A stretch of 64,000 nt of DNA, from the IMG/VR virus record IMGVR_UViG_3300022933_000006, positions 1 to 64,000 of that record, one strand, 5' to 3'. Each line of letters opens with the position of its first letter. Position 1 is the stretch's first letter. Source of the DNA: a virus. The notes beneath the pieces were generated by a model, which saw only the letters and a program-made list of their open reading frames with translations, was not told the origin of the DNA and did not search any database. This document shows, in pieces, positions 1-64,000 of the stretch. A program made the position numbers and the translations under genes.

Positions 1-33
1 TCTAGTCAAACCAAAACCAATTTTTTTATTTTT

Positions 34-54
34 TTAGATACACATATATATCCT
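34..54 (+). promoter_or_regulatory. TATA promoter of the secreted-protein gene
   Basis: An AT-rich element with CATATATAT at 43-51 lies about 31 nt before the ATG at 74, the spacing expected for an archaeal TATA box driving a leaderless transcript. The 21-nt block matches 34512-34532 at 20 of 21 positions, and both copies end 19-20 nt before the start codon. Confidence 0.6.
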
Positions 55-73
55 TGCCACACGGTTGTTTGTA

Positions 74-1069
74 ATGACGAAGCAAATAATAGCACTAGTA
101 GCCCTATTATCATTAGGAGCATTTAGTGCAGTATATGCAGAAACAGCAACAGTTGAAGTGCCTTTCGATAGTCACGGACAAAGTTGTCACTTTGATCAAT
201 TTGCAGTAGAATTTCACTGTGTTTGGCAAGGTGTAGGTGAAAAATTTACTTACGAAGACCTTGAAGAATTCAAAGATCTTTTAGATGAAACAATCTATGA
301 TGAAGAACTTAGAAAACTTAATGAACATGCATTAGCTGAAATTGCAGCAGAAAAGGCAAAACTAACACCTAACGAGTTAGTAATCCTAGAGATAGAAAAC
401 AAACTCAACAGAGGTATTGCAACTGCAACAGATTCAGTCTACATGAATTTGCTCAAAGAACTTGATACTTGTCAACAAGGAATGGATAAGCAAACAGCAC
501 CATTCCAAAATGCAAGAGAGTTCGAGATTTCAGAATTCACAATGTGGAAAGTTAACAATGTCAAATATGACGGAAAACTTGGTGAAATTGTAATGGCAAT
601 AGAGGAATGCAGAGCACAACATGCCTTGAAAAAGGTAGTCGGTGAAGGATATTCTAACATGCCAACAGGGGATGATGATGTTCAATTCAGTCTACTTGTA
701 GAATATGAAGGTATTCAAGCATTAAACTTTGATGACCATACTGCAACACACAGAAACATTGATGAATCACTAATTTGTGGTAACAGTCAATTCCCATTAA
801 CACACCAAGCACAGTTTGGTTGTGAAGTGTTGTATGATGGTAAAACATTAGAACAAATCAAACTTGAAAACGAGTTAAAATTTGGAACTGATGGAATGAT
901 TGGTTCTCATAACAAAGTGTTAGATGATTACTTTGATTTCTTAAAGTCTAGTAACTTTAGATACGCAACTGTTGAAGATAAGTTATATGAACAATCTATT
1001 GCAGAACCAATCATAAAAAATATGATTGAGAGTAATAACTTTGTTCAAAACCAACTTAAAAACGAATAG
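74..1069 (+). CDS. Secreted protein with signal peptide, unknown function
   Basis: The ATG at 74 is preferred over an in-frame TTG at 65 because it sits at leaderless distance from the TATA box. The first ~20 residues form a Sec signal peptide (basic start, hydrophobic core ALVALLSLGAFSA, cleavage near YAE-TA). The mature part (~310 aa) is acidic, helix-rich in the middle and has about six cysteines in the order QSC, FHC, DTC, EEC, LIC, FGC, which suggests extracellular disulfides. I recognise no enzyme family. It stands before the capsid and connector genes, so it could be an exported virion component or a host-derived envelope protein. The signal peptide call is firm; the role is unknown. 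Confidence 0.8.
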   Translation: MTKQIIALVALLSLGAFSAVYAETATVEVPFDSHGQSCHFDQFAVEFHCVWQGVGEKFTYEDLEEFKDLLDETIYDEELRKLNEHALAEIAAEKAKLTPNELVILEIENKLNRGIATATDSVYMNLLKELDTCQQGMDKQTAPFQNAREFEISEFTMWKVNNVKYDGKLGEIVMAIEECRAQHALKKVVGEGYSNMPTGDDDVQFSLLVEYEGIQALNFDDHTATHRNIDESLICGNSQFPLTHQAQFGCEVLYDGKTLEQIKLENELKFGTDGMIGSHNKVLDDYFDFLKSSNFRYATVEDKLYEQSIAEPIIKNMIESNNFVQNQLKNE

Positions 1070-1134
1070 GGATAATCCCTCTTTTTATATTTTTATTTAT
1101 CTACATTTATATAAGGTATTGACTTTGATTAATC

Positions 1135-1266
1135 ATGAAAGACTGTATAAGTTGTAAAGAAATATCGGAATTACTTGTTAATTCCAGTACAGTTATTTAT
1201 GCCAAAGAACATGGTAGTAAAATAATGTGTACAAATAATCACATAGTATTTGATGGTATGCAATAA
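1135..1266 (+). CDS. 43-aa cysteine-containing microprotein
   Basis: ATG at 1135 opens a 43-codon frame ending TAA at 1264-1266. The peptide starts MKDCISCKEI and has a third Cys later (IMCTNNH), so it may bind a metal. TATA-like TTTATATAAG at 1106-1115 lies about 29 nt before the ATG, supporting a real leaderless gene. Function unknown. Confidence 0.5.
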   Translation: MKDCISCKEISELLVNSSTVIYAKEHGSKIMCTNNHIVFDGMQ

Positions 1267-1311
1267 TCATCATTTACTTAACTTTATATATTAGTGGTTT
1301 TTATATAATTT

Positions 1312-1704
1312 ATGGCAATCACAATCGCACACAATGCCGACCATAAAAGTCTTACAGGAAAGACACTATCCATTCAAAGCGAACTTACATCAAAGTTGAA
1401 ATCCACCATTGTTGACGTAACATATGGTGCTTCTGACAACTACGCTACTAATGGTAATACTGTCGATCTATCACTTGGTGGTAGAATTAGTACAGTCATT
1501 GGAGCAGAAATTCTCCACTGTGACAAAGGACTACTTCTACAATATGCTCCAGCAGCAGCAGGGGCAGCAGCCACAGGAAAAATTAAGGCTTATGGTCATA
1601 CTCCAACAAGCTCTACAGCAACAGTTGTAGCCCTTGAGGAATTAGATGCTTCAGATACAGCAGTCAATTCTATGACTATTCGTATTAGAGTTATCGGTTT
1701 CTAG
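1312..1704 (+). CDS. Probable virion protein (capsid decoration or fibre-like)
   Basis: A 130-aa protein rich in Ala, Thr and Gly with alternating beta-prone segments and no charged coil, beginning MAITIAHNADHKSL. It lies between the capsid end of the map and the connector genes, where tailed viruses usually place decoration or stabilising proteins. TTTATATA at 1283-1290 is 29 nt before the ATG. Decoration protein is inferred from position and composition only. Confidence 0.55.
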   Translation: MAITIAHNADHKSLTGKTLSIQSELTSKLKSTIVDVTYGASDNYATNGNTVDLSLGGRISTVIGAEILHCDKGLLLQYAPAAAGAAATGKIKAYGHTPTSSTATVVALEELDASDTAVNSMTIRIRVIGF

Positions 1705-1774
1705 ACTAAGATCTAGTCAATTTTTTTCTCTTTTTACTAATAATGTTTATATATGACCAATATTATCAGTAAAC

Positions 1775-2047
1775 ATGACTTATACTAATCATAATGTAAA
1801 AGACGTATCTGCTGACGGTGCAGTAAAAGCTGGACATGGTGTAATAGTTTCAGTACATGTTGTAAAAGCAGGTGCAAGTGGAGACAAAATAGTATTCCAT
1901 AATGGAGATGCTAATTCAGATCCAGCAGAATTTACAGTATATGGTGAAGGAATTCAAAATATACAGGATATTATGAGAAGATTTGAAGACGGTATATTTG
2001 CAGAAGTTACAGGTACAACTGCAAGATATTTAGTAGTATTCAAATAG
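1775..2047 (+). CDS. Small beta-rich virion protein
   Basis: 90 aa with the layout of small beta-sandwich phage proteins found beside capsid genes: a VKAGHGVIVSVHVVKAG segment followed by GDKIVFHNGD. Such proteins often decorate capsids or form fibre heads. TTTATATA at 1746-1753 is 29 nt upstream of ATG. The gene stands alone between T-rich spacers, which suggests monocistronic expression. The structural role is inferred. Confidence 0.55.
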   Translation: MTYTNHNVKDVSADGAVKAGHGVIVSVHVVKAGASGDKIVFHNGDANSDPAEFTVYGEGIQNIQDIMRRFEDGIFAEVTGTTARYLVVFK

Positions 2048-2081
2048 AATCTTTAAATATAAAGTAAACTTTATAACTCTT

Positions 2082-2723
2082 ATGGTAACGACTACAACTT
2101 ACTGTTCAGTTAATGATATTATTGACTTTTTAAGAGTGCCTATTACTTCAACAACCACTCCAAACAAAGAGATGGTTCGTAAGATTATTGCAAGAAAAGA
2201 GGAAGAATTTGACAGAAGGGTAGGTCATACTTGGAAAACTAAGAAGATTACAAGAGAAGTTCACGACTTGCCTTTATTATACACATTTGGATGGGGTACT
2301 CCATTGTTCTTACAACATAGAAATATACAGATTTTAGACAGTTCAGCAGGGGATAAGATAGAGATTTGGAAGGGAGAATCAGATTCATGGGAAAATATAG
2401 TAGGTCAAGACCAATGGTATCATTGTGAATATGAGAGAGGAACATTACACTTAAGAGGTTATTTGTTCACTATTCTAAGAAAAAACAGAGTTAGAGTCAC
2501 TTACAGATATGGTGGTGAAAACTTTGCAGGTGATACAGAAATACCATTAGACGTTGCAGATTGTATAATTAAAATGGCTGCAATAGAGATAATGAATACC
2601 TCATTCAGAATGGATGAGATTCCAAGTGGTGGAAGTGTATCTCCTAGTGAGTCAAAGAAATACTGGCAAGAAGATATTGAACTCTGCATCTCTAATCGTA
2701 GAGAAGTATTTGTTGTTCCATAA
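2082..2723 (+). CDS. Head-tail connector (adaptor, gp6/gp15-like)
   Basis: 213 aa. The N-terminal helical part (VNDIIDFLRV, then a helix with EEEFDRRVGHTW) and the beta-rich middle ending RVRVTYRYGG resemble the head-tail adaptor that binds the portal in HK97- and SPP1-type viruses. The typical late segment IPLDVADCIIKMAAIEIMN matches the adaptor helix that follows the YxYG strand. TTTAAATA at 2052-2059 precedes the ATG by 30 nt. The stop overlaps the next ATG (taATG). Position ahead of neck, terminator and tube genes supports the call. Confidence 0.75.
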   Translation: MVTTTTYCSVNDIIDFLRVPITSTTTPNKEMVRKIIARKEEEFDRRVGHTWKTKKITREVHDLPLLYTFGWGTPLFLQHRNIQILDSSAGDKIEIWKGESDSWENIVGQDQWYHCEYERGTLHLRGYLFTILRKNRVRVTYRYGGENFAGDTEIPLDVADCIIKMAAIEIMNTSFRMDEIPSGGSVSPSESKKYWQEDIELCISNRREVFVVP

Positions 2724-3433
2724 TGGGCTGGATAAAAGGTTTAATAGCACTACCAAAGATTGCTGCTGCTAAGATTATGAAAAAATTAGGTGTTCCTTAT
2801 GAATTAACTGAAGATGAACAAACTGGAGAAGTATCACTCAAAGTAAGGGGAAAACCTGATAATGTTGAAAATCTTGAAATCAAGGAAGGTAATACCCCAA
2901 CAGAAACTGCTTATATTGCAAGAGCTGTAGTAAGACCAGATGAAGCACCATTAATAGAAACACCTGATCCAGTTTTACAATCACCTAAAGGTTCGTTGCC
3001 TAAACCTACTAATGCATATGATGATCTTAAAGAGCCTAGGGAAATAGCATATTACCCTGCTGGAAAGAACCCTTATGGTAGAGGAAACGAGGGTGGTAAG
3101 CCAAATATAGAAGCCATAAGACAATGGGTTTCAAATACAAAAGTAGCAACATCTTCAAATTTTATACTAAGTGAGGAATTTGGGAAAAAATCTGGAATGA
3201 TATATGGTAAATCTGGTAAAGAATTAGAAAAGGCAATAGATGAAGTTACATACAAAGTGGCTAGAAAAATATGGTATGTGGGCAGAAAACCAAGATATAT
3301 GAGTGATGATGATTGGCAAAAAGATACAAAAGATATGCGACCAGCAGAAGGTTCTTTCTCAAAGAATGAAGATTGGGGTGGAAAATTTCCATATGGTGAA
3401 ACTTATAAGTATGAAAGTGGTAAGTTTCGGTAA
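2723..3433 (+). CDS. Neck / HK97 gp10-like protein
   Basis: 236 aa. The N-terminal ~110 residues are Pro/Glu-rich and probably flexible. The C-terminal half contains AIRQWV, then a helix followed by VARKIWYVGRKPRYMSDDDW, which resembles the 'aRkI..kG.kpr' signature of gp10-type neck or minor tail proteins. It sits in the expected slot between adaptor and tail terminator, with one-base stop/start overlaps on both sides. The long N-terminal extension is unusual for the family. Confidence 0.6.
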   Translation: MGWIKGLIALPKIAAAKIMKKLGVPYELTEDEQTGEVSLKVRGKPDNVENLEIKEGNTPTETAYIARAVVRPDEAPLIETPDPVLQSPKGSLPKPTNAYDDLKEPREIAYYPAGKNPYGRGNEGGKPNIEAIRQWVSNTKVATSSNFILSEEFGKKSGMIYGKSGKELEKAIDEVTYKVARKIWYVGRKPRYMSDDDWQKDTKDMRPAEGSFSKNEDWGGKFPYGETYKYESGKFR

Positions 3434-3849
3434 TGACTATTATTACATATGATGCAGTAGACGACATAATATCACTAATAAAGACCAAATGGTCTAATTT
3501 AAGACCACCTACAATCTCAAAAGTATGGGATAAAAGAACTGTAGGATTCATAGATGATAGAAGTGATCAGGTAATATTATCACCAAAAGGTGAAGAAATA
3601 CAGTATTTTGGTCTAGGTGGTAGTGCTTTTTGGCACAATCAGATAGTAGAAATGGAAATAAGAACGTATCAGGATATTAAACGACATAACTCAGTTGTGA
3701 AGGAAATAGTCAAAATTATCAAGGATAACATAACAGGAACTAATTATACTGATTTACGAGTAATCGGTTCATTCAGTAAGAACTTTGCATATCGTAATAT
3801 GTATAGTTATGTTGTAACAATATCCTATAGAAAATCAGATCCCTCTTAA
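3433..3849 (+). CDS. Tail terminator / tail completion protein
   Basis: 138 aa with the alpha-beta layout of tail terminator proteins: an N-terminal helix (YDAVDDIISLIKTKW), a central strand pair around QIVEMEIRTYQD, a helix HNSVVKEIVKIIKDN and a final strand pair ending VVTISYRK. These proteins cap the tail tube at the head-proximal end and join it to the neck. It directly precedes the tail tube gene, the standard order. Confidence 0.65.
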   Translation: MTIITYDAVDDIISLIKTKWSNLRPPTISKVWDKRTVGFIDDRSDQVILSPKGEEIQYFGLGGSAFWHNQIVEMEIRTYQDIKRHNSVVKEIVKIIKDNITGTNYTDLRVIGSFSKNFAYRNMYSYVVTISYRKSDPS

Positions 3850-3883
3850 AAATCTTTATATACTAATACGGAGAGTATAGAAT

Positions 3884-4858
3884 ATGGCAATATTTACTGG
3901 TGCTAATGCATCTATAATGTACGGTTATGAAAGTACATTCGGAACAACACCTACTGTTACCAATACCTTTGGTCTTAATCAAAAAGTAACTAGTTTGTCA
4001 TTAAATACAAGTAGATTTCAACTTAATAAATTAGGTCAAGTAGAACCAACTAAATACGCTTACGGTCAACAATCGGGAAGTGTAGGAATTGGATTTGTAT
4101 TTGACGATTCTCATTCACATAAAATATTTCAATCAATTTATGGCGCAGATGCAAATGGATCAAGTCCATTCATATATCCTACAAACTTAGGTCAAGGAAA
4201 TGCTCCTACAACTGTATCACCAATCACAACAAAAATTCAAGTAGCAACATCAGGTAGTACTTCACTTGAAAGAATATTAAACGGATGTATTGTACAATCA
4301 TTAGGTTTGTCAACAAGTATTGGTGAGCCAGTTAATGGTACTGTTGATATGATGTTTGGTAAAGAACAAAATGCTGACGTAGTAGGTGGCGCTGCCACAG
4401 CACAAGGTGCAGGAACACTTGATCAAGGTGGTGTTCCTTATACATTTGCTCATGGTCTAGTAAAAGTACATAACGGTTCAGCATTAACAGCAGTTGCAGA
4501 AATTCAAGAATTTGACGTAACATTTGCACAAAATGCAGAATTACTTTATGGATTAAATTCACATACAGCAGTTGATACATATAGACGAGTATTAGATGTT
4601 AGTGGCAGATTCAGAGCAGCATTTAAAGATAAAAGATTAATTCAATATGTAATTGATCAGTCTCGAGCTGGAACAGAATTACTTACAAGTGCTGTAGGTG
4701 TTGAACTAACATTTACAAATGGCAGTAAATCACTTAAAATAGAACTAAACGAATTGTCAGTAGCAGATCATGGAACAACAGGTATTGAGCCAGTAGAACC
4801 AATATTTGAAGAAATTAACTGGTCATGCAAATCAGCAAGAGTAACAGCAACAACATAA
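3884..4858 (+). CDS. Major tail tube protein
   Basis: 324 aa, beta-rich, opening MAIFTGANASIMYGYESTFG and containing the strand-turn pattern QSGSVGIGFVFDDSH typical of tail tube subunits; the C-terminal GVELTFTNGSKSLKIELNEL is another tube-like beta hairpin. It has its own promoter (TTTATATA at 3855-3862, 29 nt before ATG). No sheath gene separates it from the chaperone and tape measure genes, so a non-contractile (siphovirus) tail is expected. Confidence 0.7.
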   Translation: MAIFTGANASIMYGYESTFGTTPTVTNTFGLNQKVTSLSLNTSRFQLNKLGQVEPTKYAYGQQSGSVGIGFVFDDSHSHKIFQSIYGADANGSSPFIYPTNLGQGNAPTTVSPITTKIQVATSGSTSLERILNGCIVQSLGLSTSIGEPVNGTVDMMFGKEQNADVVGGAATAQGAGTLDQGGVPYTFAHGLVKVHNGSALTAVAEIQEFDVTFAQNAELLYGLNSHTAVDTYRRVLDVSGRFRAAFKDKRLIQYVIDQSRAGTELLTSAVGVELTFTNGSKSLKIELNELSVADHGTTGIEPVEPIFEEINWSCKSARVTATT

Positions 4859-4891
4859 ACCTTTATAAATTACCTGATTAGTACAATTTAC

Positions 4892-5314
4892 ATGGCACTA
4901 ATACCTGTAAAGATAACCTATAATGATAAGGAAGATACAATAGAATTTGAGGATTCTTTGACATTCGGGGAGACAGAAGCATTGATTAGTGGATCTGTTG
5001 ATTTGGCTGATATAGCAAAGCCTAAGATCGATTTGTCAAAATATAGAATGAATTTACTAGTATTGACAATTAAAAAGGCTCCGTTCAAAACTGGAGATAT
5101 AACTACAATAAAAATGTTGGATTCCAAAGTAGTGAAAGGTATGTTAAGGGAGATAACTAAGGTACACCCTTTAGCAGTATATATAGAGGATTGGATGGAA
5201 ACCTTCCAAAGTTACGAGGAGGAGAGCAGTTCAAATACGCAATCTACTACAGTTGTGCAACCCAATTCGGATGGGATAAAGAAACAGTCGACAGGCAAGA
5301 AACAGAATATTTAG
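4892..5314 (+). CDS. Tail assembly chaperone, short form (gpG-like)
   Basis: 140 aa with an N-terminal beta segment (IPVKITYNDKEDTIEFEDS) and a hydrophilic Ser/Thr/Gln-rich C-terminus. Its place between tail tube and tape measure is that of the lambda G gene. A second frame (-1) overlaps its end from 5161 to 5409 without a good start of its own, and a slippery heptamer lies at 5167-5173, so two products are expected. TTTATAAA at 4862-4869 is its TATA box. Confidence 0.65.
   Translation: MALIPVKITYNDKEDTIEFEDSLTFGETEALISGSVDLADIAKPKIDLSKYRMNLLVLTIKKAPFKTGDITTIKMLDSKVVKGMLREITKVHPLAVYIEDWMETFQSYEEESSSNTQSTTVVQPNSDGIKKQSTGKKQNI
5167..5173 (+). promoter_or_regulatory. Candidate -1 frameshift heptamer CCCTTTA
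   Basis: In the zero frame the codons are CAC CCT TTA, giving C_CCT_TTA, an exact X_XXY_YYZ heptamer. It begins seven nt after the last -1 frame stop (TAA at 5158-5160), so it is placed to join the two frames. Slippage would give a 172-aa fusion ending at 5409. Confidence 0.6.
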
Positions 5315-5409
5315 CCAAATTATTTGCCACTCATCAGGAACAGATGGAAAAGGCAGAAAGAGAGAAAGCCATGCCACCTATGGGCAGAAACATTAGAAAA
5401 AACTTATAA
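5173..5409 (+). CDS. Tail assembly chaperone frameshift extension (gpT-like)
   Basis: The -1 frame encodes about 78 residues after the slip site, with protein-like content (LRGGEQFKYAIYYSCATQFG, then WDKETVDRQETEYL). Hydrophobic-helix patterns of this kind with 'fGW..e.v' are common in gpT-type extensions that bind the tape measure protein. No ATG occurs before residue ~55 of this frame; only a TTG at 5191 could act as an independent start. Expression as a G-T fusion is therefore the best reading. Confidence 0.6.
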   Translation, partial: SSIYRGLDGNLPKLRGGEQFKYAIYYSCATQFGWDKETVDRQETEYLAKLFATHQEQMEKAEREKAMPPMGRNIRKNL

Positions 5410-5434
5410 GTAAACAAGATACAGTTTATATATA

Positions 5435-7834
5435 ATGTCAGCTCAAGATTCTGGAGGATATAATGATTCAAATATAGAAGTAAAATTTCAACAAGCTATA
5501 GCAAATTTAGTAAAAACTTTAGGTGGAGAGGAAAAACTTACCAAAAATCAAATGGTTCAAACAAGAAAAATTATTGTACAGCATGAGAAAAAATACAATA
5601 GTGACAAAGACCATTGGAGATGGAAAGATCAGGATAGACAAAAACAACGTAAGTTTGCCATTGAAAAAATAGAGATGCAAGGACAGCAAGTAAGAATGAA
5701 TAAACAGCTATCTAATGCTATGAAACATAACTTAGATTCATATAATTATGTAAAACAATCTCTTACTGGTGGTGGCAGAAGTTTAAAATCAGGAATATTA
5801 GGTGTTTCTGATTCTCTTGCATTGCTTACAAAAAGCAGTAGAGACTTAATAAAAGCAGAGAAAGTATTAAAGGATGCAAAAAAATCAGGTGGAGATGTAA
5901 AGGGAGCACAAACTGTAGTAGATGAATTAAAAGATACTATATCAAAACTTGGTGGTAATAATAGAGTAATGAAATCAATAGTTTCAAAATTAGAAGGACT
6001 TAGTAAAATTATGGAGAAACATCAAGGTAAAGTAATGATAGGAGCTGGAGTTGCTAGTATTTTAATTGGTATTATTAGTAAGGCATTGAATGTAGCTCCA
6101 CTATTTCAAGCCATGATGAAGTTAATGCAATTTGCAGTTACAATGATTTTAATGCCAATAGGTACGTTCTTCGGAGCAATTTTAAGACCTTTAGTAATAG
6201 GATTTGTAAGAGGTACAGCTAAAAACTTTGGTGCTTGGATGAAAACTGCAATGTCACTTGGTACAAAAATAGGTGAATTTATTATGGAATTCTTAAAAAA
6301 TCCTGCAGCAGCATTTGGTAATTTGTTTAAAAATTCATTAGGTGGTGATCCTGCATCAATAGCAGGTACAGCAACAACTCTAGCTGGAGCAGGAACAGCA
6401 GTAGCAGTTGCAACTAAAATATTACCTAAAGTACTTACTACTGCAGCAAAAGGATCATCAGGAGCAATAACATTTGCATCAGGTGTAGATGATGCTGCTA
6501 AACTTGGTAAATCAGGATGGAGTCTATCAAATCTTCTAAAAGGTTCATTAGGAATAGGTAAAATTGGTGCAGTAGGAGCAGGTATGGGTGGTGGTCTTTC
6601 AAGTATTTTGACTGGAGGTAAAACAAGTGAAAAAGCAGCAGAAATTGCAACAAAAGGTTTAGCTAAAGTTATACCTAAAGTACTTACTACATCTATACCA
6701 CTTGGTATAAAATTGGGATTTAAAGCTATACCAGTTCTTGGCTGGGCAACATTGGCTGCTGATGTTGCTGGTTCTGCTATGAAACAATGGGCTCCTGATC
6801 AATATGAAGGTATAAGACAAGGTGCATTAGGAGTAGGTTCTTTCCTTGGTGATACTGAAGGAACTCATACTGAAGGTTTCTTAGACATTTTAGGATTTGG
6901 TAAACAGTCAACATTTGAAATGTTAGGAGAAGGATTTCAAGAGTTATCAAAAGTGTTTAATGGTGGTTCTACAGAAACAATAGCAGAATCAGCAGAAAGA
7001 TCTGCTGGTTTTGTAGAAACATTAGAAAAAGCAGCAATAAAAATGGGTACTCAATCTGCTCCAACAATGGATTCACAAATGACTGAAATCATGAATTCTT
7101 TTATCAGAATGAAAGAAATGGGAATGACTTCCAAATTAGCAGCAGAAAGAACTGCTGATCTATTTTCACTTGCAGAAGCAACTGTTGAAGCTAAAATTCA
7201 ACAATGGATTGATCTCATACCACCAAAAAAAGACGGTGGAGAACGTGCAGAGAAAAAATTTGCAAGATCAGCATTAAACCAATGGCAAAGTGGAACTGCT
7301 GATAATTTTTTTGGTGGTAGCAATTATGTAAATCCTTGGACAAAAAATAATCAAGGAACAGAATCAGTTCAAACAAAAATGGAAAAAGAAGCAGAAAGAA
7401 TAATAACAGCATTTAATAAAGCAAATCCACATACCTCATATGCAGATATTTATGGTACAAAAGAAACAACACCAAGTGAACATAAATATCCTACTGGATT
7501 TGATCAATCTGGAATGACTAGAGCACAGATGGATCAAAAAAATAATGGATTACCAACAACATCTACAGGTGCAGTTGATTGGAATTCATATCTTAATCCA
7601 AATTATGCTGGTGGACAGATAAGTGAACCAATACTTGGTATAGGTAGGTCAGGTAGAACATACTCATTTGGAGAACATGGAGCAGAGACAATCACACCTA
7701 ACGGTCAAATGGGTGGAGGTGGAGGAATCACAATCAATATTGCTAGAATAGAAAAGAATGCCGACTTTGAACAGTTAAAACCAATGATTCAAAAATGGAT
7801 ATTGGAAGCAAATAGTAGAAGGGGTATGATCTAA
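5435..7834 (+). CDS. Tape measure protein
   Basis: 799 aa. The N-terminal ~200 residues are charged and helical, followed by hydrophobic segments around residues 200-270 and a long Ala/Gly/Lys-rich hydrophobic region (~290-450). The C-terminus has Gly-rich GGGGGITINIARI, a common tape measure ending. It is the largest gene of the tail module and lies just after the chaperone genes. By the usual rule of about 1.5 angstroms per residue the tail would be about 120 nm long (inference). TATA-like ACTTATAA lies at 5402-5409. Confidence 0.85.
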   Translation: MSAQDSGGYNDSNIEVKFQQAIANLVKTLGGEEKLTKNQMVQTRKIIVQHEKKYNSDKDHWRWKDQDRQKQRKFAIEKIEMQGQQVRMNKQLSNAMKHNLDSYNYVKQSLTGGGRSLKSGILGVSDSLALLTKSSRDLIKAEKVLKDAKKSGGDVKGAQTVVDELKDTISKLGGNNRVMKSIVSKLEGLSKIMEKHQGKVMIGAGVASILIGIISKALNVAPLFQAMMKLMQFAVTMILMPIGTFFGAILRPLVIGFVRGTAKNFGAWMKTAMSLGTKIGEFIMEFLKNPAAAFGNLFKNSLGGDPASIAGTATTLAGAGTAVAVATKILPKVLTTAAKGSSGAITFASGVDDAAKLGKSGWSLSNLLKGSLGIGKIGAVGAGMGGGLSSILTGGKTSEKAAEIATKGLAKVIPKVLTTSIPLGIKLGFKAIPVLGWATLAADVAGSAMKQWAPDQYEGIRQGALGVGSFLGDTEGTHTEGFLDILGFGKQSTFEMLGEGFQELSKVFNGGSTETIAESAERSAGFVETLEKAAIKMGTQSAPTMDSQMTEIMNSFIRMKEMGMTSKLAAERTADLFSLAEATVEAKIQQWIDLIPPKKDGGERAEKKFARSALNQWQSGTADNFFGGSNYVNPWTKNNQGTESVQTKMEKEAERIITAFNKANPHTSYADIYGTKETTPSEHKYPTGFDQSGMTRAQMDQKNNGLPTTSTGAVDWNSYLNPNYAGGQISEPILGIGRSGRTYSFGEHGAETITPNGQMGGGGGITINIARIEKNADFEQLKPMIQKWILEANSRRGMI

Positions 7835-7835
7835 A

Positions 7836-8375
7836 ATGGGAACTATAGTACTTAAAAAATTACAACCTTCTCCAACAAGAACACTTACCATAAACAATCT
7901 TAGTAGTTTAGATATTTCTGTTGACATGCCAGCTATGGTTTATGCCATACCTGAATCAACTGATGAAGATGCAATAGGAATGAAGGTAGAAGGAAATATG
8001 TCAACAGTTAATATATCATGGACATTGGTAGATGAAGATTCTACTGTAGTAAGTGAGTTGACAGGTAATGATGCAGTAGAAACTGCTGATGAGCAGATGG
8101 TATTTTTAATAGGTATGGGGAGAATAGGTGGAAATGCCACAGCAGCAGAAATACTTTCTAATCAAAATTCAATGCAATCATCAGGTGTTGAATATGCATA
8201 TCAACTAGATTTAAAAGATAATTCAGGTACTACATTTTTTACAAAACAGGGTATAATAACCAAGGTAAATGTAAGCAAATCTGGTAGCACTCCAGTAACT
8301 TATAATGCAAGTATTATGTTTTCTACAGCAGAAATGATTGCTGAAAGTCAAGAAGCAGATCAAGGATCAGGATAA
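7836..8375 (+). CDS. Distal tail-type protein
   Basis: 179 aa, beta-rich, beginning MGTIVLKKLQPSPTRTLTIN, one base after the tape measure stop. It has a tube-like layout (MKVEGNMSTVNISWTLVDED; a late strand GIITKVNVSKSG...TYNASIMF). Genes directly after the tape measure normally encode the distal tail protein that joins tube and hub. The family call rests on position and beta pattern, not on a diagnostic motif. Confidence 0.55.
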   Translation: MGTIVLKKLQPSPTRTLTINNLSSLDISVDMPAMVYAIPESTDEDAIGMKVEGNMSTVNISWTLVDEDSTVVSELTGNDAVETADEQMVFLIGMGRIGGNATAAEILSNQNSMQSSGVEYAYQLDLKDNSGTTFFTKQGIITKVNVSKSGSTPVTYNASIMFSTAEMIAESQEADQGSG

Positions 8376-10408
8376 TGGCAGTAGTATCAGTATTTATCAA
8401 TGATGTTAAAAAATCATTTGTTAAAACAACAATAATTAGAGAAGGTGACAGGGCAATAGACGAAGCTGATATTGTATTACCTCCAAGTGTTGATGCAAAT
8501 ACTAATGACAAAATAGTAATAGTACAGGACATGGTTTCAACGGATAATTTATCTGCAATTTATAATTTTAATGAGTCAATAGTAGATGAAAGTGGTCATT
8601 TGAATACTCCTACTGCATCGGCAGATTTGACATATATTGACGGACAATGGCAGGGCAAGGCATTATCATTCAATGGCACTAGTACATATTTTGAAGTTGA
8701 TGACAAAACTAACCTTAATTTTAGTGGAGAGTTTGAAATATTCATATGGGTAAAATGGTCTTCAACTACTAAACAGTATTTGCTTACAAAAAGAACAACA
8801 TCAAGTAACGGATTGGGAATAAGTGTAAATCATACAACTGCTGGCGACATAGCATTGGAACTTAACGGTACAACATTAGTGTCATCATCTGCTGGATTTA
8901 ATGATAATGGAAATCACTTGATAAGAGTGACAAGGGATTCATCAAACTTGGTTACATTATATGTGGACAAGATATCAAAGGGTACTGCCACCATATCTCA
9001 TGACTTGACAACAACTGGAAAATTAAGAGTTGGCAGAGATGAAGCATCAACATATTTTACAGGATCAATGGATTCAGTTAGGTTATACAAAGGCACTCCA
9101 TTTTCTACAAGAATGGGAGAAAAAATATACAATGTCAGAAACCCAAGAACTGTAATGAAGTTTGGTGGAAGGGTTACAAAAATAAAAAAAGAGATTATTG
9201 TTAAAGAAGTTAAGTGTTTTAGTTTTGGTAAGGAACTAGGTGAAGTAGAAATACGAGGAGATTCATTTGATGATAAGACACCTGAATTCATAATAGACAG
9301 TTTGATTACAAACAATACAGGACTAACATTCGTCAGAAAAGGAGCTTTATCAGGTATAACATTGGAAAAATATGTTGCTGTTGGTAAACTTATAGATATT
9401 CTTAGGGATTTTACATCATTGACAGGTCATATATTTTATACAAATGGTAACAAAGAATTTGTGTTAGAACCTGAAAAACATACAGATATAGGATTTACAT
9501 TTACACACGGTGAAAACTGTAAATTGTTTGATACAAGGTTTGATGATACTGAGTTAGTAAATGATTTGATTGTTTTGGGTGAGAATATAAGGTATCATAC
9601 TATTGAACTTTTTACTGGAAATGGATCTAACAAAGAATTTGCTTTGGAACAAAAACCTGTAAGTACCAGAGTTACAGCAGATATTGGATCTGGTGTGGTA
9701 GAAATGGAACCTGAAGTAGATTATGATGTAGATAGTGTCAATAACAAAATAGTTTTTATAAATACTGCACCAATAAATACAAGTACTGTTACTGTTGACT
9801 ATGAATTTGAAAAACCTTTGTACATAAGAGGTACGAAACAAAGTAGTATTGATGAGCATGGTGTACATGCTAAAAAGTTAATTATGCCTTGGATAAGAAC
9901 TAGGTTTGACGGTGTTAGGTTTGTTCAAGCATATCTTAACAGATACAAGGATATTAAAATGAATATAAGTGTAGAAGTGCCAACATTATTCAATTCAATA
10001 GCAGAAAATGACATTGTGCATATAACAAATACAATTAAAAATATAGACGGTAGTTTTGTAATAAAAGGAATAAGGTGGACTTATCCAAAATCAATCACTA
10101 CTTTAGATATAGGTGAATATAATTTTGATTTCTTAGAAATTGATCAGCAGATAACTCAGAAAGTACACGATTTGGAAGATGCCATGACTACAAACAAGGA
10201 TATAAGGGAATATGAATCACCAGAAGAAATTCTTGTAATAGGAGATATAGTTATACAAGTTGTTCATGAAGACTTTACAGAAACCTTAAATATTCCACAT
10301 TCAACAGTTATAATAGATAAAAATGACAACAATTATGGATCTGGAACATATGGATCAAGAGGGGGAAGATTCAGTCAAACTACAGGAAGTGTATATGTAA
10401 GTGGCTGA
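8375..10408 (+). CDS. Baseplate hub / tail-tip protein with inserted LamG-like domain
   Basis: 677 aa. Residues 1-50 and ~250-600 look like one hub protein: the N-terminus ends NDKIVIVQD and the pattern resumes at MKFGGRVTKIKKEI, followed by VKCFSFGKELGEVEIRGDSF and PEFIIDSLITNNTGL, as in gp27/Tal-type hubs. Between them, residues ~55-240 form a LamG/concanavalin-like fold (IYNFNESIVDESG, GKALSFNGTSTYFEVDD, FEIFIWVKW, GSMDSVRLYKGTPF), a carbohydrate-binding jelly roll. The N-terminal ATG overlaps the previous stop. The insert probably gives the tail tip a glycan-binding face (inference). Confidence 0.65.
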   Translation: MAVVSVFINDVKKSFVKTTIIREGDRAIDEADIVLPPSVDANTNDKIVIVQDMVSTDNLSAIYNFNESIVDESGHLNTPTASADLTYIDGQWQGKALSFNGTSTYFEVDDKTNLNFSGEFEIFIWVKWSSTTKQYLLTKRTTSSNGLGISVNHTTAGDIALELNGTTLVSSSAGFNDNGNHLIRVTRDSSNLVTLYVDKISKGTATISHDLTTTGKLRVGRDEASTYFTGSMDSVRLYKGTPFSTRMGEKIYNVRNPRTVMKFGGRVTKIKKEIIVKEVKCFSFGKELGEVEIRGDSFDDKTPEFIIDSLITNNTGLTFVRKGALSGITLEKYVAVGKLIDILRDFTSLTGHIFYTNGNKEFVLEPEKHTDIGFTFTHGENCKLFDTRFDDTELVNDLIVLGENIRYHTIELFTGNGSNKEFALEQKPVSTRVTADIGSGVVEMEPEVDYDVDSVNNKIVFINTAPINTSTVTVDYEFEKPLYIRGTKQSSIDEHGVHAKKLIMPWIRTRFDGVRFVQAYLNRYKDIKMNISVEVPTLFNSIAENDIVHITNTIKNIDGSFVIKGIRWTYPKSITTLDIGEYNFDFLEIDQQITQKVHDLEDAMTTNKDIREYESPEEILVIGDIVIQVVHEDFTETLNIPHSTVIIDKNDNNYGSGTYGSRGGRFSQTTGSVYVSG

Positions 10409-10862
10409 TATATTAGTTCCTCTTAATGGTCATGTGAGAGTAAGAGCATGGGAAAAACAACCAGATGGTACTGAAAAAGAAGTTTATGATAAAACCATTA
10501 AAAATCTTATTGTTGATGCAGGGAAACATTCAATATTAAAATATATAGGCAATATTTCAGGTGGTGGATATGCTAATCAAGTAGGAGTAGGAGACTCTAC
10601 AACTGCTGCAGCATCAGGTCAAACTGACTTACAGGCTTCATCTAACAAATACTGGAAATCAATACAGTCTACAGATAGAATACTACTTGGTGAGACAATA
10701 TATTTATCTGTAGATTTTGGTTATACAGAAGGCAATTATACATGGAATGAGTTAGGTCTAAGAGATAATAATAATGTCATGTATGCTAGACAGATTGATG
10801 CTTCTCCATTTGTTAAGACATCATCAAAAAGAGCAATCGTTGAATGGCAGTTGAGTCTTTAG
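10401..10862 (+). CDS. Tail fibre or baseplate-associated protein
   Basis: 153 aa starting at GTG 10401, overlapping the hub gene by 8 nt. Contains NLIVDAGKHSILKYIG, VGVGDSTTAAASGQTDLQ and TWNELGLRDNNNVMYARQ, a pattern seen in many phage fibre and baseplate proteins ('N.i.daG...l...l', 'iGvGdg...a...tdL', 'w.ElGl'). Probably a fibre adaptor linking adhesins to the hub. Confidence 0.6.
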   Translation: MADILVPLNGHVRVRAWEKQPDGTEKEVYDKTIKNLIVDAGKHSILKYIGNISGGGYANQVGVGDSTTAAASGQTDLQASSNKYWKSIQSTDRILLGETIYLSVDFGYTEGNYTWNELGLRDNNNVMYARQIDASPFVKTSSKRAIVEWQLSL

Positions 10863-12344
10863 ATGGCAAAAATACTTATTCCTCGTAGTGATAGTGTAAG
10901 TGTAAAAATTATTGAACCTAGTGATTTTGAGTCATTTTTTAGTGACGATGTATTAAATGATTATATAAAAAGTGGTTTTACACTTTCATCAGGTACAGGT
11001 TTGTCAGTAAATATATCATCAGGCATAGCTAGAGTAAAAGGATTATTTGTTAATAATTCTACATCATCAAGCAAAGGAAGTTTGACAGCAAGTAATACAA
11101 ATTATATATATGTAACACTATCAAGAGATTCTAATAGTGAAGCAGAATCTTGGGATTTTACATCAAACACGACTGGAACAACACCTACAGATTCATTACT
11201 TATAGGAACTGCTACAACAAACGGAAGTAGTGTAACTGCAACAGCAGCACCCACACAATCTCAATACTCATTAGTAAATCCTTGGATATTTGGAAATGGA
11301 CAAGATGGTGATGTCACTTTGTCAACAAACACTTCACAAAGTGAAGATAAATATTATAATAATCTCACAATCAATTCAGGAGTAAGTGTTACTCCAAGTG
11401 GAAATAAACATGTAACAATATTTTGTAAAGGAACACTTACAATAAATGGAACAATAGACTGTAATGGAGTAGGTGGAACTGGTGGCAGTTCTAGTTCTGG
11501 TGGGGCTGGTGGGCTTCGTGGGTATTTTTATAACTGTGGAACACCACAATCAACATATGGTGGTGAAAACTCTGGTGGTAATGTTGGTTTAGTTAATTCA
11601 GTTGGTATGACTAATAGTGGTGGTGATAGTGGAGATGGTGGAACTGGTGGTACAGCAGGACAATTTACAGAAAACGGAGGTTTTAATTGGACTGCTACTC
11701 CACGAAGAACAGGTGGAGGTAGTGATCCAAACACTACAACAAACGGAACAGAAAATAGGGATATATATAATATTATGCAAATTGTAAATTATACTGAAAT
11801 TTATGGTGGAGGTGGTGCTGGTAGTTCTGGTGGTGGTGGAGGAGGTGGTGGCACATCTGGTAGGACATCTGGTAGTTGTGGATCTTTGGCTTCTGGAGCT
11901 GGTGGAGCTGGTGCAAGTGGAGGAAGTGGTGGAACAGGTGGAGGAATGATTTTAATTTTTGCCAATAATCTTGTTTTAAATAATACATCAGTACTAACAT
12001 GTAATGGTACTAATGGTGGTAATGGTAGTAATGGTACTAATGGTAGTAATGCCACAGCAGATTTTAGTATTGGTGGTGGTGGAGGAGGTGGTGGAGGTGC
12101 TGGTTCTGGTGCAGGTGGAGGAGCAGGTGGATTTATAGGATTATATTATCATAGTATATCAAAACATGCAAGTGCTACTATTACTGTAAATGGTGGTACT
12201 GGGGGCACAGGTGGTACTGGGGGCACAGGTGGTACTAGTAGTGACGGAATATATACAGGATCTCCAGCAAGTGGAACAGATGGTGGAGCTGGTGGAGCTG
12301 GACAGAGTGGTGATAGTGGTGTTATAATAGAACATGTCATCTAA
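10863..12344 (+). CDS. Glycine-rich adhesin
   Basis: 493 aa. Residues 1-~135 form a fibre base (MAKILIPRSDSVSVKII; GLSVNISSGIARVKGLFVNN), followed by a beta-helix-like stretch (GVSVTPSGNKHVTIFCKG, LTINGTIDCNG) and then long Gly runs interrupted by Ser, Ala and Thr, resembling the polyglycine-helix receptor-binding tips of some tailed phages. Two further Gly-rich adhesins lie downstream (16483 and 20723) and share the 'TINGTI' motif. Likely receptor recognition; receptor unknown. Confidence 0.65.
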   Translation: MAKILIPRSDSVSVKIIEPSDFESFFSDDVLNDYIKSGFTLSSGTGLSVNISSGIARVKGLFVNNSTSSSKGSLTASNTNYIYVTLSRDSNSEAESWDFTSNTTGTTPTDSLLIGTATTNGSSVTATAAPTQSQYSLVNPWIFGNGQDGDVTLSTNTSQSEDKYYNNLTINSGVSVTPSGNKHVTIFCKGTLTINGTIDCNGVGGTGGSSSSGGAGGLRGYFYNCGTPQSTYGGENSGGNVGLVNSVGMTNSGGDSGDGGTGGTAGQFTENGGFNWTATPRRTGGGSDPNTTTNGTENRDIYNIMQIVNYTEIYGGGGAGSSGGGGGGGGTSGRTSGSCGSLASGAGGAGASGGSGGTGGGMILIFANNLVLNNTSVLTCNGTNGGNGSNGTNGSNATADFSIGGGGGGGGGAGSGAGGGAGGFIGLYYHSISKHASATITVNGGTGGTGGTGGTGGTSSDGIYTGSPASGTDGGAGGAGQSGDSGVIIEHVI

Positions 12345-12386
12345 ACAATAATATTTAAATACTAACATGACTACATATTTAGTATA

Positions 12387-12935
12387 ATGTTACACTTTAC
12401 AAAGTCTAATAAACCTGTAGGAAATCAAATAAACCCTGATCTTAACATCTGTATTGTAAAAGAATCACAATCTGGTGAAAAAACATGGTATCATGCTAAA
12501 AATATAGTCACAAATGACGGAGATCTATTCTATGCTCAACAAGCAGTAGGCGAATCTCCAACAAGTGATTTTGACGGTTCAAGTGGTAGAATGGAACTTA
12601 GAACAGGTTCTGCAACCCCTGCCAAAGCCGATACTTATAATGAAGTAGCAACTCCAGTTACATCTTCAAGAAAAGCAATAGATGCAAATTATCCTAAAAC
12701 AAATGACGGTGACTCTGACAATACAGGTGCAGGAACTGACATTGTTACATGGAGAACAAGTTGGACAACTTCTGACTTTAATGCATCAGCAATTATTGGT
12801 GGATGTATTCATGTTGGAGCAGCAAGTCCAGTAAGTGGAACAAAATTATTAACACATTTTTCAATAACTAGCTTTGACAAAACATCAAGCGATACACTAA
12901 AGATTTTCGTAAATCATACATTTAACGGAGTTTAA
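12387..12935 (+). CDS. Tail fibre / virion protein
   Basis: 182 aa, beta-rich, with IVTWRTSWTTSDFNASAI and a final strand pair TLKIFVNHTFNGV, a layout common in phage baseplate and fibre proteins. ATTTAAATA at 12353-12361 is about 34 nt upstream. Its role in adhesion is inferred from the surrounding fibre genes. Confidence 0.55.
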   Translation: MLHFTKSNKPVGNQINPDLNICIVKESQSGEKTWYHAKNIVTNDGDLFYAQQAVGESPTSDFDGSSGRMELRTGSATPAKADTYNEVATPVTSSRKAIDANYPKTNDGDSDNTGAGTDIVTWRTSWTTSDFNASAIIGGCIHVGAASPVSGTKLLTHFSITSFDKTSSDTLKIFVNHTFNGV

Positions 12936-12952
12936 ACACCTTGACTATCTCA

Positions 12953-13057
12953 ATGGGTGGTCTTTTCAAATTATTAGAAAAACTTAATCATACCCCACAA
13001 GAAGGTTTAAATGATAAGGTTCAAACTAAAGAAGATGTGGTGGTAAAACTTGGCTAG
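12953..13057 (+). CDS. 34-aa microprotein
   Basis: ATG 12953 to TAG 13055-13057. The peptide MGGLFKLLEKLNHTPQEG is amphipathic at its start. It overlaps the following TTG-started fibre gene by 8 nt, in the same way that other genes here overlap, which supports translation. Function unknown. Confidence 0.4.
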   Translation: MGGLFKLLEKLNHTPQEGLNDKVQTKEDVVVKLG

Positions 13058-14051
13058 AAAAGCACTGTATAAACACGCAACACAGGTAGATACTTCATCT
13101 TATCCAGATGATGGAACAAGTCCTGTAGGTTCTAATGAATGGAATGAATCACCTGATCCACAGGGAATGTTGGGTTTTACACCAGCAAGTGCAACAGTCA
13201 CAATAGCAAGTGGGGTTGCAACAGTCACAGATACAATTACAGTTGTAGCAGCAGAATCAAGTACAAGTGATACTTTAGATAAACTAGCAATAACAAATAC
13301 AAGTCAATATGACTTAATTTATTTATTCGCAGATACAGGTGATACAATCACATTAACAAACACATCAAGTCCTTCAGCAGATGGTCAAATCAAGACAGTA
13401 AGTGATGCAAACGAAACATTATCTTCAACCGTTCCAACAATTTTAATTAGAAAAGGAAACTATTGGTATGGATATGGTGGTGGTGTAGTCAATGCAGTAA
13501 GTGATATTGGAGATGTAACTATATCAAGTATAGCAAGTGGAGAAATTTTAAAATGGAACGGATCAGCATGGATTAATCAAACTCTAGCAGAATCAGGTAT
13601 TGCAGCAGCAAGTCACACTCAAGCAGCAAGTACAATTACTGATTTTGATACAGAGGTTGCAAACAATTCAGCAGTAACAGCAAATACAGCAAAGGTTACA
13701 AATTCTACTCACTCAGGTGAAGTAACAGGTAGTGGTGCATTAACCATAGCAGATAACGTAGTTGATGAAGCAAACTTAAAAGTTTCTAATGCTCCAACTA
13801 ACGGTTATATGCTAACTGCACAGTCAGGAGATACAGGTGGATTAACTTGGGCTAGTGCTGGTGGTGGTGCAACTATAGTTCATCAATTTTCAAACACTAC
13901 TACTACAAATTATACAGGTACAGCTTCATCATTTGGAACTGTTGGATCTGGTGATCGTGACATTTATATTAAAAAAATAGATGCTAATAATGAAGGTGTC
14001 TTTACTAAAATTTGGAAAAACGGATCTGCTGTCGAAGTACAAATCGCTTGA
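13050..14051 (+). CDS. Tail fibre protein, cassette type A copy 1
   Basis: 333 aa from TTG 13050. Opens MARKALYKHATQVDTSSYPD with a SNEWNE motif; its paralogue at 19943 opens MAVKHTKVATVADDGTSEVG with TNEWND. Includes ASHTQAASTITDFDTEVANN, a shaft-like repeat typical of tail fibres (compare HTGTQAQSTITDL in the paralogue). The C-terminal domain differs from the paralogue, as expected for fibres with a conserved attachment end and a variable tip. Confidence 0.65.
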   Translation: MARKALYKHATQVDTSSYPDDGTSPVGSNEWNESPDPQGMLGFTPASATVTIASGVATVTDTITVVAAESSTSDTLDKLAITNTSQYDLIYLFADTGDTITLTNTSSPSADGQIKTVSDANETLSSTVPTILIRKGNYWYGYGGGVVNAVSDIGDVTISSIASGEILKWNGSAWINQTLAESGIAAASHTQAASTITDFDTEVANNSAVTANTAKVTNSTHSGEVTGSGALTIADNVVDEANLKVSNAPTNGYMLTAQSGDTGGLTWASAGGGATIVHQFSNTTTTNYTGTASSFGTVGSGDRDIYIKKIDANNEGVFTKIWKNGSAVEVQIA

Positions 14052-14060
14052 GGTGTCAAG

Positions 14061-15143
14061 TTGGCGATAACATATCACGCAGGTAGAAGGATTCAGGGAA
14101 CAAGTACAGATTTCGGAACCGCAGGAGCAGGTATACCAGCAGTATCAGGTGGATGGAAGGAACTAGGAAGAACTACATTGGGAAGTGCCAATGCAAATAT
14201 TTCAGTTTCATCATTAGCAGATAAGAGATATTTAATGGTTTTAAATGATTTAAGGTCTAGTTCTGCTATTAATGGAATAAATAGAGTTGGAAATTCTTCA
14301 TTAGATACAGGTAGTAATTATGCAGAAAGACAAAGTAACAACGGTGGAGCAGATTCATCATTAACTTCTCAAGCACAAGCACCACAATATGGAACATTGA
14401 CAGGTAACTCTGGATTTGGAGTGGATTATATTGCAAATTTAGCAACGAAAGAAAAATTAGGAATATCTTATGTAATAAACCAAAATACCGCAGGTGCAGG
14501 TAACGCACCAAATAGAGTTGAACATGCTTGGAAATGGACTAACACATCAAATGTAATTGATATTCTAGAAAAACGAACATCTGTTAATACGTATAATGCA
14601 AACTCAGAGGTTGTCGTACTAGGATGGGATCCAGATGATACCCATACTACAAACTTTTGGGAAGAATTGGCTAGTGCTGATTGGTCTAGTGGTTATCAGA
14701 TAAATTCAGGAACATTTACTGCAAAGAAATATTTATGGATTCAAGGGTGGTACAAAAATGCAGCTAACACAAGTTATGCAAGATTCAGAGTAGGCAATAA
14801 TACAATAGATAATGCAAATAATTACGCAAATCGTTACTCATTAAATGGTGCAGGGGATTCTACAGGAGTAAGTACAGATCATATTAAAATGAATGTTACA
14901 AATACTAATGCTTCTAGTGGATTAGGATTTTTCAATATGTTTATTATTAACAATGCTTCAAATGAAAAATTAGTAATTGGACACCATACATTAACAGCAT
15001 CAGGTGTATCAAATGCTCCTGCAAGAAATGAGTTTGTTGCAAAGTGGAATGAAACATCTAATCAGATTAATGTTGTCGAGTTACATCGTTATGGTGGAAA
15101 TAACTTTACAGCAGGTGGTATCAAAGTGTGGGGTAGTAACTAA
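14061..15143 (+). CDS. Fibre-associated protein, cassette type B copy 1
   Basis: 360 aa from TTG 14061. Two tandem copies of one beta domain can be seen: ISVSSLADKRYLMVLNDL, later FTAKKYLWIQGWYKNAANT, each followed by a 'GSNYAERQSNNGG' or 'NANNYANRYSLNGAG' loop and a 'NEKLVIGH' strand. Closely related to the product at 18269. The stop overlaps the next ATG by one base. Probably a receptor-binding or fibre-head protein. Confidence 0.6.
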   Translation: MAITYHAGRRIQGTSTDFGTAGAGIPAVSGGWKELGRTTLGSANANISVSSLADKRYLMVLNDLRSSSAINGINRVGNSSLDTGSNYAERQSNNGGADSSLTSQAQAPQYGTLTGNSGFGVDYIANLATKEKLGISYVINQNTAGAGNAPNRVEHAWKWTNTSNVIDILEKRTSVNTYNANSEVVVLGWDPDDTHTTNFWEELASADWSSGYQINSGTFTAKKYLWIQGWYKNAANTSYARFRVGNNTIDNANNYANRYSLNGAGDSTGVSTDHIKMNVTNTNASSGLGFFNMFIINNASNEKLVIGHHTLTASGVSNAPARNEFVAKWNETSNQINVVELHRYGGNNFTAGGIKVWGSN

Positions 15144-16486
15144 TGGCATGGGGTAAGAACGGAACACCTGATACTTTAACAGGAACAGGAGATATATTAC
15201 AGATTACAGATTTAACTGCTAACAAATTCAATGTATTCTTACAACACTCTCCGTATGATTCAAGTTGGATAAATCCACAAATCACTTTCAATAATAACAC
15301 CAATTCTGTATATGCAGGGAGAGTCTCATATAACGGTGGAACAGATGGAACATACACAAGTAGAGCAAATCAGATATTAGATGGTTCAGGAACAGCAGAT
15401 GATAAATTTATGGTTAATTATACTGCATCTGTTTCAGGAGAGGAAAAACTTAGTATTATTCATTATATGAATAGAGGAACCGCAGGAGCAGGAAATACTC
15501 CGAATAGAACACAAAATGTTTGGAAGTTTGTACCTAGCCCTGATGCTGACATTACAAGAATTGATAGTTCAGTTGTCGGATATGCAGGAAGTTATGATAC
15601 AGGTTCTAATCTATCAGCAATAGGTTCTGAATTAACACCTGCTGCTGCAATACCATTCCCAACTGATGTCCAAGTAGGAAGCAGATATGAGGAAACCGAT
15701 ACACGAAAGATGTATCATAGAGATGATATAACAGGTACAGATGTATCATTAACAGGACTAAAAGCATATTATAATTTTGATCAAACATCAGGAAATTTGA
15801 TAAATCAGGCAGGATTAGTTGGAAGTACTGATAGTTTAGATTCAAATGCAGATGGAACAAACAGTAATGTATCACAAACTAATACAGGTAAATTAGGAAA
15901 TTCATATCTATACAATGCCACTAGCAGTTATACACAACTAGGTTCATCATTATCACAATTTAATTTTATACATCAAGCAAATGCCAAACTTACATTAAAC
16001 TGTTGGTTTAAAATGACAAATATAAGTTCATCCAATCATCTTTTTTCAACATACGCAGTTTCTGGATATAGAACAGGAACAGATATAGTTGTAAATTCCC
16101 GTGAAATATATTTTGTAACTCAGTCATCATCAACAGGTACAGTAGTATCATTTCAAACATCAGGTAGTATAATTCCTAATAATACAGATTGGCATATGGT
16201 AACTATACGAGTAGATGATACATTATCATCAAATCAAGTAAAAATTAAGATTGATGATGGTGTAGAACAATCTGGTAATACAGGAACTGGTGCACCGTCA
16301 ACTGGAAACGCCCAACATGAAGGACATATAGGTTCAAGTGGAGCAGAAAATGCATGGTTTGATGGTAGAATTGATGAGATGTCAATATTTAACAGAATAT
16401 TAACAGATGCAGAAGTTACAACGTTATATAATTCTGGAGCAGGTAAACGTATTGCTGACGATCCTTGGAAGGAGATAGGATCATGA
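15143..16486 (+). CDS. Fibre protein, cassette type C copy 1, with LamG-like domain
   Basis: 447 aa. The N-terminal ~185 residues (MAWGKNGTPDTLTGTGDILQ) match the whole 192-aa protein at 19327. The C-terminal ~225 residues add a concanavalin/LamG-like domain (GLKAYYNFDQTSGNLINQAG, LTLNCWFKMTN, GRIDEMSIFNRILTDAEV), a carbohydrate-binding fold common in viral adhesins. Compared with its paralogue it is a domain fusion. Confidence 0.65.
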   Translation: MAWGKNGTPDTLTGTGDILQITDLTANKFNVFLQHSPYDSSWINPQITFNNNTNSVYAGRVSYNGGTDGTYTSRANQILDGSGTADDKFMVNYTASVSGEEKLSIIHYMNRGTAGAGNTPNRTQNVWKFVPSPDADITRIDSSVVGYAGSYDTGSNLSAIGSELTPAAAIPFPTDVQVGSRYEETDTRKMYHRDDITGTDVSLTGLKAYYNFDQTSGNLINQAGLVGSTDSLDSNADGTNSNVSQTNTGKLGNSYLYNATSSYTQLGSSLSQFNFIHQANAKLTLNCWFKMTNISSSNHLFSTYAVSGYRTGTDIVVNSREIYFVTQSSSTGTVVSFQTSGSIIPNNTDWHMVTIRVDDTLSSNQVKIKIDDGVEQSGNTGTGAPSTGNAQHEGHIGSSGAENAWFDGRIDEMSIFNRILTDAEVTTLYNSGAGKRIADDPWKEIGS

Positions 16487-18024
16487 CCATAGAATACAAA
16501 GACAGTAAACGAATTGTTGCATTGTCAAGTGATTTAGCAGAAGTTACTTATCGTGGAGAAACTCCACAAACAGATGGTTCATACACTTTTATTAAATTTT
16601 TACAAGATGGAACTTTCACACCAACTTCATCATTTAATATAGAATACCTCATAGTAGCAGGTGGTGGTGCAGGTCAAACAACAGGAACAGGTGCAGGTAA
16701 CGCAGTTAGTGGTGCAGGTGGAGCTGGTGGATATTTGGCAGGAACAGGTCATGGAGTAACTGCTCAAAATTATAATATAACAGTTGGTAGTGGTGGTGCT
16801 ACTGACACATCAGGAGAAAATTCAACAGGGTTTGGTTTAACTGCCATTGGTGGTGGAAAAGGTGGAAGAAGTCCTTTCTATGGTGCAGATGGTGGTTCAG
16901 GTGGGGGTGGATATTATACAGGTAGTGGTGGAAGTGGAACATTAGGTCAAGGTAATGACGGTGGAGCTGGAAATGGAACAAGCCCTTACGAATGTGGTGG
17001 TGGTGGAGGTTCTGGAGGAGCTGGTGCTCAAGGAGATAATAATACAGGTGGAGCTGGTGGTGCAGGTACATCTAATTCAATTACAGGTAGTGCTCTTTAT
17101 TACGCAGGTGGTGGTGGTGGAGGAGTTCAAGGTGCAAGTGGAGGTGGTTCAGGTGGTTCTAGTATAGGTGGAAATGGTGGTGCTGGTGTATCTGGAACTG
17201 CTGGAACTGCTTATACAGGTAGTGGTGGTGGAGGTTCAGGTGGAAATACAAATGCAGGTGGAGCTGGTGGTAGTGGTATAGTTATTGTTAGATTTTTGAC
17301 AAGTGGTAATACTTATGATACAGGAGCAGGTGGCAAACCAACTGATGTCCAAGACAATTCCTTGTTAGTAGAAAAAGATACTGCAAGAAGATATTGGTTT
17401 GATGGAACTACTTGGACTATGAATCCAACAAAAGAAGATAATTTTAATTCATGGGTTACTTCCAATTCTGCTAAATTTGTCTATAATTCAACAAATAATA
17501 ATATTGATATATTAAATTCAAATGCTTATGATAATATTTATTACGATCTTGGAAGTGTAAGTGACACAAAATGGTTGTGTAGATTTAAAGTTACTTTAAC
17601 AACAGCAGGTTCACAATCTTTAGGTTTATGTTATTTTTATGTTGGAAGTACAACAGGAGACGCAAATGAATCACAAGATGGTTTAGGTTTTTATTTCTAT
17701 GATAATGCCAATAATACAACAGCAGTAGCAGATAATGGAAATAGACCTGATCAAACAACAGTTACTTCCAATTTAGGCATAAGTCCATCAACAACAACAT
17801 ATTATGCAGAAATGAAACGAACATCAGAAACAGAATTTGTTGTCAAATTATTTGACAATGATTCATATACATCTGGACAGTTGGGTAGTACAGGAACATT
17901 GACAATAAGTTCAAGTTACACAGGACTACAATATTTTAAAATTATGGGATATACTACATCAGGTGGATTAGTAGGAACACTTGATGATTTTAAATTTTAC
18001 AATGGAGTGACTTCAATAAATTGA
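16483..18024 (+). CDS. Glycine-rich adhesin 2
   Basis: Start taken at ATG 16483, which overlaps the previous TGA (ATGA) and gives an N-terminus MTIEYKDSKRIVALSSD like neighbouring fibres; an in-frame TTG at 16465 is possible. 513 aa: N-terminal base, FNIEYLIVAGGGAG, Gly-rich region (residues ~60-265) with IVIVRFLTSG at its end, then a beta-rich tip with a DTKWLCRFKVTLTTAG jelly-roll-like segment. Probably a host-recognition fibre. Confidence 0.65.
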   Translation: MTIEYKDSKRIVALSSDLAEVTYRGETPQTDGSYTFIKFLQDGTFTPTSSFNIEYLIVAGGGAGQTTGTGAGNAVSGAGGAGGYLAGTGHGVTAQNYNITVGSGGATDTSGENSTGFGLTAIGGGKGGRSPFYGADGGSGGGGYYTGSGGSGTLGQGNDGGAGNGTSPYECGGGGGSGGAGAQGDNNTGGAGGAGTSNSITGSALYYAGGGGGGVQGASGGGSGGSSIGGNGGAGVSGTAGTAYTGSGGGGSGGNTNAGGAGGSGIVIVRFLTSGNTYDTGAGGKPTDVQDNSLLVEKDTARRYWFDGTTWTMNPTKEDNFNSWVTSNSAKFVYNSTNNNIDILNSNAYDNIYYDLGSVSDTKWLCRFKVTLTTAGSQSLGLCYFYVGSTTGDANESQDGLGFYFYDNANNTTAVADNGNRPDQTTVTSNLGISPSTTTYYAEMKRTSETEFVVKLFDNDSYTSGQLGSTGTLTISSSYTGLQYFKIMGYTTSGGLVGTLDDFKFYNGVTSIN

Positions 18025-18272
18025 GCCAAGAATACTATGACCATCTAAACGCAGGGGAAAAATACACCTGTGACAAATGCCAAGTGGCAACACTAGGAGC
18101 TCACGAATATGACCAATATATCATAATGCAATATCATTACTGTGAGCCATGTTGGAACTATGTCTATCTAAAGAAAGGCACTTGCACTTGTGGCAATACA
18201 ATGACTAACAGAAGTGAAACGCCAACAATCTTAATAAAGTGTAGTTGTGGAAAAGAGGTTGAGTTAAAATGA
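18021..18272 (+). CDS. Small multi-zinc-ribbon protein inside the fibre cluster
   Basis: 83 aa from TTG 18021, overlapping both neighbours by 4 nt. Cysteine pairs CDKC, CEPC, CTC and CSC indicate two zinc ribbons. It is an intracellular-looking protein between two fibre genes, so it may assist fibre folding or regulate late genes; neither can be shown. Confidence 0.6.
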   Translation: MSQEYYDHLNAGEKYTCDKCQVATLGAHEYDQYIIMQYHYCEPCWNYVYLKKGTCTCGNTMTNRSETPTILIKCSCGKEVELK

Positions 18273-19327
18273 CAATAGAATGGTTAGCAGGAAATAGACT
18301 TAGAGGAACGACAGCAGAAAGACCTAATCTTGGGTTACCAAGTGGTAGTGTAGGTGGCTGGGTAGAACTGGGAAGAACTACTTTAGGAAGTGCAGGAGAT
18401 TCAGTAGCAGTATCAAGTTTACCAGATAAACGATATTACATGACTTTAGTAAATGACCTAGCAACTGGAAGTATTGGTCATGGAATGAGATTAAATTCTG
18501 ACTCTGGATCAAATTATTCTTATCGTCAAAATATTAATGGAGCAGGGGATTCAACAGCGACATCAGGTGCGTTAATGTGGAACTCTGCAAATGCCTCATT
18601 AGTCGATTCAAGATTCGATGTAGGATATTTTGCTAATTTATCGTCAAAAGAAAAACTAACAACTCATCATGTATGCGAGAACGCAACAGCAGGAGCAGGA
18701 ACAGCACCAACTAGAGTTGAAGAAGTTGGTAAATGGGCTAACACTTCTAATGCCATTAGTAAATTTGATTTAGTAAATCTTTTAGCAGGTGACTATGCCA
18801 TTGGTTCAGAGGTAGTCGTACTTGGATGGGATCCAGCAGATACTCATTCTACTAATTTCTGGGAGGAATTATATTCAGAAACAGCTTCGGGAACTACTGA
18901 TTTTGATACAGGTACAATTTCAGCAAAGAAATATCTATGGGGTCAATGTTATCTTGTAGAATCATCGGGAGATCATTTTAACATTAGATTTAATTCAGAT
19001 TCTGGAACAAATTATGCTGGGAGAAGATCTACAAACGGTGGTTCAGATGTAACAGATACAAGTAAAGCACAGATAGCAATTAACACCAATTCAAGTAATA
19101 AGTTTTTAAATTTCTTTATAGTTAATAATGCATCAAATGAGAAATTAATGATTTATAATTTAGTCGAAGCAGGTACAACAGGAGCAGGAAATGATCCAAA
19201 AAGACGAGAAGGAGTTGCCAAATGGACAAATACAAGTAATCAAATCACTAGTATGGTATTAGCTGTTGATGCAGTTGGAGGATTAGCTCAAGCAGGATCA
19301 GAATTTAGATTGTGGGGTTCTGACTAA
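18269..19327 (+). CDS. Fibre-associated protein, cassette type B copy 2
   Basis: 352 aa, paralogous over its whole length to the product at 14061: MTIEWLAGNRLRGT versus MAITYHAGRRIQGT, VSSLPDKRYYMTLVNDL, TISAKKYLWGQCYL, GTNYAGRRSTNGG, NASNEKLMIYN, ending FRLWGSD versus IKVWGSN. ATGA overlap with the zinc-ribbon gene before it and a one-base overlap with the next. Confidence 0.6.
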   Translation: MTIEWLAGNRLRGTTAERPNLGLPSGSVGGWVELGRTTLGSAGDSVAVSSLPDKRYYMTLVNDLATGSIGHGMRLNSDSGSNYSYRQNINGAGDSTATSGALMWNSANASLVDSRFDVGYFANLSSKEKLTTHHVCENATAGAGTAPTRVEEVGKWANTSNAISKFDLVNLLAGDYAIGSEVVVLGWDPADTHSTNFWEELYSETASGTTDFDTGTISAKKYLWGQCYLVESSGDHFNIRFNSDSGTNYAGRRSTNGGSDVTDTSKAQIAINTNSSNKFLNFFIVNNASNEKLMIYNLVEAGTTGAGNDPKRREGVAKWTNTSNQITSMVLAVDAVGGLAQAGSEFRLWGSD

Positions 19328-19905
19328 TGGCATGGGCTAAGAACGGAACACCTGTAACATTAGGTTCAGCAGGAGATGTTATGACAATATCTGATATGAC
19401 AGCAAATAAGTTTAATTTCATAATGTTTCATAAAATTGCCACAGGTGACGCTGATCCTGATCAAACATTTAACAATAATACAAATTCAGTTTATGCATAT
19501 AGATATTCGCAAGACGGTGGAACAGATGGAACAGGTGTGTCACAAACAAACACATCTCCAAGAGTTACAGCAAATGATGATGAATTTTTTATATCTTATT
19601 TATGTTCTATAAGTGGAAAAGAAAAATTACAAATTGGTTTTAATTGTTCTCAAGGAGCCGCAGGAGCATCAACAGCTGCAAGAAGAATGGAATATGTTAC
19701 TAAATTTGTTCCTAGTCCTGACGCTGATATTACTAGAATTGATATGACAAATGATTTAACAGGTAGTTATGATACATCATCAAACCTCTCAGTATTAGGT
19801 AGTGACGGTACAGAAGAATTAAACGTTCAAGACGGTGCAATCTATTATGATACTGACTTGAACAAAGAATATATCTTACACAACAATGTTTGGAGTGAAT
19901 TATAA
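19327..19905 (+). CDS. Fibre protein, cassette type C copy 2 (no LamG domain)
   Basis: 192 aa, paralogous to residues 1-~190 of the product at 15143 (MAWAKNGTPVTLGSAGDVM; FVPSPDADITRIDMTND). It ends in a short IYYDTDLNKEYILHNNVW segment instead of a LamG domain. Probably a fibre base or collar piece. Confidence 0.6.
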   Translation: MAWAKNGTPVTLGSAGDVMTISDMTANKFNFIMFHKIATGDADPDQTFNNNTNSVYAYRYSQDGGTDGTGVSQTNTSPRVTANDDEFFISYLCSISGKEKLQIGFNCSQGAAGASTAARRMEYVTKFVPSPDADITRIDMTNDLTGSYDTSSNLSVLGSDGTEELNVQDGAIYYDTDLNKEYILHNNVWSEL

Positions 19906-19942
19906 TGAAAATATATATAAATAATAAGGATAAGGTAGTATA

Positions 19943-20719
19943 ATGGCAGTTAAACACACAAAAGTAGCCACAGTAGCAGATGATGGCACTAGTGAGGTAG
20001 GCACAAACGAATGGAATGATGATCATACTATAGATAATAACACAGTTACAGATGCCATGATATCTAGTCATACTACTACAAAAATTACAGTTCCAACTAC
20101 ACAATTAAGTGGAACAGTTACAAATGCTCAACTTACAGGAAGTATTGCCAATACTAAACTTGCAACAGATCCATTGGCAAGAGCAAATCATACAGGAACA
20201 CAGGCACAATCCACAATTACCGATTTAACAACTGACTTATCTTCAAAAGCACCTATAGCAAGTCCAACATTTACAGGTACAGTAGCAATTCCAAATTATG
20301 CTGATGTTGAAACTACACTTGATGGTATAGCAACTAAATCTCCATTAGCAAGTCCAACATTTACAGGAACAGTTACTACAGCAGCAGTAGATGTAGCAGG
20401 GAATAATATTGATAATATTCAAAATTTAATTCATGATATTTCAACTACTACTACAGCATTAGACTTTAGTGGTGATCAATTACAAACAATTTCAATTAGT
20501 GCTGCTACTACATTTACAACATCAAATAGAGCAACAGGAAAAAGCAAAACAATCAAAATCACAACAGATGGATCAACTAGAGCATTTACATTCCCTGCAT
20601 GGAAATTTGTAGGAACAAAGCCAACTGAACAAGCTGCAAGTAAAATAGGAATTTTGACTGTCACTTGTTTCGGAACAGCAGATACAGATATCGTAGCAGC
20701 ATATGCAGTAGAGGAGTAA
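19943..20719 (+). CDS. Tail fibre protein, cassette type A copy 2
   Basis: 258 aa with fibre-shaft repeats (ASPTFTGTVAIPNYADVETT; ASPTFTGTVTTAAVD; HTGTQAQSTITDLTTDLSS) widely found in phage tail fibres, and a C-terminal beta domain. The N-terminus matches the type A product at 13050. A short spacer after 19905 contains TATATATAAATAA at 19911-19923, a possible promoter. Confidence 0.7.
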   Translation: MAVKHTKVATVADDGTSEVGTNEWNDDHTIDNNTVTDAMISSHTTTKITVPTTQLSGTVTNAQLTGSIANTKLATDPLARANHTGTQAQSTITDLTTDLSSKAPIASPTFTGTVAIPNYADVETTLDGIATKSPLASPTFTGTVTTAAVDVAGNNIDNIQNLIHDISTTTTALDFSGDQLQTISISAATTFTTSNRATGKSKTIKITTDGSTRAFTFPAWKFVGTKPTEQAASKIGILTVTCFGTADTDIVAAYAVEE

Positions 20720-20722
20720 TAA

Positions 20723-21730
20723 ATGTCTCATAGAGACTCACCAATTAAAAAGAATAATGAATTAAAAAAACCAATGGATCTTATGAATATAGGATTTGTT
20801 GGAGCTGCTGGTGGTGGTGGATTTGAAGCTGGTGATGGATCAGATGGTGCTTTAACTGTTTCAAGTGAAACTACAATAACAGGAAATAAACAATATACCG
20901 ACCTTACAATTAATGCAGGTCAAGTTTTACAAATAGGTTCAGATGGGGGTGAAAATACATCAATCATTTGTGTTAGTGGTACACTTACAGTAAATGGAAC
21001 GATTAATGGCAAAGCTAAAGGTAGAGGAACACCTGCTGGTGGATCTGGTGGATCTGGTGGAGCAGGTGGTGCTGGTGCAGATGGTCTATTTGGAGCTGCT
21101 GGTAATGGAGCTTACGGATCTGCTGGTAGTGGTGGTGGAGCTGGAAGTGCTGGTCAAAATCAATCTAATATTAATAATTTAGCTTCTGCTGTATCACCTA
21201 ATTTAGATGTTACAGGGTGGGCAACTGACTCAAGATGGGGTAATGTTACTAATCCAACAACATTAACACAAGAATGGACTAGGTATCAAAATTATGGTGC
21301 TTCTGCTAGTGGTGGTCAAGGTGGCACAGGTGGTCGAGGTGGAAGTGCCGCAAATAATAAAGTAGGTGGTACAGGTGGTACAGGTGGAGCAGGTGGTACA
21401 GGTGGTGCTGGTGGAGCTTCGATTTGGATATTGGCAACTAATATTGTATTTGGTAATTCAGGATTAATTACATCAGAAGGTGGAGATGGAAGTGCTGGAA
21501 GTGCTGGAGGTGCTGGACAAGCAGGAAATTGTCCATATTTCCACTCATACCATCAGGGTGCAACAGGTTCATCTGGTGGATCAGGAAGTCAAGGGTATGG
21601 TGGCAATGGTGGATTTATTGCATTAAGATATGAATCAATGACAAATTACACAAGTCCAAGAGTTTCGGTGGCAGGTGGATTAGGTTCAAGTACAGGAAGA
21701 ACAGGATATTTTGTTAATTCATCTGCATAA
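20723..21730 (+). CDS. Glycine-rich adhesin 3
   Basis: 335 aa. Short N-terminal region, beta-helix-like segment (TDLTINAGQVLQIGSDGG, GTLTVNGTINGKAKG), then Gly/Ala/Ser-rich domain to residue ~310. Similar in plan to the adhesin at 10863 but without its long N-terminal base, so it could be a tip that attaches to another fibre. Confidence 0.65.
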   Translation: MSHRDSPIKKNNELKKPMDLMNIGFVGAAGGGGFEAGDGSDGALTVSSETTITGNKQYTDLTINAGQVLQIGSDGGENTSIICVSGTLTVNGTINGKAKGRGTPAGGSGGSGGAGGAGADGLFGAAGNGAYGSAGSGGGAGSAGQNQSNINNLASAVSPNLDVTGWATDSRWGNVTNPTTLTQEWTRYQNYGASASGGQGGTGGRGGSAANNKVGGTGGTGGAGGTGGAGGASIWILATNIVFGNSGLITSEGGDGSAGSAGGAGQAGNCPYFHSYHQGATGSSGGSGSQGYGGNGGFIALRYESMTNYTSPRVSVAGGLGSSTGRTGYFVNSSA

Positions 21731-21783
21731 TATGAATAAAATGTCGAAGTATATTTAAATAATATTAAATTTAATACATATAA

Positions 21784-23391
21784 ATGGCAAAAATAGCAGC
21801 AGTATTTCAGGACAATGTGTTCCAAGATAATGCATTTCAAGATAATGAGTGGGGTCTATCACCATTTCAAAAATCAGTATTTCAAGGCAGGGCTGTAAGA
21901 AAAGCATTTCAGGCTGACCTGTTTCAACTAACAGTATTTCAAGAAGACTTTGACTATTCACAATATTATTTGTTTCAAGGAACTGTATTTCAATTAAGTG
22001 GATTATTCCAAGAGAAAAAAGATCATGGATTTACGTTTGATGTACCAGATATAATTAACTTGGTAAAGATATTAAACGAAACACTTCAGTCATCTGAGAC
22101 ATTATTAAGAAGAAAAGATACTGTATTAACAATCAATGAAAGTGAATCCATTGCAGAGTTTGATGGATTAATAAGAGCAATACTATTGGCAATCAATGAA
22201 GTTTTACAGTCATCTGAGACAGAGAATCATAATATGACTATGTTTAGAACTGTTACAGAGTCACTTGCATTAAACGAATCAAGTAATAGAATTAAAGACA
22301 TGGCTAGAATGATCAATGAATCTGAAAGTCTTGGTGAAGGAATAAACAGAATAAAGAATATACTAAGAATGATTACAGAGACAGAAAGTTTGGCAGAAGC
22401 AAAAACCATATTCAGAGGTTTGTCAATAAGCATAAACGAAACAGAACAATCATCTGAGACCTTCAACAGGTTAATGAATATTGTTAAGTTATTTAATGAG
22501 ACATTACAGGAGACAGAATCCAATAACAAGTATAGGGATATGACCAGAAAATTAGACGAGACTGTACAAGAGACAGAAAATGTCGGAAGACTTGGTGTAT
22601 TATCCAGAGTTATATCTGATACGTTATCACTCAATGAATCACTTCTCAATCCAAAGGTCATGTATAGAACATTGAATGAGACATTATCTGTTGCAGAATT
22701 TGATGGTAATGTCAGAAGTATGTTTAGAACAATAAACGAAGTACTACGTTTGAGTGAATCTGTTTCACGCATTAAGGGAGCTATAAGACCTATTAATGAG
22801 ACTATACAAGCATCTGAAATAATTAATAGATTTAAGAGTATAACTTTGTTATTCTCATCATCAATTAGTTTGTCAGAAACACGTTCATCACCAAGAACAA
22901 TGTTTAGAATAAACAATGATAGTTTAAGTCTTAGTGAAATTAAAAACAGATTACAAAATCAAAGTAGATATATAAATGAATCATTGTCAATATCAGAAGC
23001 AAAGAATAGGTTACAAAATATGGCAAGATATGTCAATGAATCATTGTCAATAGTAGAATTTGATGGTGGAAGATTTGCTAGAGATTTGGTACGATTGATA
23101 ACTGAATCATTGTCAATATCAGAAGGATTATCAAAGACACTTATCTTAGTCAAATATATTACTGAATCTGTATCAGTAGTAGAATTTGAAGGTAAATATA
23201 GAAACCTTCTAAGAATAATCAACGAATCATTGCGTATAAGTGAGATTGCACAGAAAATTAGATGGGCAGTAGTCAGAGTGGTAAGAACACATTCTGTTTC
23301 AAGCACTACTAATAACGCCAAACTAAGTTTGAATGAAACAGATGTCGGTGTAGCAGATACTGAAGGTACTACAAAAGGAGATAGCCGATAA
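21784..23391 (+). CDS. Repeat-rich virion protein (FQ repeats plus ~20-residue repeats)
   Basis: 535 aa. Residues 1-~80 carry about eleven 'FQ' dipeptides, first as a 5-residue repeat (VFQDN VFQDN AFQDN) and then irregularly; similar FQ repeats occur in phage structural proteins. Residues ~95-500 are about twenty copies of a ~20-residue unit with consensus 'iNESLSlSE..nRl.nm.R'. The unit length and the conserved E-x-L-x-x-x-E spacing fit a regular solenoid or coiled fibre. ATTTAAATA at 21753-21761 serves as TATA box. Probably a long fibre or shaft; no family recognised. Confidence 0.65.
   Translation: MAKIAAVFQDNVFQDNAFQDNEWGLSPFQKSVFQGRAVRKAFQADLFQLTVFQEDFDYSQYYLFQGTVFQLSGLFQEKKDHGFTFDVPDIINLVKILNETLQSSETLLRRKDTVLTINESESIAEFDGLIRAILLAINEVLQSSETENHNMTMFRTVTESLALNESSNRIKDMARMINESESLGEGINRIKNILRMITETESLAEAKTIFRGLSISINETEQSSETFNRLMNIVKLFNETLQETESNNKYRDMTRKLDETVQETENVGRLGVLSRVISDTLSLNESLLNPKVMYRTLNETLSVAEFDGNVRSMFRTINEVLRLSESVSRIKGAIRPINETIQASEIINRFKSITLLFSSSISLSETRSSPRTMFRINNDSLSLSEIKNRLQNQSRYINESLSISEAKNRLQNMARYVNESLSIVEFDGGRFARDLVRLITESLSISEGLSKTLILVKYITESVSVVEFEGKYRNLLRIINESLRISEIAQKIRWAVVRVVRTHSVSSTTNNAKLSLNETDVGVADTEGTTKGDSR
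22081..23260 (+). repeat. About 20 degenerate 60-bp coding repeats
   Basis: In-frame units of about 60 bp encode the 'NESLSISE' type repeat; most copies are 20 codons long, a few 22 because of a 'FDGG'-like insertion (e.g. VEFDGG). DNA identity between some adjacent units is high (aatgaatcattgtcaatat occurs more than once near 22976-23050), suggesting recent expansion. Confidence 0.7.
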
Positions 23392-23422
23392 CTATTTAAA
23401 TAATAAAGGTTAGATTTATAAC

Positions 23423-23776
23423 ATGTCCATGAACTTAAAAGGTAGAAATATTGAATATCTTGTAAAAGTTGGTGCTCGATCACAAATGGTAATAAATATT
23501 ACTGATTCTGTAGGAACTGCCAAAAGTTTGACAGATACCGACACATATTCAACAGCAAAATGGAAGGTATGGCAGCCAGATGGAACACTTATTATTAATG
23601 GTACAGCAACATATTCTAACAGATCAACAGGTGAAGTATCGTATATATTACAAGCAAGTGATACAGTTATAGCAAATGCAGGTATCTGGGAAGGAGAAGT
23701 TGAATTATATAATGCAAGTGGTATTATGACAGAGCAATCAGAAACTTTTAATTTTACTATTGAGGAGAGTTACTAA
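23423..23776 (+). CDS. BppU-like N-terminal domain protein (baseplate/fibre)
   Basis: 117 aa. The pattern RSQMVINITDSVG... AKWKVWQPDGTLIINGTA... GEVSYILQASDT... GIWEGEVELYNASGIM matches the beta-sandwich of phage BppU/receptor-binding N-terminal domains. Such domains attach adhesins to the baseplate. The TATA-like CTATTTAAA at 23392-23400 is about 30 nt upstream. An in-frame ATG two codons later is an alternative start. Confidence 0.6.
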   Translation: MSMNLKGRNIEYLVKVGARSQMVINITDSVGTAKSLTDTDTYSTAKWKVWQPDGTLIINGTATYSNRSTGEVSYILQASDTVIANAGIWEGEVELYNASGIMTEQSETFNFTIEESY

Positions 23777-23937
23777 TGGGGTCTATAAAGATTTTAGTAG
23801 GTGGAAAATGTCAGTATTGTGGACATCCTCAACAAACACATGAGGAAAATACTGGATGCACATATCCAATTCCTGAGACTGGAGAAGCAGAATCTGGTGA
23901 CGGTGTTTGTGGTTGTGACAGAATAGGTTCATACTAA
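23776..23937 (+). CDS. 53-aa zinc-ribbon microprotein
   Basis: ATG 23776 overlaps the preceding stop by one base. Contains GGKCQYCGHPQQTH, then GCTYP and GVCGCDR, enough ligands for a zinc site. Last gene of the virion region before the nuclease gene. Function unknown. Confidence 0.55.
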   Translation: MGSIKILVGGKCQYCGHPQQTHEENTGCTYPIPETGEAESGDGVCGCDRIGSY

Positions 23938-23969
23938 ACATATAAATATACCCTTCTATTATAAATCAT

Positions 23970-24734
23970 ATGTTAAAAATTGATGATGTGAATGAGGAAA
24001 TTTATTTTCAATTTAGACGAGCCCAAATGGAAGCTATGGCAACCGAAAGATTGGGTGTAATACATGTCAGTGATATTATCAAACCATGTATGCGTAATGT
24101 AATTTATGGTAAGGTTTTACCTAGAACTGGAATGAATACTGAAAGTACAAAATCATTATACTTTGGTCAGGTAGTTCATAGCAACTCACAGTTGGCAAAA
24201 GATGAACACCATGAGATGTTTCTTGCATATGACTATGTAAGAGATGAAGCATTGACCTACGAGGAATCTAAAAAAATACCATTAGATGATCCTAGACAGC
24301 TAGATATTATATATGGCAGTATAGACGACTTGATGAAAGTCGGTGATAAATGGGTGATTTGTGACAAAAAGACGACAGGAAGCATTGATTATTTTTCAAA
24401 GGCAACAAGCAAGGCAAGTGATTCTCACAAGGATCAGATCAACAGATACCGTGTACTGTTAAAAAAATGCTATGACATTGATGCTGACTTTGGTTGTGTA
24501 ATATACATTTCAAATAGAATTGAAAAAGATAAGAGAGACAAGCCAGTTACAATATCCTTCAAGTTAAAACCAGTAGAAGAAACTCTAATTGATATGATTG
24601 AAAGGTCAAATAATATCAAAGACTCTCTGACTAACAAAACATTACCAGAAAGAACCAAGTGTTTCCTTTGCGATGGCATGTGTGACTATGCTAGTATGTG
24701 TTTTGAAGATAATAGAGCCAGTTTTGAAAATTAA
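23970..24734 (+). CDS. Cas4/RecB-like PD-(D/E)XK exonuclease with Fe-S cluster
   Basis: 254 aa. Shows the RecB-family motifs in order: IKPCMRNVIYG (first cluster Cys, ~residue 39), FGQVVH (His motif), GSIDDL (Asp, ~116) and VICDKKT (D-x-K, ~130), a QINRYRVLLKK helix (Q-x-x-x-Y), and a C-terminal Cys trio CFLCDGMCDYASMC. Four cysteines fit the 4Fe-4S site of Cas4/AddB nucleases. The family degrades or trims DNA ends. It lies two genes before the terminase, so a packaging, recombination or anti-host role are all possible; there is no CRISPR array here. Confidence 0.8.
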   Translation: MLKIDDVNEEIYFQFRRAQMEAMATERLGVIHVSDIIKPCMRNVIYGKVLPRTGMNTESTKSLYFGQVVHSNSQLAKDEHHEMFLAYDYVRDEALTYEESKKIPLDDPRQLDIIYGSIDDLMKVGDKWVICDKKTTGSIDYFSKATSKASDSHKDQINRYRVLLKKCYDIDADFGCVIYISNRIEKDKRDKPVTISFKLKPVEETLIDMIERSNNIKDSLTNKTLPERTKCFLCDGMCDYASMCFEDNRASFEN

Positions 24735-24771
24735 AAAAACTTTATAAACAAGTTAAAAAAACTGTTATATA

Positions 24772-25293
24772 ATGGATAAAAATGACGATATTTTCAAGAT
24801 AAAGCCTGTTGGTAATACCGATATAGTCGTGGAAGACAAGAGAAAAACCATATCTCCGTTCAATAGTGCCAAGCATTTCAAGGAAGCAAACATACCAGCC
24901 TTATGTGATCAATGTGTCTACAAGTCAGTTGAAGAAGGTGGAAATGGAAAATGTCCTAAATATGAGAAAGGAGCAGTTTGTGGTATTCGCAAAGATTTCA
25001 TTAGTTTCATAAATGAGTTAGATACTAGAAATCCAGAAGACCTTAAAGGAATGATAGACATGGTTGCAAAACTTACATTTGAAAATGTACTTATGACTTT
25101 GACTCAAGCCAAGTTTGACGGTAACGTACCAGATAGAAACAGTAAGAGTGAAATCAATACGTTGCTAAATATTGTAAAGTCCATGAATGATCTTAATAGT
25201 AAAATTACAATTACTGAGAAAAAAGAGTTTTCAAAAGAGGGTGACATTGAAAGCATATTCCGACAGATAAAGGCACAGAAAAAAGATGGCTAG
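24772..25293 (+). CDS. Probable small terminase subunit
   Basis: 173 aa, overlapping the large terminase start by 8 nt. Residues ~44-66 hold a Cys cluster (LCDQC, GKCPKY, AVCGIR) that may bind metal; the C-terminal half is helical. I see no clear helix-turn-helix, so the TerS call is from position. TTTATAAA at 24741-24748 lies 31 nt upstream of the ATG. Confidence 0.55.
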   Translation: MDKNDDIFKIKPVGNTDIVVEDKRKTISPFNSAKHFKEANIPALCDQCVYKSVEEGGNGKCPKYEKGAVCGIRKDFISFINELDTRNPEDLKGMIDMVAKLTFENVLMTLTQAKFDGNVPDRNSKSEINTLLNIVKSMNDLNSKITITEKKEFSKEGDIESIFRQIKAQKKDG

Positions 25294-26668
25294 ACCGACC
25301 AAGGAGGAAACTCAGGAAAGAATAAACTTTATGCAGTCTATAGCAGATTGTGCAAAATCCCCTAGCAAATTCAGTGACATATTTTTAGGTCACAAGTTAT
25401 TTGACTATAATGTAAAGTATGTTGACTGTCAGGACAGATTCATAGTGTATAGAAGTGGAAGACAGGTGGGTAAAACCATGTCAACTGCTGCCAAGGCAGT
25501 ACACTTTGCGTTCTTTGCACCGTTAATGCTAAAGACAGTAAAGCATGAATGTACGATAGTTATTGCAGCCCCTACACAAAATCAGGCAACCATCATGTTT
25601 GACAGAATCAGAAGTTTGGTTATCAACAGTTCATTTCTCAAAGGCTACATAGTAAGAAACACACAGTCAGAACTCTGGGTAAGGTTCCTAGACAACAACG
25701 GAATGACCAAGATTATTACAAGGGCAACAGGTGAAACTGGTGTCGGACTGAGAGGTTATTCTCCACACGTTATTATCGCTGACGAATGTTCTTTTATTAA
25801 GACAGATATACTCAGAGCCTTCCTACCTTCTGGTATGGCTACACAGGCAAAGGTATGGCTTACGTCAACACCTTTCTCCAAATCAGGTTATTTCTATGAA
25901 GCGTGTATGAACAGCAAACCTAGAAATCCAGAGGGAATGTGGACAGAGTTCCATGTAAAATCCATGATGAACCCACTTATTGCAGAAGATCCTGTGTTTA
26001 TTGAGGAAATTAAGAGACTTACCAAAGAGGAATATGTCCAAGAGGTAGAGGGTGAGTTCCTAGATATTGGTGATGCACTTATACCAAACTCATTAATTAT
26101 GGAAGCACTTTCTGATGGACATCCAAAAGGCAGAGTCAGATACTATATGGGCGTGGATGTGGCAAGAACTGGTCGTGATGAGACTGTATTTACGATAGTA
26201 GGAGTAGATGAGGAAGATACCGTATTTGTAGAAGATGTTTATGCCGAATCTCAAAGTAATGTGGTAGATGTGGCAGGTAGAATTGCTGACTTTGTGCAAC
26301 AGTTCAGATTAGAGACAGTTTACATAGACGAGACAGGTCTAGGTGGTGGACTTGTAGACTTGTGCAGGGAAAGAGATGTTCCTACAAGGGGTGTAATGTT
26401 CTCACTACAGGAAAAGGCAGATATGTACAAGAATCTCAGGTTACTGTTTGAAAATCACAAGATAAAGTTAAAGAATATAAACAAAATGGTATATCAACTG
26501 TCATATCTTAGAAGGGAATATACTGAAAGTGGTATCATGAAGATCAAGTCATTTGAACATGACGACTATCCTGACAGTCTTGTACTTGCATGTAGGGCAG
26601 TTAATACAGGAGAAGGATGGCACGTTATGAGTATGGGTAAGGCTCTAAAAGAGTCTCTGTTCGGGTAA
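25286..26668 (+). CDS. terL: Terminase large subunit
   Basis: 460 aa. ATPase: Walker A SGRQVGKT (residues ~57-64), Walker B VIIADE (D166/E167), coupling motif LTSTPFSKSG (~192). RNase H-fold nuclease: MGVDVARTGRDET (first Asp ~291), VYIDETGLGG (second Asp ~348) and HDDYPDSLVLACRA near the end (third Asp). It drives headful or site-specific DNA packaging through the portal. All key residues are present and the length is normal for the family. Unusually, the portal gene is about 31 kb away rather than next to it. Confidence 0.95.
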   Translation: MARPTKEETQERINFMQSIADCAKSPSKFSDIFLGHKLFDYNVKYVDCQDRFIVYRSGRQVGKTMSTAAKAVHFAFFAPLMLKTVKHECTIVIAAPTQNQATIMFDRIRSLVINSSFLKGYIVRNTQSELWVRFLDNNGMTKIITRATGETGVGLRGYSPHVIIADECSFIKTDILRAFLPSGMATQAKVWLTSTPFSKSGYFYEACMNSKPRNPEGMWTEFHVKSMMNPLIAEDPVFIEEIKRLTKEEYVQEVEGEFLDIGDALIPNSLIMEALSDGHPKGRVRYYMGVDVARTGRDETVFTIVGVDEEDTVFVEDVYAESQSNVVDVAGRIADFVQQFRLETVYIDETGLGGGLVDLCRERDVPTRGVMFSLQEKADMYKNLRLLFENHKIKLKNINKMVYQLSYLRREYTESGIMKIKSFEHDDYPDSLVLACRAVNTGEGWHVMSMGKALKESLFG

Positions 26669-26698
26669 CTTTATATAATAATAGGTAGTGGTTTATAT

Positions 26699-27907
26699 AT
26701 GGAATGGCAAGATTGGTTAGAAAAAGGTAAAGAAAAAAAGAAAAAACCAACAACAATGTTTCCTAGAATTATACGAGAATTTCCTGATGAAAAAGATGAA
26801 GATCCAATGATTTACAGTAAAAATGCAGCATGGGAATCATGGTTAGAAAAGAACAATGCCATAGAAACATCTCACAAAGAGGGTGAGAAGAAGGAAGAAT
26901 GGAATGGTAAATTTGATAATTCTACTACTAGAGATGATGCAGAAAATGACGATGATAAGGCTATTGGTGAGGAAGAATCACTAGAGGAATTGACTGACGG
27001 TAAACTGGAAGAAGTAGAGAAATTAAAGGCATGGGAAATATTTTTAGATAAAACAAATAATGCAACACTTAATTACAGGCACTATAAACCAAGACATGAT
27101 AAAAATGACAAAAAGATTTTAGACAATCATGGTACTAATTATGATGAATCTACATTTCATGGTCAACCCATTGAAGCTAGTGAAGAAAATAGAAATGAAG
27201 GAACTGGAAAATTAGATCAGGATAAGAGAAACTGGAACACAACTGAAGGTGAAAGAGGTGGTAGTAAAAAAACACCAACAGGTCAAAATATTTCACATGA
27301 TGGTAGTGAATATAATGAAAATACAGGAGATTATAGTGCTACTCAATTTGGTACAGATAGAATATTAGCTAGATTTAAAGAAGAAGATCGAGTTGCTAAA
27401 CTAAAACCAAAAAAACCAAGTAGTCCAAATGCTGTAAATCCAAACCAGCCACAATCAAAAGATGATTATGCACTACATGATACAGAAGATGTAGGTAAAA
27501 AAATAACAGCAGGTATGGAATCATTAAAATCATGGGAATTATTCCTAGAAAAAGGTCTTAAATTCCACAATCCTGATACTAAAAGACATAAAAGAGGTAT
27601 GGATCCAAAAGGTTTACCTATAGGAACACCTGATACTGTAGAAGGAATAGAAGCCGAAGCAAAAGAAGCATTAGAAAAACCTAAAAATGTATTACGATCA
27701 TGGGAAGGATGGTTAGATAAAATGCAAGGAGCAGGAGATGCTAGATATGGCAATCAACACTTAACAGGAATGGAACAGAAACCAGTAGCAGATGATGAAT
27801 CTATCGATTTATCGGCAGAAAGTGAAGAAAACAACGAAAAACAAGAGAAAACTGAGGATAAGGAAGACAAAGATAATAAACCTTATAAAGCATTAAGTCA
27901 GGAGTAA
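26699..27907 (+). CDS. Charged, disordered protein with repeated WxxWLxK motifs
   Basis: 402 aa, rich in Lys, Glu, Asp, Asn and probably mostly disordered. Five short hydrophobic motifs break the low complexity: WQDWLEK (residue 3), WESWLEK (45), WEIFLDK (112), WELFLEK (~278) and WEGWLDK (~335). The next gene has a sixth (WEQWLDK). The spacing suggests a multivalent binding protein, for example for a capsid, portal or scaffold partner (inference). TTTATATAA at 26670-26678 is 29 nt before the ATG. Confidence 0.6.
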   Translation: MEWQDWLEKGKEKKKKPTTMFPRIIREFPDEKDEDPMIYSKNAAWESWLEKNNAIETSHKEGEKKEEWNGKFDNSTTRDDAENDDDKAIGEEESLEELTDGKLEEVEKLKAWEIFLDKTNNATLNYRHYKPRHDKNDKKILDNHGTNYDESTFHGQPIEASEENRNEGTGKLDQDKRNWNTTEGERGGSKKTPTGQNISHDGSEYNENTGDYSATQFGTDRILARFKEEDRVAKLKPKKPSSPNAVNPNQPQSKDDYALHDTEDVGKKITAGMESLKSWELFLEKGLKFHNPDTKRHKRGMDPKGLPIGTPDTVEGIEAEAKEALEKPKNVLRSWEGWLDKMQGAGDARYGNQHLTGMEQKPVADDESIDLSAESEENNEKQEKTEDKEDKDNKPYKALSQE

Positions 27908-27911
27908 TGAT

Positions 27912-28808
27912 ATGGAAGACTTGAACAAAATTACTTCAACTAGAGTCGGAGACAGCATTCATTTCTTTGTAAACGGTGCAGAAGATAGTGGCACAGTAGT
28001 CAAAATGGACACAAGTTATGTTACAGTTGTAAAAAGAGATGGCAACTTCCAAGATATTCACATTAACGACACATTTTTCATTAAAGATATACTAGTAAAC
28101 AAGTCATGGAATGATATGACTATGGAAGAAAGAACCGTAGAATTACACAAAGTCCACGCCTACAGTCCTAGATTCCTAGCAAAAGCATGGAAAGAACTTC
28201 CACAATCACTTAAAGATGTAATGAAATCCAACGTAGAACAAGGACACCTTGGTGGTGGTGGCAGAAGTAGCCAAGTAGTTGAAACCAATACTGATTTTGA
28301 TGCACCTGACGATTATGAAGGACAAACTGAAGATGAAAAGAAAGAACAATTTAAACATGAAGATAAAAAACCTCAAACTACTGACAAATCAACTAGAGCA
28401 GCAAGAGGTGGAAATATGAATTCTGGAACAACATTAAGACCTAGTGACATAGAAGATTTAAAAAATTTAGATGGAAGTAACAATACACAAGCAACACCTA
28501 CATCTGAGACAAAATATTTTGGTGCTAATGGTAAAAGAATAACAAGAGAAGAACATGAAAAAACAAAAACATATGGATCAATGCAAGAACAATTATGGGA
28601 ACAATGGTTAGATAAAGACGGTGGCATGGGTGGTGGAAGTCCTCCAGCATCAACATCAAGCAACAATTCTGCTCAAACAAATGATTCAGGTGTATATAAT
28701 CCAGTCTACGGTGAAAAAGGAAGACACGGTGGACAGGGTAAAGACAAGGAAGAAGAAACTGAAAAAGACAAAGAAGAAGATAAAGACGATAAAGATAAAC
28801 AGCAATGA
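27912..28808 (+). CDS. SH3-like N-terminal domain protein with acidic tail
   Basis: 298 aa. Residues 1-~60 are beta-rich (RVGDSIHFFVNGAEDSGTVV, YVTVVKRDG), like a small SH3/KOW barrel. Residues ~62-105 form a helical block (WNDMTMEERTVEL, RFLAKAWKELPQSL). The rest is low complexity with one WEQWLDK motif (~229) and a Lys/Glu/Asp tail. It overlaps the next gene by ATGA. Probably works with the preceding protein; no enzyme motif. Confidence 0.55.
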   Translation: MEDLNKITSTRVGDSIHFFVNGAEDSGTVVKMDTSYVTVVKRDGNFQDIHINDTFFIKDILVNKSWNDMTMEERTVELHKVHAYSPRFLAKAWKELPQSLKDVMKSNVEQGHLGGGGRSSQVVETNTDFDAPDDYEGQTEDEKKEQFKHEDKKPQTTDKSTRAARGGNMNSGTTLRPSDIEDLKNLDGSNNTQATPTSETKYFGANGKRITREEHEKTKTYGSMQEQLWEQWLDKDGGMGGGSPPASTSSNNSAQTNDSGVYNPVYGEKGRHGGQGKDKEEETEKDKEEDKDDKDKQQ

Positions 28809-29929
28809 CCGTTGGTAAACCAAATTTTAATTTGAACAGTTTTGGTGTAAAGTACTTATCCAAAGATGAAGTACAAGAATTTTTAGAAAAAGAAACTAAA
28901 GTATATAATTATGAACCACCTACTGGACAAGATCAAGCAGCATTAAGAACTGAAAGAGCAAAAAAACCAAAAGGAACATTACAAGCAAGTGAATCAGCAA
29001 AAAAGTTAATATCAGAAGTAAAACCAGCAGAAGCAACTCCAAAACCAAAAGTAACTAATAATACTGAATATATTTTCAATGATCCAAGATATGGTGTTCC
29101 TGACACAAGAAAGCCACAAACAACAGGTCATGGTGAATCAGGTATTGTACCTCCAAATACTACAGCACTTGACACAAGAACTTCACGAGCTCTAGCAAGT
29201 GCTAATACAGGAAATGCTCCTGAAGAATTAACAGAAAGTGATGTTCGACCAAGTAAGCAAGGTAAAAGGACTGTTTCAGTAGGTGTAGGTCAAAAAGGAA
29301 AAGAAGTATTTGATAAAAAAGAAGGTGAAGGTGAAAAATATGAAAAACAATATGATTCAAAGGGGAAAAAAATCTCTGCAAAAGCAAGAAAAGAAAAGTT
29401 ACAAAAAGAGACTGAAGCAAAAGAAAAAAGAGAAAAACAAACAAAATTAAATCAAGCTTTACACAAATTAGAAGAACAAAAACAATATGATAAAAAAATT
29501 CCACAAAAAACAGGTAAGGGAGATAAAAGTCAAGATACTGAAGATTATAATCCTCAAGGAGATACTGAATCAACTATTGAAACTGAAAGTGAAGAATCAT
29601 TCAAAAAACGATCAAGAGAAAATGAAAGAAAAAGACAAGCAGATGCAGCAGAAAAGAAGAAAAAGAAAATAACTGATAAGGAAAGAATGACAAATATAGT
29701 AGAAGGATATAGAGCAGAAAGAGGTTTAGGTAAATCAAATGACATTATTACAGAAATGAATATTATGAAATTAGACTTGATGAAAGATGCAACAGATGGT
29801 AAAGCACCACCACAAAAGAAACCAAGTAAACCTCTTTCAGGTAAAGCACCAAGTGACTTGGGTAAATCTGCTTCTGAAACAATATTCAAGGCAATATCAC
29901 TAAAATTAGACTTAACAACCCTTAAATAA
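28805..29929 (+). CDS. Lys/Glu-rich disordered protein
   Basis: 374 aa, dominated by Lys, Glu, Gln and Ser, with a likely helical N-terminus (YLSKDEVQEFLEKETK) and a C-terminal segment containing EMNIMKLDLMKDA and a related FKAISLKLDLTTLK. Third gene of a co-transcribed trio after the terminase. Could be a scaffold- or DNA-binding protein; nothing diagnostic is visible. Confidence 0.5.
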   Translation: MTVGKPNFNLNSFGVKYLSKDEVQEFLEKETKVYNYEPPTGQDQAALRTERAKKPKGTLQASESAKKLISEVKPAEATPKPKVTNNTEYIFNDPRYGVPDTRKPQTTGHGESGIVPPNTTALDTRTSRALASANTGNAPEELTESDVRPSKQGKRTVSVGVGQKGKEVFDKKEGEGEKYEKQYDSKGKKISAKARKEKLQKETEAKEKREKQTKLNQALHKLEEQKQYDKKIPQKTGKGDKSQDTEDYNPQGDTESTIETESEESFKKRSRENERKRQADAAEKKKKKITDKERMTNIVEGYRAERGLGKSNDIITEMNIMKLDLMKDATDGKAPPQKKPSKPLSGKAPSDLGKSASETIFKAISLKLDLTTLK

Positions 29930-29950
29930 TACCTATATTAATCTTTTCTT

Positions 29951-30091
29951 ATGGTAAGACGAGACAGCGACCATTATTGCATAGAGTGTAACGCCATACT
30001 TCCTTGGAGATATAAGGGCAGGCAACGTATTTATTGTAGTACTGCTTGTAGAAATGATTATACAAAGAGGAAAAAAGAAAATGAAGTATAA
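29951..30091 (+). CDS. 46-aa zinc-ribbon protein
   Basis: ATG 29951 to TAA 30089-30091. Pattern CIECNAILPWRYKGRQRIYC followed by STACRND: two Cys pairs, the second with a YCS..C finger. Same pattern as the longer minus-strand protein at 43879-44184 (CKICNKPLEWYRGRPKEYC), so a paralogous zinc family. Confidence 0.6.
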   Translation: MVRRDSDHYCIECNAILPWRYKGRQRIYCSTACRNDYTKRKKENEV

Positions 30092-30185
30092 ATGCCCTAA
30101 ATGTGATTTTACAGTAGAAGCTGATTATATAAAAACCGACATGTTTAAGAATATTTTTAACCATGAAAGATCTCATACTGATTGA
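30081..30185 (+). CDS. 34-aa C2H2 zinc finger
   Basis: ATG 30081 overlaps the previous gene; ends TGA 30183-30185. Sequence YKCPKCDFTVEAD followed by FNHERSH: Cys-x2-Cys and His-x4-His, a minimal C2H2 finger. Likely DNA or protein binding. Confidence 0.55.
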   Translation: MKYKCPKCDFTVEADYIKTDMFKNIFNHERSHTD

Positions 30186-30550
30186 TGATAAAAATATATG
30201 TTGACGGTGGAACAGTCGGTACTAGAATATGTCTAGTTGACAAACTTAAAGATAAAACTATTGTCAAAATAAGGGGGGTAAATCCAACAAACAATGAGTT
30301 AGAATATCTTGCACTCTTGTATGCATTGGAATATATCACAAACAATTACAAAAAAAGAAACATTACAATATACAGCGACTCTATGCTCATAGTAAATCAG
30401 ATAAACGGTAAGTGGAGAGTCACGACTCCAAAACTAATACCTTTGTGGAACAAATGTATGAAAATGGTAACAGATAAAATAAAAGTAAAATGGATAAGTA
30501 GAGACTTTAACGAAGCTGGGTGGGTTCTTGATTCTTTGTTGGGTAAGTAG
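30185..30550 (+). CDS. RNase H-like protein
   Basis: ATG 30185 overlaps the preceding TGA (TGATG); a TTG three bases earlier is possible. 121 aa with RNase HI features: IYVDGG (D7), NNELEY (E38/E40), TIYSDSMLIVNQING (D65), and a C-terminal VKWISRDFNEAGWVLD. The usual last catalytic Asp of 'N..AD' is replaced by Gly; D107 or D116 might substitute. The enzyme would remove RNA from RNA-DNA hybrids during replication. Confidence 0.75.
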   Translation: MIKIYVDGGTVGTRICLVDKLKDKTIVKIRGVNPTNNELEYLALLYALEYITNNYKKRNITIYSDSMLIVNQINGKWRVTTPKLIPLWNKCMKMVTDKIKVKWISRDFNEAGWVLDSLLGK

Positions 30551-30743
30551 TATTAGATACTTCACCTACAGGATTACTCTCTTTGAAAAATAACAACATT
30601 TTGTTAAACAAAACTGCATCACTTTCGTATAGTTTTCCAGTTCTGGTTGTCTTTACAAACTTTGCAAATTTTCTAAACAGTTCTTTGTCTTCCCAAGAAA
30701 CACATATTGTAGTATGAGAATTTCCTATTTTACGTCTTGCCAT
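30507..30743 (-). CDS. Small probable DNA-binding protein
   Basis: 78 aa, opening MARRKIGNSHTTICVSWEDK, a short strand followed by two helices (ELFRKFAKFVKTT; ESDAVLFNKMLLFFKE), a layout compatible with a ribbon-helix-helix regulator. It converges on and overlaps the RNase H gene by 44 nt. Regulator is a guess from layout. Confidence 0.45.
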   Translation of the reverse strand: MARRKIGNSHTTICVSWEDKELFRKFAKFVKTTRTGKLYESDAVLFNKMLLFFKESNPVGEVSNTTYPTKNQEPTQLR

Positions 30744-30776
30744 GATTAAATCAGTTATATATTATTATATAAACTT

Positions 30777-31328
30777 TTAGATTGGATATGTTTCTTTAGC
30801 CTTTTTTACAGGTATAAATGGTATGGTTATTGGCAACCAAATCAGTCCCCATCTTATCCAAACCTTGATAGTATCTTTGCTTCCATACCAGTTGTCATGT
30901 ACTATTACTGTGGCAGCAGCCCCTCTGGTATTTGCCCTTCCTTCAGGTGCATTATATATTCTAGTGATATGAAAAGTTCCAACTGCTTCCTGATAAATGG
31001 CATGTAACAGTTCATGTCCAAGTGGCATTATGTTCTGTCTAATAATAAATGGATTCTTAACGTCATTGACAAACATGTAGATTACTCTTACACCTGTAAC
31101 ACCCCATGCTATTCCGTCACTAGTTTCAACGTTTAGATGTTTGTAATATGATTTGAAATCCTCTTGATCTGTAACAGGAATAATATTAAGTTCCCAATTT
31201 TCCTCAAAGTTCTTCCATGCATTGTAACCAGAAAGATTGGTTCCATCATTACCGTTTATCATAATAATACGCTGTATAATATCCCTGTATTTTTTCTCGT
31301 CAATATTTTTAGTGAAGAAATGTATCAT
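30777..31328 (-). CDS. HExxH zinc metalloprotease-like protein
   Basis: 183 aa with MPLGHELLHAIYQEAVG, a textbook HExxH helix, and a following E (PEGRAN) that may be the third ligand. The C-terminus is hydrophobic (WGLIWLPITIPFIPVKK) and could anchor or insert into a membrane. Expressed from a short spacer shared with the divergent gene at 31381. Could process virion proteins or attack the host envelope; unproven. Confidence 0.6.
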   Translation of the reverse strand: MIHFFTKNIDEKKYRDIIQRIIMINGNDGTNLSGYNAWKNFEENWELNIIPVTDQEDFKSYYKHLNVETSDGIAWGVTGVRVIYMFVNDVKNPFIIRQNIMPLGHELLHAIYQEAVGTFHITRIYNAPEGRANTRGAAATVIVHDNWYGSKDTIKVWIRWGLIWLPITIPFIPVKKAKETYPI

Positions 31329-31350
31329 GGTTAATCATGTAATTAACAAC

Positions 31351-31360
31351 ATATAAATAT
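31351..31360. promoter_or_regulatory. Single TATA element shared by divergent genes
   Basis: ATATAAATAT lies 30 nt before the plus ATG (31381) and, read on the minus strand as ATATTTATAT, about 32 nt before the minus ATG (31328). No other TATA candidate stands at leaderless distance from the minus-strand start. Confidence 0.55.
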
Positions 31361-31380
31361 TGTTAATTATATATATCGTC

Positions 31381-31788
31381 ATGGGTACTAAGATTACAGG
31401 AAAATATGCAGGAAACTGCAAGATCTGTGGTAGTGACTGGAAAGTTGGTGAACAGATATTTTACCAAAAAGATCCAAAAGCCATATGTGTTGACAAGGAA
31501 TGTTTCGAGGAACAGGGTGGAAAGTTTACCCCTTACAAACAACAGGGAACATTGACAAACAGTACAGGTGGATGGGGAAAGACTCCGATAATAACAAAAT
31601 TACCTGACGTAGAAGTAAGTGATGAAGTTAAAAAAATTACAGAGTATTGGGATCAGTTCTTTTTAGTCGCACATCATAAGACAAAAGCCATTTACCCACA
31701 AGAGGATGTAAACGGTGACAGGTTTGGTCAGATAAGATCAAAGATGATGGATCAATTTATGGGACTTACAAATCTTATAAAAGAATAG
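31381..31788 (+). CDS. Zinc-finger protein, unknown function
   Basis: ATG 31381 preferred over an upstream TTG at 31360 because of the TATA distance. 135 aa; N-terminal CKICGSDW...ICVDKECF finger (four Cys), a linker and a helical C-terminal half (VKKITEYWDQFFLV; SKMMDQFMGLTNLIKE). The C-terminus could dimerise. Function unknown. Confidence 0.6.
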   Translation: MGTKITGKYAGNCKICGSDWKVGEQIFYQKDPKAICVDKECFEEQGGKFTPYKQQGTLTNSTGGWGKTPIITKLPDVEVSDEVKKITEYWDQFFLVAHHKTKAIYPQEDVNGDRFGQIRSKMMDQFMGLTNLIKE

Positions 31789-31819
31789 ATTTATATAATC
31801 CCTTTTTTATTATACTACC

Positions 31820-32152
31820 ATGAACGTAAGCGAAGTTCTAGATATTGACGGTTCTGTTGAAAGATCCAAAAAACTAGTTGCTGGTGATAAAATTACCATA
31901 CAAGGTTTTAAGATTAAGAACGTTGATGAAGTAGGTGCTGAAGTTGCAGAAATTTCAACCACGGAAGGTTTACGACATTCATTCGGTAAAACAGTTATTG
32001 GTCAAGCCAAGAGTGATTACTGGAAAGATGTTGTAGCAAAATGTGTTGACAAGGATGCAGCAGATGGCTTGGATGCCTATGTAGTTGAGAGGGAAGCTGA
32101 GAAGACAGGCAGAATGATGTTATGTCTATCCATGTTTCCACCAAAAAACTAA
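31820..32152 (+). CDS. Conserved-looking hypothetical protein
   Basis: 110 aa. N-terminal half has beta-strand character (DKITIQGFKIKNV; GAEVAEISTTEG), then a helix and a basic/hydrophobic end GRMMLCLSMFPP. An OB-like fold is possible but no motif proves it. TTTATATAA at 31790-31798 is 30 nt before the ATG. Confidence 0.55.
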   Translation: MNVSEVLDIDGSVERSKKLVAGDKITIQGFKIKNVDEVGAEVAEISTTEGLRHSFGKTVIGQAKSDYWKDVVAKCVDKDAADGLDAYVVEREAEKTGRMMLCLSMFPPKN

Positions 32153-32178
32153 TAAATAACTCCTAACTTTTTATTTTT

Positions 32179-32316
32179 ATGAATCCAGATGAGCAACATG
32201 CTAAAGATTGGGCTAATGTAAAAAAATACAATGAGGAAATGCTAAAGTCTACAGGTGAAAGAAAATACGAAATAAGAATAGATGCATGTGACAGATTATT
32301 AGCAACAATTAAATAA
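32179..32316 (+). CDS. 45-aa helical microprotein
   Basis: ATG 32179 to TAA 32314-32316. MNPDEQHAKDWANVKKYNEE then RKYEIRIDACDRLLATIK: two probable helices. In the same direction as its neighbours. Function unknown. Confidence 0.45.
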   Translation: MNPDEQHAKDWANVKKYNEEMLKSTGERKYEIRIDACDRLLATIK

Positions 32317-32336
32317 TAAATTAGATTATTTACTAT

Positions 32337-32735
32337 GTGTCTTATTCCGACAATTCTAATCGTAGTTATAGAGTAAAGCCCTCTACTACTACAAAAGAAA
32401 GTAAAAAAGAAATTATATCTGATCGTATAGTTAAAAATAGTGGTAAACCACTTGGGAATAAGACACCGTATATTTCTACTGGATTAGTTAAATGTTGGTC
32501 ATGTCCTGAAGTTCCTAATGAATGGGAAAGACCATGTGAATATATTTTATACAAAAGTGCAAAGATGAGTGCAATATGCAGGGATAACAAACATAAAATA
32601 TACCCTATATCATTTCATGACAAGGTAAGATGCATGATATGTGAGGTAAATGATATTAATCCTGAGGACTTGGGTGTACATTATAACCACCCATTGACAG
32701 GTCAAACTGACTGGAATCGTGACTACGGTGAGTAA
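32337..32735 (+). CDS. Cysteine-rich protein
   Basis: 132 aa from GTG 32337. After a basic, flexible N-terminus come CWSC, EWERPCEY, SAICRDN and RCMICEV, plus several His near the end (VHYNHP): probable zinc binding with two or more sites. Overlaps the next gene by 17 nt. Confidence 0.55.
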   Translation: MSYSDNSNRSYRVKPSTTTKESKKEIISDRIVKNSGKPLGNKTPYISTGLVKCWSCPEVPNEWERPCEYILYKSAKMSAICRDNKHKIYPISFHDKVRCMICEVNDINPEDLGVHYNHPLTGQTDWNRDYGE

Positions 32736-33081
32736 GAAATGTAACCGTTGTGGCAAAGGTGGGCTTGACTGGAATAAAGAATACTTTGAAAAAAAAGGTA
32801 AATGGCAGTTAATGGATCATAAGAAAAAAGACGGAGAGTGGTGTGTAAGAAACAATTATGTCAAACAAAAAGAAACCAAAAGAGATATTAGACTTTGTGA
32901 ACTTTGTTCAGAAACAAGTTTTGGAATGTGTGTTGGTGAACAAGGATTAAAAGAACATAAAGAAAAATATCATCCTAACGGAGAAGTGTTATCAGAGTTG
33001 GATTATATAGCAGCACATCAGTCAAAATTTATAACTAAAAAATTTTGGAAACATGATCCTCATTATGAAAAATATCTATAA
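32719..33081 (+). CDS. Zinc-finger protein
   Basis: 120 aa from GTG 32719 (a second GTG at 32728 gives MSKKCNRCGK). CNRCGK and later LCELCSETSFGMC supply zinc ligands; the end, TKKFWKHDPHYEKYL, is basic and aromatic. Forms a pair with the preceding gene. Function unknown. Confidence 0.55.
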   Translation: MTTVSKKCNRCGKGGLDWNKEYFEKKGKWQLMDHKKKDGEWCVRNNYVKQKETKRDIRLCELCSETSFGMCVGEQGLKEHKEKYHPNGEVLSELDYIAAHQSKFITKKFWKHDPHYEKYL

Positions 33082-33114
33082 GTTTAAATAACTGTAAGAT
33101 TTATAACATACAGT

Positions 33115-33915
33115 TTGTTTTCAAAGAAAATTGAAATAAATTTAGATAAAAAAGATGATACTATACATTTAGAACCGATAAGCGATATTCATATTGGTCA
33201 TGCTGGTTTTGATGAAGACTTGTACAAAAAAAGAATAGCAGCAATATGCAGAGACAAAAACAGATATACATTTTTTGGTGGAGATGCACTTGATGCAATT
33301 ACAACTTATGATAAAAGATTTAATCCTGACATGAGTTTGGAACATGACATAGACAACCAAAGACAAAGGTGGCAGGACATGTCACAAAAATTATTTGACA
33401 TTCATGACAAACAAAAAAATGAAAAGATATGGGGATTCTTTCACGGTAATCACGATTACAAAATACCTCAAATAAGCAGGGCATATTTACAAAATACAAT
33501 GTGTACTCCAAACAATCTAACATTCATGGGAAGTCGTGGAGTACTAGGACTTGAGATAAAGTACAATAAAAAAATATTGGCACAATGGTCTATCCTGTTT
33601 ATTCACGGTTCAGGTGGGGGTAAACCAGAAAGAATGATGGAACAAATGAAACATAATGCTTACTATGACGTATTCCTATGTGGTCACTTGCATCAGAAAA
33701 GATATCAACCTGAATTAGTATATGATTTTGACTGGAGTACTGGAAAAACATGGGAAAGGGACATACATTTAGGCAATACAGGCACGTTTTGTAAGACTTT
33801 GATAGAAAACACGGATGGTTATATGGACAGAAAGAATGAAGTTATAGGTTCACAAATAGGTACATTGACATTATCATTTAATGCAGAGGAAGGAACTATC
33901 AATGGTCATATCTAA
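33115..33915 (+). CDS. Calcineurin-like metallophosphoesterase
   Basis: 266 aa from TTG 33115. All five metallophosphoesterase motifs are visible: SDIHIGH (D-x-H), FGGDALD (GD-x-x-D), HGNHD, LFIHGSG (H) and CGHLH. The family hydrolyses phosphodiesters or phosphomonoesters with two metal ions; viral members act on nucleic acids or nucleotides. Aromatic/charged C-terminus without a capping domain. Next to a winged-helix gene, so a nucleic acid role is plausible. Confidence 0.85.
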   Translation: MFSKKIEINLDKKDDTIHLEPISDIHIGHAGFDEDLYKKRIAAICRDKNRYTFFGGDALDAITTYDKRFNPDMSLEHDIDNQRQRWQDMSQKLFDIHDKQKNEKIWGFFHGNHDYKIPQISRAYLQNTMCTPNNLTFMGSRGVLGLEIKYNKKILAQWSILFIHGSGGGKPERMMEQMKHNAYYDVFLCGHLHQKRYQPELVYDFDWSTGKTWERDIHLGNTGTFCKTLIENTDGYMDRKNEVIGSQIGTLTLSFNAEEGTINGHI

Positions 33916-34174
33916 ACCAATAAGAAGGAATAAGAAAACTTCTAAAAGTGTAGTAGTAATACAACTACCTAGAAGAATATCAACTCATGATAGAATTATA
34001 AATGTTTTAAAAGACTATAAAAACGGACTACCTTTAAATGAAATTCATTATAAGAGTCAAATACCAAGTCTAGGAAATCTACACCATACTGTAAAGTTTA
34101 TGGTAAGAGCAGGGGAAATAAAACAATATACATGTGACAAATGCTGTAGTACAGAGTTATACAAGCTCATATAA
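33902..34174 (+). CDS. Winged-helix protein with C-terminal Cys cluster
   Basis: ATG 33902 chosen, overlapping the previous gene by 14 nt; an upstream ATG at 33881 would overlap more. 90 aa: basic start (SKPIRRNKKTSKS), then a winged helix (HDRIINVLKDYKNGLPLNEI; LHHTVKFMVRAGEIKQY) and CDKCC. Probably a transcription regulator or DNA-binding accessory. Confidence 0.6.
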   Translation: MVISKPIRRNKKTSKSVVVIQLPRRISTHDRIINVLKDYKNGLPLNEIHYKSQIPSLGNLHHTVKFMVRAGEIKQYTCDKCCSTELYKLI

Positions 34175-34212
34175 TTAGACAAGTTTATATTCATTAAATC
34201 TGATTGGTCTAT

Positions 34213-34350
34213 ATGTTTATCAATATTTGTTGGAAACAAAACGGTGAAGTTAAAAAAGCATTACAACCTATCAATAAAGCTAGTAAACTAATCCAAGAGA
34301 TGGAGAGCCAAGGAGTTAAAACTTGGTTCGAGCTAGAACAAACAGCATAA
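34213..34350 (+). CDS. 45-aa microprotein
   Basis: ATG 34213 to TAA 34348-34350: MFINICWKQNGEVKKALQPI then a helix SKLIQEMESQG and VKTWFELEQTA. It reads like a compact 'name-value' beta-alpha-beta unit. A stand-alone gene before the AT-rich region. Function unknown. Confidence 0.5.
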   Translation: MFINICWKQNGEVKKALQPINKASKLIQEMESQGVKTWFELEQTA

Positions 34351-34550
34351 CCATACAAAACCTTTTTTTATTTTTTTACATCTATTATTTGTTAATAACT
34401 TAATTAACTTTTTTGTGCCTAATTTTTTCTACAACAGCGTTATATTTACGCCTAAAATGTTAATTAACTTATTAACTTTTTTTTTCCTGTACTAGCTTTA
34501 ATCTTAATTAATTAGATAGACATATATATCCTAATTATAATTAATATATT
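34351..34550 (+). promoter_or_regulatory. AT-rich control region before the replication module
   Basis: No gene. It begins with T-runs that could terminate transcription (CCTTTTTTTATTTTTTTAC). TTAATTAACTT occurs at 34400-34410 and 34460-34470, with further TTAATTAATTA at 34504-34514. TTTACGCCTA at 34445-34454 recurs inverted at 55050-55059. The promoter block TTAGATAGACATATATATCCT (34512-34532) matches 34-54. Could be an operator array or replication origin. Confidence 0.5.
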
Positions 34551-34853
34551 ATGAATTTTAAGAAGACAACTACAATATCAATCAGTAGTAAAACAAAGTC
34601 AATCTTTGAAGCGTTGGAAGAAACTAGACCAAAAAATATATCCTTTAGTTTGTTCTTAGCTATGGCAGTTGAAGAATACGTTTCAAATCACGGTAAGAAA
34701 GTAACCAATGCAAAATATCCTAGAATAATGGATAGAATGGATGTTTGGAATGAATGTATTGAAGACTTGTCAAATGACAATTTGATAAACTTTAATGAAC
34801 GTGTATCACAACTCAACAACAAAATAAGAAAGGAGCTTAATAAAAGATTATGA
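34551..34853 (+). CDS. Probable ribbon-helix-helix regulator or MCM partner
   Basis: 100 aa opening MNFKKTTTISISSKTKSIFE, a strand-helix layout seen in RHH DNA-binding proteins, then two more helices. It is preceded by the repeat-rich AT region, so autoregulation there is plausible. ATGA overlap with mcm implies co-translation. Confidence 0.5.
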   Translation: MNFKKTTTISISSKTKSIFEALEETRPKNISFSLFLAMAVEEYVSNHGKKVTNAKYPRIMDRMDVWNECIEDLSNDNLINFNERVSQLNNKIRKELNKRL

Positions 34854-36802
34854 CAGAATACACAGAATCAGCAAAGATTGATATTTTAAAACAGGCATTG
34901 ATTGACAACAGATATACTGATGTCATAGACTCAATGCGACCTGACTCAACAATTTCAATCAACCCATCACAAGATGGTTTTATTGATATTTTTATTGACA
35001 GTACAAATGACTTTATGGCATTATTATTTGAAGCAATATACAGAGTAAAGGCACAAAAAGATACAAATTTAGAATTAATTAGAGCATCATTTTCCAATGT
35101 AAAGATAGACTTGGTAGGTGAATTGCTTGTAAACATGCATGATATCAATACCAAGAATGAGAACTGTACCGTTACATTTGAGTGTCAGATACTTGCAACA
35201 GATTCTCCAAAGTCTTACATTAAGGAAGCAACTTTTGAATGTGCTATTTGTAACAGAGAGTATGAAGCAAAATGTGACTTGGATAGAAAGATAGTGCCAC
35301 CATTATGCAGTAACACACAATGCAAACATGCTAAAACAATGATAAGAACCGACATGATGGTTACTGATGATGTGCAAACCATACTCATGCAAGAGCCTAT
35401 GGACAAGTCAAGAAACAGTTCTCCTATCATATTCATAGGTAAACTGGTAGGTAATTTGGTCAGAACCTCATATGTAGGACAGAAAAAACAGATTACAGGC
35501 TTGTTTAGAAGTGATATTGACCTTAAAAAGAACGAACATGACATATTTATAGACATATTATCTGTGAGAGACTTGAATGATGTTACTCCATTGTTACCAA
35601 GTGATGAAGAAAAACAAAAACTAATCAAAGATTCAAAACAAGACGGTTTTATTGACAAAGTTATAGGTTCTTTTGCTCCAATGATATACGGTTACAATGA
35701 CATAAAACTGTCAATATTATTACAGTTAGCTGGTGGTGTAAAGACCAAGAAAAGAGGTGATATTAACATGTTTTTGATAGGTGATCCAAGTATGGCAAAG
35801 TCGGAACTGTTAAAATTTGCTAGTGGTCTAGTACAAAAATCAATATACACAAGTGGCAGAGGTTCATCAGCAGCAGGTCTTACAATAGGAATTGTCAAAA
35901 TGTCAGATGGAAGAAGTATTGCACAGGCAGGTGTATTACCAATGTGTGACGGTGGACTAGCATGTATAGACGAGTTTGACAAGATGAATATAGACGACAG
36001 AAGTGCAATGCATGAAGCTATGGAACAGCAAACAGTATCAATAGCAAAGGCTGGAATTGCAATGACTTTACCAAGTCGTACAAGCGTACTTGCAGCAGCC
36101 AATCCAAAGTATGGAATGTATGACAATGACAACTCATTGAAAGATAACATCAACATACCAACACCGTTATTGTCAAGATTTGATTTGATATGGCTTATTC
36201 AGGACAAAATACATATGACTTCCGACAGATTAAAGGCAAACCATATCCTTGATTCATTTGACAATGACATGACTGACGATTGCTATATGACAGAAGAACT
36301 TATGATTAAATATATTAATTTTGCAAAATCATTTACACCAAAACTAACATCAGATGCAAAGAAAACATTATTGGATATTTATGAAGCAATGAGAAAATCA
36401 TCTGCAACAAGTGAAATGCCAGTAGGTACTAGACAGTTGGAAGCAACAGTCAGATTGGCAATGGCTTACGCAAAATTACATTTCAGAGATGAGGTAAATA
36501 GTGATGATATTTGTAAAATTAAATACCTTATAGAAAAAACATATGAGTCATTTGGAAGCAGTATCAGTAGTGGTGGTGTCCAGTCACAGATATTCCAAGA
36601 CAATAAATCAACAAAGGAACATGAAGTATTGGCAGTATGGAACACATGTAAGAACCTAGAAGGCAAGGTAAAACTTAGAGACTTTGAGAAAGCATTGATT
36701 GAAAACGGTATGAGTAAGGAGAAGGTAGAAGCAGTAATTTCCAAATGGGAAAATAACAATGCCATCAAATTGAATAGTGACGGTACATATACTAGAATTT
36801 AG
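34850..36802 (+). CDS. mcm: MCM replicative helicase
   Basis: 650 aa, full archaeal MCM length. N-terminal domain with zinc site (CAICNREYEAKC ... PPLCSNTQC, from ~residue 131), AAA+ core with Walker A GDPSMAKS (~311-318), Walker B CIDEFDKM (~372-379), sensor AAANPKYG and arginine finger LLSRFDL (~439), and a C-terminal winged helix (LRDFEKALIENGMSKEKVEA). It would unwind viral DNA 3'-5'. No DNA polymerase or primase is visible in the window, so host enzymes are probably recruited. Confidence 0.95.
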   Translation: MTEYTESAKIDILKQALIDNRYTDVIDSMRPDSTISINPSQDGFIDIFIDSTNDFMALLFEAIYRVKAQKDTNLELIRASFSNVKIDLVGELLVNMHDINTKNENCTVTFECQILATDSPKSYIKEATFECAICNREYEAKCDLDRKIVPPLCSNTQCKHAKTMIRTDMMVTDDVQTILMQEPMDKSRNSSPIIFIGKLVGNLVRTSYVGQKKQITGLFRSDIDLKKNEHDIFIDILSVRDLNDVTPLLPSDEEKQKLIKDSKQDGFIDKVIGSFAPMIYGYNDIKLSILLQLAGGVKTKKRGDINMFLIGDPSMAKSELLKFASGLVQKSIYTSGRGSSAAGLTIGIVKMSDGRSIAQAGVLPMCDGGLACIDEFDKMNIDDRSAMHEAMEQQTVSIAKAGIAMTLPSRTSVLAAANPKYGMYDNDNSLKDNINIPTPLLSRFDLIWLIQDKIHMTSDRLKANHILDSFDNDMTDDCYMTEELMIKYINFAKSFTPKLTSDAKKTLLDIYEAMRKSSATSEMPVGTRQLEATVRLAMAYAKLHFRDEVNSDDICKIKYLIEKTYESFGSSISSGGVQSQIFQDNKSTKEHEVLAVWNTCKNLEGKVKLRDFEKALIENGMSKEKVEAVISKWENNNAIKLNSDGTYTRI

Positions 36803-36840
36803 AAACACTAATATTGAAGCAGTTTTCATGATACTATGTG

Positions 36841-37884
36841 ATGGTTATAGATGACGATGATATTGAGTCAGTAGAAACATTGGAAGAAACTCTTACTCCT
36901 GAGGAAACAACGGAGATTACATCAGTTGATTTAGAACTCGGTGTAGATCAACTTAAAGGTGTTGGTGCTGTAACCCAAAAGAAATTACAAACATTCGGAG
37001 TAACATCACTTATAGATTTATGTATTAGAGGTGCTCAGGAAATTAAAGAAATTACAGGCGTGGCAAAACCAACTTGTGACAGTTGGGTATTTCAAGCACA
37101 AAAAATATTAGAAGACAATGACTTGATTAGAAAATCAGATATGAGTACTATTGACTTGTGGGAATATCAGAAAGCATATCCAGTTATATCTACAAAATGT
37201 ACAGAGGTTGACAATTTAATTGATGGTGGTGTAAGACCAGAAGCAACATACGAGGTATATGGAGAGTTTGGAGCTGGCAAGACACAGTTTTGTAACTCAC
37301 TTACAGTAGAAACAATACATGACGGTAACAACGTAATATGGATAGACTGTGAAGATACATTCAAGCCAAATAGAATAGCAGAAATACTAAAAGCAAGAGA
37401 GTATGCAGAGGATGATGAAGAATGTGCTAAATATCTTAGTCAAATTACCTACCTTTATTGTCCAAATACAGAACAGTTAATGGGAACTATTAACGGACTT
37501 AGTAAGATATTAGATGCTAAGAAACCTAAACTTGTAATATTAGACGGTGCAATAGGACAGTTCAGAGAAGAATATCTTGGCAGAGGAACATTAGCAGAAA
37601 GACAAATGCAGATAGCAAGACTAATGAGTCATATCAAGAACATATCATTTTACTTTAGATGTGCTGTTGTATTTACCAATCAAGTACAAAGTGATCCAAG
37701 CATGATGTTTGGTGATCCAATAAAACCAATAGGTGGTAATGTAGTTGCTCATGCAAGTGGCTACAGGTTATATTTTAAGAAATCAGGTAAGAAAAGATTG
37801 GCAAGAATGATAGACTCTCCTGAACACGCTATGGCAGATGCAGAATACATACTAACTGCTAAAGGCATAGATAATGTCGAGTAA
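36841..37884 (+). CDS. radA: RadA-type recombinase
   Basis: 347 aa from ATG 36841 (GTG 36838 also in frame). Helix-hairpin-helix N-terminal domain (LKGVGAVTQKKLQTFGV), Walker A YGEFGAGKTQ (~139-148), Walker B KLVILDGA, the VFTNQVQSDP L2 region and GGNVVAHASGYRLYF near the end. Archaeal RadA forms filaments on single-stranded DNA and does strand exchange. Co-directional with mcm, implying recombination-dependent replication or concatemer formation. Confidence 0.95.
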   Translation: MVIDDDDIESVETLEETLTPEETTEITSVDLELGVDQLKGVGAVTQKKLQTFGVTSLIDLCIRGAQEIKEITGVAKPTCDSWVFQAQKILEDNDLIRKSDMSTIDLWEYQKAYPVISTKCTEVDNLIDGGVRPEATYEVYGEFGAGKTQFCNSLTVETIHDGNNVIWIDCEDTFKPNRIAEILKAREYAEDDEECAKYLSQITYLYCPNTEQLMGTINGLSKILDAKKPKLVILDGAIGQFREEYLGRGTLAERQMQIARLMSHIKNISFYFRCAVVFTNQVQSDPSMMFGDPIKPIGGNVVAHASGYRLYFKKSGKKRLARMIDSPEHAMADAEYILTAKGIDNVE

Positions 37885-38200
37885 GAAAGAAGAATCTGAC
37901 ACATTAAAAAGAAAGATAGCTGCAAAGCCACAATTTGATTTGAAATGCAAGGTATGTCACAAGAAATTCGGGAAACATTTTACATTTCATCATAAAAGAT
38001 ACTTGGCAAGTGACAAGATTTATAGTGATTTTAAGACAACATATGATTACAATCTATATGTATTGCCAATAATAGACAAAGATCCAAACAGGTTTGTACT
38101 GTTATGTAAGGGACATCATACACTAGTAGAGAAACTTAAACGATTCAAGTTAGACAAGTTAGAAAGACTGTTCAAAGTGGTAAAGGAGAGTAAACAATGA
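37874..38200 (+). CDS. HNH endonuclease-like protein
   Basis: 108 aa. CKVCHKKFGKHFTFHHKRY and later FVLLCKGHHTLVEKL give the HNH layout: zinc Cys pairs plus the His-His catalytic turn and closing H-H helix. Overlaps radA by 11 nt and the next gene by ATGA. Could nick DNA in packaging or recombination. Confidence 0.75.
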   Translation: MSSKKEESDTLKRKIAAKPQFDLKCKVCHKKFGKHFTFHHKRYLASDKIYSDFKTTYDYNLYVLPIIDKDPNRFVLLCKGHHTLVEKLKRFKLDKLERLFKVVKESKQ

Positions 38201-38346
38201 TTAAACATCTTAAAGATAACAATATGACATATATTCAACATTTTACAAGGGCAATGTCTATGAGTCTAGCCTTATTCATTCACGCTTTCATACCAAATGC
38301 TTTCCCAACTTATGCTAGTGATAAGATGAAAGAGGATGATGAATAA
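38197..38346 (+). CDS. DUF6356-like small membrane protein
   Basis: 49 aa: MIKHLKDNNMTYIQHFTRAM followed by SMSLALFIHAFIPNAFPTYA and a charged tail. The 'MxKHL...NMTYxQHF' start and 'IHAFxPxxFxxxAS' end match my memory of the DUF6356 family of small single-span proteins found in phages and bacteria. Function unknown. ATGA overlap upstream, TAATG downstream. Confidence 0.6.
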   Translation: MIKHLKDNNMTYIQHFTRAMSMSLALFIHAFIPNAFPTYASDKMKEDDE

Positions 38347-38735
38347 TGGAAATAATAGGTCAGGGAGAGGTGGCTGCATTGGAAATAATCAAGGATATGT
38401 TTGGTAACAGTTGCGAATATCTCACTCAGGTCAAATTATCTGATATGGTTACTCCTGAATATCTTGAGACATTCAGCGATAGACAGTTAAAAGAAACAAT
38501 AGATATTGTGGTAGATACAGGATTTCAGTATCTAGCAATAAGAGTACAGGACAAACATCATGTTAGTGCAAGAATGGCTACCATAGACAATATACAGAAA
38601 AAGATGCTAGAATGGAATGGGTGGAAAGTCATAGACATTTGGCATTATGAATGCAAGGAACTTTGGAAGGACAAGGTAAATGAAAAGTCAAGATTAGAGT
38701 TAGAAAATGCAATCAAAGAATCAAGCATAGATTAA
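38346..38735 (+). CDS. PD-(D/E)XK-like nuclease, resolvase-like
   Basis: 129 aa. The central strand pair TIDIVVDTGFQYLAIRVQDK looks like a PD-(D/E)XK core (Asp, then IRVQDK with Lys), followed by a helix and WNGWKVIDIWHYEC, as in Vsr/Hjc-type enzymes. Located after radA and HNH, so Holliday-junction or end processing is plausible. The catalytic acid assignment is uncertain. Confidence 0.5.
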   Translation: MEIIGQGEVAALEIIKDMFGNSCEYLTQVKLSDMVTPEYLETFSDRQLKETIDIVVDTGFQYLAIRVQDKHHVSARMATIDNIQKKMLEWNGWKVIDIWHYECKELWKDKVNEKSRLELENAIKESSID

Positions 38736-38764
38736 TTTATATATGTGTTATATTAAGAATTTGG

Positions 38765-39040
38765 GTGTACAGAAATTCATACCAGATTACAGAAGATATT
38801 TTAGACAATGTAACAAGGTCAGGTCAAAATGGAATTCAAGTAACAACTCTTGTCAGAAAATCAAATTTATCCTATTCCAGATTAATATCATTTGTTAGTA
38901 AACTTTCACAATCAGAGTTAATTAACAAAATAGAAGTTGATGGTAAGAATACTTTTATCATAACTGAAAAAGGTAGAGTTTATTTAGATGAGTATAAGAA
39001 ATTTTCAACCATTGCAGAAAACTTTGGTTTGGAGTTATGA
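38765..39040 (+). CDS. Archaeal winged-helix regulator (HTH_45-like)
   Basis: 91 aa from GTG 38765. SYQITEDILDNVTRSGQNGI, LVRKSNLSYSRLISFVSKL and TFIITEKGRVYLDEYKKF match the small winged-helix regulators abundant in Nitrososphaeria ('i.i...IL......g.k.t.i....nLSy.....yl..L...glI'). Supports an archaeal host. Likely transcription factor. Confidence 0.75.
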   Translation: MYRNSYQITEDILDNVTRSGQNGIQVTTLVRKSNLSYSRLISFVSKLSQSELINKIEVDGKNTFIITEKGRVYLDEYKKFSTIAENFGLEL

Positions 39041-39201
39041 CAGTTTGTGATAAATGTGGTCATGGTATGCTTTTGCACGGTTGTGTGGGTAATAAGGGTT
39101 ATTGCAGTGAGGGTAATGGAAACTGGTGTGAATGTACTGAAAAAGGAAAGACTTATGAAGAAGAAATTTCTGACTTACAACATGAAAGGATTATGTCATA
39201 A
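39037..39201 (+). CDS. 54-aa cysteine-rich microprotein
   Basis: ATG 39037 overlaps the winged-helix stop (ATGA). CDKCGHGMLLHGC, GYCSEG and WCECTE give six or seven Cys; zinc binding. First of four overlapping zinc microproteins. Confidence 0.55.
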   Translation: MTVCDKCGHGMLLHGCVGNKGYCSEGNGNWCECTEKGKTYEEEISDLQHERIMS

Positions 39202-39271
39202 ATGTCACTCATCAAATGTTGAAGTGAATTATAAAATAATATGTAGAGAATGTTTTAAAAATGATAATTAG
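39155..39271 (+). CDS. 38-aa zinc-ribbon microprotein
   Basis: ATG 39155 lies inside the end of the preceding gene in another frame. GLCHKCHSS...IICRECFKN is a two-knuckle zinc ribbon. A longer reading of this frame from 39047 is unlikely because its N-terminus is out-of-frame sequence of the previous gene. Confidence 0.5.
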   Translation: MKKKFLTYNMKGLCHKCHSSNVEVNYKIICRECFKNDN

Positions 39272-39428
39272 AGGTTGTGTAAGATGCAAATGTTCCTTTA
39301 GTTATAAAGGACAATTAGGTGTAGGTAGAGGTAAAATGACCAGAAAATATTGTAATGAATGTAAAGTATTACAACATAGAGATGAGTCTAGATTATACCA
39401 GAGGAAAAGAAGACATGAAATGTCCTAG
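39261..39428 (+). CDS. 55-aa zinc-binding protein
   Basis: ATG 39261 to TAG 39426-39428. GCVRCKCSFSYKG, KYCNECKVL and a basic C-terminus (YQRKRRHEMS): a zinc ribbon with nucleic-acid-binding character. Confidence 0.5.
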   Translation: MIIRGCVRCKCSFSYKGQLGVGRGKMTRKYCNECKVLQHRDESRLYQRKRRHEMS

Positions 39429-39501
39429 ATGTAAGAAACAATACAACAGTCCTTGGCAAGAATGTGGTAGTTGTATTACAAAGTATTATCCAGAAACTTA
39501 A
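39415..39501 (+). CDS. 28-aa zinc-ribbon microprotein
   Basis: ATG 39415 to TAA 39499-39501, overlapping the previous gene. MKCPRCKKQYNSPWQECGSC is a complete four-Cys ribbon. Very short but follows the packing of its neighbours. Confidence 0.45.
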   Translation: MKCPRCKKQYNSPWQECGSCITKYYPET

Positions 39502-39760
39502 TCCCAAGAGGGGAAGAATGAGATTTACGCACTCATTCACTACCGACTTGGTAGAACGGACTAAACTAGCCTAATTATGATATGTATAAGAAATATATAA
39601 AGTTTAGGATTATCTCTTTCAGGTATCTAGAATCCACAACTCAAGACAATTCCTAATGGTTTAAGAGGGCTACCGTGATCTACAACTTGTGCGTGAAACG
39701 GGTAATCCCTGACAACCGTATTAGCTATATAAAGCACTAATATAAACTTATTGTTATGCC
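39502..39760 (+). ncRNA. Candidate structured non-coding RNA region
   Basis: About 300 nt without a gene. GAATGAG (39516-39522) pairs perfectly with CTCATTC (39532-39538), then TACC (39541-39544) with GGTA (39550-39553). TATATAAA at 39594-39601 could start a transcript near 39625; the following part to ~39720 is visibly richer in G and C than its surroundings, with ACGG...CCGT pairing around 39698-39719. No T-arm or anticodon arm fits a tRNA. RNA family not recognised. Confidence 0.35.
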
Positions 39761-39806
39761 TATTTTAAACAAGTATATTTTAATAATATAAAAAATATCA
39801 AATATT

Positions 39807-40040
39807 ATGGTAACGTCAGATTTCCGTGTATTTGGAGAGGTAGATAGAGGTAACTATTTTCCTGAGACTGATAGAATAATTATATTTCTAAGTTCACATG
39901 AAACATTAGATGATTTATTTAGTACAATTATTCATGAACATTTACATTACTGTATAAATCAAACAGGTGAAATAATGGATGATGATCAGGAAGAAAGGAT
40001 TATTTATATTATGAGCTGGGCTGACGAATACTTGGCATAA
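39807..40040 (+). CDS. Minimal HExxH zincin-like protein
   Basis: 77 aa with STIIHEHLHYCINQTGE: HExxH on a helix followed by a charged tail with DDDQEERIIYIMSW. Size is that of minimal zincin-like proteins. TTTAATAATATAAAA at 39779-39793 is its TATA region. Could be an inactive ligand-binding or a small protease. Confidence 0.5.
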   Translation: MVTSDFRVFGEVDRGNYFPETDRIIIFLSSHETLDDLFSTIIHEHLHYCINQTGEIMDDDQEERIIYIMSWADEYLA

Positions 40041-40233
40041 AATTGGTTCTATAAACTCTTGACTTGTTTCTAACTAATCCGTGGCAGCATTTACACCTTA
40101 ACCTACCAAAATTTTTTCTTTCTTTATATAGTTTAGATGAAGGAATAAATCTAGAGCATTTTTGACAGTAGTGATTTTTTTCGTTTATTTTATGTTCAAA
40201 TATATGGCATATACCATTACACACGAATATCAT
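40009..40233 (-). CDS. Zinc-binding protein
   Basis: 74 aa, with VCNGICHIFE, HYCQKCSRFI and LRCKCCHGLV: six to seven Cys arranged as in the products at 42255 and 42445 (C-x3-C, C-x2-C, C-x-C-C), so a small paralogous family. Converges on the zincin-like gene with a 32-nt overlap. Confidence 0.55.
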   Translation of the reverse strand: MIFVCNGICHIFEHKINEKNHYCQKCSRFIPSSKLYKERKNFGRLRCKCCHGLVRNKSRVYRTNFMPSIRQPSS

Positions 40234-40248
40234 TTATTGTTATGATAT

Positions 40249-40377
40249 TTATATGTTATCTTTTAATTTTTTAGGTTTTTTTAATTCTTCGTCGATTTTT
40301 TGCTGGCAATCGTCGCAAACCTCCAAGTCCTCGAATTCGTGGGTTTTGGTGTCGTTTGCACATATGTTACAAATCAT
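40249..40377 (-). CDS. 42-aa zinc-ribbon microprotein
   Basis: ATG at 40377, stop at 40249-40251. MICNICANDT and VCDDCQQKIDEEL are the two Cys pairs, ending in a Lys-rich tail. Overlaps the preceding gene by ATGA. Confidence 0.55.
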   Translation of the reverse strand: MICNICANDTKTHEFEDLEVCDDCQQKIDEELKKPKKLKDNI

Positions 40378-40538
40378 TTTTGATCCACCATTAATTTTTC
40401 TAATGCTCTAAGATAATGCATTAATACACCTTTCTTGTGTCTTTCTTCAAGTTCTTTATCAGTTTCAAGATTAATATTTATGAATAAAATAGACTCAAGT
40501 TTCTTAACACGTTTGATTACTTTCACTTTATCATACAA
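40374..40538 (-). CDS. 54-aa helical protein
   Basis: TTG at 40538 overlaps the end of the VWA gene by 8 nt; stop TGA overlaps the next ATG. KVIKRVKKLESILFINI then KELEERHKKGVLMHYLRALE: a coiled-coil-like pair of helices. Function unknown. Confidence 0.45.
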   Translation of the reverse strand: MYDKVKVIKRVKKLESILFININLETDKELEERHKKGVLMHYLRALEKLMVDQK

Positions 40539-42258
40539 ATGAACTCATTACCATTCTTTTGAACTGCTTTATAACCTTTTCTGATGCATCATTCATAGTA
40601 TCAACTTGCATAATATTCTTGGATTTAAACAATCTTCTTACAGGATTATATCTGTATGATGAACGACTAGATACTACTATACAGTTTAGATTGTTAGTTA
40701 CCTTTCTTGTCTTAAGCATTGACTTTGTACATGTCTTCATATAATTAGGGAATGACATATGATAACCACCAACATAATAGTTGGGCATACCGTCAGTTAT
40801 CATAATCATCATCTTCTTGCTGCCTTTCATCTTCTTTAGCATTTGAGCAGAATATTCTAATCCCATATGTGTAGGTGTGACACTATACATATTATGACAT
40901 GATATTTGATCCAAGTCACCTTTACTGTTAATTTCTGTCATACCTATAATACCTTTACCGTCAGAACCCCATACATTGGCACGAATCTCAACATTGTCTA
41001 CACCTTTAAGTGATTCATATAGTGTTGCAACAAGGTTACGAGCAGTATTCATTCTGTCTCCACGCATTGAACTAGATCCATCTATGGATATGACCAATGC
41101 AATACCGTTAGTAATCTTCTTATTCACTCTACAATTATTCAAGTTATTACCACGAATTAGATTTTCAACATAAGTATCAACGTCTACTTCCTCACCCTCA
41201 CTATCTATAAAGTCCTTCTTTTGCATTTTCATTGTCTTGAATATCTTAGACAATCCCTTGGCAATTTTCATGTTAGGTCTTACTTTACTAGATTCTCTTT
41301 TAATCAATTTTACACGTTTAGGTAGTGCTTGTTGAGGAACTTCACCTCTTAACGATTCAAATATATCATTGACAACTCCTTCACCCTCTTGCTTACCTTT
41401 GTCCACAATTTCTTCTTTAGATTTCTTAGTTTCTTCATCTGGGTTTAACAATTCTTCAGGAACTTCTAGGTCGGGTTCACCACTAGATTCGAGGTTGTTT
41501 TCCTGAAAGTCCGTGTTTTCCCGACTCATTTCACTTCTTTGTTCCATTCTTTTATCTCTACCTTTTTCTCTATCTAATGTGTCAGGTTCAGCAATTAAAT
41601 CATCAATACTTGGATCTAATATTTCCTTTCTGTCACTAAGATACTTGTCCAAGTATGGTTTTAATGTAACCATTACTCTCAATGCACCAAATCTATCAGT
41701 AAGTAATACGTCTTCTAATGCCTTTGCATATACATCATAATCTTTAGTATCACTAACAATATCATTACCACGCTGGAATCTTATTGTCAACAATATGTCT
41801 ATTGGATTCTGATTTCTTAAATCATCACCCATTAACTTACCAAGTTTCTTGGTTGTTTTGTCAAATCTACTTGCATGTTTAAGATACATCTTACCCATCT
41901 GTGACTCTATGCGTTGGTCTTCCAGTACGTTAAACACATTAAAGAAGAACTTGTAATCCTCATTTTCAAGACCCCAATTATCTTTGAATAGTTTCTTAGT
42001 TGCATTAAACGGAGATTGAAACAACACATGAGCAAGTTCGTGTATTATACCTACAAATTTTTCAATACCTTTGACGTTAGGTTTTGCAGAAAATATTCTA
42101 AATATATTTTTATTATCCTTTAACCCATGATACTGAACCATATTAGTATTACCAGCATGTATTATCGATATCTTTGCATTTCTGACAACCTCTACAACAT
42201 TGGCATATTTTTCATACATGTCATTGTTACTGAGCAAGTCGGTATTACGTTTGGTCAT
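40531..42258 (-). CDS. VWA-domain protein with N-terminal zincin motif (CobT-like)
   Basis: 575 aa. N-terminus contains GIIHELAHVLF (HExxH, residues 73-77). The middle is acidic/Lys-rich and low complexity (~230-310). The C-terminal von Willebrand A domain has a complete MIDAS: SIDGSSSM (~388), a Thr motif (SVTPTH) and MMIMITDGMP. VWA proteins of this kind partner MoxR/CobS-type AAA ATPases; one is encoded in the same operon at 44832. Together they may remodel or insert metal into a target complex. Cobaltochelatase itself is not implied. Confidence 0.75.
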   Translation of the reverse strand: MTKRNTDLLSNNDMYEKYANVVEVVRNAKISIIHAGNTNMVQYHGLKDNKNIFRIFSAKPNVKGIEKFVGIIHELAHVLFQSPFNATKKLFKDNWGLENEDYKFFFNVFNVLEDQRIESQMGKMYLKHASRFDKTTKKLGKLMGDDLRNQNPIDILLTIRFQRGNDIVSDTKDYDVYAKALEDVLLTDRFGALRVMVTLKPYLDKYLSDRKEILDPSIDDLIAEPDTLDREKGRDKRMEQRSEMSRENTDFQENNLESSGEPDLEVPEELLNPDEETKKSKEEIVDKGKQEGEGVVNDIFESLRGEVPQQALPKRVKLIKRESSKVRPNMKIAKGLSKIFKTMKMQKKDFIDSEGEEVDVDTYVENLIRGNNLNNCRVNKKITNGIALVISIDGSSSMRGDRMNTARNLVATLYESLKGVDNVEIRANVWGSDGKGIIGMTEINSKGDLDQISCHNMYSVTPTHMGLEYSAQMLKKMKGSKKMMIMITDGMPNYYVGGYHMSFPNYMKTCTKSMLKTRKVTNNLNCIVVSSRSSYRYNPVRRLFKSKNIMQVDTMNDASEKVIKQFKRMVMSSFV

Positions 42259-42452
42259 GCTTCTATCCTCTTTAACTCTAATTTAACCTTTGATCTCTTA
42301 CTTGATCTCAATATAACACTACAACAAGGACATCGATTACCAACTTCCTTTAAATACCATGTACTGCATAGATTACATCTTTTACAAAATTCATAAGTAG
42401 ATTGTTTATAGGGAATCTTAGTCCTATGACATATACCTTTACATTTATTCAT
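42255..42452 (-). CDS. Zinc-binding small protein
   Basis: 65 aa, ATGA overlap with the VWA gene. KCKGICHRTK, FCKRCNLC and RCPCCSVI, then a basic tail SSKRSKVKLELKR. Paralogue of the products at 40009 and 42445. Confidence 0.55.
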   Translation of the reverse strand: MNKCKGICHRTKIPYKQSTYEFCKRCNLCSTWYLKEVGNRCPCCSVILRSSKRSKVKLELKRIEA

Positions 42453-42663
42453 ATCTGGGCTTCTCCAATTTTACCAAGCTTCTTGTTCTTGCTGTCATTC
42501 TTGTCTTGCCATTGCAACAGAAACATCTGTAATTATTGGTATCTTTTACCAAGAACATCTTTTGACATGTTCTGCAAAACGTAATCAGTCCTGACGGATA
42601 TGAGTGAGCCAAATGTGTAACATCTTTGTAGTCATTACAAAGGTCTTTACATTTACAGGGCAT
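42445..42663 (-). CDS. Zinc-binding small protein
   Basis: 72 aa. CKCKDLCNDYK, TFCRTCQKMF and YRCFCCNGKTRM, ending in basic RTRSLVKLEKPRYE. Same Cys layout as its downstream neighbour, with which it overlaps by 8 nt: tandem duplication. Confidence 0.55.
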   Translation of the reverse strand: MPCKCKDLCNDYKDVTHLAHSYPSGLITFCRTCQKMFLVKDTNNYRCFCCNGKTRMTARTRSLVKLEKPRYE

Positions 42664-43306
42664 TACTGCTTACCCATTTCTCCTTAATTTCGGGATTAAA
42701 TATGTTTGAACATATCATGGTTCTTGCCTTCTTACCAAATATTACCTTACCTTCACTTTCAACTATCATAATACCATACTTACTTTTTCTTAGAATATTC
42801 TTAGTCTCATGTTCATCTGCACTACTTAGTATAAACCAATCTCCTTTCATTGTTTCTACACGTTTCAATAATTCATCATAATACTCGAATGTTTTTCTGT
42901 CACAAATTGATTTGTTATTATGTTTGTATGTAGTATATCTCCAAGGTGGATCAATTAAGAAGAATGTCTTATCTGAATCATATTTGTCAATGGTTTCCAT
43001 AAAGTCCATATTCTCTACTATTGCATCAGGATATGTGTCGATACAATAATCATTAGAAAATTGGGATTTATCATTTAATACCATTGGTAAATCTACATAT
43101 TTAGCAGTTCTAGCAAGACCAGCAAATGGTTCAACATATAAGTTATAGTTAGGATTGTTGGGAGTAGATAACGGGGATAAAGCCATAATTCTTTCTGCTG
43201 TCCATTTAACACCAGCATATCCACCGAGTAATTTCTTACCCCATACACTAGTTCTTTTATCCGACAACTTACCACTACCGAATTGATTACTCCATTTATC
43301 AGTCAA
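42653..43306 (-). CDS. DNA adenine methyltransferase (Dam-like)
   Basis: 217 aa from TTG 43306. SAM-binding motif YVEPFAGLAR (FxG) and catalytic FLIDPPWRY (DPPW) are in the order of Dam-class N6-adenine methylases; GGYAGVKWTAERI resembles the N-terminal substrate loop. Shorter than Dam because the specificity domain is small. Probably protects viral DNA or marks it for packaging. No restriction enzyme partner is seen beside it. Confidence 0.8.
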   Translation of the reverse strand: MTDKWSNQFGSGKLSDKRTSVWGKKLLGGYAGVKWTAERIMALSPLSTPNNPNYNLYVEPFAGLARTAKYVDLPMVLNDKSQFSNDYCIDTYPDAIVENMDFMETIDKYDSDKTFFLIDPPWRYTTYKHNNKSICDRKTFEYYDELLKRVETMKGDWFILSSADEHETKNILRKSKYGIMIVESEGKVIFGKKARTMICSNIFNPEIKEKWVSSNAL

Positions 43307-43449
43307 TCTCTATCATACCTCTCATCAGGTTCAGATGCATCTCTCATCATGTCTTGTATATCATCCATTAGATTTTCCCATACATATTCAAGAATGTTGT
43401 CTTGATCCATTTTTTCCAATATTTTCAAATCATCATCATAATCAGTCAA
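43303..43449 (-). CDS. 48-aa acidic helical microprotein
   Basis: TTG 43449 (TTGA overlap) to TGA 43303-43305. DDDLKILEKMDQDNILEYVW then MDDIQDMMRDA: strongly acidic amphipathic helices. Function unknown. Confidence 0.45.
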   Translation of the reverse strand: MTDYDDDLKILEKMDQDNILEYVWENLMDDIQDMMRDASEPDERYDRD

Positions 43450-43589
43450 TTCAATACTTCCTCGTATTTGATAGTCTTACTGTCATAAAAACCTATGTAA
43501 TGACAGTCCTTGCATTGTTGTTTTAACCAGCAATGTCTTCCTGTACAACCCGTAGATTTGTATGTCTTTAAACAAGTCTTGCATCTCAA
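43446..43589 (-). CDS. 47-aa cysteine-rich microprotein
   Basis: TTG 43589 to TGA 43446-43448, with TTGA overlaps on both sides. MRCKTCLKTYKSTGCTGRHC then CKDCHYIGFYD: seven Cys, at least one zinc site. Confidence 0.45.
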   Translation of the reverse strand: MRCKTCLKTYKSTGCTGRHCWLKQQCKDCHYIGFYDSKTIKYEEVLN

Positions 43590-43711
43590 TTCAATCTTTT
43601 CTCAATTATAGTATATATTTGTTTACATATAGGACATTGAACATTATTTTCTGTTCCTCTTTTCTTTATCCATTTCATATGCTTCTCACAATTAGGACAT
43701 AAGTCTAACAT
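43586..43711 (-). CDS. 41-aa zinc-ribbon microprotein
   Basis: ATG 43711. LCPNCEKHMKWIKKRG and VQCPICKQIYTI: a rubredoxin-like two-knuckle zinc ribbon, basic between the knuckles. Confidence 0.55.
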   Translation of the reverse strand: MLDLCPNCEKHMKWIKKRGTENNVQCPICKQIYTIIEKRLN

Positions 43712-43714
43712 ATT

Positions 43715-43882
43715 CTATCCCTCATAATCCCATATATGAAACAAATGGAAACATAAAAAGTGCCATTGTTTAAATGTTCCACCGTCATATATTGCCATTC
43801 TTTGATCTCCGTGTTTCCAACGTCTTAGAGTTATTTCTAACTGCCATTCGTTGAATTCTTTATTAGATATATTCCAAATCAT
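43715..43882 (-). CDS. 55-aa aromatic-rich microprotein
   Basis: ATG 43882 overlaps the previous stop (ATGA); TAG at 43715-43717. Rich in Trp, His and Phe (WQLEITLRRWKHGD; QWHFLCFHLFHIW). No family recognised. Confidence 0.45.
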   Translation of the reverse strand: MIWNISNKEFNEWQLEITLRRWKHGDQRMAIYDGGTFKQWHFLCFHLFHIWDYEG

Positions 43883-44184
43883 TTCTTACTACTCCTCTTT
43901 CTTTTTAAATTATAATTTCTCATGTATATCCTTCTTTCCTCTCTCTTTACAGGATCTTTGAAATAATCTATTGCATAACTAAGTGCCTTGTCCTTATTAT
44001 CTTTGTAATATTGTCTTCCGTAAGCTAGTTTCTTCTCTCTGTTTTTGTAATAAGATTTCAAATCACTTTTTCTTTGTGCAATAAGCAAACATTTGGAACA
44101 GTATTCTTTTGGTCTTCCCCTATACCATTCCAAAGGCTTGTTGCATATCTTACACTTGATATTGTATTTGCTGGATCTAGGCAT
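43879..44184 (-). CDS. Zinc-ribbon protein with basic helical tail
   Basis: 101 aa. CKICNKPLEWYRGRPKEYC followed by SKCLL, then a long Lys/Arg/Tyr-rich helix region (KNREKKLAYGRQYYKDNKDK). The ribbon is the same as in the plus-strand product at 29951. Looks nucleic-acid binding, as in HNH-associated 'NUMOD'-like zinc modules, but no HNH core is present. Confidence 0.55.
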   Translation of the reverse strand: MPRSSKYNIKCKICNKPLEWYRGRPKEYCSKCLLIAQRKSDLKSYYKNREKKLAYGRQYYKDNKDKALSYAIDYFKDPVKREERRIYMRNYNLKRKRSSKK

Positions 44185-44829
44185 TTAATAATGCATCTCC
44201 TTCCATACTTTGATCATTTCATCAACTTGTTCGTCACTTGCAACTTTTCCTTTCTTAGTATGATAAGAGTGTCCTGCCATAACTAATTCAGCAATAGCAC
44301 TATGTTGTTCGTTTTCATAAATGGTATCGGTTCTTCCATCTCTTTTGCCATCAACATACTTTGCAACATAGTCGTTTACTGGTGGCATACTGTTTGCAAT
44401 TTCGTTGAATTTTGTCCACTCAACGTTTCTCCATTTTTTTGCCCATTGCCAATATGCATGACCTATTATCTCATGGTAAATTATTTCATCAGCATCATCA
44501 ACGTCTATGTTTGCATGATCTACAAATTCAAACCATTGCTTAATGCTATTCCAACTACCTGCTCTATTGATAGTCTTTGCATACTTTATCGTTATTCCCT
44601 TGATATGTTTCATAATTTTTCTAATGTCTTTGTCAGTATTTATTCTCATGATAATTCTATCAACAACTTCTTGTTTTGGTGCTGGTATTCCATCTCTACT
44701 CCAACCACCAGAAGTTTCCTTTCCGATATAGACATAAGTATTCTTGTAGACTTTAATTCCATGACTTCCTTTTTTTGCACGTTTTGATCTGTTCACTTTT
44801 CTTTTTGATTTCCTTAATATCTGACTCAT
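44185..44829 (-). CDS. HExxxH zincin-like protein
   Basis: 214 aa. Basic N-terminus (SKRKVNRSKRAKKG). The centre has DEIIYHEIIGHAYWQWAKKW, an HExxxH rather than HExxH arrangement with a following Gly-His; a second conserved-looking segment ENEQHSAIAELVMAGHSYH may give the third ligand. Similar spacing is known in TldD- and DUF1704-type metallopeptidases. Substrate unknown; one base upstream lies the AAA ATPase stop. Confidence 0.55.
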   Translation of the reverse strand: MSQILRKSKRKVNRSKRAKKGSHGIKVYKNTYVYIGKETSGGWSRDGIPAPKQEVVDRIIMRINTDKDIRKIMKHIKGITIKYAKTINRAGSWNSIKQWFEFVDHANIDVDDADEIIYHEIIGHAYWQWAKKWRNVEWTKFNEIANSMPPVNDYVAKYVDGKRDGRTDTIYENEQHSAIAELVMAGHSYHTKKGKVASDEQVDEMIKVWKEMHY

Positions 44830-44831
44830 GA

Positions 44832-45755
44832 TTATAAACTCACATTAAACGTGTCATTAATTCTTAATCGAATCAATTCACGTTCACTAGGCTCACTAAA
44901 TTTTATCATGATAACCTCGCTAAGAGCAGTTTCCAATGGTCTAGGAATCTTATCCTGTATGCTTCTAAAGTGGTGGGTAAACTGTACAATATCCCTAATA
45001 GATAGAGCATAGTCAACGTCACCTTTCAACTTAAGGGCATAAATGTCCTGTGCAAGAGTCAAAAGTGGGTTCTTAATTGCATCTTCACCTATATCTGTCC
45101 AATCAACTACCTTCTGAATGTCCTCATTCTTTGGATAATCCCATGCACTACCGATAAATCTGCTTCTTAATGCTTCTGCCATACTGTTCACACCTACATA
45201 AGTGACTGGATTGATAGTCCAAATGATAGACAACTTGCAACCCTTCTTGAGTTTGTACTGCTTACCGTTTGCAACTACGCTACGTCTTCCGTCACATATA
45301 GAGTGCCACCATTGTTGAATCTCATGTTCCTGACTGTTACCCTCATCACCATAAAGACAAGCGTGTCCAAAGTGATTTGCAACCTCTATTGCCTTAGGCA
45401 ATAAACCAAGACTAAAGAAAGTACCATCTCTGTTGATCTCCTTACTGCCAATCAAATCAGATTTCTTAGTACCTACACCGATAGGCTCGTTAATCAAGGC
45501 AACACCGTTCTCCTTACATATAGTATGTGTCAATAGTGTCTTACCCTGACCTTTCTCACTCTCAATAAGATACGGAAGTTTTCCTTCCATGATAGCCATA
45601 GTCAATCTGGTCTTCTCATCACCTATAGCTATGTACTCATCCCATACGTCAATGTTTGACGGATCGTACTGAGCAAAGTCAATAGGCAGTACAGGTATTC
45701 CTGTGTTCATGATTGTTTCAGGTTGTTCTGTTATATAATTCATTTCGTCAGTCAT
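44832..45755 (-). CDS. cobS-like: MoxR/CobS-like AAA ATPase
   Basis: 307 aa. Walker A ESEKGQGKTLL (~65-75), Walker B ACLYGDEGN with D137/E138, sensor 1 IIWTINPV (~172) and arginine finger LRSRFIG (~194); a MoxR-type insert lies before Walker B. The first Gly of the P-loop is replaced (ESEKGQGKT). Phage 'CobS' ATPases of this type are common in marine viruses and usually pair with a VWA protein, here the product at 40531. Likely role: ATP-driven remodelling. Start shares ATGACTGAC with the previous gene end. Confidence 0.8.
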   Translation of the reverse strand: MTDEMNYITEQPETIMNTGIPVLPIDFAQYDPSNIDVWDEYIAIGDEKTRLTMAIMEGKLPYLIESEKGQGKTLLTHTICKENGVALINEPIGVGTKKSDLIGSKEINRDGTFFSLGLLPKAIEVANHFGHACLYGDEGNSQEHEIQQWWHSICDGRRSVVANGKQYKLKKGCKLSIIWTINPVTYVGVNSMAEALRSRFIGSAWDYPKNEDIQKVVDWTDIGEDAIKNPLLTLAQDIYALKLKGDVDYALSIRDIVQFTHHFRSIQDKIPRPLETALSEVIMIKFSEPSERELIRLRINDTFNVSL

Positions 45756-46168
45756 TGTTTAATTTCTCCAATAAAAGCTTCAATTTCATCACAACAATCT
45801 GGACAAACTGTAAAACTAGCATTATGTTCAAAATCAAACTTATCTGCCAAACTACATTTCCAAGAAAATGCTTCATATCTTCTCTCATCTATTTGAATGT
45901 GGCATCTGTCACATGATCTATGTGGTTGACTTTTGTAAGGGAATGTTTCTACCATTCGTATTTCAGGCATACATTCACCTTCTTCAGTTCTAGTTCCACC
46001 TGCTGTCCAAACAAAAGACCTTCCTTCCCAATGACCATCGTCATTTGGATCTCTCATTTTTTCCACAATTTCTTCCATAGATAAACAACTGTCAGGATGG
46101 TTATAATCTATTTCTATGTTATCCTCATCAGGTGATATTCCTTTTATCTGTTCCATTGATTTTTCCAT
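45752..46168 (-). CDS. Zinc-binding protein
   Basis: 138 aa. Acidic N-terminus, then RSCDRCHIQID, a WKC motif and TVCPDCCDEIEAF: one zinc site. Overlaps the AAA ATPase gene by 4 nt, so it may be part of that system. No family recognised. Confidence 0.5.
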   Translation of the reverse strand: MEKSMEQIKGISPDEDNIEIDYNHPDSCLSMEEIVEKMRDPNDDGHWEGRSFVWTAGGTRTEEGECMPEIRMVETFPYKSQPHRSCDRCHIQIDERRYEAFSWKCSLADKFDFEHNASFTVCPDCCDEIEAFIGEIKQ

Positions 46169-46344
46169 TATTTCAAATCCTCCCTTTTATTTACCCAATC
46201 CCCAAGAGTAGGTTCTAAACGATATCTCCTTTTAGCTTTTCTGATCAAGTTTTCAATTACTGTATGAAATTCATCTTGAAATATATTATCTGCACAATAT
46301 GTTAATTGATCAATAGTATTTTCCAATTCCTCTTTTTCAGTCAT
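46168..46344 (-). CDS. 58-aa helical microprotein
   Basis: ATG 46344, stop TAA 46168-46170 (TAATG). MTEKEELENTIDQLTYCADN then a basic helix IRKAKRRYRLEPTL. SD-like GGAAGG lies before the start. Function unknown. Confidence 0.5.
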   Translation of the reverse strand: MTEKEELENTIDQLTYCADNIFQDEFHTVIENLIRKAKRRYRLEPTLGDWVNKREDLK

Positions 46345-47024
46345 TTCAATCCTTCCAATAGTTTTTTGGCTAAATCTCCAGTTGTCAAACCTGTAACTCT
46401 TATTCCTTCAATAATCATGTCATCTTTATATGCTTTTTTCAAGAAAATCGTCACGTCATCTTTTACAAGTATATAACTTTTTTCTGTGAAAATCGTTGCT
46501 CTTGTTCCTGCTTCATTATATCTATTGTAAGATCTACCATCTCTTTCAGATGCAATATATTTACTTATTTTATTCCATTCAATGGTATTTTTTGCAACTG
46601 CTTCTTCATATTCTTTATCTGCTTTTATTTGTCGTTGATTATCTCTTTCTTCATGTCTTGCTTTTTCTTCTCTTTCTTTAATCTTTTTTCTGATTATTGA
46701 TCTTGCTTTACTACATACTTCCCAATCACCAAGATCTACTCTTGAATTCCATGAATGTACTTTCCATCTAATTTTTGATCCATTTACTACTATCCATTCA
46801 TGTCCACATGATGAATATTCACCACGAAGTACTTGATAAGTTTTTGTCCAACTTACTCTTATTGGAAAATCTATATTTGGAAAATCACTTTCTAAATTAT
46901 TTTTAACATAATCAATCAGTGAGTTTCTTTCATTTTCCATCTTTATTTTGAAATGTGAACTATTACACCAGCTACGGTATTCACCTTTCACAACATTTTG
47001 ACATCCTTTAATAGAACAAGTCAT
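46341..47024 (-). CDS. Zinc-finger plus coiled-coil protein
   Basis: 227 aa. N-terminal CSIKGCQNVVKGEYRSWC finger, a beta-rich part (IRWKVHSWNSRVDLG), a charged coiled coil (~118-150, KKIKEREEKARHEERDNQRQ) and a C-terminal alpha/beta domain. Function unknown. Confidence 0.5.
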   Translation of the reverse strand: MTCSIKGCQNVVKGEYRSWCNSSHFKIKMENERNSLIDYVKNNLESDFPNIDFPIRVSWTKTYQVLRGEYSSCGHEWIVVNGSKIRWKVHSWNSRVDLGDWEVCSKARSIIRKKIKEREEKARHEERDNQRQIKADKEYEEAVAKNTIEWNKISKYIASERDGRSYNRYNEAGTRATIFTEKSYILVKDDVTIFLKKAYKDDMIIEGIRVTGLTTGDLAKKLLEGLK

Positions 47025-47152
47025 TATATAAAATCCTCCTCATGACCATCCTCGCAGTCACATGACATATTATGACTAATGCACCAACAATGTAAGCATT
47101 GATTAGATTCATCATAATAATCAAAATCTAACTCGCACGTTTTACACTTCAT
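47024..47152 (-). CDS. 42-aa cysteine-rich microprotein
   Basis: ATG 47152, stop TAA 47024-47026. MKCKTCELDFDYYDE, QCLHCWCISH, SCDCEDGHEED: eight Cys in 42 residues, probably two zinc ions. Confidence 0.5.
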   Translation of the reverse strand: MKCKTCELDFDYYDESNQCLHCWCISHNMSCDCEDGHEEDFI

Positions 47153-47379
47153 TATTCCTTATCCTCCATTCTATGCAATTCAATCCACCATGTATCGAAT
47201 TCATTATTATTCTGTACAAAATGTTTATTGCCATTAATCGTGATAGTCAACAAATCAAAATCAAATTTAATTACAGCTTTTGATAAATCAGATTTGGTAA
47301 TTGATGTTATACCATTTACAACGATATCTTTACCGTAAACATCATTGCCCATATTTTTAAATTCAATCCTATTACTCAT
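47152..47379 (-). CDS. Hypothetical small beta-rich protein
   Basis: 75 aa: MSNRIEFKNMGNDVYGKDIV, IKFDFDLLTITINGNKHF, then a Trp-containing helix. Contrast with neighbours: no Cys. One-base overlaps with both neighbours. Function unknown. Confidence 0.5.
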   Translation of the reverse strand: MSNRIEFKNMGNDVYGKDIVVNGITSITKSDLSKAVIKFDFDLLTITINGNKHFVQNNNEFDTWWIELHRMEDKE

Positions 47380-47651
47380 TATTTCAATCCCTCCAATGTA
47401 TCTTCATCATACGTTTTCATCTTGCTTGGATCTAACTGTTTTTCTCCAGATTTTTCCATCTCTTGAAAACCGTCTTGTAACAATGCTAGTAACACAAATT
47501 TCAATGTGCCTATAACCTGTCCGTTGTTGTATTGTTTGTTAGGAATAGACTTTAGTATAGTCATAGCCAATTCAGGATCAATATACTCTAATTCAGGAAT
47601 TCTTGACATTTCTTCTCTAGCCTTGTCAAAGAATTTTTTATTTCTAGGCAT
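47379..47651 (-). CDS. Hypothetical helical protein
   Basis: 90 aa, basic start MPRNKKFFDKAREEM, then a hydrophobic helix VIGTLKFVLLALLQDG and an acidic end. No Cys. Overlaps the previous gene by 8 nt. Function unknown. Confidence 0.5.
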   Translation of the reverse strand: MPRNKKFFDKAREEMSRIPELEYIDPELAMTILKSIPNKQYNNGQVIGTLKFVLLALLQDGFQEMEKSGEKQLDPSKMKTYDEDTLEGLK

Positions 47652-47889
47652 TGATTAAAGACTCCTCATCTTCAATATCTTCAAGTACTGAATAATATTG
47701 CTTAGATTCTGGATGAATAATTAGATCAACATCAAATTCTTCATGACATTTTGCACATGGAACTCTAACAGCCCATCCATCTCCATTACTTTGAAGTTCT
47801 GTTTCCTCTACAAATGGAGTATTTGCCTGTCCATATTTCAAGTATTGTGTAAGATCATCAAAAGATATGATATGTTTACAGTCAGTCAT
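47644..47889 (-). CDS. Zinc-ribbon-containing protein
   Basis: ATG 47889 (TAATG overlap, ATGACTGAC start) preferred over an in-frame ATG at 47898. 81 aa with VPCAKCHEEFDVDLIIHPES; with C4 and H6 near the start (DCKH) this may complete a zinc site. Acidic C-terminus. Confidence 0.5.
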   Translation of the reverse strand: MTDCKHIISFDDLTQYLKYGQANTPFVEETELQSNGDGWAVRVPCAKCHEEFDVDLIIHPESKQYYSVLEDIEDEESLINA

Positions 47890-48101
47890 TATTTCCATCT
47901 CCCATAGTCAGGCAAAGGATCTAACGGTAGTTCTTCGTTGCTTCCCCATATACAATAGTTGCTTCTACTACAAGCCTTGCATATATGGTCGGTAAATATC
48001 TCACCAGAACCAACAACCAAGCCTTTATGCTTGTTGTCTTTTTCTTCTTCACATAGATAGCAGATGAATTTCTTGCTAGAACTAGGTTTCAATATAGTCA
48101 T
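47889..48101 (-). CDS. Zinc-ribbon protein
   Basis: 70 aa: ICYLCEEEKDNKH and HICKACSRSNYC form a four-Cys ribbon; the end LPLDPLPDYGRWK is proline-rich. SD-like AAAGGAG lies before its start. Function unknown. Confidence 0.55.
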   Translation of the reverse strand: MTILKPSSSKKFICYLCEEEKDNKHKGLVVGSGEIFTDHICKACSRSNYCIWGSNEELPLDPLPDYGRWK

Positions 48102-48334
48102 GCTTTTTCTCCTTTAATCACACATGTAGAACACGGATTTATGTTATGAATTACTATAGAATTTATATTATATTCACACGTTTCACATACTTCCCAACAA
48201 TATAAACCGTTTTCAGTGCTATACAATGCTAAATGTTCTTTCAAATATTCTTTTTTGCATTTATCGCATTCAAACCATAAAGATTCGTGAATAGCATTAT
48301 AAATCTTGTCAACTTCCTTTTTAGTTGTTAACAT
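48098..48334 (-). CDS. Zinc-ribbon protein
   Basis: 78 aa: FECDKCKKEYLKEHLALY, WEVCETCEYNI and NPCSTCVIKGEKA, three Cys pairs. ATGA overlap with the next gene. Function unknown. Confidence 0.55.
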   Translation of the reverse strand: MLTTKKEVDKIYNAIHESLWFECDKCKKEYLKEHLALYSTENGLYCWEVCETCEYNINSIVIHNINPCSTCVIKGEKA

Positions 48335-48363
48335 TTTTTTATACCTTATTTTTTATTTTTTAT

Positions 48364-48486
48364 CTATTGATTCACCTTGTCTCCCATAGTATATGAATTG
48401 TTTTTTACACCTTTCACCATAATACTTAGCCATAAATTGCACATATAACCGTATGCACAATAGGCTAAGCCTAAAAATTCTGTCAT
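48364..48486 (-). CDS. 40-aa microprotein
   Basis: ATG 48486, stop TAG 48364-48366. MTEFLGLAYCAYGYMCNLWL is hydrophobic; the last residues GDKVNQ and the DNA behind them match the end of the gene at 53357 (GEKVNQ), including an 18-nt identical block. Confidence 0.4.
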   Translation of the reverse strand: MTEFLGLAYCAYGYMCNLWLSIMVKGVKNNSYTMGDKVNQ

Positions 48487-48764
48487 TATACGAAAACCTC
48501 CTCTAAAACTTCACTATCAAATATTGGTATATCATATTGAAAGTAATTATACCATTCTTTAGGTTCATCCTCGAAATCCCACATGAAAATAGTTTTTAAT
48601 TTAAAGAAATTTTCTTGAACCATAAATTCTAAACGACCATTTATTTTACCAATGAATTGTTTATATCCATCTTGTGTGTATTCATGGTATGAATCCCAAA
48701 GACATTTCCTTGCACAATTCTCAGGGATTTCATCTATAAATACTCTAACTGATTTTGGTATCAT
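48486..48764 (-). CDS. Hypothetical protein
   Basis: 92 aa, Phe/Trp-rich and acidic (FKLKTIFMWDFEDEPKEWYN), with only two Cys. Resembles a compact alpha/beta protein. Function unknown. Confidence 0.5.
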   Translation of the reverse strand: MIPKSVRVFIDEIPENCARKCLWDSYHEYTQDGYKQFIGKINGRLEFMVQENFFKLKTIFMWDFEDEPKEWYNYFQYDIPIFDSEVLEEVFV

Positions 48765-48898
48765 TCTTCTAACATCTCCATGTGCTTACACTTGCCACCA
48801 ATATCCTTTTTTCTATACTTATAGTCGTTACAAGTACAGGAATCTTTCGATACTTGGTATGTTCCTGTCTTGCCTTTGATAGTAACGAACTCAGTCAT
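48761..48898 (-). CDS. SWIM zinc-finger microprotein
   Basis: 45 aa from ATG 48898. The pattern SCTCNDYKYRKKDIGGKCKH is C-x-C-x(n)-C-x-H, the SWIM motif, preceded by the usual beta hairpin (VTIKGKTGTYQVSKD). SWIM fingers bind DNA or proteins. Free-standing SWIM domains occur in archaea and phages. Confidence 0.65.
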   Translation of the reverse strand: MTEFVTIKGKTGTYQVSKDSCTCNDYKYRKKDIGGKCKHMEMLEE

Positions 48899-49070
48899 TG
48901 TAATGAAATCTCCAAGGTTCTTCTATTGAATCGTGAATCATTTTGTGCAATTTATCTGCCAACTCATCATGATTCAAATACATTTGACGATCATGTGTAT
49001 GTTGATTTCTCAATACATCAATTATTCTTTCCATATCATCTATACTAAGACTTGTTAGTTTTTCAGTCAT
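48891..49070 (-). CDS. 59-aa helical His-rich microprotein
   Basis: ATG 49070; the stop overlaps the next start in ATGACTGA. DDMERIIDVLRNQHTHDRQM then LADKLHKMIHD: helices with several His. Function unknown. Confidence 0.5.
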   Translation of the reverse strand: MTEKLTSLSIDDMERIIDVLRNQHTHDRQMYLNHDELADKLHKMIHDSIEEPWRFHYND

Positions 49071-49113
49071 TATAATAAGTCCTCATTCCTTTTTATTCTC
49101 ATTTTATATTCTT

Positions 49114-49344
49114 TCATTTTGATTCCCCACAGTCTTTACAATATGATCTTCCTTTATCATAAGCTTCCCAATCCATATCTGCATCAATGAATAATCCACC
49201 ACATTCTGCACAAAGATTCAACCCATCAGGCTGACATTTTTTACATAAGAAATCAGGGTATTCATCAGCTATTGGATCGTCACGTTTACCCAAATATTCT
49301 ATTCTACATCTTATACACATTACATCACAATTATCAGTATACAT
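49114..49344 (-). CDS. Multi-zinc-ribbon protein
   Basis: 76 aa with CDVMCIRCR, FLCKKC, NLCAECGG and SYCKDCGESK: enough Cys for two ribbons, one rubredoxin-like. A 15-codon frame follows with ATGA overlap (49069-49116) and may or may not be real. Confidence 0.55.
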   Translation of the reverse strand: MYTDNCDVMCIRCRIEYLGKRDDPIADEYPDFLCKKCQPDGLNLCAECGGLFIDADMDWEAYDKGRSYCKDCGESK

Positions 49345-49634
49345 TATATTCTACTCCTTCTTGCTTCTTTATGAAACAGGAATGTTTCCATTACAACATC
49401 GTCTAATGCATATTTATAAGGTTGTGCATTTGTTATACTAATGTCTTTCTTTGACATATACTCATCATAAGTGTACTCAACTTGACCATAAGTGTATGTT
49501 GAACCATTTGGATTAGTTACAACTTTTACAGGTATTAGTTCAAACATTTTTTCTAGTTTATGTACTCTTTCGTTTAACATATCAATCTCACCTTGAAGTT
49601 GAAACATGGATTCCATTGTTTCTGTATCAGTCAT
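49344..49634 (-). CDS. Coiled-coil protein
   Basis: Start taken at ATG 49634 (ATGACTGA junction with the previous gene); an extension to 49739 would run through that gene in another frame. 96 aa: coiled coil MESMFQLQGEIDMLNERVHK, then a Tyr-rich segment. Function unknown. Confidence 0.5.
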   Translation of the reverse strand: MTDTETMESMFQLQGEIDMLNERVHKLEKMFELIPVKVVTNPNGSTYTYGQVEYTYDEYMSKKDISITNAQPYKYALDDVVMETFLFHKEARRSRI

Positions 49635-49776
49635 ATCTAGGAACTCCCTGTGTTGTATTTCTGTGTTGAACTTTTGCTTTAATGTGCCAAGTATCATGTC
49701 TTGATATTCTTTCATTAAACAATGAATCTTCACTATCAAATGTCATATCACACAATGAACAATGTAACATAGTCAT
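49627..49776 (-). CDS. 49-aa C2H2 zinc-finger microprotein
   Basis: ATG 49776, TGA 49627-49629. LHCSLCDMTFDSEDSLFNER then SRHDTWH: Cys-x2-Cys ... His-x4-His, a classic C2H2 finger with its helix. Likely nucleic acid or protein binding. Confidence 0.6.
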   Translation of the reverse strand: MTMLHCSLCDMTFDSEDSLFNERISRHDTWHIKAKVQHRNTTQGVPRYD

Positions 49777-50111
49777 CCTACTAGACACATCCCACACCAA
49801 TACCATGAATTATAATATGGAGTTGTTGTTTTATCTTTGCCACATTCACCACATAGATCTACTTCTTTTTTCTCAGTTATAAGGAATTTTGACATATTAC
49901 GACAGTCAGCACATTCACCTCTTGTACTATAAATAGCATTTTCAAGTGATCTGCTTAACAAATACTCGGCATTTTCATGTGGGTGTGTCTCTCTAAATAT
50001 TTTTTTTCCTTCTTCTATCATTTCACATTTTTGACAAAAGGGATTTTCATCAGTCCAACTTTCAATAGTCATGTTACATCTTTCACATGGGTATATACAT
50101 GGGCTAGTCAT
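49773..50111 (-). CDS. Multi-zinc-ribbon protein
   Basis: 112 aa. CERCNMT, FCQKCEM, ECADCRN, LCGECGK and WCGMC, five Cys pairs, so two or three zinc ions. ATGA overlap with the C2H2 gene. Function unknown. Confidence 0.55.
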   Translation of the reverse strand: MTSPCIYPCERCNMTIESWTDENPFCQKCEMIEEGKKIFRETHPHENAEYLLSRSLENAIYSTRGECADCRNMSKFLITEKKEVDLCGECGKDKTTTPYYNSWYWCGMCLVG

Positions 50112-50218
50112 TGTTTCTTCTCCATTACTAATTGTTTCAACAGTATTTTTATTTCTTTTAATTCATGACGTATCTGTGTAACATTGTCATAATACTGTCT
50201 TTCATATCCTGTAACCAT
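50108..50218 (-). CDS. 36-aa coiled-coil microprotein
   Basis: ATG 50218 to TGA 50108-50110 (ATGA overlap). VTQIRHELKEIKILLKQLVM is a leucine-zipper-like amphipathic helix. Function unknown. Confidence 0.45.
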   Translation of the reverse strand: MVTGYERQYYDNVTQIRHELKEIKILLKQLVMEKKQ

Positions 50219-50220
50219 TG

Positions 50221-50553
50221 TTATAGATCTCCTACCTCAAAGTCAACATCTCTATTGGAGAACTCTCCTCTACCTGTAGCTCCACAGTTAAGACATGTTC
50301 CCTCAATCATACAACCATCTCCACACATATTATCTTCTGCTGTTTCATAATCCCATATTACATCATGAAAATCATCTCTACAACATACACACTCAACATC
50401 AGTTATTTTTTTATTTTTCCAATTAGTTGATTGAAATTCTTTTCTTGTAATATATGTACTTGCGTGTTCTGTAAATTCTCTATCACATTTACAACAGTTT
50501 ATTGTTATGAATGTTTCACTAAGCATTTTACCGTCTACCTCATAAGTACTCAT
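50221..50553 (-). CDS. Multi-zinc-binding protein
   Basis: 110 aa: INCCKCDREFTEHAS, VECVCCRDDFHD, MCGDGC and GTCLNCGATGRGEF. First part resembles a C2H2-like or ribbon fold. ATGA overlap upstream. Confidence 0.55.
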   Translation of the reverse strand: MSTYEVDGKMLSETFITINCCKCDREFTEHASTYITRKEFQSTNWKNKKITDVECVCCRDDFHDVIWDYETAEDNMCGDGCMIEGTCLNCGATGRGEFSNRDVDFEVGDL

Positions 50554-50810
50554 TGTGCTTCTAACCTCGATTTGATAGATGAGCCACCTTCATTTTTATT
50601 TTCTTTCATATCATAGAACTTTCTACTGTCACCGTCATTATATTGAATGAAAGGGGAGTATTCTCCACTATGTATCTTTTTGTGGCAATCATAATGAACA
50701 TATGCTATTTTTTCAGGAAAATAACATACATGGTGTCTAATGAGTTTACCATCTAGTGGAGAACCAAAACAAACGATACAGGTATCACTTTTATTAAGAA
50801 ATTCAGTCAT
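50550..50810 (-). CDS. HNH-fold-like zinc protein
   Basis: 86 aa. DTCIVCFGSPLDGKLIRHHV then YVHYDCHKKIHSGEYSP: C-x2-C, H-H, C-H-x3-H, the HNH/recombination endonuclease VII layout. Overlaps the amidoligase end (ATGA). May be a nicking enzyme or a structural relative. Confidence 0.6.
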   Translation of the reverse strand: MTEFLNKSDTCIVCFGSPLDGKLIRHHVCYFPEKIAYVHYDCHKKIHSGEYSPFIQYNDGDSRKFYDMKENKNEGGSSIKSRLEAQ

Positions 50811-51760
50811 ACCCTAATCACCTCATAATCATTTGTCATTGTTATTTCACCATTCATATCAACATCTTCAGGTTCTTCATTCATGTATTCCATGACCATA
50901 GTGTTAGATATTCTACCTTCAAAATCAACTTCAGGCTCTACTGATTTATGATTAACTTGTATTGGTTTGTTAGCCATTTTATCTAGGTATTTCTGAATGA
51001 TACCCATAGATACCTCTACTGCTTTACAGTATATTTTAGAATCTATGAATATTGGCAATATTCGTATTTCCAATGTTCCATGTTTGTGATATTGGTAGTT
51101 TAGTGCAGAATATCTACAATTAGGATAGTTATCATTTCTAATGTATAACTGCTGTTCTCCCCTGTAATCAATATTGCACATATTGTTTTCATCTGCCAAT
51201 CTATCCCAAAAGTTTTGATTTCTTATGTTGGCTTTTTTACCCCATCTTGTCAATTCTTGTATAAAGTGATTAAAGAACTCTCTAGTACATAACAATTCAA
51301 ATGCCTGAATGTTATCAAATGATACATGGAAATGACCACCACATGAACTATTCATATCTTCAGGATAATATCTATGAACCCAATTTCTCCATGTGCCATC
51401 AATAGGCATTGGGTATGATATTATTTCACCTGAATGTCCTGATTCCTGATTATAACAATGATCTCCTTCGTCATTACAACAGTAATCACAGTCGCCACAT
51501 TGTTCACCACCATATTCTAATCCTTCTACTGATGAATCGTCATGCCACATATAAGAACTATATAACCAATTACGGTGATCATGCTCATTATCAGGCATTT
51601 CATTCCAACCACCCTCTAATTCAACGCCAATTTTTACTATTTTGCATTGAGGTGTCATTAAAACATGGGTATTTTGACAGTTTTCACAACAGAAACAGAA
51701 TCTATCATTATCAAATGTCATATCCATGTAACAACTAGAACAGTTGTATGTATCTGACAT
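50807..51760 (-). CDS. Amidoligase (COOH-NH2 ligase, glutamine synthetase-like fold)
   Basis: 317 aa from ATG 51760, two nt after the amidotransferase stop; ATG 51781 would extend it by 7 residues. Motifs of the amidoligase_2 family in order: KIGVELEGGW (~44-53), WHDDSSVEG (~72), GEIISYPMP, GGHFHVSF (~142), CRYSALNY and GTLEIRI. The family joins carboxyl and amino groups using ATP in peptide tagging or peptide synthesis. A Cys-rich finger (NCSSC...CFCCENC) precedes the core and another Cys-rich insert follows DSS. It is paired with a class II amidotransferase, as in known phage and bacterial clusters. Confidence 0.8.
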   Translation of the reverse strand: MSDTYNCSSCYMDMTFDNDRFCFCCENCQNTHVLMTPQCKIVKIGVELEGGWNEMPDNEHDHRNWLYSSYMWHDDSSVEGLEYGGEQCGDCDYCCNDEGDHCYNQESGHSGEIISYPMPIDGTWRNWVHRYYPEDMNSSCGGHFHVSFDNIQAFELLCTREFFNHFIQELTRWGKKANIRNQNFWDRLADENNMCNIDYRGEQQLYIRNDNYPNCRYSALNYQYHKHGTLEIRILPIFIDSKIYCKAVEVSMGIIQKYLDKMANKPIQVNHKSVEPEVDFEGRISNTMVMEYMNEEPEDVDMNGEITMTNDYEVIRV

Positions 51761-51761
51761 A

Positions 51762-52547
51762 TTATAGTGGCTCCTTGTCATATCTTTTTGATGCTATTTG
51801 ACAACCGTCAAGATAATCTAACTCGTCATCACAATAGAATGTTTGACCATCAACAAATTGTCTTTGGTAATTATCCTCATAATCTTCAATAGATTGAATT
51901 TTTGTGTCAGATTTCTTTGCTTTGTATGTGAAATTACCACCATAATCTCCCCAACTAGGTGTAGGATCGAATAAATCATTACTGCAAGATATGTTATTTA
52001 CCTTTGTCCAACCGTCACCAAATCTATCAATACCGTCAGGTGACAATACAATGACTTTTTCTCCTGTAAATTCAAGGAAATTAATGCCTTTATGTGAAGC
52101 ACACCAAGCCATAATACTACTGTCACTCATATCACCGTCAGGAATACGAATATTAGGATTGTTAAATGCTAATTTTATAGCAAAATCATCAAACTCAGTC
52201 CATATACCATTATGGAACATGACAGATTGTCTTGTACTTCCTCTGGTTCTATTTGATAATGCACTACCGTCTTTGTTCATTCCTAATGGGAATGGGTGGC
52301 ATAACATATCATTATTTGCACCATGAGTACCAATTCTGAAATGTACAATAAGATTATTTTTCTTGGTCAATTTATTTTTCTTGACATATTTAGATACATA
52401 TTCAGCAGTAACATGAAGACCTTTTTCCCAATGTACTAGACCATCTCTGGTATATGCAAATCCACCACCATCACGATTAGTTTTTTCTGCATCTTTGAGC
52501 ATGTCTAGTTTAGGAATGTGATCATCACATTGTAATATAACACACAT
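51762..52547 (-). CDS. Class II glutamine amidotransferase (Ntn hydrolase)
   Basis: 261 aa. The N-terminal Cys2 follows the start Met (MCVILQC), as required for the Ntn nucleophile. NRDGGGFAY, VHFRIGTHG (R71), HPFPLG and FHNGIWTEFDD (N113/G114) and a DMSDSS Asp complete the GATase II signature. Such enzymes release ammonia from glutamine or cleave amide bonds. Immediately upstream of the amidoligase with 1-nt spacing, so the two probably work on the same substrate. Confidence 0.85.
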   Translation of the reverse strand: MCVILQCDDHIPKLDMLKDAEKTNRDGGGFAYTRDGLVHWEKGLHVTAEYVSKYVKKNKLTKKNNLIVHFRIGTHGANNDMLCHPFPLGMNKDGSALSNRTRGSTRQSVMFHNGIWTEFDDFAIKLAFNNPNIRIPDGDMSDSSIMAWCASHKGINFLEFTGEKVIVLSPDGIDRFGDGWTKVNNISCSNDLFDPTPSWGDYGGNFTYKAKKSDTKIQSIEDYEDNYQRQFVDGQTFYCDDELDYLDGCQIASKRYDKEPL

Positions 52548-53086
52548 TATCTAATATGCTCCGATTTTATGGTAATCTTGCCTTTGGACTGTTTTGGTGT
52601 CATGTATTTGTTGTACATTTTTCCTAACATTTGCATGGTTTTATCACAATACAAATTAAATTTCTTACCATCAACAGGTGAGCCATTAATACATACCTTG
52701 ATACCTTTGGATAGGTCTTTAGCCCTAACCCATGACATATTTGGAATATCTAAATCCTCAGTTATTTGAGAATTAAAGAACATTTCATTACTCTCACCCC
52801 AATATTTTATTGATGTGAAAATATCATGGTCATCTGGTCTAGAATATGCATAAGAACTAATTTGTTTCAATCCTGTACGAATAGGATTCCATTTGTCATC
52901 TCCACCATAATCAGGATTTAATGATTGATTTTTGAAATATTTTTCAAATACGTCAGATTTAGCCTTTACAATAAATAATCCATTTTCTCTCAAGAATGTT
53001 ACTGACATTACAGTTTTTCTGGTGACAGGATCTACTACTGTTCTACTAATACCTTGCACATTTGCATCAAACATTTTTTGATTCAT
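52547..53086 (-). CDS. Hypothetical protein of the amidoligase cluster
   Basis: 179 aa, single-base overlap with the amidotransferase. Beta-rich N-terminus (TRKTVMSVTFLRENGLFIVK), a middle with YWGESNEMFFN and a basic C-terminal helix TMQMLGKMYNKYMTPKQSKG. No motif recognised. It could be the substrate or a substrate-binding partner of the ligase pair. Confidence 0.5.
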   Translation of the reverse strand: MNQKMFDANVQGISRTVVDPVTRKTVMSVTFLRENGLFIVKAKSDVFEKYFKNQSLNPDYGGDDKWNPIRTGLKQISSYAYSRPDDHDIFTSIKYWGESNEMFFNSQITEDLDIPNMSWVRAKDLSKGIKVCINGSPVDGKKFNLYCDKTMQMLGKMYNKYMTPKQSKGKITIKSEHIR

Positions 53087-53238
53087 TATAATAAATTCTC
53101 CTCATATTCTTTCATAGCTTCATCTTGACCACATTTAGAACATAAATCAGTCATATTGTCTTTTCTAGATAGAGCTGGGAAATCTTCATCATAACTTTTA
53201 GTCATGTTACAGATACCACATGTATAATAATCAGTCAT
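53086..53238 (-). CDS. 50-aa phage-type zinc-ribbon protein
   Basis: ATG 53238, preceded by ...AATGACTGA of the previous gene. CGICNMTKSYDEDFPALSRK then DLCSKCGQDEA. The 'PALSR.DN....C..CG..EA' signature occurs in many phage small proteins. Zinc binding; role unknown. Confidence 0.65.
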   Translation of the reverse strand: MTDYYTCGICNMTKSYDEDFPALSRKDNMTDLCSKCGQDEAMKEYEENLL

Positions 53239-53341
53239 TTTCTACTAACCATGCCCATTCTGGTCTTTCATTATATGATTCATCTATATCAGATTCTTCA
53301 GTCAAATTAAACACAGAACATTTGCCGTTTTTACAGGTCAT
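53231..53341 (-). CDS. 36-aa microprotein
   Basis: ATG 53341 to TGA 53231-53233. MTCKNGKCSVFNLTEESDID then a Trp-rich acidic end. The short CKNGKC start recalls the 59302 gene's CEDGSC motif. Function unknown. Confidence 0.45.
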   Translation of the reverse strand: MTCKNGKCSVFNLTEESDIDESYNERPEWAWLVEND

Positions 53342-53356
53342 TTCTTTATTCTCTAT

Positions 53357-53704
53357 CTATTGATTCACCTTTTCTCCTTTGATAGTATGAATGGATTCTC
53401 CGTTCATTATAATCTCCCCCATATACTCCTTGATTGGGTGCGAAATATTGTATTTATCTGACATATTATAATCTCTGTCAGAGCAGCATTTGTTACATTT
53501 ATAATCATATACATGACCTTCAATACGTTCAACATCATTACTAGAAATATACTCATAAACCATGTGTACTCTACCACACCAATTATCATATTTACCACCA
53601 GATTCATAATATGTTTGTCTTTCCATTTTAATTCTTTTATTACATGACACACATAATGTATCAGGTCTTATAAGAGAAACGAGGGGAATAGTAGTTAATA
53701 TCAA
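53357..53704 (-). CDS. Zinc-binding protein
   Basis: 115 aa from TTG 53704 (TTGA overlap). LCVSCNKRI, WCGRVH, YKCNKCCSD; the end IHTIKGEKVNQ is related to the end of the 48364 gene. Possibly one ribbon spanning the protein. Confidence 0.5.
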   Translation of the reverse strand: MILTTIPLVSLIRPDTLCVSCNKRIKMERQTYYESGGKYDNWCGRVHMVYEYISSNDVERIEGHVYDYKCNKCCSDRDYNMSDKYNISHPIKEYMGEIIMNGESIHTIKGEKVNQ

Positions 53705-53799
53705 TTTATATCTCCTTGCATTTTTAACATATATTCATACTCTGAGGGTAAAAGGAGTAATTTCCATATTCTATTCATTATTGTTTTTTTACAGTTCAT
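53701..53799 (-). CDS. 32-aa basic microprotein
   Basis: ATG 53799 (ATGA overlap, GGAG upstream) to TGA 53701-53703. MNCKKTIMNRIWKLLLLPSE, amphipathic. Translational coupling is the main support. Confidence 0.4.
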   Translation of the reverse strand: MNCKKTIMNRIWKLLLLPSEYEYMLKMQGDIN

Positions 53800-54074
53800 G
53801 ATAAATCTCCTGAAGCATCTTTTAACAATTCTAGTAAATCCTCTTTTGTATAAGATAATTCTTTACCATTTCTAGTTATTGTAAATCTATTACCAAAAGG
53901 AATGTTAAAAGCACTATTTACTATATTTTCAGCAGTTCTTGTTTGCATATGTTCACATAATTCTTTAAATCCATTTATATCCCACCACACCTTATCATAA
54001 TCTCCATAACCATTGCGTATATATGATTTGTAACTATATCTTACAGTATTACCTCTTAAATGTGTTTTACTCAT
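53796..54074 (-). CDS. Hypothetical protein
   Basis: 92 aa. Tyr-rich N-terminus (SYKSYIRNGYGDYDKVWWDI), central helix, and a basic loop NRFTITRNGKELSYTKEDLL. No Cys pair. ATGA overlaps on both sides. Function unknown. Confidence 0.5.
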   Translation of the reverse strand: MSKTHLRGNTVRYSYKSYIRNGYGDYDKVWWDINGFKELCEHMQTRTAENIVNSAFNIPFGNRFTITRNGKELSYTKEDLLELLKDASGDLS

Positions 54075-54256
54075 GATTCATCTCCATAATAACATGTAGG
54101 ACATAATTTACTATATATCATATACCAATTATGTATTAAACTATCAACATATTTATCTACTTTCATTTTATTACCACATTCCATACAATATATATCTCCA
54201 CGATATCTAGCATCATAATATCTGTGGTTATTTGTAATAGACAAAGCATTGGTCAT
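54071..54256 (-). CDS. Zinc-ribbon protein
   Basis: 61 aa: IYCMECGNKMKVD and KLCPTCYYGDES, a four-Cys ribbon. GGAGATTTATC lies directly before its ATG, as before the 53799 gene. Confidence 0.55.
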   Translation of the reverse strand: MTNALSITNNHRYYDARYRGDIYCMECGNKMKVDKYVDSLIHNWYMIYSKLCPTCYYGDES

Positions 54257-54336
54257 GATAAATCTCCACTATATTCTAAATAACATACATACGATATAAT
54301 CCATATAATAGAAAAAAGAGGGGTGGAAATACTCAT
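54253..54336 (-). CDS. 27-aa hydrophobic microprotein
   Basis: ATG 54336 and TGA 54253-54255, coupled by ATGA overlaps on both sides. MSISTPLFSIIWIISYVCYL is a possible transmembrane helix. The double coupling argues that it is translated. Confidence 0.4.
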   Translation of the reverse strand: MSISTPLFSIIWIISYVCYLEYSGDLS

Positions 54337-54773
54337 AATAAGAGTACTCCTGTTAGATCAAATTTATCAATCTTACTGTATTTTAACTGTATAAATGGAT
54401 TACAATCTATATAATCATTGTAACAGTCAATAACACTATTGATATTTCTGAACTTTTTGTTGAGAAATGCTATTGAATCCATACCATAAGATTGATTATG
54501 ATAATCATCTAGATTAGCCTTCATGATAGTAGCTGTTCTTGCTATCCAAATGACATCATCCTTATGATTACCCATATCCTTACGGTCTATTCTAACCATA
54601 CGAGAATCAATCTGATTCATGTATTGACGTATTTCTCTACCTCTAGATGTATTAACCTCTACTGTATGAACATTACCATGCTCATTAACAATATTTGCTA
54701 ATTCACTAGATATTCTAGTTCTCAAATGCTGGCGATTTTTTCGAGACACAACCCTAGCAACCGATACCCTCAA
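54333..54773 (-). CDS. First gene of the minus-strand operon, hypothetical
   Basis: 146 aa if started at TTG 54773 with GGAGTGG six bases upstream; GTG 54749 is an alternative. Basic N-terminus (RVVSRKNRQHLRTRIS), then alpha/beta segments (GNVHTVEVNTSRGREIRQYM, KFRNINSVIDCYNDYID). Promoter-proximal position suggests early expression. No family recognised. Confidence 0.5.
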   Translation of the reverse strand: MRVSVARVVSRKNRQHLRTRISSELANIVNEHGNVHTVEVNTSRGREIRQYMNQIDSRMVRIDRKDMGNHKDDVIWIARTATIMKANLDDYHNQSYGMDSIAFLNKKFRNINSVIDCYNDYIDCNPFIQLKYSKIDKFDLTGVLLL

Positions 54774-54819
54774 TTTCCACTCCAGTCACGATCAGGCACA
54801 AATTGACCATTAATAATAA

Positions 54820-54849
54820 CCCCTCTCCCCTTAACAATCCCCTCACCCC
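54820..54849 (-). other. G-quadruplex-type motif
   Basis: On the minus strand four GGGG runs are separated by TGA, ATTGTTAA and AGA. In DNA this AT-rich it is an outlier. It lies 47-76 nt upstream of the first minus-strand gene, hence in its promoter or leader. Confidence 0.55.
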
Positions 54850-55060
54850 TTACTGATATAAGCTGGGCAAGACATTGTACATACATGTTCCTAGACATTA
54901 ACACCAATAATAATACTACCATACACCCCACCAATAGATGAACGAACTGTCTTATAATGGAATGGTTTGATACCTAGAATGTCCTTAGATATAGCGACGA
55001 TTCACCTATAAAAGCATTTGTTTTTATTTTTTTCCTAGAGTATATATACTAGGCGTAAAT

Positions 55061-55190
55061 TGAAGTATATAAAGAGACCACCATTTCCACTCCAGTCGTC
55101 AATCGAAGTATTTAAAGAGACATTATACTGTATCATACGGTAGCGTACTGTACTTATATAACGCCTGAACTGAAGTATTTAAAGAGACCA
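55061..55190 (+). promoter_or_regulatory. Three tandem near-identical TATA promoters
   Basis: TGAAGTATATAAAGAGACCA (55061-55080), CGAAGTATTTAAAGAGACA (55104-55122) and TGAAGTATTTAAAGAGACCA (55171-55190). The last TATA (TATTTAAA, 55176-55183) is 29 nt before ATG 55205. GAAG upstream of each TATA may act as the BRE. Confidence 0.7.
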
Positions 55191-55204
55191 ATATTACGCC
55201 TACT

Positions 55205-55510
55205 ATGACTGGACTGGAAACGAAGGGTATCGGTAAGTACTATTGTATGGCACAACAAATACGACCAACCCTCACAAAAGAGGAATGGGCTTTAATCGAA
55301 GCAAATAGGAAGGACGAGGAAATGTATTCAGAATTCAAAGGTAATCTACCTTTGATTGAAGCATTTGAAGCATGTCTTAATCCAGCCAATGAAAAAGGTA
55401 ATCGTAGCTTCAATCAAGAGAAATTTGAAGCACTCATTGGTGCTATCATGGCATGTAAAATAGCTACTGTCAACGGTAGACCTTATCAAGACAACAAAAG
55501 CCCAAAATAA
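55205..55510 (+). CDS. Hypothetical early protein
   Basis: 101 aa: MTGLETKGIGKYYCMAQQIR, then two to three helices (KEEWALIEANRKDEEM; FEALIGAIMACKIATV). Driven by the triple promoter and closed by an intrinsic terminator-like hairpin, so it is a tightly controlled monocistronic unit and probably strongly expressed. No family recognised; an early regulator or anti-host factor is possible. Confidence 0.65.
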   Translation: MTGLETKGIGKYYCMAQQIRPTLTKEEWALIEANRKDEEMYSEFKGNLPLIEAFEACLNPANEKGNRSFNQEKFEALIGAIMACKIATVNGRPYQDNKSPK

Positions 55511-55522
55511 TTAAACACCTAA

Positions 55523-55550
55523 TGCGTGAATACTTTCACGCAGTTTTTTT
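55523..55550 (+). terminator. Hairpin plus T-run terminator
   Basis: TGCGTGAA (55523-55530) pairs with TTCACGCA (55535-55542) around loop TACT, followed by seven T at 55544-55550. It begins 12 nt after the stop of the 55205 gene. Confidence 0.7.
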
Positions 55551-55690
55551 ACTCGATTTCCCGTTGCTGGTACGCATGGCGAAAAAACGGTTTTTAAAGG
55601 ATTACCACATATATATAACTCTCGAAAAAACATTGACCAAATCTGGAAAAAATCTGAACCCTATTTAGGAATATACACTTATATATAAGC
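55551..55690. other. Short intergenic stretch
   Basis: No firm gene. A 30-codon plus frame starts ATG 55576 (MAKKRFLKDYHIYITLEKTL) and ends 55668; it has no clear promoter. ACATATATATAAC at 55606-55618 is TATA-like. I do not call a gene here. Confidence 0.3.
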
Positions 55691-55885
55691 CTATTCAGGT
55701 GGCTTGTAATCCTGCTTGTCACTATTATTTATACCATCAGCAACCAAAGTACCCTGTATTCTGAACATACATGACATGAGTTCGGGGAGGTTAAACTTGG
55801 TTCCATTACCTTTATAATGCTCTTTATACTTTCTGCTGCATGCAATACATATGATATTCTCAAGGTCTTTACGACTTAGGCTCAA
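55691..55885 (-). CDS. Small protein with CxxC motif
   Basis: 64 aa: LSRKDLENIICIACSRKYKE then NLPELMSCMFRIQGTLV. Overlaps the preceding minus gene by 4 nt. Might be a small helical DNA-binding or zinc protein. Function unknown. Confidence 0.5.
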   Translation of the reverse strand: MSLSRKDLENIICIACSRKYKEHYKGNGTKFNLPELMSCMFRIQGTLVADGINNSDKQDYKPPE

Positions 55886-56028
55886 CGCATATCCTCCAGA
55901 GAAGCATTGTCTTCCATACGATCTATCATGTCTACAAGAAGTTGCTTTATAACCTCACGCCTGTCGTCAGGCATCCATTCCTCATGTAATAATTTGAGAA
56001 GATCATCGATAGCTGTGCTCATACTCAT
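55882..56028 (-). CDS. 48-aa helical acidic microprotein
   Basis: ATG 56028 to TGA 55882-55884. STAIDDLLKLLHEEWMPDDR then a helix EVIKQLLVDMIDRMED. Overlaps its neighbour on each side. Function unknown. Confidence 0.5.
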   Translation of the reverse strand: MSMSTAIDDLLKLLHEEWMPDDRREVIKQLLVDMIDRMEDNASLEDMR

Positions 56029-56188
56029 CCCTTAAATTTGACGTATTTATAAAGGTTTTATGTGTCCATCCTTTAATACTTTTAGATTTTTTTCTCATGT
56101 CTATGACATGATATATTATAAGTACTATGCCTAAAGGCATGGCTATGCCTGTAAATGTAAGGAATATTCCTATATATAACTTCCACAT
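56003..56188 (-). CDS. Small membrane protein
   Basis: 61 aa with one long hydrophobic segment (IGIFLTFTGIAMPLGIVLII) followed by a basic tail, so one transmembrane helix or a re-entrant pair with the C-terminus inside. AGTATTTATATC at 56211-56222 provides a minus-strand TATA box. Could be a holin or superinfection factor. Confidence 0.55.
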   Translation of the reverse strand: MWKLYIGIFLTFTGIAMPLGIVLIIYHVIDMRKKSKSIKGWTHKTFINTSNLRDEYEHSYR

Positions 56189-56239
56189 ACTATTATATAA
56201 CCAACTTTAGTATTTATATCTATCCGTGAAGGCTAGTTC

Positions 56240-56401
56240 CTAGCCATGACCAATACCGTCAATGATTTCATTGATGTGTAGGTTCATTTTGCTTTTAAAC
56301 ATTTGAGCCTGTATTGATTTTCTTTCGTCTATTAGTTGTCTTTCTTCCTTGGCTATTTCCATAAGTCTAGTATGTATCTCGTCTAATCTTGCGTTAACCA
56401 C
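56240..56401 (-). CDS. 53-aa coiled-coil microprotein
   Basis: GTG 56401 to TAG 56240-56242. LDEIHTRLMEIAKEERQLID continues as a helix with SIQAQMFKSKM. An inverted repeat GGCTAG...CTAGCC (56231-56245) spans the stop codon. Confidence 0.5.
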   Translation of the reverse strand: MVNARLDEIHTRLMEIAKEERQLIDERKSIQAQMFKSKMNLHINEIIDGIGHG

Positions 56402-56432
56402 ACTATATTTAAGTATATGTATTATATAAAAA

Positions 56433-56618
56433 TTATGTAGGAGTTTCCCTGTCTCTCTTTGCTTCCTCTATTTCCATCATTTTGTCTTCCATCAAAAATT
56501 GGAGTTTCCAGAAACTCTTTCTGCCTTGTTCACTAAGTCCTTTTTCTTCGACCTCATCATGCTTTGCATTGAACCATTTAAATATCTCTGTATAGTCCTC
56601 TAACTCCAATTCGACCAT
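56433..56618 (-). CDS. Small acidic helical protein
   Basis: ATG 56618 (TTG 56624 also in frame). 61 aa: VELELEDYTEIFKWFNAKHD, then LSEQGRKSFWKLQFLMEDKM. Amphipathic helices, no Cys. Shares a 40-bp divergent promoter with the gene at 56661. Confidence 0.5.
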   Translation of the reverse strand: MVELELEDYTEIFKWFNAKHDEVEEKGLSEQGRKSFWKLQFLMEDKMMEIEEAKRDRETPT

Positions 56619-56630
56619 ATTCAAGCAAAG

Positions 56631-56648
56631 TTTATATAATATATAAAG
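56631..56648. promoter_or_regulatory. Overlapping divergent TATA boxes
   Basis: TTTATATAA (56631-56639) is 30 nt before plus ATG 56661; the minus-strand TTTATATAT (56647-56639) is 29 nt before minus ATG 56618. The two boxes abut in a spacer of only 42 nt. Confidence 0.6.
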
Positions 56649-56660
56649 AACTCTATTTAT

Positions 56661-56789
56661 ATGACTAGTAAAAAATCCAAGCCTATTGAGCCTGAATTTG
56701 ATATAGATGACACGCCTGTAACTAGTGATGGAGAATGTACATGTATTGGAAGACGAGATCCATCATGTGCAATAAAGAGTCACAGATGA
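56661..56789 (+). CDS. 42-aa microprotein with Cys motif
   Basis: ATG 56661 to TGA 56787-56789. Acidic DIDDTPVTSDGECTCIG, then PSCAIKSHR. Coupled to the next gene by ATGA. Function unknown. Confidence 0.5.
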   Translation: MTSKKSKPIEPEFDIDDTPVTSDGECTCIGRRDPSCAIKSHR

Positions 56790-56956
56790 TTCGTAACTTT
56801 ATCAACGGGTTGAAAAAATCATTTAGTGGAAAGGATTATCTTAGGGAAATCAACCAATGTAATAAATGTGGAAATCCAAGCTTCTTTGATTCATGCCTGA
56901 AATGTGAGACTGATGATGCATACCGTGGATGGAACAAAAAACAGTTTGAAAGCTAA
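56786..56956 (+). CDS. 56-aa zinc-ribbon protein
   Basis: ATG 56786 overlaps the previous stop. Basic helix MIRNFINGLKKSFSGKDYLR then NQCNKCGNPSFFDSCLKC, a four-Cys ribbon. Upstream in-frame starts exist but fall inside the previous gene. Confidence 0.55.
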   Translation: MIRNFINGLKKSFSGKDYLREINQCNKCGNPSFFDSCLKCETDDAYRGWNKKQFES

Positions 56957-57267
56957 TTGCCTACGTTAAAATGTCTCTCTATATAAACCAAACTCATGAC
57001 CTTGCTCTTTAGAGTAACCTCAATTTTCTTGTAATAGTGAGACTCATACCTGTCCATTTTTTCTATGTCACTGTCACTTACCTTAAATATTTCACCTTTT
57101 ACAAAATCACCTTCTGACTTTATCACAGTTGGATATCTGTCAAGTACGCTATGAGTGTCCATAGTGTAGTTTTCCAGTATGTCTTGTTTGCCTTCAATCT
57201 CATGACCTAGCACGTTTGTTCTAAGGGTTTTGTTTAGCAAAGAACCATAGACAAAGATGTTTTTCAT
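56953..57267 (-). CDS. Gamma-glutamylcyclotransferase-like (AIG2/BtrG fold)
   Basis: 104 aa. IFVYGSLLNKTLR (the YGSL binding loop), DRYPTVIKSEGDFVKGEIF and MDRYESHYYKKIEV match the GGCT/AIG2 family, which releases 5-oxoproline from gamma-glutamyl amines. The length is minimal for the family. Proteins of this family are known to accompany amidoligases, one of which lies about 5 kb away on the same strand. TATA-like TTTTATATAA precedes it. Confidence 0.75.
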   Translation of the reverse strand: MKNIFVYGSLLNKTLRTNVLGHEIEGKQDILENYTMDTHSVLDRYPTVIKSEGDFVKGEIFKVSDSDIEKMDRYESHYYKKIEVTLKSKVMSLVYIERHFNVGN

Positions 57268-57313
57268 ATTTTGGTCTATTATGTATGATTATATAAAACT
57301 TGTGTAGGAAAAG

Positions 57314-57348
57314 GGTTGCTTCGCAACCGTGACAATAACTTTATATAA
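57314..57348 (+). promoter_or_regulatory. Hairpin and TATA box before the portal gene
   Basis: GGTTGC (57314-57319) and GCAACC (57323-57328) form a 6-bp stem around TTC; it may end transcription or shape the leader. TTTATATAA at 57340-57348 is 32 nt before ATG 57372. Confidence 0.5.
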
Positions 57349-57371
57349 TGTGACAAATATTGACATGTGTT

Positions 57372-59309
57372 ATGGGATTCCGTAAATCTTTTGCAGGTGC
57401 GTTAAGTAGACTTAACCTAATAGAGAAATCCACCACGGAAACCACTACTAGACCTAGTGTTGCCCAGCCTTATATGAGTACCGATACAGGTGCCAAACTA
57501 CCAATTTTCCCATTCCCACTCACCATGATTTACGAGTTGGCAGATAACATTGATGCTTTAAGAATTCCTATTGAGACTTTGAACCGTGAAATGTTCAAGA
57601 ACGGTTTCGAGGTTGTAGAGAAATGGAAGTACAAATGCAATAACTGTAGCAAGGAATTCCAATATGCCCCTACTGCCGACAATCCTGACGAGCAGCCATT
57701 TGAAGCAAACGGAGACAATGCACAAGCACACCCACGCAAAAAGAAAGCAGTTACAGTACCAAAGGCAGAAGCATTGGTATGTGATACATGTGGAAGCAAT
57801 GACTTGGCTAGACCTGTACCAGAGCACAGAAAGACTTTGGAAAACTTGATGTTAGAGCCTGTAAACAGCAACCAGCAAACTCTGGAAGACGTAGCACGTC
57901 AGTTGGAACGTGACTTTGAGATAGCAGATAACGCATATTTGCTTTTGTTGAAGAACTACCACATAAACGATGCAACAGGCGAAATTAACACAGAGAAGAC
58001 TGTGATTAAGGAAATGTTAAGAATTGAGCCACCACAGGTGGCAATGATTGCCGACAGTGACGGCAGAATTGGTTATGATGACAAGCGAAACAAAATTTTC
58101 GTGTGTCCACGATTCGAGCACCGTGACGTTAGACTTACAGAGCCTAAATGTGACCGTTGTGGAGCACAGGCATTAAAGGCAATTATAGAGGTAAACTCAG
58201 TTTATTCTATCGGCATACCACAGCCTAAGCGTGTTATTTATGGCGAAGGCGAAGTTATCTGGAAGGCAGGCAAGTACAAACCAAACCTTCTTTATGGATT
58301 TTCACCTATCTATTCCGTATGGTCAAAGGCTATGTCCCTCTCACATATGGATGAGTATATCAGAAAATACTTTGACAAGATGCGACCACCAAGAGGTATG
58401 CTTGTTATTTCCTCAAGAAATTATGAGACATTCAGAAAGTCATGGGATGTATTGGAACAGAAAGCACAGGAAGATCCTTACATGATTCACCCACTTTTGG
58501 TTGAGAATGACAAGGGTGGAAAGAACCCTGCACAATGGTTAGACTTTACTGGATCACTTAAGGAGTTAGAATTTATCGAAGTAAGAAAGGAACTAAGAAT
58601 GATTATCGGAGCTGTCTATGGAGTATTGCCATTCTATTACGGTGAAACCCCTGCTGGATGGAGTCAGGAAGGACTTCAAGTTACAATTACAAATCGTGCT
58701 GTTCTATGGGGACAGGACACGTTAAAGAAGGCATTTTTCTCAAAAATTTCAAAGATGCTAAACATTGACGATTGGGAATTACAATTAAAGACTGGTGAAG
58801 AAACAGATAAACTTAGAGACTTGCAAACTGACGGAATCGAAATACAGAACATGATGCTGTTACAACAAATGGGCTTTGAGATTACAAGAACACATACAGG
58901 TGAGTTCAAGGTAGGTAAAGAAACTGCATTGACTCCAGAAATGATGTTTGGTATTGGTGCTATCAACGGTAATCAGAACGGTGCAGGCAAAGGCGTACCA
59001 GCTCCACAGGAAAAGACACAGGCATTTGAAGGCGAACCAAACAACAATAGACCAAGTGACATTGGTGGTACTGGACAGGGAAGTCCTACAAGTGGAAGTT
59101 CAATGAGCAAAAAATCTGCATATCCAAAGGGAATTACCCCGTCAAACTTTGAAGTTGTAAAGAATACTTTGCAAACAGCAGTAGATTATGACTGGAAAAA
59201 GACAAAGACAGTTGAAGAACTAAGAAAGGCAACTGGAATGACAGTAAGAGATGCTAGAGACATTGTTGCAAGTGAATTTGAAGGTGTAAAGAGGTGGGAA
59301 GATGAGTGA
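57372..59309 (+). CDS. Portal protein with zinc-ribbon insertions
   Basis: 645 aa from ATG 57372, preferred over TTG 57360 on TATA distance. Core portal signatures: NIDALRIPIETLNREMF near the N-terminus, GFSPIYSVWSKAMSLSHMDE, FYYGETPAGWSQEGLQVTIT and AVLWGQDTLKKAFF. Two insertions carry Cys pairs: KCNNCSKEF ... LVCDTCGSND (~residues 75-140) and FVCPRFEH ... CDRCGAQ (~240-265). The portal forms the dodecameric gate for DNA packaging. C-terminal ~60 residues (DWKKTKTVEELRKATGMTVR) form a helical tail. Length is large for the family because of the insertions. Confidence 0.85.
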   Translation: MGFRKSFAGALSRLNLIEKSTTETTTRPSVAQPYMSTDTGAKLPIFPFPLTMIYELADNIDALRIPIETLNREMFKNGFEVVEKWKYKCNNCSKEFQYAPTADNPDEQPFEANGDNAQAHPRKKKAVTVPKAEALVCDTCGSNDLARPVPEHRKTLENLMLEPVNSNQQTLEDVARQLERDFEIADNAYLLLLKNYHINDATGEINTEKTVIKEMLRIEPPQVAMIADSDGRIGYDDKRNKIFVCPRFEHRDVRLTEPKCDRCGAQALKAIIEVNSVYSIGIPQPKRVIYGEGEVIWKAGKYKPNLLYGFSPIYSVWSKAMSLSHMDEYIRKYFDKMRPPRGMLVISSRNYETFRKSWDVLEQKAQEDPYMIHPLLVENDKGGKNPAQWLDFTGSLKELEFIEVRKELRMIIGAVYGVLPFYYGETPAGWSQEGLQVTITNRAVLWGQDTLKKAFFSKISKMLNIDDWELQLKTGEETDKLRDLQTDGIEIQNMMLLQQMGFEITRTHTGEFKVGKETALTPEMMFGIGAINGNQNGAGKGVPAPQEKTQAFEGEPNNNRPSDIGGTGQGSPTSGSSMSKKSAYPKGITPSNFEVVKNTLQTAVDYDWKKTKTVEELRKATGMTVRDARDIVASEFEGVKRWEDE

Positions 59310-59397
59310 TAAATGTGAAGATGGCTCATGCAAGCCTAAAAAAGTTGTATTTTACGTTACAAGAGGATTTGTAGAGGAAGATGAGGAGGAAGAATGA
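59302..59397 (+). CDS. 31-aa acidic microprotein
   Basis: ATG 59302 overlaps the portal end; TGA 59395-59397 overlaps the next ATG. MSDKCEDGSCKPKKVVFYVT with an all-acidic end. Coupled translation supports it. Confidence 0.45.
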   Translation: MSDKCEDGSCKPKKVVFYVTRGFVEEDEEEE

Positions 59398-59672
59398 CTA
59401 AAAGATTCCATAAATGTGACGACAGTTGCAAACATACAGAAGAAAAACCAAAAGTTGTCAAAAAAACAGTAAAAAAACCTAAAGTAGTAAAAAAAGAAAT
59501 CAAACCAGAGGTTGTCAATGTATATGCAAACAAGCCAAACCCAGCAAGAATAGAAGCAATTTGGAAAATTATTGATATTGTTGATCAGATTGGAAATGAA
59601 CATGAAACTAACAAAGTTTTAGAGAAAACACTTATAACTTTAAGAAAATTACAACAAGATATTGCCAACTGA
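59394..59672 (+). CDS. Lys/Pro-rich protein with C-terminal helix
   Basis: 92 aa. Cys/His start (FHKCDDSCKH), tandem Lys-Pro repeats (KPKVVKK TVKKPKVVKK) and a helix (IEAIWKIIDIVDQIG; VLEKTLITLRKLQQD). Between portal and protease genes, so possibly a virion DNA-binding or linker protein. Confidence 0.5.
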   Translation: MTKRFHKCDDSCKHTEEKPKVVKKTVKKPKVVKKEIKPEVVNVYANKPNPARIEAIWKIIDIVDQIGNEHETNKVLEKTLITLRKLQQDIAN

Positions 59673-60108
59673 ACTAAATACTAACGAAAACGCAAACGAT
59701 ATGACCAAGAAGCTTTGGGAAAAGCATCAAGGTGACGAATTTACTGCTGTAAACAACTACAAGGAAGGTGTTTGTCTTGGATGTATGAAAGTTGACGTTG
59801 CAGCAGCAACAATCGCAGATATTTGTGGTGATTGTGCAGGTAAAAAAGGTCGTGAGCCACTTTTGGCAAAGATTTGTGACAAATATTACGGTCTTTGTTT
59901 CTTTTGTAACAAGTACAAGTTCAACATTGAGCAGATAAACGGAAGATTTTGTTCTACATGTCACCGTAGAATAGCCAACATTACAAAGGAATACAACAAA
60001 AAAGGTGGCTTTATGAAGACAGATCCGTTCTGGGTTTCAATGCGTAAAAAACATGGAAAGGACTGGAAACAGATTATGGGTGGCTATAGAAAGTCTAATC
60101 GGAAGTAA
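59662..60108 (+). CDS. Multi-zinc-ribbon protein
   Basis: 148 aa from TTG 59662; ATG 59701 (MTKKLWEKHQGDEF) is a good alternative. CLGCMKVD, ICGDCAGK, LCFFCNKYKF and FCSTCHRR give two ribbons, with a basic C-terminus KTDPFWVSMRKKHGKDW. Overlaps the previous gene by 11 nt. Function unknown. Confidence 0.55.
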   Translation: MPTELNTNENANDMTKKLWEKHQGDEFTAVNNYKEGVCLGCMKVDVAAATIADICGDCAGKKGREPLLAKICDKYYGLCFFCNKYKFNIEQINGRFCSTCHRRIANITKEYNKKGGFMKTDPFWVSMRKKHGKDWKQIMGGYRKSNRK

Positions 60109-60265
60109 TTTTTGTCAAAGAATTTCTAAATTTTGCCCATTCAACCATGTTTGGTATTCTAAGATTTTCCTCTATCTTTGCAAGTAACTCGTTTGTCTTG
60201 GAAAGTTTCTCATCAATCTGTTCTAATCTTTCCTCTACTTCACCCAATACAAAGTCAAACTTCAT
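60095..60265 (-). CDS. 56-aa coiled-coil protein
   Basis: ATG 60265 to TAG 60095-60097. FVLGEVEERLEQIDEKLSKT then LLAKIEENLRIP: a continuous heptad coiled coil. Converges on the zinc-ribbon gene. Confidence 0.5.
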   Translation of the reverse strand: MKFDFVLGEVEERLEQIDEKLSKTNELLAKIEENLRIPNMVEWAKFRNSLTKITSD

Positions 60266-60699
60266 TTTTTGTCTTCCAGTAAGAATATGATTCTATTGTT
60301 TGTAAAGTCATAAAATCGTTTATCGTAGTTTACTTTGCTATATTTGTCACTCTTATTGGTAATACATCTACCTACTCGCATGGATAACAACGGTTTTCTT
60401 AACATTCTTGGAAAAAATTCCAAATGTTGTTTCTTGTGATTGTATCTCATATCACCATACTGTACAAGTTTTTCATCACCATTTTCCCATTCTTTTATGT
60501 TTCCTTGTCTAAAATGAACCAATGTGTTACTTAATCTTGGCTGCTCCTTCTTATCATTTGAGTTTGTTACTATCCATAAACTCTCTCCTTTGACATAAAG
60601 GTCAATAATTTTCATGACATATAACGGATCTTCTATGACATCCTTGTAAACCTTATGAAATAAATCATCATTTTCAAAAATATAGATAGATGTTGCCAT
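60262..60699 (-). CDS. Hypothetical protein
   Basis: 145 aa, mixed alpha/beta with Arg/Lys-rich patches (LEFFPRMLRKPLLSMRVGRC). Strand pair SLWIVTNSNDKKEQPRL. No family recognised. Shares a divergent TATA with the plus gene at 60749. Confidence 0.5.
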   Translation of the reverse strand: MATSIYIFENDDLFHKVYKDVIEDPLYVMKIIDLYVKGESLWIVTNSNDKKEQPRLSNTLVHFRQGNIKEWENGDEKLVQYGDMRYNHKKQHLEFFPRMLRKPLLSMRVGRCITNKSDKYSKVNYDKRFYDFTNNRIIFLLEDKK

Positions 60700-60720
60700 G
60701 TTTTTTTATAGCAATACTTA

Positions 60721-60728
60721 TTTATAAA
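60721..60728. promoter_or_regulatory. Palindromic TATA shared by divergent genes
   Basis: TTTATAAA is its own reverse complement. It lies 28 nt before plus ATG 60749 and 29 nt before minus ATG 60699, with no other TATA in the 49-bp spacer at that distance. Confidence 0.6.
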
Positions 60729-60748
60729 GGCTTGGTACAAATCATGAT

Positions 60749-60949
60749 ATGAGTGATCATACTTGTAAAAGGTGTTCAATCCCGAAATATGGTTACACAG
60801 ATGGCACTCATTCAATTTATCTTTGTTACAAATGTGGAAGATATGAGGGTATTAGTGGTGGTGATGAGAATTTTATTAAAGATATTAATGATAATCCTAT
60901 GATATTATTACATATGATAAAATCAAAAACATTGATTCCTATAAGTTAA
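60749..60949 (+). CDS. Zinc-ribbon protein
   Basis: 66 aa: HTCKRCSIPKYGYTDG then LCYKCGRYEG, a four-Cys ribbon, and a helical end. Its promoter is shared with the minus gene. Function unknown. Confidence 0.55.
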   Translation: MSDHTCKRCSIPKYGYTDGTHSIYLCYKCGRYEGISGGDENFIKDINDNPMILLHMIKSKTLIPIS

Positions 60950-60978
60950 TTTATATACCTTACTATTATTATTAGTAC

Positions 60979-61224
60979 ATGGAAATGTCTTCTATAATTG
61001 AAGCTCTATTAATTGCAACCATATTAGGTATGGGTGGTGCTTTGTATGGATTTTTCAGAAAAATGAGTTCAACACAGAAGGATTTATGCGAAACTGTTGC
61101 TAGATTACAAAAAACATTGATTATTTTGGCAAAAGCTGTAGATAGACAGTCAAACAGATTACACCCAGAGGAAGCAAATTCAGAACTAGATGATCTAGTA
61201 AAAGAGCTCCTAAGAGACAAATAA
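60979..61224 (+). CDS. Membrane-anchored coiled-coil protein (holin/spanin-type candidate)
   Basis: 81 aa: an N-terminal transmembrane segment (IIEALLIATILGMGGALYGF) followed by a helical, charged part (LCETVARLQKTLIILAKAVD). TTTATATA at 60950-60957 lies 29 nt upstream. With the next gene it makes a two-gene membrane unit that could serve in host-cell exit. Confidence 0.5.
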   Translation: MEMSSIIEALLIATILGMGGALYGFFRKMSSTQKDLCETVARLQKTLIILAKAVDRQSNRLHPEEANSELDDLVKELLRDK

Positions 61225-61258
61225 TAAACCTTAAGTAATAGTTATTTCGGGGAAAAGT

Positions 61259-61522
61259 ATGATTGATCCATTGTTAATCGCAACACTCTCCGTAATCGGA
61301 GGAGCAATCTTGAATACTGTCAGAGGATTCTTAGGATCTTCTGAGTCTACATATGACATCAAAAAATTCTTTGGTGCTCTTATCATAGCTGTATTTGCAG
61401 GTATTGCAGTTGCACAAACTTTGAGTCTAGCAGGTCTAGGAATTACAGAAACCGTATTAATCGGTCTATCTGTCGGTTTCTCAGTAGATTATGCTGTCTC
61501 AAAAGCCAAGAAAACTGCATAG
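61259..61522 (+). CDS. Holin-like membrane protein
   Basis: 87 aa with two to three hydrophobic segments (LLIATLSVIGGAILNTVRGF; FGALIIAVFAGIAVAQTLSL; TVLIGLSVGFSVDYAVS) and a short basic C-terminus, the shape of small holins. Located just ahead of the capsid genes rather than with an endolysin; none is recognisable here. Role in exit inferred. Confidence 0.5.
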   Translation: MIDPLLIATLSVIGGAILNTVRGFLGSSESTYDIKKFFGALIIAVFAGIAVAQTLSLAGLGITETVLIGLSVGFSVDYAVSKAKKTA

Positions 61523-61599
61523 TAAATTTTTAAGACCTTACTACGCTTTTCTCTCTATTTTTCTAAAACTTTATAAGTAATGTTCAGAACGAATATATA

Positions 61600-63189
61600 A
61601 TGGAAAATGACATATTTTTCAACCAATTTGTGACAAAATCATTACATCCTATTGATGGTGCTCAAAGATTCTTTGAAGGCTATCTTACCGTTCAGGTCAA
61701 AGACAAGCAAGGAGAGATTACAATCGTTGATGAATTGATCAAGGTTCTTCCAATATGGATGGACAGAGGAGCACCAATTAGTGATACTCACAGTAACAGA
61801 ATTATAGGTAAAGGTATCAGTTATGCTAAAACAATTTATAAAAATGCAGAAGGAATAGAATATCCAGCAATTAAAATTACAGGTAAAATACACAAAGATT
61901 ATCATTTAGACAATGAAATCTGGGATAAAATCAAGAGTGGAGAGTATAAAGGACTGTCATTTGGTGGTGCTACAAAGGCAAACAGAACACCAAAAGTCAT
62001 GAAAGACGGTAGTATTGCATACGAATTAAAATCATTAGAGCATTATGAGGTCGCTGTTTGCAAAGATCCAGCAGTCCCATTAGCTCTAATTACCGATTAT
62101 AATCCACTTGCAAAGGCAATTACTGACAATGTTGAAAGACGAGAAGACGGTAAAATGGTAATTAAATGTGATAAATTTGGATGTACAGTTGCAAAAGGTG
62201 AAGACTTTTCAAACGCAGATGGTGACAAACATGGAGCATATAATCAAAATGTTTCACCTGAAAAATCATCAAACAGGGAATCAAGTCCAGTAGACGACGA
62301 TGATGATGTTGAAATTAAGGCAGAAGAAAAGGAAGATGAAGTTAAAAAAGATGCAAATCTTCACTATGGTGGAGTAAGACATGCTAGTAAGGAATATGAA
62401 CAAGGTAATGAATCAGCACAAATTACAGAGGTAAAAGAGGATAAGGAAGAAGAAAAAGAGGAAGATGATGATAAAAAGAAATCAGGGTATCAAACAGAAG
62501 ATGGAAATAATCAATTAGGTGGACAAGGATCAACAAAAGACGATACCTATAAAAGTAGCGAAAACTATATAAACTCGGATAAAGAAGAATCTGATAAGGA
62601 TATGGACAAAGATACTTCCAACAAAATTTCTAAAACTGACGAAGAAGAAAAATCTTCCGAAGAAGAAGAAAAGAAAGACGACGAAGTAGAAAAATCTGAT
62701 TTTCAAGAAGCAATCAAATCTAACATCAGTACATTAACTGACGTTATAAAGTCACTCGCAGAAACTCAAAAAGACGTTAGTTCTACACTAGTAGGTATTG
62801 ATGATAGATTGAAAGCATTGGAAACCCCAACTGACTTACCGTTGAAGCCACAAACTTCAGCAAGTGAAGACGTTGGTGCAAAGGTTACAGTCCCAGATAC
62901 TTATCAAGCTAACTCTGTGCAAGCAGGCTTAGACGACGATAAACATGCTGAAGACAAACCTGAAACCGATCCATCTGGATTGAAAATGCAAGAGAAATCT
63001 AATTTCGACTTTACTACCGAGACTCCAAGACCTAATGCAGCAATCGAGACAATCAACAAATCTGCTGAAACAGATATGTCATTTGTTTTGAAAGATGCAA
63101 GAGAAGGTGGAAATCTAAGCGTAGTAGCAAGAAATATTCTAGCTGGAAAATATTATACTCCAACACCTGACGAAGTAGGAACATACTAA
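61600..63189 (+). CDS. Prohead protease-scaffold fusion (XkdF/S78-like)
   Basis: 529 aa. Residues 1-~180 form the protease: ISDTHSNRI (catalytic His ~64), a KITGKI strand, GEYKGLSFGG (Ser ~120) and a third acid near SLEHYEVAVCKDPAVP, as in XkdF-type prohead proteases. Residues ~210-370 are Glu/Asp/Lys-rich and disordered (acidic scaffold), followed by a coiled coil (~375-420). The end (NLSVVARNILAGKYYTPTPD) probably contacts the capsid protein. TTTATAAG at 61570-61577 is 30 nt before ATG. Confidence 0.8.
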   Translation: MENDIFFNQFVTKSLHPIDGAQRFFEGYLTVQVKDKQGEITIVDELIKVLPIWMDRGAPISDTHSNRIIGKGISYAKTIYKNAEGIEYPAIKITGKIHKDYHLDNEIWDKIKSGEYKGLSFGGATKANRTPKVMKDGSIAYELKSLEHYEVAVCKDPAVPLALITDYNPLAKAITDNVERREDGKMVIKCDKFGCTVAKGEDFSNADGDKHGAYNQNVSPEKSSNRESSPVDDDDDVEIKAEEKEDEVKKDANLHYGGVRHASKEYEQGNESAQITEVKEDKEEEKEEDDDKKKSGYQTEDGNNQLGGQGSTKDDTYKSSENYINSDKEESDKDMDKDTSNKISKTDEEEKSSEEEEKKDDEVEKSDFQEAIKSNISTLTDVIKSLAETQKDVSSTLVGIDDRLKALETPTDLPLKPQTSASEDVGAKVTVPDTYQANSVQAGLDDDKHAEDKPETDPSGLKMQEKSNFDFTTETPRPNAAIETINKSAETDMSFVLKDAREGGNLSVVARNILAGKYYTPTPDEVGTY

Positions 63190-63190
63190 A

Positions 63191-64000
63191 ATGACTCAAA
63201 TCAGAACAATCGATGAGCTTGAGGCACAATATTATGGACACAATCGTAACCTTCTTAGAAAAGCTGATGCCCCTTCAACTACCAGCACCGCTGGTATGTT
63301 TAACGCCATCTTTGGTGCTTATGCATGGGCTCAACTGAATCTTGAAGCAAACGCCTTCGGAATTCTCCCAAAATACCCTTGGGATAAATCTGGATGGAGG
63401 GTTATAACTGCAAAACCAACTTTGAATACCAACAATGCTAACACAGCATTAGGTGGTACTTCAGAAGGTGGTTTAATTGCTGAAACTGTAAAACCAACTG
63501 TTGCAGAACTTGACGTAAAGCCAAAGACTGCACAACTTCCTTTCTCTGCATCAGAGGTAATGGAATGGTTGTCAACACACAGTAAAGACGACATTTGGGG
63601 TGGCTTAGGCTCACTCCGTTTGTATATGGCAGTACAACACAAAGAGTTCATTAATAGAATGCTTTTAGCAGATGTTGAAAGCGATGCAGCAGCATCAAGT
63701 GGTGCTCATACTGGTACAAAAGACTTAGAATCCCTTGATAGAATCGTATCAAGTGATGCTGAAGAAGATGCACTAGGTGGAAGCCACTCAGGATTTTACG
63801 ATCCGTGGGCTGCTGATGCAACCGTTGACAGAGATGGAAACGGTGGAGAATTTGACTGTACAGTAGAATCTGCTTCTGGTACTATCGGTACTGACGGTGT
63901 ATTGACTGACGATGTTCTAAGAACTTTCTTACGAAAGATTAGAATCGCAGCAGGTAAAGATCCAAATGTATTCCTAGGCTCCCATGAAGTCTACTCTGAG
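63191..64000 (+). CDS. HK97-fold major capsid protein (partial, runs off the right edge)
   Basis: ATG 63191; 270 codons to the window end without a stop. MTQIRTIDELEAQYYGHNRN, a long helix region, AGMFNAIFGAYAWAQLNLEA, FSASEVMEWLSTH and VFLGSHEVYSE resemble the E-loop/spine and P-domain pieces of HK97-type capsid proteins. It directly follows the protease-scaffold gene with a one-base spacer. Likely missing about 50-150 residues at the C-terminus. Confidence 0.8.
   Translation, partial: MTQIRTIDELEAQYYGHNRNLLRKADAPSTTSTAGMFNAIFGAYAWAQLNLEANAFGILPKYPWDKSGWRVITAKPTLNTNNANTALGGTSEGGLIAETVKPTVAELDVKPKTAQLPFSASEVMEWLSTHSKDDIWGGLGSLRLYMAVQHKEFINRMLLADVESDAAASSGAHTGTKDLESLDRIVSSDAEEDALGGSHSGFYDPWAADATVDRDGNGGEFDCTVESASGTIGTDGVLTDDVLRTFLRKIRIAAGKDPNVFLGSHEVYSE

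Follow-up and report, generated by a model that had tools for sequence, protein, structure and literature searches.

Genes for an amidoligase (AL) and a glutamine amidotransferase (GAT) occur in podophages together with genes for a gamma-glutamyl cyclotransferase (GGCT) and an ATP-grasp protein, an assemblage described as a hypothetical peptidoglycan-modification cassette (PMC5498523, PMC10580990, PMC3890496). The carriers named in these accounts include phiEco32, RIO-1/PSA-HP1, LUZ24, PaP3, tf and UFV-P2 (Iyer et al. 2009, as cited in PMC10580990; PMC5498523), and the role proposed for the cassette is a hypothetical modification of peptidoglycan directed against superinfection (PMC10580990). 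In LUZ24, consecutive genes encode a COOH-NH2 ligase, gp17, an amidoligase, a GAT, a RimK-like ATP-grasp protein and a GGCT. The explanation offered for amidoligase-GAT-GGCT sets in phages is wall modification against superinfection, and we found no experimental test of it in the literature. In archaeal viruses, a class II GAT has been noted in phiCh1 and ChaoS9 (PMC8651126). MurT-GatD of S. aureus, a ligase with a separate glutaminase that amidates glutamate, offers a likeness by functional analogy only (PMC3267633). The MurT-GatD proteins are unrelated to the AL and GAT described below and their substrate is peptidoglycan. MurT has a Mur-ligase fold and GatD is a class I GAT.

The DNA analysed here, referred to as the window, covers 64.0 kb of an IMG/VR virus record with a length of 64.6 kb. 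The window contains the following genes.

50550-50810, minus strand: small protein of 86 aa with Cys/His motifs; the gene overlaps the AL stop by 4 nt and, by position, lies in the same transcription unit
50807-51760, minus strand: AL, 317 aa, taken as a divergent glutamine synthetase (GS)-fold amidoligase from its motifs, relatives and structure model
51762-52547, minus strand: GAT, 261 aa, by its motifs (Cys2, HFRIGTHG, CHPF, FHNG and SD(S/T)) a class II (Ntn-type) glutamine amidotransferase
52547-53086, minus strand: X, 179 aa, conserved partner with homology, by profile comparison, to an N-terminal extension of AL in relatives
56953-57267, minus strand: GGCT, 104 aa, AIG2/GGACT-like (E 5.6e-15)

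As originally predicted, the AL and GAT genes are adjacent on the minus strand with 1 nt between them. AL starts with the ATG at 51760, the ORF caller offering an ATG at 51781 as an alternative, GAT ends with a TAA at 51764-51762, and X is located upstream of GAT, with a 1-nt overlap between the X stop and the GAT start.

AL begins with a ribbon-like CxxC...CxxC segment, followed by GxExE (GVELE), DDSS, a Cys-rich insertion, E112, CGGHFHVSF, RYSALNY and TLEIR. The residues that define Amidoligase_2 (PF12224), namely GxExE, D.S, G.H.H, RY...N and TxExR, are all present in this order. On alignment, the catalytic motif residues coincide with those of a phage member of PF12224 (E 1e-55), and they are invariant or near-invariant across 26 AL relatives. 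The motifs reported for AL in the original prediction (GVELEGGW, DDSSVEG, GGHFHVSF, RYSALNY and GTLEIRI) are present and occupy invariant or conserved columns in comparisons with these relatives and with phage proteins that match PF12224. None of 100,000 shuffled versions of the window protein had the ordered set, and a stricter pattern matched 89 of 7,068 ORFs, every one within the set detected by the AL HMM; at the level of sequence, a chance origin of the motif order is excluded. A PF12224 search of the window AL, and of the whole record, gave no matches at all, and motif and profile routes were therefore used. Pfam, PHROGs and NCBIfam returned nothing meaningful for the window AL, and PF12224 matched two of the eight relatives scanned, weakly (best E 9e-4). 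PDB sequence searches with AL and with GAT, using single sequences and profiles, gave nothing useful. The AlphaFold model of AL has a confident core (pLDDT at least 90 over 123 residues), for which the top solved fold identified by Foldseek is YbdK (PDB 1r8g), a GCS2-type carboxylate-amine ligase (prob 0.75, 12% identity, TM 0.38, E 0.1), with glutamine synthetases and PafA at ranks 2 to 7. No Foldseek match fell below E 1e-3, and TM values were about 0.3-0.4, so that a GS-like fold is indicated by the ranking and not by E-value. As PF12224 gives no hit with it, AL is taken as a divergent amidoligase of the GS superfamily, a relative of PF12224 and not a member; the earlier label 'Amidoligase_2-type' holds for the ordered motifs but not for the Pfam HMM, which is silent on the window protein.

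In the ALs of five other archaeal-virus loci (L194, L199, L193, L219 and L223), the D.S and E motifs of the catalytic domain are separated by a large Cys-rich insertion with repeated CxCxxCxxC, whose composition suggests metal binding.

The class II residues C2, R71, T/S74, N113, G114 and D142 are all present in GAT in alignments. The signature Cys2, R71, T/S74, HPF, HNG and SD is shared with the GATs of Marvin, MEP402 and other phages, the D lying outside the common block, and is also kept in eight archaeal-virus relatives. As judged from these alignments, GAT has a complete set of class II glutaminase residues, and Cys2, HFRIGTHG and FHNG, the motifs first reported for it, fall on columns that are invariant or conserved among class II phage GATs. 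The window GAT scores below the curated Pfam cut-offs (PF13522/PF13230); GATase_4 gives E 0.017, with 14.5 bits versus a cut-off of 23, and GATase_6 reaches relatives of GAT with E-values down to 7e-5. In the HMM search proposed as a check of the original prediction, neither window protein reaches a Pfam cut-off, PF12224 being touched weakly, and GATase_6 reached, by relatives.

Of 45 virus records related through the helicase, seven have AL and the same seven have GAT, always as near neighbours. In a wider scan, 128 of 134 distinct viral GAT loci have AL next to GAT on the same strand, and 19 records combine an archaeal portal with the pair. The order is AL-GAT in 122 of the 134 loci, and the GAT-AL order of the window is rare. 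AL and GAT distances are correlated (Mantel r 0.655; 0 of 10,000 permutations), and one side of a branch in the GAT tree (SH-aLRT 85) holds 24 archaeal-lineage GATs plus four unassigned GATs from X-bearing loci. By gene order and sequence distance, AL and GAT stay together and co-diverge. Marvin, the OM43 phages MEP401 and MEP402, a Christensenellales phage and C75C1 have the same AL and GAT active-site residues, usually in the order AL then GAT; their GATs lie apart from the archaeal-lineage branch. The pair is therefore real but not unique to the window virus. The surprise expressed at its discovery was overstated, as AL-GAT pairs are common in phages; the GGCT gene, the clue to the host and the known cassette did not feature in that account.

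X homologues adjoin AL and GAT, in the order X-AL-GAT in five loci (L187, L189, L190, L191 and L230), AL-X-GAT in G008 and X-GAT-AL in the window. Of 56 records, 12 encode X, and all 12 have the AL-GAT pair. In five records (G013, G016, G018, G021 and G056), AL itself has an N-terminal extension. A profile of X aligned with a profile of this fused domain, built from four of the five extended ALs, over 112 columns (P 3.3e-5, score 38.5); control scores did not exceed 17.9 with unrelated profiles or 16.1 in 60 column shuffles. In addition, hmmsearch with X reached the extension of one fused AL (E 4e-4). The structure model of X is moderate (mean pLDDT 68) and has no match among solved folds in the PDB; Pfam, PHROGs and NCBIfam gave nothing convincing for X. 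Among X homologues the C-terminus is variable and a conserved tail was not found. LUZ24 gp17, which occupies the same position upstream of AL, was considered as a homologue of X and rejected (P 0.92). As, by these profile statistics, a homologue of X forms the N-terminal domain of AL in related viruses, X is read as a subunit or adaptor, and is more likely an AL subunit than a tagged substrate. The original prediction had offered the X product as a possible target of the enzymes; the functional tie to the pair stands, and the role of tagged substrate is disfavoured by the AL fusion and by the C-terminal variability. At other archaeal-virus pair loci (L205 4623-4994, L223 4238-4843 and similar), a different small gene is located upstream of AL, with weak C-terminal similarity to X, and perhaps is a diverged X.

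Among records longer than 37 kb, GGCT is present in 11 of the 13 that carry the pair versus none of the eight that do not (Fisher p about 2e-4, computed by hand and uncorrected for kinship, with several of the eight pair-less records being partial). A re-check with our own HMMs likewise found no AL, GAT, X or GGCT in these eight, and no GGCT in G018 and G028. In phage C75C1, a GAT-GGCT fusion is encoded near an Amidoligase_2 gene. GGCT is likely a fourth functional member of the module, co-occurring with the other genes though not adjacent to them. Membership of the 86-aa protein is doubtful because its gene occurs only in the closest relative.

The replicative helicase of the window virus resembles MCM-type helicases from viruses of haloarchaea and methanogens, there is a gene for a RadA/Rad51-type recombinase, and the portal matches, among phage records, only haloarchaeal viruses of the HVTV/HCTV type. 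These genes support the assignment as an archaeal tailed virus, which had been proposed at the outset. Contigs related to the window virus form a lineage in which portals share 70-75% identity. The near relative IMGVR_UViG_3300025168_000084 has the same gene block, with 84, 90 and 84% identity in AL, GAT and X, respectively, and dN/dS values relative to the window of 0.28, 0.30 and 0.65 (dS for X being just 0.12). Carriage of thaumarchaeal amoC by marine Thaumarchaeota viruses has already been reported (PMC8115048). Seven records of the present lineage have amoC, all seven with the AL-GAT pair; amoC was not found in the window record itself, and searches of genome contigs for a host, with the RadA-like protein and portal as queries, found no relatives. 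Since lineage relatives encode amoC, the host of the window virus is most likely an ammonia-oxidising archaeon. Such archaea have an S-layer and no peptidoglycan. One of the new findings is an archaeal tailed-virus lineage that has the AL-GAT pair and whose amoC-bearing relatives point to hosts without peptidoglycan. In three of the seven viral amoC genes, the matched stretch (G013 37549-38139, G028 11667-12203 and G066 46897-47463) contains one in-frame stop, which may reflect overrun of the match or decay.

Elsewhere in the window, a gene for a MoxR/CobS-like AAA ATPase (44832-45755, minus strand) is located near one for a VWA-domain CobT-like protein (40531-42258, minus strand), a combination that resembles the cobST pair of haloarchaeal viruses (PMC8651126); the AAA gene is kept in all seven relatives compared. 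The adjoining gene (44185-44829, minus strand) encodes a 214-aa protein that has a metalloprotease-like HEIIGH motif but no Pfam match and shares 97% identity with its counterpart in the near relative. Laminin-G/concanavalin-like lectin domains (E about 1e-13) are present in the products of 8375-10408 and 15143-16486 (both plus strand), which are probable tail or fibre proteins and possibly function in receptor binding. GC skew flips from about +0.17 to -0.25 in 40000-56000, together with the switch to minus-strand genes.

The podophage cassette and the window share an AL, GAT and GGCT core, in which the amidoligase is encoded close to the class II GAT. The two differ in that the window set includes X, has no detected ATP-grasp protein or second COOH-NH2 ligase (PF14395), and has very low sequence similarity to the cassette. 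Pfam gave no match to either of the latter two families in the window proteins scanned; for the helicase (650 aa) and the portal (649 aa), the comparison was with PHROGs alone. The cassette is interpreted in terms of a host with peptidoglycan, whereas the inferred host of the window virus is archaeal and without murein; the archaeal virus markers, and amoC in seven pair-carrying relatives, both point against a peptidoglycan host.

In phiCh1 and ChaoS9, uncharacterised proteins (phiCh1_200 and ChaoS9_220) adjoin, upstream, the GATs phiCh1_195 and ChaoS9_215. These proteins have, in order, GMEVE/GMEIE, DAS, GSHVH, YSSVTFN and TIELR, an arrangement obtained in 2 of 200,000 shuffles. The AL HMM did not detect them (E about 65 for phiCh1_200), and hhalign of phiCh1_200 gave P 0.04. 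From the order of their motifs, they are probable unannotated amidoligases, and phiCh1 and ChaoS9 would then also carry the pair. A similar protein is encoded on a 58-kb plasmid of Natronosalvus rutilus, for which the first motif pattern used gave no match.

L267 3158-4225, minus strand: phiCh1_200, probable amidoligase beside a class II GAT
L266 2819-3892, minus strand: ChaoS9_220, probable amidoligase beside a class II GAT
L270 3001-4038, plus strand: Natronosalvus rutilus plasmid protein, probable amidoligase beside a class II GAT

The phiCh1 and ChaoS9 pairs resemble the window pair in having a class II GAT next to a protein with amidoligase motifs and in having archaeal hosts, but no X or GGCT was noted beside them. 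Their GATs are distant in the tree, so that these pairs were probably acquired separately.

We consider the chance about one in two that AL, GAT and X, with GGCT, constitute a viral glutamine-dependent amide-forming system that acts on a non-murein target. Our best guess for the chemistry is glutamine-dependent amidation or gamma-glutamyl ligation. AL would use ATP to activate a carboxylate, probably the gamma-carboxyl of glutamate, as an acyl phosphate which would then be joined to ammonia or an amine, as expected from its family. From the order and proximity of the genes, AL and GAT may form a complex that includes X as a subunit and in which Cys2 of GAT would split glutamine and pass on the ammonia, a two-subunit amidation functionally like that of MurT-GatD; alternatively, GAT could edit gamma-glutamyl bonds in the manner of Dug3/EgtC. 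X might position the substrate or link the subunits, and GGCT could take off gamma-glutamyl adducts as 5-oxoproline. Because the inferred hosts are without peptidoglycan, this is presumably not the target, which would most likely be a protein or surface polymer of the ammonia-oxidising archaeon. Superinfection exclusion, host takeover and virion modification are candidates for the benefit to the virus.

The more specific proposal, that X, AL and GAT, with or without GGCT, form a distinct system of amide modification in viruses of ammonia-oxidising archaea, with X as AL subunit and with the S-layer, the virion, nucleic acid or a protein of the host as non-murein target, has in our view somewhat less than an even chance. 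It has to be weighed against a modification of the cell envelope, in which the enzymes would alter a peptide or polymer of the host surface after infection and so block superinfecting viruses, the substrate in Archaea being an S-layer protein or glutamate-bearing polymer. The AL, GAT and GGCT core is the same as in the LUZ24, UFV-P2 and RIO-1 cassettes, and the patchy presence of the accessory genes across records is expected for superinfection exclusion. We nevertheless regard this as rather unlikely, as the inferred hosts offer no peptidoglycan substrate, the additional cassette ligases are missing from the window proteins scanned, and the proteins look cytoplasmic, with no export features seen.

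A small-molecule role is improbable. The genes would then serve auxiliary metabolism, producing or recovering amides or gamma-glutamyl compounds for the nitrogen handling of an ammonia-oxidising host, with no macromolecule being modified. The solved fold nearest to AL, YbdK, is an enzyme of the gamma-glutamyl ligase type and amoC in the relatives is a nitrogen-metabolism gene, but the pair is spread over viruses with very different hosts, and the Cys-rich and X-domain parts of AL fit a macromolecular substrate or regulation better. Tagging of the kind catalysed by PafA, which belongs to the same superfamily as AL, has a similarly slim chance: AL would join an amino acid or short peptide to a target by an isopeptide bond, X would serve as the tag or the substrate, and GAT and GGCT, from families able to break gamma-glutamyl bonds, would be the removal enzymes. 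The PafA match is, however, part of a general list of GS folds, a small Pup-like protein was not identified, and X, with its variable C-terminus and its N-terminal fusion to AL in relatives, is unlike a tag. Of the peptide-ligation or protein-tagging system originally proposed, the amidoligase and Ntn-type GAT pair is real, but nothing demonstrates tagging as opposed to amidation.

The interest of this module lies in its host context, in the new partner X and in the lead to phiCh1. As the neighbour of its annotated class II GAT is very probably an unannotated amidoligase, phiCh1, a cultivated haloarchaeal virus, provides a tractable test bed, and the pair, very probably present in both isolated viruses, phiCh1 and ChaoS9, can therefore be tested in culture. 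The published explanation as wall modification is insufficient by itself, since viruses with inferred murein-free hosts have the same core. If there is indeed a distinct system in these archaeal viruses, the reading of phage AL-GAT pairs as peptidoglycan modifiers would either be wrong or would cover only a single instance of a broader chemistry.
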